NCBI GenBank assembly: GCA_963931925.1
Contig: OZ007575.1
Span: 36,229,850-36,293,849 of the forward strand
Direction of reading: 5' to 3'
Source of the DNA: Onchidella celtica
Taxonomy: Eukaryota; Mollusca; Gastropoda; Systellommatophora; Onchidiidae
Length of the DNA stretch: 64,000 nt
In this document: piece after piece, positions 1 to 64,000 of the stretch
Layout of the letters: each line of letters begins with the position of its first letter
Numbering within the stretch: the first letter of the stretch is position 1
The notes under the pieces: model-generated
Seen by the model: the letters and a program-made list of their open reading frames with translations, nothing else
The model's database searches: none
What the model was told of the DNA's origin: nothing
Position numbers and translations under genes: made by a program

Positions 1-246
1 TAGGGTTAGGGCTATGATTTGGTTTAGCCAATTGACCACAATAACTTGTATTGGCAACCAGACCACAGTGACTATTCTGCTAAAATTTGCTAAAAGCTGA
101 TTTGAGTATTTTGGCTGTGTGACCCTACAAAAAGAAATATATAATTATGTTTTAAAAAACTAACAAACAATAATTCCGACAAAATGTACCCAAATAACAA
201 AAACAAAAAAATTGTGTTGCGAGAGACAAAATAGACAATAGCTCAC
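1..246. other. Intron sequence, no gene seen
   Basis: AT-rich intron downstream of exon 29 of the minus-strand gene. It opens with two TTAGGG-like units, too few to mean anything. No ORF, repeat family or RNA gene recognised. Confidence 0.6.
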
Positions 247-384
247 CTCTACTAGTCCCATAGGTGTGGTCTACCTGAGGTCCCCAGCCAGTGGGCCAGG
301 CTGCCGGTACTACCTGCCAGTCGATTTGGTCCAGATTATCCTGATCAAATCCACACAGCTGGGTGTCTTCAAATGTGCATTTAT
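247..384 (-). CDS. Exon 29: MAM domain 10, N-terminal third (rest beyond the window)
   Basis: Encodes KCTFEDTQLCGFDQDNLDQI, then WGPQVDHTYGTSR. Acceptor TACCAG, donor GTGAGC; phase 1 at both ends. The domain continues to the left of position 1. Confidence 0.9.
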
Positions 385-1314
385 CTGGTAAAAATCAGTC
401 ATTACATCAGTCTCTAAATCAATCTGTCACTCGATTTAACAATCCATTGATCATCATGGGTTCTGTTTCACCCATCTATTCAATAATCACAGTCAGATGG
501 AACATTTCAGTGAAAGTTTTAGGTCGTAAATAACTGCCCTGGCATTGCATATTGAAAATAATCACTTTCAAGTGCTATATTCATGTTCAGTATAACCACT
601 TTCAAGTAGGGTTCTGCATTGAAAATATTCACAGTGCTCTATTCATGTTAATATAACCATTTCGACAACGGTACTACAATTGTACATTGAAAATAATCAC
701 TTTCAGGTACTATATATATACTGAAAATAACTACTTTTAAAATGGTACAATTTCATGGCAAACCAGTTAAAACTATGTCAAGAGTAAGTATGACCTACTT
801 GGAGCTGGGCAGATTTGGTCATAGACCCAGATATCATCCAGTCCGATGTCTCCTTGAATGGAGCTGCCAACTACACCTTCCATGATGATTTGTGTTGGCT
901 GTGGACTTTGACCAATCTCTACCATTGCATGGTGCCAGCGTGGGCCCAGGTCACCAGCCTGTGTCCAGTACAGCTGGGTGGTTTGGCCCTGGGACAGGTA
1001 GATGTTCAGTCTATTCACATCCCGGCCGTACATGGAGTAGTGAAAATCCAAACACATGAATTTGTCATTAGTAAATGTTTTGCTTATCAGTCTGGATGTA
1101 GCATTGTATTTTTGACCTGAAGCATCCATGTAGATATGATGACCTGTGGACAGTCAATGATAAATTAAGGAATTAAACACTGAAATATTATGTTTTTGCT
1201 CCAGTATTTGAGAAAAATTGAAAAGTTCATAGCATGGCTGAAGTTGGCTGAAGAGCCATCTTTTCACACTCTGACCATGGGTGAATTTTGTTCCTTTTTT
1301 ATTTACTGAAAGAA

Positions 1315-1348
<34 letters not shown>

Positions 1349-4300
1349 GGGAGAGAAAGAGAGAGAGAGAGAAAGAGTTAGCTATGAAATAAATGCTGTA
1401 AAGAGCTTAGGGCCTGGTCATTAATAGGGTTGGGCTCTATTAGGCATGGACATGTGCCTGATTTTGATCATGTCACAGAGCTGAGACATCAGTTAGTCTC
1501 TATTTTTCCCAGTGCCAACAAGAAAGAGGTGATATTTTGCCCGGGCAAAATTAAAATTAATAGATTAACATTTATCACTATCACCCCCCCCCCCCAACCA
1601 CCACCACCAAAAAGTTATTATTCATTATTAAATATTAATATATTCAAATATCATTTATAATACTTTATAATATAGTTGTGAGTTGTGAACTGTTATGAGT
1701 TGTGAACTGCGCCTAACAGGCTGCGTTACAATTTGCTGAGATAGAGAGAGGTAGAGAGAGAGGGAGAGGGAAAGACACACACACACACAGAGATGCAAAT
1801 CGAGAGAACAAGACTTTCTGTAAAGCGCCTAGATGGAACTTGTTTGGATTAGGCGCTATGTCAATGATCTCCATTATTATTATTATACCTATACAACTTA
1901 ACTGCTATGAATTATGTATCAGAACAGTATTTTGTTCACTGCACGTCAACAATCCGAAGACACCGTAGCAAAAAAAACAAGTTTAATCACAGATCTTCAG
2001 ATCTACCACAAACATGGCATCCAGCTGCACAGCTGACATCACTGCCAGAAGCTCTACTCCCTGTTTTGCATAAAACTCTTTGAAAACCACTTAGTAAATC
2101 GCGACCTTGGTTTTTGTTTGTTCCAGCTTCACTTTTTGCACAACTGAGAAATTCGACGTTAAACGTTTTTAGGCTTTAGGATTGTGATTAATCGGAAATG
2201 TAAAACAGCACGATAAATGCCAAAACGCATTTTAATCAATGTCAAAGTGTACATTTTGATTCCTCTAATAGATCTCCAGTTTTTCAGAAAATGGAGATAG
2301 TACAAACAAGAGCTAAGGTCGCCACGGGCAAGTTTGTTGAATTCTCCCAGTCCTTGTGGGCTAGACAGCATAATAAATATTATGTAACCGTTAAAATGTG
2401 ATCTAAGAAAAAAATGTATTGTGCCAGTCCCCGTGTCAGTAATAAATAACCCCAAAACAAAAAACAAAAATATGTCTTCTAGAATTTTTTTTATTAAATT
2501 AAACTTTAAAATTGAATTCAGCCTTTGCTGATCCAAAATTTTATGTGTTGATCACGCAAAGTCTCACTCAAAGAATGTGGTTCATAATGTGGCAAAGCCT
2601 TTGGCCTCAAATAAGAAATAATACAAAAACAATACCATAACATGAAAAGGAAAAGCGAACACAAATCAAGCTTTCAGTATATTTACCGTCTTCAGGCGAA
2701 AACAAAAAGTGTAAAGGAAGGAAAACTGAACCAATAAAATACGGCCTAACTGGACAAATAAAAAAAAAAATCAAATTCTAGAATGATCAATACAGTACTC
2801 AGCTGCCAGTCCAGACTAAGATTTTCGGAGCGCAACACGTCCATGAATGGAGGCTAGGCTCGAAGACATATTTTTTTTACTTTGCTTCAAGCCTCGTTGC
2901 GTTCCCAAGAGACTTTCTGTGGTTTTTATAATGTACAGTTTCACTCACCATATCTGTTATATTTCGTGTGATCAAAGTCCAGTCCAGTTCCCGCGCTGTG
3001 TCGGGAGTTAAACGAGAACAGTTGCCAGTTAAAATTCCGATTCGTCTTGTCATTGGTGAAGGTACACGTGGTTGCCTGTTCAAAATCACACCCAAACAGG
3101 GCAGTCTTGGCTATATGAAAAGAAGACAGAACAAAATAAATCAAATGATATCTTACCTGACATAATTATGGTCAAAATATGTCGAAAAGAAAAAGTTGTA
3201 TGCAGCAAACCCTCCGGTAAGAAATAATACAGAAACGATACAATAAAACGCAACATACAACTTTTTCTGTTTGCCGTATTTTGACTTTGCTTCAAACCTT
3301 GTAGCGACCATACAGATTTTCTGTGGTTTTTATTTCTCACATATAAAGTTTATTCATGTCATTTCATATCAGCAACTGTCTGATCAAAAACAACAATAAT
3401 AACAACAACAACAACTACAAAAAATACATCATGTAAAAGGATAGGGCCCCCTACTGTATAATGTTTTAACTTCTCACTTCTGATAATAATAATGTAAAGG
3501 ACATTTTTTTCTCCTCCTCATTTTTGATCCTGTTTTTACATGCTTTCCTCACTTTTTAGACATCAATAATTAGTTCTGGTGCTATTTTTCAATATGAACA
3601 CAATTTAAATTAAAAGAGATCTAGAGCAAATCGATTATTTTTTTTTTTTGCTTCTGTTCAAAGCTACAGAAAAAAAAAAGTAAATAAAAAATTTGAGATT
3701 TTACACACTGTCACCACAAACCACGTTCTAAAGTGAAAGTAATTACTCTATGTTAGAGATATGAGGTGCACCTTTAACAAACTGGTTTCAATTTAGAGCA
3801 GACATTATCCTGAGTTTAATATGCTTTTCATCTTGAGATAAATTATTAGGCTACTCGCTTTTTCTATTATTTGCAATTCCATTTGTCTTGATTGTAAACT
3901 GATAAGGATCTCACAAAATCCACAAGGACTTTATTAAGCTTACATCTGATAAATAACGAACAATCTGTTTGAGGTCATGAGGTGCATTCGGCACCCCCCC
4001 CCCGCCCTCCTCCCCCCCCCCTTTAGGGAGTTTAAAAAGGCTGAATGTACTGGTGAAAGGAAAGATGGGACTAACAAATATTTGGAAATTGATATAGCTG
4101 GTTTCATGTCTGCAGTGTTCAGTATTACTCTCATAAATATAACTCTGGCTCTATCATGAAACAGCACAAGTGTACTTGCACAATTCTTTTTTTTGCCAAA
4201 TGTTCTGTGAACTCATTGAACGGATTTGATTTTTTTTGTATTAGTTAAGGGAAGATTACAATATTTCAAATGTTTATTTATATAACCATACGTGTCTTTA

Positions 4301-7300
4301 ATACAAGAGGTAAATTTATTTTAACCAAAAACGTTTTTCTTCTTTTTTTTAATCATATAAAATCAGGTCCTTCGCATGTGCGCGGTTTCATGATAAAGCC
4401 AATGAATTGTAACTTTATTACAATGACAGCTGACACCATCTGAAAGTGATTATAAATATTTCCACTTCACTGACACACGAACTTTATGCAAGAAAGCTTC
4501 ATTTTATGTTTCCCGTAGCCTGGAAGGCAGGCTTGAAAACAGAGGAGGTACGGTAGTTGATGAGACAGTGCCTATGGGTTTAAATATTGCATTCACAGTT
4601 TTCTGAGCGAATGTCTATATTATACAAAGCCCTTGCCCGGTTAAAAAAAAAAAAAGTTCCCCCGCTGACTCAAGGAATACACAGATGTGATTCTGAGAGT
4701 TAAGGTTCGATCACCAATGTGTAAACTGAGGGGCAGAACGAAATTTCCTGTCATACTTTTTAATTCTACTGGGAGAAACTGCGTTTTTCTTTTCGCTCAA
4801 AATGTCGGAACATTTTCTTCTGTTCAACTCAGTTGTGGCTCAAAATCAAAAAAAAAATAAAAAATTAGCCAACTTCAAGACCTTTTAAATGTACCCAAGC
4901 ACACCTTCTCGTCTTTCTAAGGGAAATATGATATTTTGAAGAACTTAGGTGAGAGTTTGTAAAGCCTTTCATAATTTGGAGGCCTTTATAATATGATTAA
5001 TCACCTCATTATCACAGACATAACAAGAATCAAACAGATACACCAAACAGAAAAATGGTTTGGTGCACAGAATTACTTTATTCTAATTATTCTGACAACA
5101 GTTATGACACGACTGGTGAAGCATAGTCTAACTGTAAAATATGTACATGGAACAGTAATGCTGTGTTTGTTTCGTATTCCTAATAGTGGTTGAAATAATG
5201 AAATGTTGACATTCAGTCGTCCTAGGATTAAAACAAAGACCCACATGGAAGAACTATTACAATGCCTATTTTGTCCCAAAGCCCAGTTTGCTTATTTTAA
5301 CTTAAGAAAAGCCTCCCTCCGATGAAACAGGTTGCTTTTCTTTATATCCATTAACAATGCACTTCGGGACTTTAAAAATCTTTTTTTTTTTTTTATTAGT
5401 TTCATGGATATTAATTTGACCACGGTTGTTTTTCCAACTGGGTCTCCAAATGTAATATCCTGCATAAATGAAGTCATTGTGTTTTACTGATTTTTTAAAT
5501 ATTCTTTGTAACTGAGGTTATCACAGTATTAAATGGTAACATTCTATGTATTAGGTAAGATGTCAAAACATCAGAACATACGATCTAAATGGCGCGGCCC
5601 GTGTCCATCTATCTTTGGTGCATCCAAACTGGCACATGTGTCATTTACAAGGACTATGTCATCGACAGCAATTGCCACATCATAGGATGAAAAGCCACCT
5701 TGTCCATCGGAAAATCCCGACGTCGATGACAAGGCCCTAAACACCAAGCGGTATGGAACAGTACTGTTGAAGTCCAAACGAACTTGGCGCCATGCACGCT
5801 CCTTGCGGTCCCTGGTAGCAGTTGGTAGAAAATCCTTGGCCATTAGAGAGGTCGTTCGGCTATTAATGGTGTTAGTGAGGACCTTCAGGCTTCCTGTATG
5901 TATACAAAATTAACACAACATCATATAGAGCTGAAACTTTGAAGCTCACATTTTCATTTCTCAATAGCCGGAGATCACCCAGAATAATCAATATGTAGTA
6001 TGACTATAAAATCCTCTTTAAAAGTATAGTGTCTGTGAGTCTGTGAGACCCAGGACGTACGGTTAGGAACACTAAAAATGCATCTGCGTTCTAAAGCACG
6101 TACCCACATTTTTCTATATTTAAAAATTTTTAAACTATGGGAAGATGGGCAATGATCTCATTGAGGAATGCATGGAATTTCAAGTAAAAAACCTCCCAGA
6201 AACAAAATAATTGCATACGTTTTTAATTGCTTCTGAGTCTATTAGACGCGCAACATAGTTTCAGTGAGTAAACTCCATGCCAGGATAACCCTAAATTTAT
6301 GTACGCCTCTAGATAGTCTGTTACATGATAGTCTTTGTGGTTGGCAGTAGGACATATAATCAGAACGAAGTCCCTTCTTTATTACTGGCATTTTGTCAGA
6401 CTGGCCTGGCAGAATCTCTAAAGCTGGGTTCTCATGTGTACCGAAACGGAAACGGCAACGGAAACCGCAAAAATCCATCAACTGATCAAGAAGTTTAAAA
6501 AAAAAGTGCTTCTATGTGTACGGAAATGGCGTTTTCGTACACATGAAACCATTCTCTCCATTTCCCTACTTGAAGGGTTTTTTACTTTTCCGCTGCCGTA
6601 CACATGAAAACCCAGCTTAACCGTGCAAACACAAAGACATGTCACAACAAAGCAATGGCAACAATAAAACTTTGACCGACATATTTCCGCCATTTGGTTA
6701 GTGCTAATATATCACTCTACAATAGAAGTCACTGACCGTATCCGTGTCCAGTGTACCAGAACGTCAGACAGGCAGCTGGAGTTTTGGGCAGTTGTGGGTT
6801 AATGAGGTCAACAGATGGTGCAGTTTCTGATGAAAAGTCTATCTCCATGTAGTTACCTTTTAGAGAAAGAAACAGAGGCCTTGACGGGAGTGGCTGAGTA
6901 AAATCATAATGGAAATGGCTGAATAAAGCCGGAATGGAAATAGTTGAGCAAAACTGCAAATGGAATTGGCAATGCCTCAGCAAAACCATATTGGGAATGG
7001 CTGAATAGAATAATAATGGAAATGGCCAAGTAAACCCATTGCGAAAATGGATGAGAAAAATCATAATGGAAATGTCTGAATAAAACCATCATGGAAATGT
7101 GACTGAGTAAAACCATAATGGGAATAGCTGAGTAAAACCATGATGAAAATGGCTGAATAAAACAATAATGGAAATGGCCGAATAAAAGCATAATGGAAAT
7201 GACTGAATAAAACCATAATGGAAAGGATTGAATAAAACCATATTCGAAATGGCTGAGTAAAACCATGGTGGAAATGGCTGAAAAAAAAACATAATGGAAA

Positions 7301-10300
7301 TAGCTGAGTAAAATCAAATCGTAATGGAAATGACTGAATAAAACCATAATGGAAGTAGCTAAATAAAATCGTTATGGAAATCGCCGATAGCTTAATTAAC
7401 AGCTGCTTTTTTTTAAAATTTGGCCACGCCTATCCGAGAGTTTATGGATTTTCTCAACACAGCATTCAACTCCAAACTTGATTTTGATTATGGACAAGAA
7501 TTTTTTTTCCCAAACTTCCACATGCTCGTGTGCACATACATCAATACACACACACATACACAAATGCACCCACAAGCACTTTCCCTCGATCTGACAATTA
7601 CAGTTCTGTAATTTGACAATAATCAAATGAAACATACATTTTACCTCTTTAAAAACACACACACAGAAAATTCGTGGAGTTGCTGCAAGGCCTGCCCAGA
7701 AATCAAACGTTGGGGAAAAAAGTGTGTATTTTGCGAACCCCGGCGTTAGAAGCAGAAATAATGTTATATCCATGGAGCAAACTCCAAAACCATTAAAAAA
7801 TCGAAGAAACTGGGGAAACCTTTTAGATATTAAACCCTTCGTCAGGCCATAATAACATACCTAAATGAAAAAACAAAAAAAACAAAAACAAATAAAAACC
7901 GCTGAAAGGTGAATAAAAGAATATGAGGATGTGTGAATATGAAACTGCTATACTTGCGTAGCTTTCTGTCGCTGCCATATCAATATGTTGGCTGTTGTTA
8001 TTTGTGCGTAATTCCCCCCCCCCCCCATGCGTTTTGCTCTAGGGGCGCGTACGTACACGCACCTATCCCTAACCCCGTCCTTATTCTCAACCCTATATCT
8101 TACCGAATCCCTAATCCTGCTCCTTACCCTTTCAACAACCCCCCCCCCCCAAAAAAAAAGGACGAAAACAAAAAGAAAATCTGAAAGAATAGTTCTAATT
8201 AATTAAGGCTGTTGTTAGGAGTATTTAGAGGGGGGCTTTCTAGTCTCGGAGTCACAAAATGCTTTAACTCACTGAAGACCAGCCCGTCACGGCGGAACGA
8301 GCCCTAGCACAAAACATTTGGGGGAGGTACGCACGTACTTGTAACAATAATTATTATAATTTGTTTACCTTGGGGTGTCCCAGTGCTGTGGTCAGCAGGG
8401 ATTATTGTGGAAGAATACATCCCTCTGACGTGTTTCCAATAGGTATCTTGAAACGTTCCCTTGGGTGGGGCAGTATAGTCGCACATTCCAAGTTCAAAGT
8501 CACAGTCGGCGGCAGAGGGGCAGGGGGACAGGTTGAAACTGATGTCATCAATGAGAAATACGTCACTCTGAGGGGCATCAGCGGACGCTTGGAAAATGAT
8601 CTAGGAATGACGATGAAGTTCCATAATGTAGGCTAATGTAACGTATTAGTCCTGAAATTCGCCAAAAATGGTGTGATCTAAGGCGCTGAACTAAAATTAA
8701 AAACAGGATTAACATAAAATCAATTCATCATGCTTCCACTCACACATATTAACAAACACTTGATCTACTCTCATCCTCAAAACCTCCGAGACCAAAAAGT
8801 GACATCATTCAGTTTCAATGAAAACAGTCCTCAATTCAGTTTTGAGCCTTTTTGTAAATGTGACAATGTTTTCACTTTTCCTGGTGTCAACGTTGATATT
8901 GTTCCACAATTTAGGCCCACCAATAGAAAAAGCCTTTTCACCAAGCGCCATCTGACTGTGGGAGTCTCAAGAAGTTTCGCGTGTAGTGATCTTGCAGTGC
9001 GTGATAGCTGGTATGATTCCACTAGCTCTAAAAGGTATTCTGGGGCTAGTCCGTTTAAACATTTAAAACCAAAGCACAAAATCTTAAAAATAAAGTCCTA
9101 TGTGCATAACAAAGAGCAGCCTTTATTCCTTACATCAGTGGTTCTCAATGTTTTCAGACAATCGCCCCCACACGTTCCAAATTTTCTTTCATCACCCCTT
9201 CCTCCCTAGCAACAACAACATCAACAACAACAACAAAACAAACCTATATTAAAAAAATTATGCTTACATTTTCATAAGAAGACAAACTACACACAATTTA
9301 TGATGTTAAGTTTTTCAAACGGAAGTGCATATCCGTACAACATGTTTGTACGGATATGGACACTGCATATCGGTACAACGCACACAATTAGATGACTTAG
9401 AACACACACCGGAATACTGTATTACTGACCGTGTTAATTTGCATAGTTTTTAAAAATATGAATCGGCTTAGTAGCAAAACAATCCGACTTCTGCTCGGAG
9501 ATTGCATGATCTGCGCTAATAATATACTTGAGTGGACGTCGATCACCAATGGCTACCCCAACCCCTTTTCGCCTGATTAGTCAATCTGACTACCGCCCAT
9601 TGATACAAACTGACCAGACCCTCAAGCCCCCAGGTCTATCTGATATTCCATGTGTTGTCACTTTAAATTCGTGAACACCATACCAAGTTTTGTTTCAGCA
9701 AACTTTCACCAGTCGCGCTTTTTTGTAAACATGTTGTACGGATATGCACTGTCCATATCCATACACGTGTTGTACGGATATACACTTCCTTTTCAAACCT
9801 TTATTTATGACGATAGGTGTGTTGTTTATTCAGTAAAAGACAGAAGGCATCTTTATCAAATGCACTTAAAAAATGGGCCTTTCCCGTTCATGAAATCCAT
9901 CTACATGTGCTGCTCAACCAGCCAGTGACTGACATGTATTTGCCCCCAAAATAGTCCTTCATTCATATTTTCGCCCCCCACCCCCCATCGCCCCCTTCAT
10001 TGTTTTCGCCCTCCTGTCTTCGTTATCGCATCCTCGGAAGGGATATTGTCAACGCTGAGAACCACTGCCCTAAATAGTGTACAGCAGTGGTACTCAACGT
10101 GGGCAATATCGCCGCTCGGGGGCCAAATATGATTTCCAGGTGGGTGAAAAGGAAGAAAAGAGCGACACGGGGGCGAAAATAGATGAAGGGGGGAGGGAGG
10201 GCGAAACATGAATGAAGGACGATTTTGGGGGGGGGGGGGGCATATACGTGGCAGTCGGCAGTCACTGACTTGTTGAACAGCATTGTGTTTGTCTTCTTGC

Positions 10301-13300
10301 AAAATGTATCCATTGCGTTTGCGTGTGGGGTTTTTTTAGGGGGCGGGGGTGGGAAAGGGTAATGAAAGAAAATTTGGGGTCTAAGGAGGCGATTGCCCAA
10401 AAAGGTTGAGAACCACTAGTGTAAAACCTTCCTCTAGGACACACCAAAATAGGTCGATGTATGACCAGATGTGCCGACTGTCTCTTATTTTACAGCAGTG
10501 TCCTGTATTCAGAGTGTTCGGAAAACCGTGAGAAATGTTAATACTTGCTCCTTAAAAAATGAAATTGCTTCCAGGTTTCACAATCGAGGCCAGTTCAGTA
10601 AAGTGCATAATAGTGATAACAGTCTATATGCCTTAAAGATCTCCAGTTTTTTTTCAGAAATTTCGGGTGTCTGTTACTGGGGTAGTCATTTAGTTATCTG
10701 CAGTGTCAGTTCAGCATTTCAAGACACAACAGTGAAAGTACACACAAAGAAGAGCTCAGTGTGGCAGTGTTGGGAAGTTGACTTTTGTATAATAAATATA
10801 CTGGATCAAATTTTAATTATCATGAGTTACGTACATGGTCTAGAAAGAAGGCTGTCATGACGTTTGGGATCCAACTAAAAGTAAAGAATATTATCGCAAC
10901 GAGAAATGGAGAGGGGTTATCATACTAAGCCCGGACGAACACAGTCAGATGCCGGCAGTCAAGAATTGCACACCATAATTTCCTAAATTTTCTCAGTACA
11001 TGCGGGAAGACCCTTCTATCATACTAAGCCCGGTCGAACACAGTCAGATGCCGGCAGTCAAGAATTGCACACCATAATTTCCTAAATTTTCTCAGTACAT
11101 GCGGGAAGACCCTTCTATCATACTAAGCCCGGTCGAACACAGTCAGATGCCGGCAGTCAAGAATTGCACACCATAATTTCCTAAATTTTCTCAGTACATG
11201 CGGGAAGACCCTTCTATCATACTAAGCCCGGCCAGAACAGTCAGCTTCTGCTATTATTTCTTTGGTGTACATTTTAATGGCAGCAACTGGCTATGTCTGA
11301 CCGGGCTGCGTGTTTGCCGATTGCAGTGCAGACCAGCAAATTCAGGAGCGAGGCAGCCACAGACCCCCAAACAGGTCATCGGCTAAGGGATTTCTCGTCC
11401 TATCGAACACTGTCATGGGTGCTGCAACCTCTGGACTGTGCACTGTAAACCCTAATCCTAACCCTAAAATGACTCTGAACGTCACCGAAAATCCATACAA
11501 CGAATTGAAAATGTGGGTGTGTTGCTGACCCGCTCCTGAATTTGCTGGTCTGTACTACAATAGGCAAACACGCGACAGGGCTTAGTGTGATACTTTCCTT
11601 AGTTTGCAATAACTGATGTTCACTACAAGTGGTTTGTCCACAGCATCTGCCCCGCTCCGCTATTTTTACGGAAAATACGTATGGAAAACTAAATCACTCT
11701 TTGCCTCTACAGCGGTGAGAAGCGGAGCGGAACGGTACTGTGGACAAGTTTACAGAGGCAAAGAGTGTTTTACTTTTTAACACTTCATTGTTCGTAAAAA
11801 TTGCGGAGAGGAGCGGAGTGGATGCTGTGGACAAGAGCAGTAAAGCTGTGTTTTCATGAGTACGGCAACGGAGACGGCAACGGAAACGTCAAAAGCCCTT
11901 CACGTAGTGAAATAGAAAGAATGTTCTCAAGTGTCCGGAAATGCCGTTTCCGCACACACAGAAACACTCCTTCTTTTCACTACTTGATGGATTTTTGCCG
12001 TTTCCAATGCCGTTTCCTTTTTCCGTAAACATGAACACGCAGCTTTAGGCTGCAACTATCTAAAGTGTGTTAGTTCTTAATGAGCAGAACTCATTCATTT
12101 ACTTACGTCAAATCTACAACTTCTACAGGAATCTGTGCAGTGGCAAATTGCAAACAAACTGTTTTAGTCTGACAAAATTCTGACTTATTTCATTATCCAG
12201 TGGCGTACAGCAGTTTGGCCATGCCCTGGAGCAGTTCCTTGATTTTACGCCCCAAGACTCAAGTATGTATGACCTTGATCAGCATCACGCACAGAGGCTC
12301 TCCACCCTGGTCTCGCGTATTAAAACACGATCCACATCAAACTAGCTTGTGGGACCGTAATATAATTTTTTTTTAAACACACCCGCACACACACAGAGAA
12401 AAACTAAATATTAATTTGTCTTTCCCTTTTCTTCGCATTTTATTGTACCGTTCCGGTATTATTTCTTACGCGAGGCTTTGCTACACACTAATTATTATTT
12501 TTTTTTGGCCATATTTTGACTTTGTGGGACGACGTTAACAGCAGGCCCCACACTGGGGTAATTTAGTCTTGCCAAGTACACAGAACACCACGGTATGATA
12601 AATACACACCTAACACCACACTGCAAGTTTTACTTTTGCAGGGAACAGCAACGACTATACTTATTGACATGGAATTATTGATACGTATTATACCGGGGAC
12701 ACGGTGGTCTAGAGGCAAGGTGCTCGCCTCTCATGCCGAAGGTACCGGGTTCAAATCCCGGTCGGTGCAGGCACGTTGGAATTCTGCGATTTTTCTCATA
12801 ATTTCCTGTCCCTGATCCTATGGTAGGTAGGATCGAGCATATAGCCTTCTCGGAAAAGGACGAAAAATTCGGAGGGCCCGTTTGCATGTTGGGCACGTTA
12901 AAGATACCTTGGCAGTTGGAAATCGAGGAGAGCAGGCCAAATAGGCCGCTGCCCGGGCAAAATTAAATAAATTTGATCCCTAAATTATTGCGCCCCGTAC
13001 TTCCCAAGGCCGGTCCTGCCTATCTTAAACAAAAAGATTATCTGCATTACATCAGTAACAATTAAATCCCTGATTCTGAATCACTTTGCAATGCTACATA
13101 CCCATTGCGACAGCAATGAAGATGTAACATTTATTGTCATAGACAGGAGAATTCTGGATCTACTGGAAAGCATTAAAAACATATTTCTGTCAAACCATTA
13201 CAAAGTAGATTATTTACACCATTTTCTGTGATCGCTCCATAAGGAGATGGGAGGTCCATAATGTATGTGTGTGCATGCATGAATTAGCGTATAATATGTG

Positions 13301-16300
13301 CATCTGGACCAGATAACATTGGAAGCAAAGTAGTGAGAACATGTGCTGAACAACTAGCAAAAATTTTTACTTTCATCTTCAACAAATCCTTTCAAAACCA
13401 TTACATACCAAACATTTGGAGATTGTCAAAAATCTTACCTGTCCCCAAAAAACCAAAAATATCTGAAATGAACGACCTTCGCCCAGTTGCATTAACTTCC
13501 ATTATCTTTAAATGCTTTGAAAAACTTGTTTTAACTGAACTAACGAAGGAGGTCAAACAAAATCTCGATCCTTTGCAATTTGCATACAAAGAAAACAGGA
13601 ACACAAAAGACGCCTTATTGTTTTTATTGCATAACATCTACAGTCATTTAGACACTGGTAAAACCTGTGTTCGTGTGCTCCTAGTCGATTTTTCGTCTGC
13701 GTTTAACACCATACAACCGCACTTAATGTTTCAAAAGCTTACCAACCTACACGTGAGTTCTTTTTTAAAGAGCTGGATCTTCGAATTTCTAACACAGAGA
13801 AGCCAGTTTGTGGATATAAACAACACATTTTCCAAATTACTCACAACAAACACAGGAGCGCCACAAGGCTGCGTGCTGTCACCTGCCTTGTATACATTGT
13901 ATACAAATGATTTCACTGTGACACACAACGACGTTTACCTTCTTAAATTTGCCGACGACTCTGCTATTTTAGGCCTTTTACCTAACTCTGGCCACGAATA
14001 TTCTAACATTGTACAATCCTTTCATTGTTGGTGTAATAACAACTATCTTCTACTGAATGTTAAGAAAACAAAAGAGCTTGTTTTTGACTTTAGGAAAAAT
14101 AACAACGATCCTGTTTGCCCTCTTACTATCAACAATGAAGAGGTTGAAATTGTCACAGAGGCCAAATATCTTGGCATTACTATTGATTCATTGCTTAACT
14201 GGCATGCGCATGTAACATATGTATACAAGAAAGCCAACCAGCGCATGTATTTCCTCAGAAAGCTCCGCTTTTTAAAAGTTAGCAAAAGCATTCTGAAAAT
14301 ATTTTACACCATGGCTATTCAGAGCGTTTTGATGTATGGAGTTGTCTGTTGGGGAGGAAACATCTTACAAAAAGATAAAAATAAGATCAATAATTTAATT
14401 AAAAAAGCATCCAAAATTTGTATCTGTGATCTGCCATATTTTGATGAGCTGGTGCTTGTATTAAAAAAGCTAATATTATTATATATGACCCCCAACATCC
14501 CCTGAACAAGGAATATATAAGATCTGTAAGAAGTTTAAGGCTGTTGTCAAAGAAAAGTAAAACTGAGCGCTACTTTAAATCGTTTATTCCATCATCAACT
14601 AGGATGTTACAATAATGTCGTCATCTCGATCGTAATCTGTGCACAGTTGAATTATGTCCTGCGTGTCAGGTCAATGTGTTTTAGTTAGGGAAGCATATTG
14701 TGTGCACTGTTAATTTTGTTAATTTAGTTAATTTATCAGTGTGTGTGTATATATGTGTGTGTGCGCGCTATGTATCATACTTTCTGCTTCTGTAACTGTA
14801 TTGTTGTGTATTCAATGATCAAAACAAATTTCCTTGTACAAGGACGAATAAAATTTATCTTATCTTATCTTATCTTATCTTATAAATGGAAATGAGGACT
14901 TGTATGTTGTAAGGATCTTAAGTAATGTACTCAGCAATGACATTACATAGCATTACAGTGGAGGTTAACTGATTTTTCCATCTTATCCAGAGGTAATTTG
15001 CCTCGTGCATATAATGATGATATATACTATTAATAATGTTTAATGATAAGGAGAGATAGTTTCAGTATAATATTGAAATGACAGTCGAAGCGTGGTTAAA
15101 ACATTTTATAACTTTTGTGGTTTTTCTGCTCTAGAATCTAGAGGGTTAATCGCTACCTTAGTTCTTGTTTGCTCCAACTCCACTTTTCTCACAATTCAGA
15201 AATTCGACCTTAACAGTTTGCGCTTTAGTTTATGATAAGAAGTTGAATAAATCGGAACGGTAAAACAGCTTGATAAGTGCCAAAAGGCATGTTGAACATG
15301 ACAGTTATGTGTCAAGGGGTGCATTTGTTGTGCCTCTTCTACACTAAAAGATCTCCAGTTTTTCAGAAAATGGAGACAGAAGAAACATGAACTACAATGC
15401 CGCATAATGTAAACAATTACCCGATATGGATATGGGGTGGAAATGTCCACATGTACTCTCTTCCAATCACTGGCTTCGCTGGATGACCACAATGTACTGG
15501 CATCCGTGACAGCATCAGAAAATCCGCCTGGACCGTATGTGGCTAACAGCACTTTCAGTTGGCTGGACGTGGAACCGTTCTTGGTGAACCAGAAATCCAG
15601 ACATTCATCACCAACTGCTGGATAAAGCGGTGATTGAATCTTTGCCTGTGATGGAGAGCTGGTAATGCGGCTAAGGTCTGCCTCAATAACGTGACCTGGG
15701 GGAGTTGAATGAATACAGTTATATGGCCGAGAATAGCTGAAACTCGCGGTTGTCGACAATAATTATGAATAAGGTTAGTCCCAGTGCCGGATGTATGTAG
15801 GGGGGGGGGGGGTGGTGGCAAAAAGGTCATGGTCGTCTGAATCTGGCCCTCATTACTGGTAGCTCGTCTTTACAAAATTTTCAGGAGAAACAACAAAACA
15901 ACAATAAACGGTGAAACTTTCTTTCCTTTTCTTTTGCGTTATATTGTATCGTTTCCAGATTATTTCTTACGCGATATTTTGCTACATAGGGCTTTTTTTT
16001 TCTTTTTGCCATGTTACGACATAACTTTTTTTGTCAGACTTAATAGTTACGATATTCTAAAAACATCGTTTAACCCTAACTTTTCAGATTTAAGCCCACA
16101 CTTGTAACACAGACTGTGGGCTGTTAAGGGCTACACAAATACCGAATATCCCATTTTTTGAAAAATGTCGAGTTTACCTCGCTGTAGCGTGAAGGTGGCA
16201 AGAGGGCTGTGGTTAAGGTCTATACAGTCATGATTTGGTGACCGCCTTACCTAAGGAGGTTCGGTATGTGCGGTCCGCGGGAGCGAACACGTCAGTGGCC

Positions 16301-19300
16301 AGTTTGAGCAACCACTGATCACTTCCAGTTGGCGGGCCGAAACCAGCAGGGCCATTTTCAAAATCGATCTTTCCTGTGGAAGTACAAAGGACAATGGCGC
16401 TTGATAATAATAATGCGCTCTACACAATCACAAAAGCGGCCAGTTCCTACATGAATGAACTGTACTTTTAAAAATATGGTTCTCACGCCCGCCTTCATAT
16501 TTTGGGGGGGGGGGGGGATCAGTTTGAAATGCGATTTGGAATGTATCAAATCTATGCACAACTCAATCATTACATATAAGTAAATAGATAATGAATAAAT
16601 ACATAATTTAGCGAACAGAGTGAGAAACCTAATTTAATGATAAATAGACAGATAACTACATGGATATGTTCATACATGGGTAAGTAAAGAAATTGAAACT
16701 GGATATACAGATAAATAAATAGATCAGTAAGAAAGTACCTAGATAAACACGTAAATAAATACATAGTTGTCTGTAAGGACTATCCTGGGGACTGGACCCA
16801 GCTGAAATCTTGTTTACCCCAGAATTGTGAACTACTGAACTCTGCATTGTCGGCTGTTCTCGAAGCCTTGATTTAAAGTTAAAACAAATGACTTTGCCAT
16901 TAACAGATTCAGTAGTAGATCATATTTTCTTTCAAGTTAACTACCTTTTAATCACAGCTAGGGCAGTGTAATTTAACAAAACTTTTCCAGTTATAATTTC
17001 ATTTGTTACAAAATCATAACCATAAGAAGCCTGAAGCCACAATATTTCGACGATAGTTGGAGACCAACACAGACTTCATGTTTGGGGGGTACTCCTAGAA
17101 AAATATCATAGTAAAGTAGTTTACTTAACAAGTGTCACTGTTACAAACCCTGTTTAAGTGTCACTGTTACAAATCCTGTTTAAGTGTCACGGTTACAAAC
17201 CCTGTTTAAGTGTCACTGTTACAAATCCTGTTTAACCCCTCCCCCCCACCCCCTCCAGCCCCTCTGCCGCTCGTCTTTGATCAGTAAACGTTTGCTTTCA
17301 TTTTCTGTACAAATTTATTTAGTCAGCACAAACGGGACAGGTTGCTGTACTGAAACGATAGCTGTCGCAATGAACTTGAGGAAAAAACACAAACCCCAAT
17401 CGTTTTTGTCTTTTTCAAAAATGTCTGGACGATTGTCACAGATATCGGGTAGTCAGGATGGAAGAGAGAAACGGCCCATAAAGTCTACCCTGACAGCCGT
17501 TCTACAGTTCTTTGGATCTCTCTTAAATACAATTAACATTGAAAAGGAATTTAAGAACAAAAAAAAAACAACAACAAACAAACAAAAAAGTAGCCACTAC
17601 TAACACAATGGACGAGTGTCATGTCTCTATGCGACCAGAAAGGGCAGGCTGCAGCAAATTACAACGATTACTCCCGTGTATACTTCATTTTGATGAATGC
17701 AAATGCAAAATCTGCAACAAAGCCTGCGGCCCAGGGATCTGACTGTACAGTCACAGCAAAGCCCTGCAGCAACCCGATCTGACATACTATGGACCACAGA
17801 CTAATAAAATACCCAGACTGGATGATCCTATTGTGTGACGTCACAAAACAGCGAAAGGTCGTGAACCATCCGCCATTTTAGGTTTACGGTGGCGACCAAC
17901 GCTTCAGCATAGCTACAATTTTGAATGATACCATTTTGAGGCGCCTACTGAACGCGGAAGTTTGGTTCCGCACCAAGAAATTAATGCACGTACAACCAAT
18001 CTTGACAAATAAAAAGAAATTTCTACTGCAGATAGAACTAGAATCGGAATTTTCCGAGCGGCGGCCATGTTGATTATAAGGTCGCCGCTCGGGAAATTCC
18101 GTAAAAAACGACACAGCCCGAAGCTCGCGTTTCCAGTCTGGTTAATTTATTAGCCTGCGCTATGGACGCACAAGTCATTGTCTCTCGAGACAGAAGGAGG
18201 CCAACAACATAACAACAACAAACAAACAAACAGTTCCTTCTGATCAAGCAGTCAGCGAAATAAATGTTACTTTTAAATAAGATATTGAAGTAAGAAGATG
18301 AAAGGCATGTGTTGCTGTTGCAGTGATAAGTGAGGCAGATTTGGGAAATGGTCCACAATGCCAGTTTTTTTCAAAATTGAGTTAAGGGTATACTGTGAAA
18401 GTACAAAGTTAATGTTCTGAGAAGATTGCACTTTATTTCATGTAAAAATGTTGCAAACTGACCAGATTATGGCTATTCCATGGTGGGAAGGTGGAAAAAG
18501 TCGCTTTTGAGAAAAACATGTCTACAAAACTTTAAAAAGACCGTTAGATTGGATCAGAAAAAAAAAAGAGAAAAAAGAAAATTTATCGGCGGAATTCATG
18601 AAAATCCTTTTGCCCAAGCATAAAGAAATGAGTGGGGAATCTATTTATGCCGAAAACTGATATAGGACCTATAAGTCCCTATCCATCAATTTTTGGCTTC
18701 ATCTCGAAAGTGCCGAGCGCGACATGTGGACCATTTCTCTAGAGCGCCTCGCATGAAACTGAGAAAGTATTGAAGAAACCAATATTTCGGACACTTTTGA
18801 CAACTATTCACACAAGGACAGCGATTCACGTAAGTACATCACTGACAAGAACGAAACAGCTTCGCAGAAAGACAACACGACGTAAACCGAGACACATGCA
18901 GAGGATACCGAGACGGTACAATTCGCCAAATTCCGCCCGTCGACTTGCGCGCGTATCATCCATGTCAACAACGCAACATTTCGCACCACAACCCTTCATA
19001 ATTGAACGATGGAGAGTAGTGCCAAAGAGCTCTGTGAGTAGTACTCACCATGTTTATAATAATATTCGAGCAAGTTGTGGACATAAATATAACTTCGTCT
19101 CGGTTTTCTGTGTCTCAGGTTCCAAACGAAAAATGTCTTAAAGTAAATATTGTGTTGCATTGCAATTCACTTCTGCATGTGCAATATGCCAAAGTACCTG
19201 TTCTTGAACAAGCTCCATGAACCAGTTTGAAATCATCCAGGCGAACTGAGCCAGTCTGATAATTTCCCATCTTAACCGTGATGAGTAACTGTGAATAAAG

Positions 19301-22300
19301 ATGTTTTGTGTTTTTCAAATGTCAAACATCAAATGTAAATTAACGAATAAATTCTCCCCCTACCTTAATTTAGTCCTATCCTTTATGGAAAAAAAAATGC
19401 CCCTAAACTCTCATTTGTCCCTTCCTAATGAATATAATGGAACTTTGCTAATATATCTTGTGTGAATGGGTAAATGCTTTCTTTTGCCTCTTAAATTTAT
19501 CAACTTGGAATGAAAAAAAAACAACAACAACCCTTTTTGCTCACTTAAGAAATTAGCTGATGCGCCCTCTGATTAGTATTTTGTTCACCCTGAAAAGTCG
19601 TTCGTAATCATGATTCCAGTTGGTGCAATAACGCTTCAGAGGATATTTTTATCATGACCACCGCGAAGCATTACTTTTTTGGTCTGAAATACACAGCTAC
19701 GAAGGGAACCATTTCAGTGGCCAACGGAATGCTAACCATGTTGAATATCCCAGTATGTTCATGCGTAATGCGACATGCTCTGTAAAGCGATGTACGACAA
19801 TCGGGTTCGCGTTGAGAACTTACGTAAATTCAGTTCGTGTTCGACGTTCGTTAATAAATTAATTATCGACAGTGCCACAGCTGTGAGCAAGAAAAGTGCG
19901 AAATATACTGTGGAGAGGGCATTGTCACAATTCAAGACAGACTTCTAATCAAATTCAAATCACAGGTTTCTGAACGAATTAAACACAGAGTAACTGGTTA
20001 CCGTATCGAGTCTGCAGCTGCGTCATTAACAGGTGAGTTCGTGCCACACCATGAAAACTGAGGTAGTAAAATGGTAACACATTTCATGCTTTTACTTCAA
20101 CAGATATCCTATCTTAATATAATGAGTGGTCCACCAAACTGTTTATTGTAATATAGCAATTAGCAAAGGTCCTTGGTTTCAGAGGATCTCTGCCCTTCGC
20201 AGTTACACTCAGTTAGTTAGCAAGGTGGTCTAGAGGCAAGGTGCTCGCCTCTCATGCCAAGGGCCCCGGGTTCAAAACCCGGTCGGTGCAGGCATGTTGG
20301 AAGTATGGGATTTCTCTTATATTTTCATGTCCCTGATCCTATAGGGGGGAGGTAGGATCGAGTACCTAGTCTTCTCGTATAAGGACGAAAAAATTCGGAG
20401 GGCCCGTGCGCACGTTAAAGATACCTTGGCAGTTGGAAATCGTAAAGAGCAGGCCGAACAGGCCGCTGCCCGGGCAAAATTAAATAAAATTCATCCCTGC
20501 CATCCCCTCCTCATTTCCCCACCCTCCCCCCCCCAAAAAAAACCCGCCGACCGGCGCTGCACTGTGGCGACGACGTGCCTGCTCCAGTTGTAACTGGGCT
20601 GCAGTGGCACAAAGGAAAATTTCCCAAATGGGATTAAAGAGTTATACAAATACAAATACAAAATACAAATACAAAAATAAGTATGCCACTTTTAAATATG
20701 ACCCATAAAGTATTGAAGTAAGAGGACGAAAGGTATTCGTTTTAAGTCAAAGGGATATGAAAATTTCAGAAAATTTTGAAAAGACCATTATTTCTGGAGC
20801 CTTTCACAACTGCTCATGTACAAGGACAGCCTCTGGTCACGTAACAACATCACAAATTCCTGTGTGGCTTGACAAAATTGCCTTTCTCCACCCCACGTGG
20901 GAAGAATACCTCCAGCAAATCAGAACTGTTTAGTATCCCACCCCACAACCTTCACATTTTGTGTATTGCCTCCTGCTGCCCATTTCTCCAAAAATACACA
21001 GTAAATTCTAAAGAATGAAAATCAGAACATTTAAAAGAAAAGTATTATGAAATGGCTTTTGTTAGGGGAGCGTGGTACTTTACATAGAAATCTCTAGCTG
21101 AACAGAGAACACAACTCAGTATTTTCTCTATTTGGCTTCGTAATTAGGCAACGTTCTCCTAACAAGGTGCTTGTGAAATAATTATTACCTTGTAGTCCCA
21201 GTCGCTCTGAATGTTGATTGTTGCTGGGGTCCATGTGTTCACATCCTCAGTGTATGCCCGCCACAATGGCGTTGTAGCGGCCCCACTTACCATGGCGACG
21301 TTCAATTCGGATCCTCCGGTGTGAGTCATTCTGAATAAGTAAAAATTGGTTGCAAAATTGACTGAAACTAGCTTTCTACGAGGTCTTTTCCCTGGTCATT
21401 CGGTTCAGCATTATTATCGTTTTTTTTTTCTTTCGCAACCTTAGTTCTTGTTTGCATCTCCATTTTCTGAAAAACTGTAGATATTTTTGTATGTAGAGGA
21501 GGTATAGCAAATACACACTTTGACACTTGTTTGAAATGCGTTATGGCACTTATCAAGCTGTTTCACAGTTCCGATTTAGTCAAACTCATTATCGTAATAC
21601 TGAAGCCACAAACGTCTAACGTTGAAAATGGGACACGGTGGTCTAGAGGCAAGGTGCTCCCCTGTCCTGCTGAAGGTACCATGTTCGGCCCCCGGTCGAA
21701 ACAGGCATGTTAGAATTTACTTTTTTTGGGGGGGGGGGTGTCCTGTCGGTAGGTTGGATCAAGCACCTATTCTTCTAACATAAGGACGAAAAAACTCGGA
21801 GGACCCGTGTGCATGTTGAAGATACCTTGGGCAATTAAACGACAAGATGAGCAGGAGAAACAAGGCCGCTGCCCGGGCAAACTTCTAAAAAAAAAAAAAC
21901 ATCCCTGCCCCTCCCCTTCAAAAAAAAAACCCCACACACACATAAAAACATTGGCAAGAAAAATAAAAACAAGACAAGTGAGGTGTAAATGTCAGTGGCA
22001 GCGAATATCCTAAAATAAAGACCTAAACACGTTGAATTTCTCAGCCGTGCAAAAAGTGGAGTTGGAACAAACAAGAACTAAGGTCACTTTTTGAAGAACT
22101 GGAAGGGGACATCATGAAAAGCTATATTCAAATATTTCTTTCTGCCTCACGCGGGGATTAATTTAATTATTATTTCGGCCATTTTGCGAAACATGGTTGT
22201 GTTTTTAACCGGTGGATGTATTTTCGGAAATTATGAGTCGGACCAGGATAAGGTTTGGCCAGGTGGCCACAATAACATTTCCCGGACGAAATGAGCGCAT

Positions 22301-25300
22301 CGTGTTTTCGGAAACTGGCCAAACATTGCCCTGCCTCAGTTCCCGTTTGTTCGAATTAAAAAAATTTTTTTTTGTTATCACAACTGGGGAATTCGAGGTT
22401 AAACGTTTGCGGCTTTAGTATTGTGGTAGGCGACACAACTCATTTTAAAGATGTGTCAAATTGTGTATTTGTTATAGCTCTTCTGCGTGCTAAAAGATCT
22501 CCAGATTTGCAGAAAGTGGAGATACAACGAAACAAGACATAAGATCGCGATATATAAAGGTAGATTTGCAAGGAGTTCTCCGCTAACACCCCCATCGATG
22601 TAGGTTGTTGAGAAACGAACATTTCGGGATTAATTGAGTAAAAATCTCAAACTAGGTTTTGGTCAGAAAAAAAGTATTTAACTCATGCTTGCTTTGATTT
22701 TTTTCTCAATATTTTTATTATATGGGCGAGTGTGTGATTACTGTCAACTTTTAAGGCCTCGAGGCCTTCAGCCTGTGGCGTATTGCTGCTGTTCACTACA
22801 AGTCCTGCACAGATTCGCACTGTAGGAGTGTGAATTAGAATTGGTGCGAGTTTTTCTTTTTATTACAAGATAAGGAATTTTAAGGATGGTGGCAATCCAG
22901 TGACTCACTTGAACCAAAGACTGAAACAGCTGACGCCCATTGTTGGAGGAAGTAGTGGAGACAAGGCTGAGGCTGTTTCTTTGTTGAAGATTTTTGTGCT
23001 GTCAGTAAACAGATAACCTCCTGCGGAAATTGATCACAAAATAATAATAGCTGATTCCAGAGAACATCATTCCAAAAGTTGAGTCTTTTCGAGAGCCCTA
23101 AACCACCATAGGCGACTGGACCGGACAATCTCAATGTTAACTCATAATGACACGCCAGTGTTGTTTCTTGATCAAAACTACAGATAAATTCGGCTTTTGA
23201 GGAAAATATACGGGGGGTGAAAAGGGAAGGAGGGTTGGGGATTGTGGGGGAATTAACAACAATTTTTAACTGGTCTTCAACACTCCCACCTCCACTTCTT
23301 TTGAAAGCGAACGGCACTAGGCACGAGCTTTCGAGAAACAAAGATCTTTAACTACCACCTACCCCCTTTTCCATTTATCAGTACTCGTATCTCCAAGTTT
23401 GGGTTAGAAAAATGTTCTCCTGTTCAAACAGTTTTGACTGTGTAACTATTAGTCCGATAAATCTAAGACATGGGTTTGAAGTAACTGCAACATAAATGGT
23501 TTCTTTACAGAACAGTAGTCCGTACCATCCAAAACAACATATCAAAAATCGGACAAAATCGGACCACGGGAAATTAGATAAAAAATTGTTTTAATTAATT
23601 AAAATTATATAACATGACGCATTTTGGCAACCGGAGTCCCATACTTTTACTCTGAACCGGGAACGCCGTTACCGAGGTGTCACATAAGTCAAAGATCAAA
23701 GCACATACCATCCCCACCCCCTCTTGACAAAGGTGTAGATGTCAACCGCCGGTGGATAACAAAAAGTATGGAACACTATTTCTGTCGCCTTTCAGAATTT
23801 CTCTAAAGATATAAAAGGAGACTGAAACACAGGAACTTTTGTGCTTTGTTTTTGTGCTGAAATTTGCGATTAGCCTTTTGAGAAAAGTAATTACTTTGCA
23901 CAGGAAATGACATTAATATAATAATAATATGATTTGACTTCCGCAATGTATGTACTTCACTGATATAATTTTGGTACATGTACAAGGATGGTACATTGAA
24001 TGCCGTTTCTCTTCTGGGCCGTAGATGTCTTCATTATCCAGTCTATGGCTAGCAGGAACAGGAAGGATGAGAGGCGACAGCCCTGTCTCACTCCTCTCTG
24101 TACTTGGAAAGGGTCGGTGACCTGTCTGTTGGGTATCACCCACAGGGTCATCCTTTCATAAGAGTTTTTTGATAATGTAGGTGATTTTCCATAGTGTCTC
24201 AGCAACTTCCAGAGGGTCTGCCGGTGCTGTCGTAGTCAATAAATTTGACGTAGAGAGGTGAATTATATTTGTTGTGCCGGTCTCACGTCTGGAAGACCAC
24301 ACACACACACACACGGTGACACTGGCATATTTATGTGCTCACCGTGGTCAGTAGCCTCCTAATAGTTAACCTTGTCTTTTGTCTCCTCTCCACCAGTCCT
24401 AGGGTCGTTGTACGTTACATCGTGAGAAAGCAAGTTTTTTGTCCGTCTTTGTTCTTGTTTAACTATATATGTAGGATGCCTGGGAGTTCAGTCAGTCGGT
24501 GTAGTAAAATTTCCAACAGGACATTAAATGATGGCAACACCAGATCTGACCGAAATTTGCGTACTCTGCAATCAAGAAATCCAGCCGGAAGAAGTTGTTA
24601 CAGAACTGACTGTAAAGGGACGAGATGGAATTAACCGAGCTAGTGAAATGCGGGGTGATAAGATCGATGTCGTGGAAGGCCAAAGAGCCCATGTTGGATG
24701 CCGTAAGCAATATACAAATATTAAAGCTATTTCAGCCTCGCAGCGATCTAAGGAGAGAAGCAGTCAAGAGACAGTTGTTCCATTCCAGCGTCAGTTGCGA
24801 TCGGACACATCTTTCAACTTTCAGCGTGATTGCCTGTTTTGTGGAAATGCAATTCCTAGCACCTCAAAACAAAAGCAGCCAGGTTCATTTCCTGTTAGAA
24901 CGGAAAGAAAGTTCACAGATACCATCAGAGAACTTTGCCAAAAGCGCAACGACGAATGGGCTCGACAGGTCCTTGGTCGACTGGAATATGCAAGAGATCT
25001 GCATGCCAGTGATGCACTATATCACCAAACCTGCAGTGTTAATTTTCGTGCCAATAAGCGAAAGCCAGTGTCTCAATCGCAGACCACTGAGAAGCCAGCT
25101 AAACGTTCTAAAGGAGGCAGACCAATTCAACCAGGAAAGGCCGATGCGTTTCATCAAGTCGTAGACTACTTGCAAGCTCACAAAGAGGGGCAAATCACTG
25201 TCAGTGATCTGGTTGAAAAAATGAGTGAACTTACCAATGACCCATTTTCAACAAGATACATGAAGAAACGACTTCAGGACCATTTTGGTGACAAAATTGT

Positions 25301-28300
25301 CATTGCAGAAATGCACGGAAAGGCTGATGTAGTAACACTTCGAGAGACTGTATCGGAGATACTCCATGATTTCTACAACAGACAAACTAGGAATGATCCT
25401 GAAGCCGAAAAGAGGTTCATAATAAATACTGCTGCACGTTTTATTTTGTCTGATATTAGAGACATTCCATCAAACAAAGACAACGCGTATCCTGTTAATG
25501 AAGAGCTATCTTCTCTGAACAAAAGCTTGGACTTCTTGCCATCCTCCCTAAAAGATTTTTTGAATGAACTGATGACGGGAAAAGACTCCTCTCTGAAAGT
25601 TGCCTCTATGGGTCAAGCAATAATGCAGTCAGCAAGGCCACGAATACTCATTTGTCCCCTGCTGATAGGATTAGGCGTTCAAATGCATCATCTCTTTGGT
25701 TCCAGACGCCTCACTGACACACTGAATTCCCTTGGCTTCTGTAGTTCTTATTCTGAGGTGACGCAGTCTTCCGTGGAGTTGCAATGCCGGAGTTTGACAA
25801 AGAAAAGCATTTACTGCAATATGTTGCCGACAACGTAGACCACAATTCTTGCACCCTTGATGGTTGTAACACATTTCATGGAATGGGCATGATTGGTGTG
25901 ATTACACCAAGTGTGAATTGTTCATTTCCTGTCAAGAGAATTAAGGTCACAGCCGAAGATGTTGCAGCTGTTGGAAAGATTCAAGTGCACTTCTACAGAT
26001 CCGAAAGAGAAGCTGAAACATCTCTGATTCTCAAACACCTACCCACTGTCGAGGCTGAGGATCCATTTATAGGCACTGATATTTTGTGGAAAACATGTTG
26101 GCTTCTGCGCCCAAACAGACCCTCTTGGGTTGGTTTTATGCAGTCAACGAGCGAGGGAGCCCACGAGGGCACATCTAGTGTGATGTTTCTCCCTATAATT
26201 GACTTAAACCCGAATGACTTAACATGCATATTTTCAACATTGACTTTCCTTTCGGATCAGGCAAAGGAATGCCATGTAGATCCCATTGTCACCTTTGATC
26301 AACCTCTGTACTGGAAAGCTTGCATGATAATTGACTCAGAACCTCCGACAAGTCTGTTGAAATCTATGGTATTAAGGCTGGGAGGTTTTCATATGCAGAT
26401 GAGTTTCTTGGGATGCATCGGATATGTCATGGCTGGCTCCGGTCTTGAAGATGCTTTGGAAGTTATATATGCACCAACAACCGTTGGACATATGCTGAGT
26501 GGAAAGGCGGTGGCAAGAGCACTCCGTGGACACTTCAGTGTTGATACTGCCCTCCATGCACTTATTATCTCTCGGAACTTTGGTGTTCCATTGCGTCATG
26601 TTGGTCGCGACGATGAAGACGATGACGAGGACTCTGCAGACGCAGAAAAGGAGAAAAGTGACGACAATCAAGATAACACAATGCAAAGAGCAGCACAAAT
26701 GCTTGATGATCTTCTTGAAAGTAAAACGTCTGCCGAGGCAGTATATGAAACCACCGTTATTGCTTCCATTAATCAGAGTTTGTTAGAAGAAAGGAATATG
26801 GCAGGCAAGGCCAACAGGCTTACTGCAAAACTGTGGTTTTTGTACATGGACATGGTTGAGGTTCTGCGCAAGTTTATCAGAGCAAAGAGAACAGGAAACT
26901 GGAAGCTGCACCTTCAAGCGGTTGCGGATATGTTACCCTTTTTTGCTGCTTGTGGGCATAATGCCTATGTCAAATCCAGTTACGTATACTTACAGTCGAT
27001 GCTGGATCTCCATGAAACGTCTCCAAGGGTGTACAGATTGTTCATGAGTGGAAAACATACAGTTCGACGCATTGATCGCTTCTGGGCCGGACTGTCTACT
27101 GACCTCGTCATCGAACAGATTCTCATGAGAAGTTTAAAGTCCAGCAGAGGGTTGACCCGGGGCCGTGGACTGGATGAGTCACAACGGACGTCATGGTTAT
27201 TGTCAATGCCTGCATGTACTGTCGTGAGTGAAGCAATGGACCGTGTTACTGGATGCCAAGAAGACAATGACCAGCATGTGGATGTCACTTTTTCTCGAAG
27301 AGAGCGTGATAGGAAAGACATTGGCAAACTGATCACTTTTCTGCAGCTCAGAAATCCATTTGCAGATGACATCCTTACTCTGAGAAATATTTCTACTGGG
27401 TTTGTTGCGGACAAGGCTGTTAATATTACCAATGCCAAGCTCATTGGGCAGACTATACTGTCATCAATGAGTGGCAAAGATATCAAGAAATATTCATTCG
27501 GCAAGAAGCAGCGGGCCGTAAATATGTCAGCAAAGGAGGCTATCAAGATTGGCAGTGACAGTTTACAGATTGATCCATGTCTCTTGTTCCAGCGATTGGT
27601 GACTGCATCCAAAGAGGCACCTGAAGATCAGAGAGACATCTTCAAATATGAACTATCTGGACACCCAGCCTTCCTCTTTGAATCCTCAGGTCTTATGAGA
27701 GCTGCAAAGAAATCTGACTTCGCCGATTCAATCAAGACCCTCGCTGAAGACAAAATTCCAGGCGTCACAAAGAGCACACCAGGACCTGAGGAGGATCTGG
27801 CTTATGTCTTGGATGGTGGGTCTCTGATTCACCGCATCCCTTGGCCAAGAGGACAAACATATGATAAGATATGTCAAATATACGTTGACTACGTCGTACG
27901 GAGATACAAAGACGCAACAATCGTCTTTGACGGATATGTTGGCGGGCCTTCAATTAAAGATACTGCCCATATCAGGAGGCGTGCAACAAATGGAAATAAA
28001 GTGCTGTTCCATGGAAGAACGGTGCTGGGTTGCAAGAAGGAAGTCTTGTTATCAAATCTCGACAACGAACAGAGATTCATTAATTTGCTTTCTTCCCACT
28101 TCCATGGAACGCATGTTAAGATCATCCAAGCAACAGGAGATGCAGATGTACTCATAACCACAACTGCTACAGAATCTGCCAAAACAAAACCGACCGTCGT
28201 GGTTGGAGAAGATACCGATCTTCTTATTCTCCTCTGCCATCATGCGGATCCACATTCAAAAAAGATTTTTCTCAAGTCAGATATTCATAGGCAGGAACAG

Positions 28301-31300
28301 ACTGTATGGGACATTCATGGAACAAAGTTAGCACTCGGACCACTTTGTCAGTATCTTCTTTTCACGCATGCCCTGCTTGGATGTGATTCTACGTCACGTC
28401 TTTATGGTCTTGGAAAAAGATCTTCTGTTAAGCATCTTTCAAATCTCACGTTCCAGGACATTGCCAGATCATTTCTCAATGCACCTAATAAAGATTCAGT
28501 GACTGCTTTTGGCGAGAAGGCATTGTTGCTCTTGTATGGCTGCCCTAGTGAAGTTTCTCTAGACACTGCTCGATATCACAGATTCATAGAGAAAACTGCT
28601 GCAGGAACATCTTCGGTTGAGCCACAGAACCTTCCCCCACGTCAGCAGCAGCTAAGTTCCACAGTTGGAGAGTCTGTTATCAAGTCAAAGAATGGACCTC
28701 CCAGTCAAGTGATATGGATCCAACAGAATGGGGATGGAAACATCATCAAAGCCACCTGATGCCAATTCACACTGATCTTCCCCCGGCCCCTCCAAATCTC
28801 TTGACAGTCATTAGATGTAGCTGCAAGACAGACTGCAGGAGCTCAAGATGTAGCTGCAAGAAACATGGTCTAGAGTGTTCGTTTGCTTGCAAGGAATGCC
28901 ACGGGACAAGTTGCACGAATAAGGCACACCAGGATGTGGTTGGAGATGACGGCGCAGATGAAGCTGTTCAAGAAAGTGATGAAACATTTTGATAACTCTT
29001 TAAGCTTCTATGTCACCAGGCATACATAAAGCAGGAACGAGTGGATACAGACTTTGACAAAGTGTTCGTTTGATGTGTGAACTTTAAACAAAGTGATATA
29101 CCGGTGTTCCATACTTTGGATACAGAACTTTACACCAACAGAACGGGCAAAGCTGGTAAGTCCTGAGTGATGTAATTGTAAGAACTGTCGTTTTTAAATG
29201 TTTTAAATACTAGACGTTCGTAGGTGTTGATTTGTTGTTTCTGTAATGATTATTGTCACTTTGTTGTGGTATATCTTTAATGACCCGTCATTGCAACCAC
29301 ATGCATTATTTATATTGTTTAGTCAGTAGAGGTAGGCCTATCATCCTTTTCCAATGATCTGTGATCTGATATTTTGATATTTGTGAATGGACATTTATTT
29401 ATATAACTTGAACTATGAAGTTCTGGTCCATTTGAAAACCAATGAAAACGAATAGAAAAAGTACGCGTGATATTGTTTTACTATTACTTTAGTGAGGCCC
29501 GCCACTGCTAAAAACAAAACAACAGTGTCTATTGTAGAAAATCCAAACCAGAAGAAGCCTTTTCACTCTAGACTTTCGTTTGTTATCTGAGCCGACAGAC
29601 TCCCCGGAACAGGGTTGGCGCGAGGTCGTAAACGCTGAAATTGAATTAAGAAAGTATGGTGCGCCGTTAAGAACTTCGGGGATATTACACAAAATTATAA
29701 TCTTTATTAATTTTTTAAACATATTTCCCATGGTCCGATTTTGTCCGATTTTGGATATGTTGTTCGCCAGAGTAATAACTATATTTCTGTAAAAAAATCA
29801 TTTATGTTGCAGTTTGTTCAAACCCACAAGGTTTTTTCTGCTAAATTTACTGGACTATATCCTCTAGTCTATTATAATATTAATTTTATGAGCGGGTGGG
29901 TCAAGACTGCAAGGGATTGTCAGGACAAAGTCGTTCTTCTGCTTTCATGTAGGTTGTAATAATTTATACAATTTAGATAAGAGTATGTTTAGATCAAACC
30001 ATCTTTAGATAAGGCCATGTTCAGATCAAGCCATCTTTAGATCAAGCCACGTCTACATAACTTGTTCACACTAGAAACAGCAGAGATATTCAAAGCTACA
30101 GAGCTCTGAAAACTGGCACCCAAAGTAACGAGCGACTTGTTATCCCAATAAGGCCGAAGTGTTTCAGTGACGTAGGACTTGCGGTTCTCTTACCTGAGCC
30201 AGTAGTATGGTCTGCTACAAGACTGGAATCACCAATAACAAATTGCTTATCTCCAAAGTCAACAGCCACCCACCCACACATAGTTCCATCATCAAAGGTA
30301 CAGTCTGGCAACATCAACGCTGAAAGCATAGGAAACATAACTTCGTCGGGTATTTGCCATATTGTTGTATGTGACATTTTTGTCGATTTTGAGGTTTGTC
30401 ACGATGAACGTGATTCTCTCACTAATTTCATTATGTACAATTGTCATTCCAATCGGTTAATAACTTTTCGAGATATTTGTATTTGTATTTGTATAACTCT
30501 TTAATCCCATTTGGGAAATTTGCCTTTGTGCCATTGCAGCCCAGTTACAACTGGAGCAAGCACGTCGTCGCCACAGTGCAGCGTCGGTCGGCGGTTTATT
30601 TTTTTTTTTGGGGGGGGGGAGGGAATGGTAGAGATGAATTTTATTTTCGTCCTTATCCGAGAAGACTAGGTACTCGATCCTACCCCCAAATAGGATCAGG
30701 GACACGAAAATATGAGAAAAATCCCAAACTTCCAACATGCCTGCACCGGCCGGGTTTAGAACCCGGGACCCTTGGCATGAGAGGCGAGCACCTTGCCTCT
30801 AGACCACCTTGTCCCCCTTGTTTGTGACATAATATTGCATGCGTTTTGGATGTCTGGGGGACGGAGTCTAACATTTAACAACAAAGCCAAAACAAAGAAA
30901 ATACTGGGTTGTATTCTGTTATATCGGTTTCCATGTATAACAATATGTGCCCTCTAACAGCAGCCATTTTTTTTTTTTTTTTTACCGACCAAACTTCAAT
31001 CCTCAATTTCTCGAGCAGGCAAAAAATGCACATGCAAACAATATGGCAAGAATCCGACAATTTATTAAAACCTAGATCTACCTCCTCACCGAAATGACCC
31101 CCTCAAAAGATTTCAAGACGGGAAAAGGCGTTGCTGTCCTATTTATATGATCTAACTACAAGCAGTGCATTTGGTTACCAGGTCTTCGTTTCGCTTGAAC
31201 TTCAGCATTCTGTTTTATGTTACAGACCGGGGGCGGGAAGTTAAAAATAAATTAAGGTTATTTTAAATTTAAGGTCGAAATTAGAGCCTTGATTATAAGA

Positions 31301-34300
31301 TGGATATAGCAGAGGTGGATAATTGTATCACGTTGGCGAGAGATAAAAAACGACAATAACAACAAATACTATGGGGTGTAACAAAGACACCGATACCATA
31401 TCAAATAGCCCGCCAGGACTACGTCCTCTCAGTATGACAAGGTTCAATCTCCACTTTTTGGCTGAACTGAGCTACACTCTATACACTTCTATGCCTTCTC
31501 CATTGTGAGTCTAAGTATCAAGTGGATTCGGTGTGTAATTATGTAAGTACAACTAAAAAGAAGAAAAACAAGGCGTATGTCTAAAAGTTACGAGCACGTG
31601 AAGCTCCAATCATCTATTTCTCAAAGGTTGATGAAAGGAAGTTAGAATGTTGTCATTCTAAGGGATTCTAATTACGATTTTGATTAATTAACTTTCGAAT
31701 TTGGCTATTCAAACATCACAGTTTGTGAGCTTTGCCCAGTCTAACTCTAGGGATACCAACTGTGACATGGTAATTCTATCACTGTTTGATTACTTAGCTA
31801 TGTTCTGTGTCCCATTGTGCTGAACAGTGAACTGTCTGGCATCACAATAACTTCAGTAATTTTAACGTAAGTAGTTGTGAAATGGGTAATTACCACTGGC
31901 GGTGATTTTGGCTGCCCCCGGAATTGTGTCGCATTCTATCTTTTCAAATTTGGTGTCGTCTATGGCAAAACCTCCTCGGGTAGTCTGACCAACGGTAGCT
32001 TCTACAACAATCTGAAATATATACGTTGTTTCTCATTGACATCATATAAGTTGGCCAAAGAAGAAATTCTTTTTGTGCATAAACTATTCTGTTTGTTGGT
32101 TATGTTAAGATAAGATAAGAATAAATTATCGTCCCATGAGGGAAATTCTCTTTCTCAGAGCATTTAAGAGCTCGTACCTAGTACATACATCTTACACATC
32201 ATTATATAAACGTATATCACAACTCAATAAATCAGTAACAGGCATACATGAAGTGACATGGTAAGGAACCGTGGTAAACTATGGTAAAAATCTAGCTAAA
32301 ATGTCTTGTTGAGGCGAATTGGGGAGGGCAAAAACGATCTTGCTTCTTTCTCTTGTTTTTGCTTTCATTTGTATTGTTCTGTTGCTCTTGGATGATCCAG
32401 AAATTTGATGTAACAGGGGATGGTGGCTGTCATTTAAGATGGTCATGATTCTTTACACAAGCATTTGAGTACAGTTGATACTGTTGTTCTTGTTTCCTTT
32501 TGTTGTAGCCGATGGTGCTGCTGTAGTTCAATGTCTCGTTGTTGCTGTTGGGCGGTAAGTGCATTTTGTACAACGACGTAAATGGTATAGAAAGTCCCGA
32601 GGCGTGGGAGGGGGAGGGTGGGGAGGAGGAGGGCAGGGGTTGACTGAGTGCTTTCATCCCGACTCTGATAAATAAACAAATATCTAGGACCATCGTCTGA
32701 CTAGGGAACACAGTGGTCTAGAGGCAATGTACTCGCCTCTCATGCCGATGGTACCAGGTTCGAACACCGGTCAGTGCAGACATGTTGGATTTTTCTTCAG
32801 GGGAAAAAAAAGTCCTGTCCCTGATCCTATGGTAGGTAGCATCGAGCATCTATTCTTCTCGGATAAGGACGAAAAAGTCGGACGGCCCGTGTGTACGTTG
32901 CACACATTAAATATACCTTGGCAGTTAAAAGGCCGCTGCCCCGGCAAAATTCTAAAAAACAAATCCCTACCCAAAAAACACAGAGAAACAAGAAGAAGAA
33001 AAATAAAAGCAAGAAAAGTAAGGTGTAAATGACAATAGCAGCGAAACCTCCTCAAATAAAAACTTAAACATCATCGTTTGACCAACTTCATCTGGTGGAA
33101 GGGGGGGGGGGCTGTCTGGTGCTGACGTGGGGTTCTGTCTGATGATGACGTCTCCATGTTACCAAAGACAGCACCGTTATAATCTCCAATGATGCTATGA
33201 TAATAATGTTCTTTTAATTGGTTGTCTTGTCTGGTATAGATTGAATTTCAGTGCAGTTGCGAAATCTGAGTTGAGTGTTATAAATCTGCGGAGGGTCAAG
33301 GGTTGCTGACGTTTGAATCCCTGAGTATATATACAAATTATATAATGGTGACGCGAGGATTTAGGATACGAGAGCGGCGATGGGACTTCTCCCCGCCCAC
33401 AGGAACTGCACCATAACCAGGACAAGCACGAGACGAACTCATATAAGGAACCTCCGCTGAGCCTATCTGATGGGGACGTCATCAGTGCCAACATTTCTAA
33501 CATTAACAAATCCGCCTTCGCTTCAGTCGCTATTTTTGTTTTTCAAATAAAGAAAAAGCCCCACTTTGACGTGGGCCACCGCGGTCATTCCTCATGCGGT
33601 CATTTCCGAAGAAATGGAATATAATAGAAAAGTTTATATAGGGTCCAAACGCGTTTATTTCTGAGACACATGACTGTGTAAATAAAATAAACTAATTATG
33701 CTTAAACTGAGTAACTTTTATAACAATGACACAAATGCATAGGAAAATGAAACAAGAATTCTATAATGTTAAGATCAAAAAAAAATTTTAAAAATCTGCT
33801 GTATAATCTGGCACATAAATATTTGTATATATACATAATATCAATACAAATAGTGTTGACTCAAACAAAAAAATCCAGCAAAAAGGCAACAAACTTCAAT
33901 CAGTAAGAACCCACCTCGACAATAGCAATACCAACATGCCAAGTGTGTTTTACAAGTGTTACAATTTTTTTTGGGGTGTGTGTGTGTGTGTGGGGGGGGG
34001 GGGGGGCTGGGGTTGGGATGTTAAATATAATGAAATGTATCATCTTAAGGTCTTGAAGAGTAGCTTGTTTTCTGCTTCTTCTGTGTTAAGAAAGTAGGAT
34101 AATGTACGACTTTGAACGGTCCTCTTGGATGTATTTCGAAAGTTTCCCGACATTAAGTTAGCTCTAGAGCTGGGGTTTGAGAACTTGACGGTATTATGAT
34201 AAGACAGTAACTAACATGGTTATGACGGTATCTGGTTAAATCCGGTAGTCTGAGGGCGCCGGACAGTAGTACTCACCATAAAAGGGTTTTGAGTGTATTT

Positions 34301-37300
34301 CTTTGAAATGTTGACTTGCGCCTGGTGCCAGCCATCATCTGTTGGTCCGTCAAGCTCCCAGAGGTCCGCATCACTAAACAAGCAGAGCAATCAGAGAATA
34401 TGTTTGTATCAAACACAGGGTCAAGATCTCTGTTTCTGTCCGTCCGTCCATCCGTCCGTCTGTCTGTTGTCTGTCTGTCTGTCTGTCTCTCTGTCTCTAT
34501 CAGTCAGTCTGTCTGTCTGTCTCTCTCTTTTTGAAGATATATGACTCTGAATTGCCCTCTTGGCTGCATTTCGATAGGTCGACGACATTAACTGATTTGA
34601 CGTAAGGAGTTCAAATGGTCAGATCAGTGCAAAGAAATAACAAAAACCTTTTTCAGTGAAAATCGAGATAATCGCTTTTCGCATTCTGAACGATGAAAAG
34701 GTCAGTGATGTTCACTGACCCCAGCAGGGCGATCACTTACCCGTAAGAACTTTTAGTGGCCAGATTGTTGCGTACAAAGACTTTCATCTTCCCCAGATCT
34801 CTGCCGAACATGAAATACCAGAAGGAAAAACAGAAGGCACCGCCAGAAGAGCCGGGAAATACCTGGAATTACAGAAACGAATGCTTAGTTGTTAGTGTTG
34901 TTTTTGTTGTTGCTGTTGTATGTGCATGGATGGGTGTGTATTGTGATGTTATTGCTGTTCTTGTTATTTTTTAATCATTCTGCATGTACCATCGCAAAAT
35001 TGCAGGAAGAAACAGCTTTCGGTCTTTAGCAAGCTGGGAAGCCTGTCTTGGCATACTACCTTGAGTCGTCAGGGCTTCTTTGAAGCCATTAGTCCAGGTC
35101 TTCACTGGTCTGCCCCTGGCCTCGTAACCAGAAAAACCAGACGTTTATGCAGTATGGACCAGCTGGGAGATCGACATTCGCAAGAGGTGTCCAAATCATT
35201 TTAGCCGCTGCTGCTTAATGTGCCGATGAACTAGACCTCGCGATGGTAGAAGTAAAAGATATTAAAGAAAAAACGAAATAATTATCAGAAAATAGGCCAT
35301 CTTCCTTTGTCAGTATGTATACCAAGCAATGATATTCATTTGAATGATGTTATTTAACATGTTTCCTTGTACGGCTTTCTATGCTTGTGGGCGTGTTTGT
35401 ATTTTTGCGTGTTACCCTGACATGAACGAACGAACGAAGGAAAGGCACGCACACATCTACATATTTGTAGTCTGTTTCGCTTCAGTATGTATTTATAGAG
35501 AGATCTCACTTCCGCCAAATCGCGAAACTAGGTCGCTGCGGTAAACAAGAATTGAAAGAGTCAGCCTTCTCCAAAGATTGTGTGCATATCTGTTTACTGT
35601 GGTTTGTTAATATTTTTGGTCTGGTTGAAACTTTAGAACCGTTTGTAAGCTCTTAAGCCCCGTGGAAATGCACAAAGGGGTATTGTTTACCGCAGCGACA
35701 TACTTTCCGCTCCATACTAACAGTGGTTTCGTGGAGCTTCCCGTGTCTCGCAGTGCAAATCGACCAATAGTGAAACATCTCTATACATACAAACTCTCAG
35801 GTTTTAGCGTGAGACGTGGACTATGGAGCTAAATGGAACCTCGCCCACTGACGAGACCGGAACAAGTCTGTCACGCTAACTCGGCGTCGTAAAAACTGTC
35901 TTGAGTCATCTGGTGGAAAGAACAGAGACCTCGCACACTAAATCAAAACTGACGCAAATCAGACTTGACTAAATGGATGTTTAAGTCTTTATTTTAGCAG
36001 GTTCGCTGCCATTGGCATTTACACCTCACTTTTCTTGTTGTGGAAGGGATTAGTTTTATTAAAAATTTTGCCCGGGCAGCGGCGTTGCTCGGTCTGCTCT
36101 TCTCGATTTCTGACTGCCAAGGTATCTTTAACGTGCGCAACGTGCACACGGACCCTCCAAAATTTTTGTCCTTATCTGAGAAGACTAGGTGCTCGATCCT
36201 ACCTATCATAGGATCAGGAACAGGATTTTTTTTTCCTCGAAAAAAAATTCAACATGCCTACACTGACCGGGGATCGAACCCGGTACCTCCTGCATGAGAG
36301 GCGAGTACCTTGCTTCTAGACCACCGCGTCCCTTTTGACTCGGTGGGTTACCCGTCTAAGATGTTATGAGAGCAAACGGCCAGTGCTGTTTACCTGACTG
36401 TAAAGACGAGCTTGTTTCCCCGTGTTGTTGGTGTTTGCCTCCACTAGCATATACCAGCCGGTCACACTGTCGTTGGTGTGGTCAACTGGCGGGGCTAAGT
36501 CAGCCGTCCTCGTCCAGGCCTGGTACGGATTCCAGTAGAATCCGGTATCTTCAGCGCCCGTCAGCGTCCATAGGCACGTGTCGGCATTGCCGAAATTACA
36601 AATCTCTGTGGATGTCAGTCAGGTTATAATAAACCAGACAATGAGACCATGAGGATAATGTACTTAATAATGAAATGCTATGGGATATGTTGGTCCAATA
36701 GATAATTATCAGCGTTTGAACTAAATGTATTTCTAAATATTATGTGTTTGCCCAAGACACAATTGGATTGCACATTTGTAAGCACAACAGGCATTGCCCA
36801 CACCGAGACCCAGCGGGATGCAGCTAGAAGTTTGCTTCACACTAGCACACTAAATACTAAAAGATCTCCAGTTTGTTTGTTGTTGTTGTTGTTTTTCAGA
36901 AAATATAGACAAAGAAAAACAGGAACTAAGGTCGAGATATGGGGTGATGGAATTGCCCCGTACCTTAGAAATTAACATCATTCGGGACTTGTGTGGCTAT
37001 CTTCCCCCCCCCCCCCCACGCTTACCCCCAGTGGACCACGCAGAAGTTGTCTGAATGTGGAGTTATCAGTTTCATACGTCCTGGTGAGTGACGTAGTTGC
37101 CCTTTCTGGTGGCAATTGTTGTTATACGGTAAACTAATGTATTTCTGTCCAGTGACATAAATCGAACAGGGACCTAGAGTGTACGTGGGTTCAGGGAAGT
37201 ATTGACGTCTGAATCTTCAACGCAGGTGAAATGTAGGTCTAGACATGCCCCCTCCCCGCTACCCCCGCCCCCGGGCACTCGGCAAATAAACAGTAACCTG

Positions 37301-37682
37301 GGCAATCATGTGACCAAACTCACCCGAAGGTCCACACGGAGCCGGTCTGATGGAGAGGTCATCAATTCCATAGTAGTGGTCGACAGCGCCACGAATGTTC
37401 TCGAAGACCACCTGCAGTCAGATAAACATTACAGGGTCAAGTGTACTTTTGGATCACATTCCTGCAAGGTGATGTTTCATAGGTGATGTTTCATACCTAC
37501 ATTATCTGCTTGCTACTGTCTGGAGGTTTTTTTCTTTTGTTCTTTCTTTTCTTCTGACGCTTTCCTCTTATTCCTCTGTCTTTATGTCTGTCTCGGCGTC
37601 TATGTGTGTGTCTGTGTGTGTGTGTTTCCATGTGTGTCTGTATGTGCGTTTTTGTATGCGTCTATGTATCTGTCTGTCTGTC

Positions 37683-37741
<59 letters not shown>

Positions 37742-40700
37742 AGTGTGTGACGCCGCCACTTTTCACTGCCCAATATTAAAATCTTACTTTTTCTTATTAG
37801 GTAACGGTCAAAGGCGTTGTCACAAATCCCAGACTGGGAGATGTAATAAGTATGACAGGACAACAATCACGAACAACAAGTTTAACACTTAACAGAACAA
37901 CCCATCAGACTCACACATTTATTAAACATAATTATACATATAATAGCGCAATTACATACATTATATTATTGAAATGCACTGCCGTACAACGGCCTTATTC
38001 TCACACACACGCTCCCTCGGATCCACAATCCGGTAGTTACTCCTAACGGCACTTCGGCCTCAGCCTCTCCCCTCAGGGTCTTAATAGTACCTTAATGATT
38101 CACTGGCACCGCAGTCTCTCAATACCACCTTCCTATTGTCATACACCTTAGCACTCCCCTAGCACCTCCGCAGGGCAATAACACATTATTATTTCCATAG
38201 CCATCAACATGGCAACAACATAATATCAGTTCACTAGCCTATCAACATGGCAACAACATAGTATCTCATTCACTCTCATATCTACGTCCCTGTCCGTGGC
38301 CTGACTGCCACGACTTTATGTGCCTCTACTGTCCTGCACTGACAGCCTCACTTCTGGCCTATGTGTGGCCTCCGGCCCTATGCTGGCCTATCCCCTGTGC
38401 TCATCGAGGTGGCTCTGCGGCCCGTCCCCGACACCTACAAGAATAACATTACATTGGTATAATACCCTACCATTTCTATTCGCTCCACCTCTCCTTACAA
38501 TCCATGAAGCGTACACACACTAGTTCACCTTTCACTCACCACACATCTTACGGTAACACACCTCCATCGGAGTACACACTACTCACTCGCGCTACAAATC
38601 CATGAACTCACTTTCATCTATCGCTCGTGGCGCACATTGCTATATCCAATATCAAGGACTTCCACATTCCTCACATATACTTATTCACATCATGGTAATA
38701 GACGAATATAATATAATACATCAATCATAATAATCAATCAACGTTCTACATACCAGTCATAACTGGAAAGACCTCTCACTAGTCTTCTCGACTGCTTCCC
38801 CTTTATGTCCGCCCGATGGGCTTTTATTCACAGGTCCGATCCCTAGGACCTTCTAACTTGCAGTGCTAGTTATACAGCGCTTTCGCCTCCTTCAGACCCC
38901 GCCCCACTACTACTCACAACAGCACGCTTAACTTGCTGTCTACTGTGAGTCCTTACTCTACACCCGCTCTGTAGCAATCCCCTTAATTGCACTCACTCCA
39001 CTCGTGACATCATCCCCCACCCCAAAAAAATTAATGCAATTAATTTCAAATCGCATCAAGATGACTGTCAACGAGTGAGCGTGAGCAATACGTACACTAA
39101 AAAAACTGACCTAGCCGTTCCCCTAGTATATAAAATACCGGAATCAGGGGAAAATATGGGGATCAATATGGCCTGCAATATGCATATATGTGTCACATCA
39201 TGTATAGCTAACTAATCACAATACTTAATACAGAATCAAAAACCATTCAACCTATCAACCATTCTTCATATCATATTTATAATGTCAATATTTTAAAGCC
39301 GACTCATTCACACAGATCCTGTCAATGTTCCTGTCCTCCGATGTATAAGCTCCTGAAATTTTCCCCTAGGCTCGACTAAGGTAGTCGGCGATATGATTGC
39401 TGGTTCCTGGAATTGGTTGAATAACGAAGGTATACGGCTGCAAAGCCAATGCCCATCTAGACAAGCGTGGGCTGGACGAACGATTCTTCGACAAAAATGT
39501 CAGTGGCTTGTGGTCTGTCTGGATACAAAATTCTCGTCCCATGAGATAACGTCCTAATTTCTGGACGGACCAGACAATGGCAAGACACTCACGCTCTATC
39601 ACAGAATACTTTCTTTCTCTCTGCAATAACTTCCTACTGACATAACATACAGGATGGAGACATTCGTTCTTCTCCTGCAGAAGACAAGCGCCGACACCAG
39701 AGTCCGACGCATCCGTTCTGAGGATAAAATTAGATCGAAAATCGGGCAATATCAGAATGGGTGACGATGATAATGCTGTCACCAAATTATCAAATGATGT
39801 CTGACATTCAGACGTCCACTGGACCTTATCGGGTTGTCCCTTCTTAGTAAGGTCAGTAAGAGAAGATGACAAGGAGGAAAAATTTGGAATGAACTTTCTG
39901 TAATAATTTAAAATTCCCACTAAGCTTCTGACTTGTTTCTTTGTTTTTGGGATTTGCAACCCTACTAACTTGTCAATTTTTGTTTCTTCAGGTCTCTGAA
40001 CACCTCTACCCACAATATGTCCTAAGAATATTATCTCTGGACATGCCAAATCCATCTTTGCGGGTTTAGCAGTTAGCCCAAACTGGCGTAATCGTTGAAA
40101 AATTACTGTTAGTGTCTGAATATGATCAGACCATGTCGACGTATGGCATGCTATATCGTCAAAGAATGACACGACATTAGGTATGTCCTTCAACACCAAT
40201 CTCATTAATCGTGCAAACGTCGCTGGTGCGTTTACCAACCCAAATGGCATGACCTTAAATTGGAATAATCCAATGGGCGTTTGGAACGCCGTGTATTGTT
40301 TAGACTCCTCAGTAAGCGGGATTTCCCAATACCCTTTCGTTAAATCTATCTTGGAAAACCACGTGGACCCGGCCAATGAAGCTATTAATTCCTCCTGAAA
40401 CGGAATAGGCTCCCTATCGCCTACCGTAATAGTGTTCAATCTTCGAAAATCAATACAGAACCGCACCGATCCATCGAGTTTTTTCACGAGGACGATGGGT
40501 GATGAATACGGCGATGTTGATGGTTCTATCACATCTAACTTCAGCATTGACTCCACTTCCTTTATGACTCTATCTCTCGAAGAAAAAGGCAACGGATACG
40601 GTCTAAGAAATACTGGCTTATCCGAAGTCAACTTTATTTGGTGCTGGATCACCGTAGTGCGACCCGGCAAATCCGTAACAACATCCGGAAATGACGCTAA

Positions 40701-43700
40701 TAGGGTCTCAAGTTCCCTACTCCTTGAACTCGTAAGGTCAGGGTTAATTTTTACGTCCCTGTAACCTTGTGTCGGAGTTAACTCCGGCAATTGAATTTGT
40801 AACTCTTCCTGCGCCTCGGTGTCGCTTACGTCACAGTCCAACTGGTCTACGACCCCCGTACAAGCGGTAGAGAAGACAGTCTCCTCTGGTCTTGTCTGTG
40901 CACACAGATACTGTGGTCCTTCTACTGAATTTCCTTATTATTGTCTTTTCTACTCTTTTTTATTATTAATAGTGCAGTACATTTTATGAATATAGAATTA
41001 GTTGTGCTGTAAAGGTAAATTTCTGAATTGTATTGGATACAAGTAGGTGTGGTTATATCTGGTGTGATCTCAGGTCTCTGGTCGTGTCGTTAGTATCATA
41101 CCGACAGGTTAGCCGTTTTTTTTAAATATATACCATAACCATAAATCTGTGAAATGGCGGAACTCCAACAATTAATGAAGTTGGGTAAGGAACTTGGCCT
41201 TGAGGGAGAGGAGCTACGCGGCTGGATCAAAGAACAGCAGGCGGATTTGCGCGATGAGCGTGCTAAGGATAGAGAGCGAGAAAAAGAGGCTAAGGCTCAG
41301 GAGCAGGAGAGAGAGGCTAAGGATAAGCAAGAGGAAAGAGAGGCTAAGGCTCAGCAACAAGAAAGAGAGGCTAAGGATAAGGAACAGGAAAGGGAGTTTA
41401 AGCAACAGGAAAGAGAGGTCCCGGGTTCAAATCCCGGACGAGCCCCCAGTGTCACAAATCCCAGACTGGGAGATGTAATAAGTATGACAGGACAACAATC
41501 ACGAACAACAAGTTTAACACTTAACAGAACAACCCATCAGACTCACACATTTATTAAACATAATTATACATATAATAGCGCAATTACATACATTATATTA
41601 TTGAAATGCACTGCCGTACAACGGCCTTATTCTCACACACACGCTCCCTCGGATCCACAATCCGGTAGTTACTCCTAACGGCACTTCGGCCTCAGCCTCT
41701 CCCCTCAGGGTCTTAATAGTACCTTAATGATTCACTGGCACCGCAGTCTCTCAATACCACCTTCCTATTGTCATACACCTTAGCACTCCCCTAGCACCTC
41801 CGCAGGGCAATAACACATTATTATTTCCATAGCCATCAACATGGCAACAACATAATATCAGTTCACTAGCCTATCAACATGGCAACAACATAGTATCTCA
41901 TTCACTCTCATATCTACGTCCCTGTCCGTGGCCTGACTGCCACGACTTTATGTGCCTCTACTGTCCTGCACTGACAGCCTCACTTCTGGCCTATGTGTGG
42001 CCTCCGGCCCTATGCTGGCCTATCCCCTGTGCTCATCGAGGTGGCTCTGCGGCCCGTCCCCGACACCTACAAGAATAACATTACATTGGTATAATACCCT
42101 ACCATTTCTATTCGCTCCACCTCTCCTTACAATCCATGAAGCGTACACACACTAGTTCACCTTTCACTCACCACACATCTTACGGTAACACACCTCCATC
42201 GGAGTACACACTACTCACTCGCGCTACAAATCCATGAACTCACTTTCATCTATCGCTCGTGGCGCACATTGCTATATCCAATATCAAGGACTTCCACATT
42301 CCTCACATATACTTATTCACATCATGGTAATAGACGAATATAATATAATACATCAATCATAATAATCAATCAACGTTCTACATACCAGTCATAACTGGAA
42401 AGACCTCTCACTAGTCTTCTCGACTGCTTCCCCTTTATGTCCGCCCGATGGGCTTTTATTCACAGGTCCGATCCCTAGGACCTTCTAACTTGCAGTGCTA
42501 GTTATACAGCGCTTTCGCCTCCTTCAGACCCCGCCCCACTACTACTCACAACAGCACGCTTAACTTGCTGTCTACTGTGAGTCCTTACTCTACACCCGCT
42601 CTGTAGCAATCCCCTTAATTGCACTCACTCCACTCGTGACAGGCGTGAAGTGGCCGTTGCCGTTCCAACGCACCCAAAGGGGTGAGGGCAATTTTACACC
42701 CACTTTAGCACTACCGTTAGTGGTATGAGATAAAGGCCTAGTTCAGAAGGAGGTGTTTTTATGGGCATTGAGAAAATGACAAAAAAACTCTCTTACAGTC
42801 ACCTGTCTGGTAATTCTGATTGCAGATTAGGATGGGTAGATCTAACTTACATTATCTATTATGAACACAGAATGATTTTTTACTTGCAAACCGATTTGTT
42901 CAAGAAAAGTGACATACCCAATTACAATTTTAACAGCACGACTTACCCCGCGTTCACACTAGAGATCCAGTTACGGTAAGTAACTTTCGTACTGCTCAAT
43001 AACGGACGAGGTTAATCTTTACATCTCGTCCAATTGTGTTCTCACCTAACTTTCGAAATATTATGAAAACCACAGAAAAACTCTGGGGTCGCAGCAAGGC
43101 TATATAGAAAGTCAAATTCTGGCAAAGAGAAAAAAATGTATGTAGCAAAGCTTGCAATACAAGCAAGAACTCGCAGCTAAGTAGACATAATATTCTATTC
43201 ATATTCTATATATTTCATATTCAAATCTTTTATTGTTCGGTTGTTTTATCTGTTCAATTTTCCATTTTTTTCTGTTGTTGGGTTTTTTTCTTGTTTTTTT
43301 TCCTTGAAAATGCTGTTGCCCAAATATAGGCCATTTTCTGTCGTCTTCTCTTTTAGCTTGAGTTTCGTTGTATCGTTTGGGTATTATTTATAACGGGAGG
43401 CTTTGCTACATGCAAAATTTTCTTTTCACCTAACTGTCGTAAACTAGTAAGTTTGGAGAGAACACGAGGAGAGATACAAAGACTGAAGTCATCCGTTCGT
43501 GAGTGGTATGAAAGTTGGTGAAAACAGATCTCTGGTGTGAATGCGGGGTTACGTATTTACCTCATGTAACTGACAAAATATTACTCATGATTAACCAGCC
43601 CTTTAAAAGTCAAGCAAGTTACAGCTTGATGTGCTGAACAGTCGGTATGACTGTTAATAACACACTTACATGGAATTTGCCACTCTGATTGATAGGCACA

Positions 43701-46700
43701 CGGGCTTTCCTCCAGCTGGGTCCCGAGTCACTCCGTAGTGACCATTGCATCATATCAGGCCCTAGGGCACCTTCAGATCCATCTGGTGCTATATAAACAT
43801 TCAACTGCCCAAGCTGGCTACCCTGAAAACACACACATTTATAATGTCAGATTGACCAAACTCTCAACTGACCCTGGATCGAGCAACCTTGAGGAAAAGC
43901 AAAACAACAAATTGTAGATGGCATAAACGGCTTATGAGCTGCAAGGGCCAAAAATTATGTTCTGTGTACAACCTGCAGTGCGGTTTTAGGTGTATGTTGC
44001 AAACGTGTTGTGTGTATGTGACAAGACTGGAGTACCCTAGCGCGAAGCCCAATCGGGAGCATTATAATTTGGTCCAGTTAGCTTCAAGCTGATTCCGATG
44101 GCATCAGTAGGATTGTAATTTGTATGGTAACTATTCTAAGCCAATTAGAAAAGGACATTGGGAAGACTTATTCGATTCAGCTATAAAGATTGTTAAAATT
44201 GCAGTGTTTTTGGTCGCTTTACTCTATCCAAGGGTGGTTTCTGAAAAGTTTGTATTTTGCTGTTCAGACTCATGACCTGTTCTGTCGGCTATGCAACAGC
44301 TTATTCGGCAGAGCGTTCTCCAGGCATGCCGAAGTCTCCTGCTCGTGCAACGGTTTGACCTACATTTCCAGTCTGTCAATTCGATTTCTTTCCTTTTTGT
44401 TGCTCCTATTGATTTTTGGTATCTGAAGATTCCACCAGGGTGTATCTTTAGCTTTTTCGCTGGACACAAATAAATGAAATTTCAGGCATAAGTACATTTT
44501 ATTTTCCCCCGAGGATATATCCACTTGGCAGACCATTGTCATTAACAAAGACGCGGGGCAGGGTAAAGAAAAACAAATACCAAGACAAATTCCTGGAGAA
44601 ATTCCACTGAATGTAATCACAGCCTGAGTTTCAGCTAAGTAATTTTCTTTCAGGCAACTCACAGATAGATAGAATAAGTCATGCTGAAAGCCGCTGGGGG
44701 CTCCCAAGAGGTCTTGAGGGCTGCAGTGATGTGTGTTTAAAAGAGCCGGGTATGAAGAGAATGCACTATTCACCTTGAAGCCCATGTGGGCTTTATGTGT
44801 GAGGAGTTTTTTGTGACAACATAGCCCCCTCCCCCCCCCCCCCCCCCTTTTCCCCCAATCAGATCTGTATCTTTCACCAAACAAAGGGGGTAAAAGCTAG
44901 AAACGCTAATAAAACAAGGGCAAGGGGGAAAGTTTTACTTACAGACATGTGGTAGTAGAACTCTAGACACTGCGGAGAGCCACTGTTGGCCGGGTAAGCT
45001 GGACTAATGATCCTGGCTGCGTCACCGGCAGCGCCGTTATTGTTGACCTGAAAGTGGATCAGTAGATACAAGCGGTGAACGAGTGGCCGTATCAGGCGGG
45101 GCTTCATTTAGGCTATGTGACTTTGCTGGGTTGCAGTCATGCCAGTAAAAGAACCAAAATACCAAATGACGTATGGGATTGCCACTTGTAAGACAAAGAT
45201 GCTTATTTGAGCTCAGTAATTCTCCCCAAGCAGTGGAAAGGTTAAATGACTCACGGAACTGCTTTAATCTTCCGGCTGCCAGGGAGAAAAGTATTGTGCT
45301 CTGCCAGCGGTTTTTGTTTTACCCGCATATGTTAAATCTTATAAATCTGGTATTTGGAACATACCAAATGGCCTAGACCCTCCAATAAAGTGCACATTAG
45401 CCCTAAGAGCCCAAACACACTGGCTTCTGTTTCGTTTCGCTTTCGGCAGTTTTGCCGAATATCAGTCTCGTCATGCCGAATAGCCCAGAGAGATGTCAAA
45501 AAACCTTCACTGCGCCTTTCTGAGTGCACGGGGCTTCTGCTTTTCTCTTGTTTCACTTGTCGTCGAGACTGTCGTCTTTCTGTGAAACTATCGAAAGCGA
45601 AACGAAACCTAAACGAAACCGACGCGACTATGTCTGGGCTCTAATATCTCTCACTTATATTTCTGACACATCAGAATCGCTTAGTTCCACGTGTGTCTTT
45701 TTCCAACAGAGCCCCTGAAGTGATTCATATAAAATGATATCTTATGACCAGTATTGTGCGCAAATATTCAAAGATAATATGCACAACGAGAAAAATAAAT
45801 AAATAGCTAAAATAGCTTAGAGCTGAAAGAGTTAATTGGAAGCTGATATCATGGGCTCTGACAACATAATGTTTAAAATGTACCCAATTTTAACCTGCCT
45901 AAGCTAATACTCAGATTAGATCAACTTGACACCGTTTTAAGAAACTCATTCTTGGAAACAAACCTGAGGGTATATGAAAAAGCCCTTTGAAGGGTCAGAA
46001 TGAGTATGTTCTTGGAAGGGCTTCAGCGTATCTGAAGAGGCCATGTTGGATGACGATATAACCCAGGAATTGGGAGCTGTGCTATCTGACTGAAACCCAC
46101 ACAAAGACACGTCATCAAACTTGCAGGTGACCGAGGCGGATGCAGGTGGGGCGGATGTAGGTAGGGTGGTGCTAGTCTGTTGTCCTACTGAAGTAACTTC
46201 GGCAGCTGGTGGTAGTGCTGGTGAAGATAATTTCATTCCATGAAGAAAAGATTGCAAAAATCTTCTGTTGATTCTGATTTTGAGTGGATGTAATAACGAC
46301 TATGGTTTGATGATTCTCATTTTGAGTGTTATAATAATGGTTAGATTCTGATGGCTCTCATTTTGAATGAGTATAATAATGGTTATGTTCTGATGATTCT
46401 CATTTTGAGTAAGTATAATATTTTCTATGCTCTGATGATTCTCATTTTATGTGAATATAATATTTTTTATGCTCTGATGATTTTCATTTTGATTGGATAT
46501 AACAATGTCTGTGTTCTGACAATTCTCATTTTGAGTGAATGTAATAATGGCTATGTTCTGATGATTTTCAGAATGAGGAAATAATTATGGCTGTTTTCTG
46601 AGGTTTGTCAGAATGGGAATCTACACCTAAGGTTTGAATGATTCTCTAAATATACCATACAGCTATATTCTGGATGATTTTCAGACTGTGAAGATAATTA

Positions 46701-49700
46701 TTATAGCTATGTTTTGAATGACTGATCATTCTCAGACTGTTGACTTATGGCTATTTTCTGATGTTTCCCAGACTGTGGATCTACAGCTACGCTTTGAATG
46801 ATTCTCCAGATCTACAGCTATATTCTGAATGATTCTCAGATTGTGAATGTAATATGGCTATGACTGAATAGTTCTCAGAGTGTGAATACACAGCTATTTC
46901 TATTGATTCTCAGGCTATGAATACAAGGATTTTTTTTTCCTGTTAAGTGCAAAGTTCAGAATTTTGATGAAAATAAGGTTTTATTCATTTACATATATAC
47001 ATTTTTGCTGTGGTTAGATAAATTAGATTATGTTGATGTACTTTTCATCCGTATAATTTGCATTGTTTCTGCATAATTTCTTAAGCGAGGTTTTGCTACA
47101 TTCATCTTTGTTTTTGCTATATTTTGATTTTGTTGTTCAACACTTCAATTCTCCCGTGTCTTGACTTACTTTTACAGGCTTCAGGCAGGAATGTGATGTC
47201 ATCAAGGGCGATGTCATTGGTCACAGAGTAACCCAGGATCACTTCAAACCTAACCTGCATGGAAACAATGCAACAGAAAATCAAACACTGGAAGGAGAAT
47301 TAGTAAAGGACAAAATTAACAACATACTCATTCAGAAAACGCTACATATCATGACAGACACAGCATTTTTCAGTTTTAACCATCTGTACTCAAATGCTTC
47401 TGTAAAGAAAACTTTAGATCCACCAAGCATGACAGTTATCATTTCTTGTTTCATCAAATTTCTAGGTCGTCCAGGAACAATGAAATAATCTACATCAAAG
47501 GCAACAGAGAAGTACAGAAGATCGATTTTACTGTTTGCAATTCGCCTCAACGAGACATTATAACTAGATTTGTGCCACATTTTACTAACGTTCCATGCCA
47601 TGTAATCAGCCTCTTATTGTGTTGTGATGTATGTTCATGTAATGATGCGTGAGATATATGTACCATGTAATTGCTCTTAAACGCTCCATGACAGCAAATT
47701 TCCTTCACTGGATAATGAAGTGATTCTTATCTTATCTTACATCTTATCTTATCTTATCTTACTTTGTAGTTAACATCTGAGGCGCCCACAGTAGCCATGC
47801 CAGTTTGCCAGTCGTTTCCCTGCCCGCCGGACAATGAGAAGGTCAAGTTGGCAGGACGTGATGGACCGGTACCCAGGAAGTCCGTGTAGATGTTCAGGGT
47901 GCCTATGTAAGCGCCCCGCATGTGGAACTGGAAGTGAATACACTGGAGTCCAGGTGGGAACGCTTCCGACATGAACCAAGCTTTGTCGCCGTAATGCCTT
48001 GGGGTGTTGGCTTCTGCGTAGATGTAATGTCCTGAAAGAGAATGAATGAATTCTGTGCTTTATACCAATGAAAGATTTCTGGACAAATCACGTCTAAGGG
48101 TGAGGAGGGGGGGGGGGGTATCATAATAGGCCCGTAATGGCACAGTCAGGTGCTGGCAGACAAGAACTGCACACCATAATTACCTATTATTTTCTAAGTA
48201 ACTCCGGGAAGACCTATCATATTAAGTCCGGTCAGACACAGTCAGCTTCTACGACTATTATTTCTTGGGTGTATATTTTTCTGACAGCAACTGGCTGTGG
48301 CGTTCCAGGCTTGATATGATACCTCCCTCAGGCCCGGCGTCCATTAGGTCATTTTGATCGGCTAACTAGTGGGATGTTGACGTCACAAGATTGAGTTTCA
48401 GCAAGGGTATATATTTATAGAGAGATCTCACTTCCGCCAAAACGCGAAATTTAGGTCGCTGCGGTAAACAGGAATTCAAAGAGGCCGTCTTCACCAAAGA
48501 TAGTGTGTATATCTGTTTACTTGTGGGTGTACATATTTTTGGGGTGATTGAAACTATTTAGAACCGTTTGCAAGTTCTTAGGCCCCGTGGAAATGCACAA
48601 ACGGGTATTGTTAACTGCATCGACCTACTTTCCGCTCCATGCTAACAGTGGTTTCGCAGAGGCAAATCGCCCAATAGTGAAACCTCTGTATACACACAGT
48701 CATACTCGCTCATTTCAATGAGATCCAGTTATGCTCTCTGGTATGCGAGGTCTCATTTGAAGCCCAATGTTCTGACGTCATCATCCAACTAGTCGGTGGA
48801 TCAAATGCAATGGTGTTCGCTGGGCAGTTGTCGTTGTTATTTTTTTTTACCTCTGTTTCGCGACCTCTTTGAAAGTTCTGATCAACTCCTGACACCCCCC
48901 CCCCCCCCACCCCGCCCCCTTTCTTCCCCTTCAAGTCAAAGAAAAGGAAAAATTTTAACCCCTTACTACTAATTATCTACCAACTTTCTCTCCCAAATCA
49001 ATGTCGTCCACCTTTTTCTTTTTGTTTTCACTGGAAATATTGTCTTATATCAAATATGATACGTATATTTTTTTGTCTCAGGCGCGGCTTTGCGACATAC
49101 AACTTTTTCTTTTTGCCACATCTTGACTTTGCTTCAAGCCTTGCTGCGACCCCACATAATTATCTTCTCTGTTTACTTCTTTATAACCTTTTGTGAAGTC
49201 AGGTGAACAAACCATATAACGTACACGGCAACAACAACAAAAAAAAACAACAACAAACAAAATGTTTACAGTACCTTCAGGGGCCTCAATAGTGGTGTCC
49301 ATGCCAGGGGCGGCCACACTAACGGTGTTCCCAGACCCCCAGATCCAGTCAAAGTCATCGCCGGCGAGACGATTGTCCCAGGTACACAAATCTCTCTCAA
49401 ACCTGCAAGCACCTGAAGTAGACAGACAACCAACACATTGAGACCTTAGCTCTTGTTTGTTCCAACTCCACTTTTTGCACAACTGAGAGATTCGACGTTA
49501 AACGTTTGCGGCTTTGGTATTACTAGTTTGCCCGCTGACTCGGGGAATACATAGATGCGATTTATAAAGCTGCGTTTCCATCACCAGTATGTAAATTGAG
49601 GCAGTGAACGAAATTTTCTGTCATACTTTTTAATTCTAAGCGAAGAAAAGGCGTCTTTTTGTCCCGTTCAAAATGTCAGAACACTTTCTTATGTTTAACT

Positions 49701-52700
49701 GAGGTGTGGCTCAAAATCAACGAAACTATAAAAAATATAGCAAACTTCAAGACCTTTTAGAATAAGCCCACATACGCCTTTTCGTCTTTCTATGCCTAAT
49801 GTGACATTTTGTAGAATTTAAGGCTCAGCGGTTAAACAGCTTTTCATTGGAGGCCTTACTTCCTTTATAATAATTATGATACTGTTGTTAGGAGATTGTG
49901 TTATTTCACACAATAAGCCATAGATGAGCAGTGAACATAACATACTATTTTCTCTACCAGGCTTTGTCATAAGTCAATGGTCCCTGGACAAAAGCATTAT
50001 GACAAGGAGTTTGAACAAATCGGAACTGTCAAATTGTGCTTTTTTTGTACCACTTCTACATACGATAAGATCTCCGGAAAATAGAGATAGAACAAACAAG
50101 AACTCAAGTCGCGACATTTCAGTGTGGCTAGGTACAAGGCTGTCTCACGTCGCAGATCGGGTTTGGAACAAATGAGATACCAGATGCCGCATTTAAATAT
50201 TGTTTTTAATTTGAGTTTTGGGTTTAAGGGCGAGACAACACCATAACGGCCATTTTGCGCTTTTGGCGGTATTTTCTTTATCTTATAAATTTTTGGGTTA
50301 GTTTTCAGTTTTCAGATTCTTATAAATACGATCGAGGAAAATTGAAGTTAAAAGTCTTAAGCTGTGTTTTCGTGTGAACGGAAACGGTAACCGCGACGGA
50401 AACGTCAAAATTCATCAAATAATTTTTAAAAAAAGAGTAAGTTGGGAAAAACAATAGGCACTGGCCACACTGGTGCGGTATGGGTAGTACCTAGTGTGTT
50501 AGTGTGAAGCGAAATTTACGGTTGGCAAGCCACCAGTCTGGCGCCTACATCAGCCTTCGTCTGTTTCACCCCTAACACGAGGCAACGGACACAGCTGTGA
50601 AAGATTGCTGTTGCTTGTACGTACGGTACCCCATGTGTTTTGCAATAGGGTACGTACTTTAAAGCCTTTTTTTCTGACCCCAGAGCTAGAGGGTTCCCCC
50701 CGAAATAGCCTTAACACAGCCTTAATTAATTATTTTGTTTTTTTGTTTTTTTTTTGTTGAAAGGATAGGGGGCAGGGTTAGGGATTCGAAAAGATTTAGG
50801 AATGTGGATAAGGACGGGTTTAGGAATAGGCACGTATACGTACGCGCCCCTAGCGCAAAATGCTTGGGGCACGTACGTACAAGTAACAACAGCCAAAAAC
50901 ATACCAAATCCCCTGACAAACGTGCATTGTTAAGATCTGTTTCTGTCCATCTGCGAGTCTCTCCTTACCCTGTGTGCTGCAGGACCCCTGGGTCAGAGCG
51001 AAATCATCCAGCAGAATGTCAGTGATGCGTGACCCTAGTATCTCTAGCTCCAGGGTGATGGTAAACGGGTCGTGAGAGGAGAAGGTCACCTCGACCGGAG
51101 ACCACATTTCGCCTTGGTTCTGTCGTTTGTGTGCAAGCAACTCCTGATAAACGCAAAAATGAATACATGCATCGTTTAATCCTGTGTAGTTGTACCGAGG
51201 ACAACAGAGTTAGCCCAGAGAGTGTGTATAATATAGAGAGATCTCATTTCCGCCAAATCGCAAAACTAGGTCGCTGCGGTAAACAAGAATTGAAAAAGAC
51301 CTTCTTCACCAAAGTTAGTGTGCACATCTGTTTACTGTGGTTTGTTCATATTTTTAGGCTGATTAAAACTATTTAGAGCCAGCCGTTTGTAATTTCTTAC
51401 GCCCCTTGGAAATGCACCAACGAGTATTATTTGTTTACCGCAGAGACCTACTTTCCGCTCCATGCTAACAGTGACGCGGAGCCACCAGTGTCTCGCAGTG
51501 CAAATCGACCAATAGTGAAACCTCTCTATACATACATACTCTCTGGTTAGCCTAGGTGCGCACTAGCCGAGTTTGTTCGGCCCAACTAGTTGGATGGTGA
51601 CGTCACGACACTGAGTTTCAATGTAAATCAAACTAGTTGGCCGGTACGCGGGATCTCATTAGAAACTAAATGTCGTGACGTCATCAGCCATGAAAATCGG
51701 CTAGTGCGGACCGTCTCTTGAGTCTTGAGGCAGCGAATCCCGTGTCTTCGGGAATCAGTGCAGAATTCGCGCCATATATCCATTATTTTAATTAAAATTA
51801 CGTCAAACGTGATACAGTTGGTGGTCAATTTTGTGAAAATAATCCACACCATCAAGCAATTATTACTTTTGAGCAGGGATAAAAGTCATGTGGTAAATGC
51901 CCTCAGAAAGCCTTGGGAAATTTGCTCTCAAAACTCCAACTTGCTGGCAAAATTCTGAATGGCCACATGATTTGTGCTAATGAATTAAGTTACGAAGATT
52001 TACAGATATAGTCCTGAAGTCCTGAAGACCTGATCAGTCTAATTTCAAGCACAGAATTAGGTTATGTCGCAAATGAATCGCCTCCAACATTTCGTAATTT
52101 GGTAATCATGGCCTCAGATTAAACGGCTTGGAGTTGACCTATTGAGGTAATCAATTATGATATTCCAGCGCTAATATGCTCAAATCCCCCCCCCCCCCCC
52201 TTGCTGACGAGTTTTCAACTGAGCTGAAATCTACTTAATCCAGAGGATTTCATTGTGGTGTAATCTTCGCCTTTTTCCCCTCACAAAGACACAGCCTATT
52301 TCAACAGTTTCAAAAATTACAAAAATTAATTTTTAAATGTCAACTAATCTGACCCAATCAGTTTTGTATAGACCAATTGTATTATTCAAGTTTCAAGCAA
52401 TTTTTTTCATTAAATGTTGGAAAAATGTAAAATATAATGACCTTTTATTGTGTTCCCGTTGAAAAGCCCACCGTGTGGGTTATTATATTAATTTTTGATA
52501 GGCATTCAATTTGGTGCTTAATGCCTTGGCGTGCATGAGATGTGAAGCAAATCAGAAGATTATGAAGAGACAGAGAGAGAAGGGCGGATGCACGTGTTTA
52601 TTGCGGGCGGTGCCGGGTAACTCATCAAATTTCTTGATCATCCACGAGCATAAGAATAAAACACATCAAAGCGAATAGAGAAAGCAACAGATCATTTTCG

Positions 52701-55700
52701 CCCCCGGCAATTCGAACCAACGAGACATTATAGCTAGATGTGTGCCATATTTCACTAAGGCTCCATGCTATGTTACTTAATGTAATAAGGCCGTAACTGA
52801 GTTATGATATGTTCATGAAATGATGCATTAGGTGAGTATACCATGTATGTGCTCTTAAATGCTCCGTGAGAGTGAATTCCCCTCATGAGATAATAAAGTG
52901 ATTCTTATCTTATCTTAAGTGGCCGATCTACTCTGAAACTAATGAAGCTTAAGTTTCAGGGCCCCTAGTCCGGAGGCCCCCTGAAGAAACGTTTTTTTAA
53001 TGAATGAATTTTTGATGTTGCCCTATTGTTGCTGGTTGTGAAGCCCCCCCCCCCCCCCCCAAAGTTCAATCTTCAGGGGTCCCAAATATGTAGGACTATC
53101 ACTGCTTATCTTAGTTATACAATTTTGAATTGATACCTGTTGTTGCTGCCTGTTGATGTACACTCGGAGAGCTGCGCCGTCAGACTGCATCAGGAGCCAG
53201 GCAGTCAAGCATCCAGACATAGGTGGGACGGACTTGGTGGTCAGTCGGGCCACGTCTCCAGGTTTACCACTCGTGTGTGAGATCATCATGGCGTGCCCTG
53301 TATGGGATAGTGAGAAGCGTCAGGGTCAAAATATCTTGGCAGATTGTCACGTGAAGTGACCCAACAGGCTACGTAATATTATCGTGCTTACAATGTGAAG
53401 ACAAGAGAGGAGACAGGAGCAGTGGGAGGAGAGGAATTAACGTGAGAATCAGATGGCAGAAACAATCGCTGAGCGAGCTGCGAAGACTATCAAATGCAAC
53501 AACTGTTTTAAAGCCTGCTGCTCCAGAATCGGATCGTGCAGTCATAGCAGGCACTGCAAGGACCCGATCTGACATACCATGGATGCAAAGTCCATTGTCT
53601 CTTGAGACACAAAGAGACCAATAACAACAACAACAATGTGAAGGAAAAACTGTAGCAGGGGCCGGTTGCCGGCGATACCTTACGTCAGTATGACGTAGAT
53701 TTGTATAATATTTCGGTAAGATTGATAGGATTACCGTCGGGGCGGATTCCCCACATAACACAAACGACGATGTGATCTCGTAACCAGCGCGCGGGGATCT
53801 ACATAGTAATGACTTCATTCCTAAGAGCAAACATGGCGTCAATCCCGCACTTCAGATTTCACACCTCTCTCGAATTCTATCGAACTTCTCACATATGAGC
53901 CTTTCTTCTCTGGACGGTTGCCGACCCCTGCACTATAGAAACACCCGCTCGATATCGTCGATATCGAATCGAACAGAAAACAAGACATACAAAATTTACA
54001 AAGTGAAGTATCTCCTGTACAATCACTTCAGAATAGGACACTGAAAGCCCCCAACCCCCGCACTCCCAACCCACTCCCAACCCACCCATAGGGAGAAGGC
54101 ATAACGATATAAATTGATCGGGTGGGTTGGTGGGGGAATTAGGTTTATCCAAGGCAGTACCGGAAATCTCGGGTAGCCAAAGAAAAAGTTTCGGAGGCAC
54201 CGCAGGCCCCTAGTTCTTGTTTGTTCTGCCTCCATTTTTATGACAAACTGGAAATCTTTTAGTATTTATAAAAGGTATAGCAAATACCCGTTTTTCGCAC
54301 TTGTTTCAAATGCCTTGCGGCACTTATCAAACTCCTTCGCAGTTCCCATTGTTTTCTAACTCCTTATCATAATACTAAAGCTGCAAACGTTTAACGTTGG
54401 TTTTCTAAGTTCTGCGAAAAGCGGAGTTTGAACAAGCAAGAACTAAGGCTGCGATTGTCTACGTTGTTAACACTCAGTATTGTACCTACCCCACTCTGAT
54501 AGAAAAGTGTGGTCATACTGGAGGACTCCGTCGTTGCCACCGTGCCACGCCCAGTTCAGATTATCCGGAGAGGCTTCCGTGAACCCGCACAAATCAGCAA
54601 GTTCAAAACTGCATCGGTACACTGTCAGAACACGGGTGAAAGTGAAATTAGATTCTTTTTCCTGAGCCTAGTTGTCTAAAGACACAAACAGTTTGTAACC
54701 GATCGGAATGATACTTATACATAATGAAATCAGGAGTGGCAGATCCACTTTCATGACAAAACCTCAAAATCGGCAAAATGTCACTTATAACAGTATGTCA
54801 AATACCCCACGATATCTTTGCCAATTTATTGGTCTTGTCCACAGCGTCTCCTCCGCTCCGATATGTTGACTGAAAATGACGTATGAAAAAGTTAAACGCT
54901 CTTTGCTTCTATAGCGGTGAGAAGCTGAACAGAACCGAAGTTGTGGACAAGTATACAGAGGCAAAGAATGTTTTCCTTTTTCATATGTCATTTTCTGTAA
55001 AAGTAGCGGAGCGGAGCGGATGCTGTGGACGAGACCAGTAAGAAATGAATAATGGACGATAATCTTACGGTTGTTGTCGTCCCTGTCGGGGGCGTCGGAG
55101 ACTTGAATGTCGTCAATACACACAGAATCCTGTTTCTCCGAGCCTCGTTTGCCAGTGAAGGTCAACTGTGGAAATTGTTGTGGAGACAAGGGGAAATAAA
55201 CGATATAATTCAGCTTCTTGATTAAGGGGGGTAGTATAATTTTAATTAAGCCCGGTCAGACACAGTCAGATGCTGCCAGCAAAATGTTCACCAAAGAAAG
55301 TGGTCAGCTGACTGTGTCTGACCGGGCTTAGTATGATAGAGTCTTCCCGGATTTACAAAGAAAATACAAGAAGTAATGGTGTGCACTGTTTTGTCTGCCA
55401 GCATTTGATTGTGTCAGACCGGGCTAGTACGACACCTCCCAAAGACACAACATTCACTGCTTCCACCGACACTACAGGTATTACATATATACACTCAGTA
55501 AAGATCACTAATTTGCAAGATGATTTCCAGAGCTGCGTGATAAACTATTGTAATTCTTCTTTTTTTTCTTTTTGTTCAGGAGAAGCGAAAAAATAATTAA
55601 TGTTCTTTTTCAAATTTAATAGTTGCAATTTCTTTAAACTTTGTTTAATCGTTGGTTTTCAGAAAACCTGTGGATTGTTACGGGCTATTAAGATTCCAAA

Positions 55701-58700
55701 TGTTTCAATCTAAAAATTTTTTTTTTTTAAAAGTCGAGTTAGGATAGTGTAACATGCTGCCGTCGATTTAAGCCATAGCCATAAAATAGGGGATGAAAGC
55801 TATGTTTCAAAGACATTCTCTACAAAAACCCAAGTCTGTGACCCGCAATAAAGAAAGATCTTTACAAATTATTACAAGCAACAATTAACACATCTTAAGT
55901 GCATTCGTATGACCGATATCTCGCCTTCCAGTACAATTTCGGGCATATTACTATATTATCCTCTATTTCTCCAGTATTTCACCTCTAAGAAAAATCAAGA
56001 ATATTTCGAAATACCATTACCCTCTAAATCAATTTTTTAATTACGCCTTGATAATGGTATTTAATGTCTATTTGGGAAATTTAATAAGATTTTACATCGA
56101 GAGTAGATAATTGTTATCTTGCGCAAGATTGCTAAGAATTGTTCAAAGCAATAGTAAGTTATATTTAATCTCGACTAATTCATTGAGAAAATTCCATTTT
56201 GTTAGATAAGATAGACCAGGAACTCTACTTTTATCAGAAATCACCATTTATTAGATACATATTTTGAAAAAAACCGCGGGAGAGCAATTTTAACGTCTAG
56301 TAACATTGCCAAGTTGTGCGACAACATTCAACACTCAGTACTTCAGTAATGAATTATAATCATTTACTAACTTCAAAAGACAGTGGAGATAAATAAGATA
56401 GGACAGCGTCTTCTTCGTGCCTTTGTAAATAGCGTGCACACAGCATGCTGGCTTGCTGTGAACGGGACATACGACGCCTTTCATGCAAAGTTTTGAGTGA
56501 CATTTTTGTGGCATTGTGGTTGTTCTCCATTTAAGAATGGCAGGTTGGTAGACTTTTGACTTTTCGTTTTGTTTTTTGTTGTTGGTTTTAACTTAATATG
56601 CAGCATCCAAAACTATATCCAGGAGAAATGTAGGTAAGAATCTGCAGCCACAACAGGAAGGTATTACTACCATTTGAACAGGTTTGGTGAGTGCCTAGTA
56701 TTATATCAGTAAATTTTCTTGCTACAGTGCACCATAATTTTCAACAAAAAAAAAAGAATAAAAAAAAAAAAAAAACAAGACTTCCCCTAGGTTTCCTATT
56801 CTGTCTGAAGTAAAAATTACAAAATGGGCATACCAAACAAAAGTTAGTAGGCCCAAGATGTTTGCTGCAGACCACCCAGTATTTATTTTTCTCTATTCGA
56901 CTTTGAGAACAACGCCATGATTTCTGGCTGCTGCGCACTCTTCGCCAGATGGCGTGCCCAAAGCCATGAAAGCAGAACGCCCCAGCTGTCCCATGTTACT
57001 GTATCTAATATCTTGGCCAATCTCAAAACGGGGCAGTCTTCGTTACTGTGCCACTTACTGCCCACGGCTGAATTTATTATGTTTAGAGAAAATTCGACCA
57101 GACGAAAAATAGCCACAACTATATGTGTGAGTAGATCTGCCGAAACCGAGCTTAAGTTAAAAGACCAATTTCTGAGACACCCCCAGGGATAAAAATTTTC
57201 TATGAAAATTAAGATTTGCTTATAAAATGAAAGATTGGCCATTTTTTGGCCATTCAGTTAAAACATTTTGATTGAAATCGCCTGAGAAATATTTTATTTT
57301 GATTTTTTAAAAAGGTATAAACCTTTCACCTTTCGCCTGATTTCACCAGATCCGCTCTCATTTATGCATAATTATGAATTTTAGTATTACAAAGAAAGGA
57401 CCCGGCTGTGCTATGGTAAATTCCATCCGCTGCCAAGAAATGGTCACTGTGTTTCGGTAGTAGACGATGGTCGACAGTGAAGGGGCGTGGTACGCGACGG
57501 TGAAGGCCCCTGGCTGTGGACCGTTGATGAAGAGCCAGAACCGGAAGGTGTAGCTATTTCCTGGCTTGGTGTTGAAATCTGGAGACCGCAGAACTGCTAC
57601 TTTTCCTTTCTGGTTATCACCCAGCGTCAGGTAAAAAAGGCCTCCTGGAAAAGGAACAGAAATCGTGGGTTTTGTAGAGAATACAAGCCTATTATTATCC
57701 AAAGTTAAAAACTGAGGGAAAAAAGAGGGGAGTGAGAGGCAGAGAGAAAGAGAGAGAGAGAGAGAAGGGTTGATAGTGGCACAATGGACACCGATAGCAA
57801 AACGTTGAAGATCGGATGAAAAGGTTTTTGCACAGGCTAAATGGGGCTATTGAGTAGCAATAGGATTTTTGCTACCAATTTCTGGCAAATTCTAGAAAGC
57901 ATTATTACAGCCATTTTCATGAGGCAAAAGGTTGCTGCTGCCAATTAGCTAAACCTAATCCTAATCCTAATCCTAAACCTATACCTTTCATAATTTTTTA
58001 CTGTGCAAATAAAACCCAATTGAAAGGACCCGGCTGCATAGCGCAGATAGTTACGCTAAAAACGATTATCTTGTGGAAGACAGGGCTATTTAGTCTCTGT
58101 AAAACTGTGCTCAACTTCTGAATCATCGGATGAAGCATGTGGGACAAGGTGGTCTAGAGGCAAGGTGCTCGCCTCTCATGCCAAGGGTCCCGGGTTCAAA
58201 ACCCGGGCTGTGCAGGCATGTTGGAAATTGGGATTTTTCTTAAATTTTCGTGTCCCTGATCCTATTGGGGGGGGGGGGTAGGATCGAGTACCTAGTCTTT
58301 TCGGATAAGGACGAAAAAATTCGGAGGGCCCGTGTGCACGTTGCGCACGTTAAAGATACCTTGGCAGTTGGAAATCGTAAAGAGCAGGCCATACAGGCCT
58401 CTGCCCGGGCAAAATTGAAATTAAAATTTAGCCATATCCCCCCCCCCCCCCCCCCATATCACCAACAAAAAATTTATAATTCATCATTAAATAAATATTA
58501 GTAGATATTCAAATATTATTATAATACTTTAGAATACAAGTTGTGAGTTGTGAACTGTTGTGAGTTGTGAACTGCGCCTAACAGTCTGCGGTTATAATTT
58601 GCTCTGAGAAAGAGAGAGATAGAGAGAGGTAGAGAGAGTGAGAGAGAGTGAGAGAGAGAGGGGGGGTGAGAGAAAGAAAGAGCGAGTGAGAGAGCATCTG

Positions 58701-61255: not shown

Positions 61256-61296
61256 CTGGTAAAACATGTGTATTATTAAAAACCATAAAAAATATC

Positions 61297-61545
61297 GTTG
61301 GGTATTTTCCATATTGTTGTATGTGCTTTTTTGCCTTTTCGAGAAAATGGAGGCTGAAGTTTGGTTCCAAAAAGGGCCAAAACTCATAAAACATTACGAC
61401 ACAAACGTATATCTCGAAGAGTTCTTAACAGATTGGAAAGACACCCATTACATACATAATGAATTTAGGAGTGAGAGAACCACTTTCATGGCAAAACCTC
61501 AAAATCGAGAAAATGTCGCACACAACAATATGGCAAATACCCCTT
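61297..61545. mobile_element. Palindromic MITE, family K
   Basis: Left gttgggtattttccatattgttgtatgtgc and right gcacacaacaatatggcaaataccc are inverted copies; aatcgagaaaatgtcg also links it to 54750 and 30380. Lies immediately upstream of exon 1. Confidence 0.75.
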
Positions 61546-62344
61546 GATAATTATGTGAGGTCGCAGCAAATCTTGAAACGAAAGTACAAACATGGGAAAA
61601 AGAAAAGGTTTCCACTGTGTTGTCTTCCTTTTTTGTATGGTTTCTGTATAATTTCTCATACGAAACTCCGAAGAAGGCACAATGAATGCGGATCCATGAA
61701 AGAATTATTTTCTGACGTGGAACCGCAACGCATGCTGTCCTTTCTGAGAGAGGCTAAGATCTACAACTTGAATTAATAACTTCTATACTCGTTTAAAAAA
61801 CTTTTTCCTGATCTATAACAAAACAACATTTTTAGAATTTTACCAGTGTGCTAACATTATACGAACGTATTAAATTCTATATTAAACTTGACAGCCCTGA
61901 ATATGAAATATAAATAAAGAAAGTGTACCCAAATAGACCGTGAATGGCGCAAAGTGGCAAAGTGGCCGTTATTGTGCCGACGCGCCGTAAAACTCAAACT
62001 CAGACTTACAAAGTAAACTATTTTCTTTTTGTCACTTTTTTTTTACTTTTATCAAAAATGCGACAGAGGCGGCAGCTTTCTAGGGTCAGCACAGAGAGAA
62101 TGTTACAAAATACGCAAAAGAATCTGCAAAACTGAAAAGCCTATGTGAGAAAAGCTCCAAATATCGCCACTGCTCTACGAAAATGGCATAATGTCGGACT
62201 TACGCCAAATGGCAAATGACGGTTGATTACATTCCGGAACATGAAGGCTGTCAGGTAATATTATAGAAAAAGAAATGCACCAATAGGAAAATGTAATATC
62301 CAATAGAATCATAACCAGGTGACAGGAAAAGAAACCGTTTTTTC

Positions 62345-62826
62345 TTAACATCTTCTTCTTCTGCGTTCTTCGTGTCAGACTGTTTATATCAGGAGGCCGG
62401 TAGCCTTACTGAAGGGCGCTATGCTCCTGAGATATTCTGCTGCCCCATATAGTGCCGAACCTCGGGACCAGCTGTCTTCCCTCTGTTGTCTGTATAGGGG
62501 GCATTGCTGGAGGACATGTTCTGCATTCTGTGGAGAATTTCCACATGGGCATGTCTCAGTTTCTCCAACCCTGAATCTTTTGCAAAGAATCTGCCGGAGT
62601 CTGTTATGTCCAGTTCTTAGCCTAAAGATTACAGTTTGCTCCTTTCTGCTGGGGTGACTTTGTTTCCACTTTGATTTCAAGGCTGCCTTAATGTGACTTT
62701 TGGCTTCTGAGAATGTTATATTTTCTCTGACTTGAGGGAGGTTTGTGCCATTTTTTGCCAGAGTGTCTGTCTTATCGTTTCCGTTGATGTTACAGTGGCC
62801 AGGGATCCATTGGAGAACCACATTGC
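62345..62826 (-). pseudogene. Non-LTR retrotransposon C-terminal RNase H and zinc-knuckle fragment
   Basis: The minus strand encodes VVLQWIPGHCNINGNDKTDT, LAKNG (RNase H core end with the P-G-H and G-N-D motifs) and then a C-terminal C-P-C-G-N-S-P-Q-N-A-E-H-V-L-Q-Q-C knuckle, typical of I/Nimb/ingi-like LINEs. The 145-codon frame is intact to its stop at 62384, followed by a GAAGAAGAAG-type end near 62345. 5'-truncated. Confidence 0.84.
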
Positions 62827-63716
62827 TTTCAGAAGTGTTAAAAACGACTTACGCCATTAGCGTAGAGCAGTGACGATATGTAGCGGTAACTTTCCGTTGT
62901 AAGTCCATTTTGAGGACCTCGGTGTTTCTTCCAGCGTTTTAATCAGGCAAAAAAAACAATAAGCAACTGCAGCATTCCTCCACATAAACGTGTTTGATTT
63001 TGTTTGTTAGTTTTTGTTTATTTTAGAGACACAAGTAAAGGCCGTCAGTTCAGGGATGGGATGTACAGGAAATACAACAATAACAACAAAATGTCGCACA
63101 CACAAAAACACCCCCAAATACGCCAGTTGAATGGGTAAAATATCATACAGTTTAGCTGTTCAGGATCGGGGAAATTAGAGCCTTATTAAAATGTTTTTGT
63201 GACCACAATGTCTGTCAATAATCTGTCAATAATACCACTTAATACCACTCCGTTGTTCGCACATTTTTAGGTGGAGAATTTCACGGTTACAGTATTTACC
63301 ACGAGGGGATTACCCTCGAACGCATAACATGATTCATCAGAAATCTTTGCTAATTATCAGTGTTTATCATTGAACTTGTAAATGTGCTTGACAACAGGTT
63401 TTGTGTACTTGACTACAGTTGTTGGCGAGAGCGCATGCGCACTCATGCACACATATTTCAATCCCAAGTCCCTATAAAGAAAAAGGAAGGACAAAAAAAA
63501 CAAAAAACTATGTGACTGCATTTTCTCTTAAATATTATAAATACCAAGATCGATATTTCTGATGTTAATCCATTACTGTTAACGCACAAGAGCGAAAAGG
63601 TTGCCCGCGGAAAGGGATGGGGAAGTGGGCAGAGCAGATCAAAGGGGCGAGGGGCAGCTAAGCCAGGTGACATGGGCCTACCGTTGGTTGTTTGTTTTTT
63701 TTTGGGTGGGGGTGAG
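62827..63716. other. Right-hand flank, unassigned up to the LTR
   Basis: No MAM exon or repeat family recognised. Purine-rich around 63600-63710. If the LTR at 63717 is a 3' LTR, part of this would be retroelement interior, but it does not match the interior at 39024-39365. Confidence 0.45.
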
Positions 63717-64000
63717 TGTCACGAGTGGAGTGAGCGATAGTTAATAATTACGGGGGGAAAGGAGGAGAGTAAAATTAACGCACGGAGACAGGGAAGAAAA
63801 GTCGTGCATGTCATGAGTGGGGGGTCTGAAGGAGGCGAAAGCGCTGTATAACTATCACTGCAAGTTAGAAGGTCCTAGGGAGCGGATCTGTGAATAATAG
63901 CCCATCGGGCAGAGATAAAAGGAAGCAGTCGAGAAGACTAGTGAGAGTCTTTCCAGTTATGACTGGTACGTAGAATGTTGATTGATTATTATGATTGATG
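63717..64000 (+). mobile_element. LTR related to the 37.8-42.6 kb element, opposite orientation, cut by the window edge
   Basis: tgtcacgagtggagtgagcg followed by gtctgaaggaggcgaaagcg, ctgtataacta.cactgcaagttagaagg, gcccatcgggc and tccagttatgactggta matches the sense start of the LTRs at 37818 and 41450, with many substitutions and a diverged first 100 bp. A T run and gggtgggggtgag lie just before it, like a polypurine tract, so it is probably a 3' LTR. Confidence 0.88.

Follow-up and report, generated by a model that had tools for sequence, protein, structure and literature searches.

Does the large nuclease-like protein encoded in this 64,000-nucleotide stretch of Onchidella celtica DNA (the window) belong to a mobile element and, if so, which part of it would do the cutting? 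A first-pass annotation made from the letters alone had placed a transposon at 23440-29860, limits that proved right to within 10 bp. The element, its borders and a fragment in its leader are as follows:

23450..29857, plus strand: complete transposon copy of 6408 bp, with borders common to 14 other two-ended copies
23447..23449, unstranded: left target-site duplication TAT, read from the sequence and compared among copies
29858..29860, unstranded: right target-site duplication TAT, read and compared likewise
23450..23587, plus strand: left terminal inverted repeat, with tip TAGTCC and two tandem AAAATCGGAC units
29709..29857, minus strand: right terminal inverted repeat, with minus-strand tip TAGTCC and tandem AAAATCGGAC units as in the left
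23957..24235, minus strand (antisense): reverse-transcriptase-like fragment in the leader (RVT_1, E 3.3e-4, below the Pfam cut-off)

The element opens with TAGTCC from 23450 and closes with GGACTA up to 29857, and TAT stands outside both ends. Its termini form an imperfect inverted repeat of ~140 bp, the ungapped part of which covers 115 nt at 81% and bears out the inverted termini of at least 100 bp first noted. When the 600-base stretches at the two ends are aligned with gaps, the alignment reaches the tips and has a score of 190, whereas 100 single-base shuffles give no more than 80. A chance repeat is ruled out by this score, by the presence of many copies and by the fixed borders with 3-bp duplications.

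Copies with the central open reading frame were sought in the 1.14-Gb source assembly (43 contigs), and at least 52 stretches match it (46 of 506 candidates scored). Eight of these matches span nearly the whole frame with 96-100% identity, the window itself being one of the eight, and full-length copies are ~96-99% identical to the window. Among 20 stretches fetched for border comparison the left end was present in 16, the right end in 17 and both in 14, in each case at the base that marks it in the window, giving a two-ended set of 15 (the 14 fetched copies and the window). An exact 3-bp target-site duplication flanks 12 of these 15 (TAT, TTA, GAA, AAA, GTA, CTT, ATA, AAG, TAC twice, ATT and CAC) and is absent from the other three (L013, L016 and L024); for L016 and L026, where the match begins at base 3, the border was placed two bases further out. 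When the borders were shifted by 1 to 6 bases either way, matching triplets appeared in at most one of the 15. Searching the assembly with the left end yielded 41 matches, of which 31 start from base 1 and 3 from base 3, while the remainder comprised 5 right termini, 1 internal match and 1 fragment. Uninterrupted sites were sought in the window and the fetched flanks. Of the 14 two-ended copies fetched, L023 alone has such sites: its flanks match two intact copies of a repeat in the window (60669-60812 and 11346-11449) in which ATT occurs once, which makes L023 a clean insertion into a repeat. The locus is a terminal-inverted-repeat element of ~6.4 kb with fixed borders and 3-bp duplications, and its copies lie at many places of one genome.

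The antisense reverse-transcriptase-like fragment at 23957-24235 is matched in 17 of the 20 fetched loci, so it was probably captured by an ancestor of the family. Other repeats lie elsewhere in the window. Two identical 1192-bp direct repeats at 37818-42641 surround a minus-strand reverse transcriptase frame (39366-40934), Gypsy-like as judged by eye, and this is probably a young LTR retrotransposon; a 405-codon open frame at 13288-14505 resembles the reverse transcriptase of a non-LTR retrotransposon, and local arrays of overlapping self-matches at 6886-7385, 10918-11239 and 46260-46847 are probably tandem repeats.

The coding part of the element is distributed over three frames, listed here with the domains that they carry:

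24528..25838, plus strand: first frame of the transposase gene, 436 aa, with zinc modules, winged helix and helices
24558..24701, plus strand: zinc module 1 (CxxC...HxxC), pattern in 65 of 77 homologues of at least 1400 aa
24831..25034, plus strand: zinc module 2 (CxxC...HxxC), pattern in 53 of the same 77
25119..25346, plus strand: predicted winged-helix domain, from the structure model
25757..28759, plus strand: second (central) frame, 1000 aa, with DDE core, linker and FEN nuclease
25811..27139, plus strand: predicted RNase H-like DDE core with a helical insertion, P-element-like, from model and conservation
27707..28639, plus strand: nuclease of the FEN1/EXO1/XPG fold, with acids D686, D725, D795, D797, D819, D821 and D877
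28621..28992, plus strand: third frame, the C-terminal tail, with a nine-cysteine CXC domain at 28816-28920

The three frames are collinear with all six single-frame homologues compared and hence represent one gene, frame-shifted in this copy. The single large protein originally described thus holds good as a gene, and in the copy at hand it is broken into three frames. One loss of frame falls inside 25757-25838, a stretch in which the six homologues have between 5 and 22 residues left unaligned, and the second near 28636-28639. Several of the fetched loci are likewise frame-shifted, and three others retain long stop-to-stop frames (1454 codons in L009, 1494 in L010 and 1466 in L012). L010 carries the first zinc motif together with the CXC domain in a single frame, but its right end was not found in the fetched stretch; L009 and L012 have both ends, and their frames start later than that of L010. 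Among four long-frame copies (L009, L010, L012 and L014) dN/dS is 0.30-0.62 in five of the six pairs and 2.0 in the sixth (L012/L014) on just 8 changes. With few copies behind them, these values fit purifying selection along mobile lineages followed by neutral decay after insertion.

Model and sequence together predict one protein of ~1470 aa that would comprise DNA-binding modules, an RNase H/DDE core with a helical insertion, a nuclease of the FEN1/XPG fold and a CXC tail, and the motifs quoted in the first-pass annotation (two Cys/His modules, VFDG, GDADVL, GEDTDLLILL, LLGCDSTS and the nine-cysteine CXC) are all present. The N-terminal model has no clear fold beyond the winged helix, which is not a sign of a new fold. 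In the putative DDE core the predicted order of strands and helices is that of RNase H, with conserved D, D and E; the proposed catalytic residues are D25 (or D28), D181 (26297-26299) and E453 (27113-27115), and among homologues they are conserved as strongly as the FEN acids. The structural match to RNase H is one of the best 50, at 9% identity and with a Z at the level of helical chance matches. Other transposase structures are absent from these best 50, which are filled by FEN-type matches, and are not thereby excluded. Searches of PDB sequences gave nothing useful, one being empty and the other returning a single match at E 1.4. Pfam DUF6589, the family to which this core would correspond, matches the window protein at E 0.033 and 13.3 bits, against a cut-off of 27 bits, and matches four of the six homologues, all below that cut-off (the best, P0013, at 26.4 bits).

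The FEN match in the model is stronger than that to RNase H, and all seven predicted metal-binding acids, at positions that we take to correspond to those of FEN1, are conserved among homologues. Identity of this part to the FEN1/EXO1/XPG nucleases is ~11-17%, and here the nuclease is fused inside a transposase. The nine-cysteine CXC pattern recurs in 73 of the 77 homologues of at least 1400 aa, some of which are named in UniRef for a Tesmin/TSO1-type CXC domain, and the tail has no Pfam match in the window protein or the six homologues. Searches with tblastn found no relatives in viral contigs or in the genome contigs collection.

To which group does the family belong? The AcademX nuclease is of the XPG type. 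EnSpm/CACTA elements have CACTA-type termini, and membership of that group is ruled out by the TAGTCC termini found here. The P superfamily is likewise ruled out, since its definition includes a target-site duplication of 7-8 bp (PMC5199201) as against 3 bp here; compared with the P element transposase (6pe2), the present protein has the FEN and CXC parts in addition. Academ, for which PMC4455052 cites Kapitonov and Jurka 2010, makes 3-bp duplications (PMC5199201). Specifically, a further study gives 3 or 4 bp for AcademX and 9 or 10 for AcademH, and suggests that the difference relates to the encoded nuclease or helicase, respectively (PMC10045372). AcademX is placed in the DDD/E transposase superfamily (PMC9587614), Kolobok lineages likewise carry added nucleases (PMC9587614), and in a survey of bivalves Academ is grouped with the DDE/D elements and its curated length averages 5565 bp (PMC10294476).

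The present family has the 3-bp duplication in 12 of 15 copies, a nuclease rather than a helicase, terminal inverted repeats and, as a prediction, the DDD/E core. DDE core, nuclease and 3-bp duplication in combination fit AcademX, and we consider it highly probable that the locus is a decayed member of an AcademX-type family of DNA transposons that was mobile until recently, placed by described features rather than by comparison with an Academ reference sequence, with no difference from AcademX shown. It is improbable that the family instead forms a new superfamily apart from Academ, in which a DDE transposase and a FEN nuclease were fused independently. Such a view can draw on the feature-based nature of the likeness and on the standing of DUF6589, which Pfam lists as of unknown function and of which our literature search found no mention; the same search found no paper that combines any two of the terms CXC domain, DDE transposase and XPG. 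Against it, the duplication length and the encoded nuclease fit AcademX, and the 6.4-kb length is of the order of the bivalve Academ mean. On the AcademX assignment, the general kind of element is already known, and the family is a new member with its two putative cutting centres fused. The element is less novel because AcademX is already described as encoding a nuclease and making duplications of 3 or 4 bp (PMC10045372).

Which of the two centres would drive transposition is illuminated by a second, related family in the same genome. A DUF6589 profile search of the assembly gave 13 loci (L029-L041), all 13 over the cut-off, which carry DUF6589 together with a FEN-like part and are distinct from the family of the window. 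Against Pfam DUF6589 this second family scores 30.8 bits, over the cut-off of 27. Between D181 and the last of the FEN acids L031 is ~24% identical, and it retains D181, E453 and all FEN acids except that D795 is replaced by E; L036 keeps D25, D28, D181 and E453. Conservation of both centres across ~24% identity argues, at the level of sequence, that both are in use. A search with the second family gave 98 relatives, including those from Nucella, Elysia, Oculina and Porites. In the 13 longest, some of which are incomplete (P0123 and P0124 at least break off before the nuclease part is complete), regular-expression motifs are uneven: DN.D was found in 1 (the pattern being too narrow), the second D in 10, IEQ in 13, VDG in 12, SIK...R in 12, EAD in 12, DTD in 6, GCDT in 5 and CXC in 1. 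These counts are left out of the argument.

It is hard to credit that transposition depends mainly on cutting by the FEN domain, with a purely structural role for the RNase H-like part: the seven conserved FEN acids and the stronger FEN fold match speak for this, but D25/D28, D181 and E453 are conserved to the same degree and persist in the ~24% identical family. A domesticated host gene lying by chance between inverted repeats, as the conserved protein encoded by this copy might suggest, is refuted for this locus by the shared borders and 3-bp duplications, and at least 52 matched stretches, fixed termini and several frame-shifted copies leave that idea almost no credence.

These results partly support the interpretation first placed on the locus and confirm the observation itself. 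Termini are common to other copies, which on extraction showed a duplication of constant length; the protein is multicopy, the model has a nuclease core of the FEN/PIN type, and a relation to Academ is likely from the DDE core, nuclease and 3-bp duplication. Of the two routes that the first-pass annotation had offered, a FEN centre alone driving transposition gives way to its pairing with a DDE centre that had gone unrecognised within the first ~500 residues of the central frame, as predicted by model and conservation. With a DDE-type centre predicted and conserved, the FEN part is more likely auxiliary.

In the transposon Tn7 the DDE protein TnsB acts on the 3' ends and a second nuclease, TnsA, on the 5' ends. 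FEN relatives recognise and cut 5' flaps. Known DDE transposase behaviour and the observed duplication suggest a scheme in which zinc, winged-helix or CXC modules would bind the termini and the DDE centre would nick the 3' ends and join them to target DNA at a 3-bp stagger. The old flank would then project as a 5' flap at the edge of a 3-nt gap, a substrate of the kind that FEN relatives cut, and the FEN centre may trim this leftover flap; equally, it may cut the 5' (non-transferred) strand before integration. Filling of the gap by the host would give the 3-bp duplication. By analogy, it is a genuine possibility, if somewhat short of an even one, that the FEN part serves a eukaryotic transposase as a nuclease devoted to the second strand, so that one protein would divide the work as TnsA and TnsB do. 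This likeness to Tn7 depends on cutting of the 5' strand by the FEN part; the nuclease fold differs, one polypeptide is involved here, and no homology is claimed.

Academ appears little studied in the literature searched. The near-intact copies, exact ends and defined 3-bp duplication of this family make the role of a transposon-encoded flap nuclease directly testable. The family also suggests a function, that of a DDE transposase combined with a FEN nuclease, for DUF6589 and for many proteins at present annotated as hypothetical or only after their CXC domain. If this is true, DUF6589, which presumably occurs in fungi also, would be the transposase domain of a group widespread in animals and fungi.
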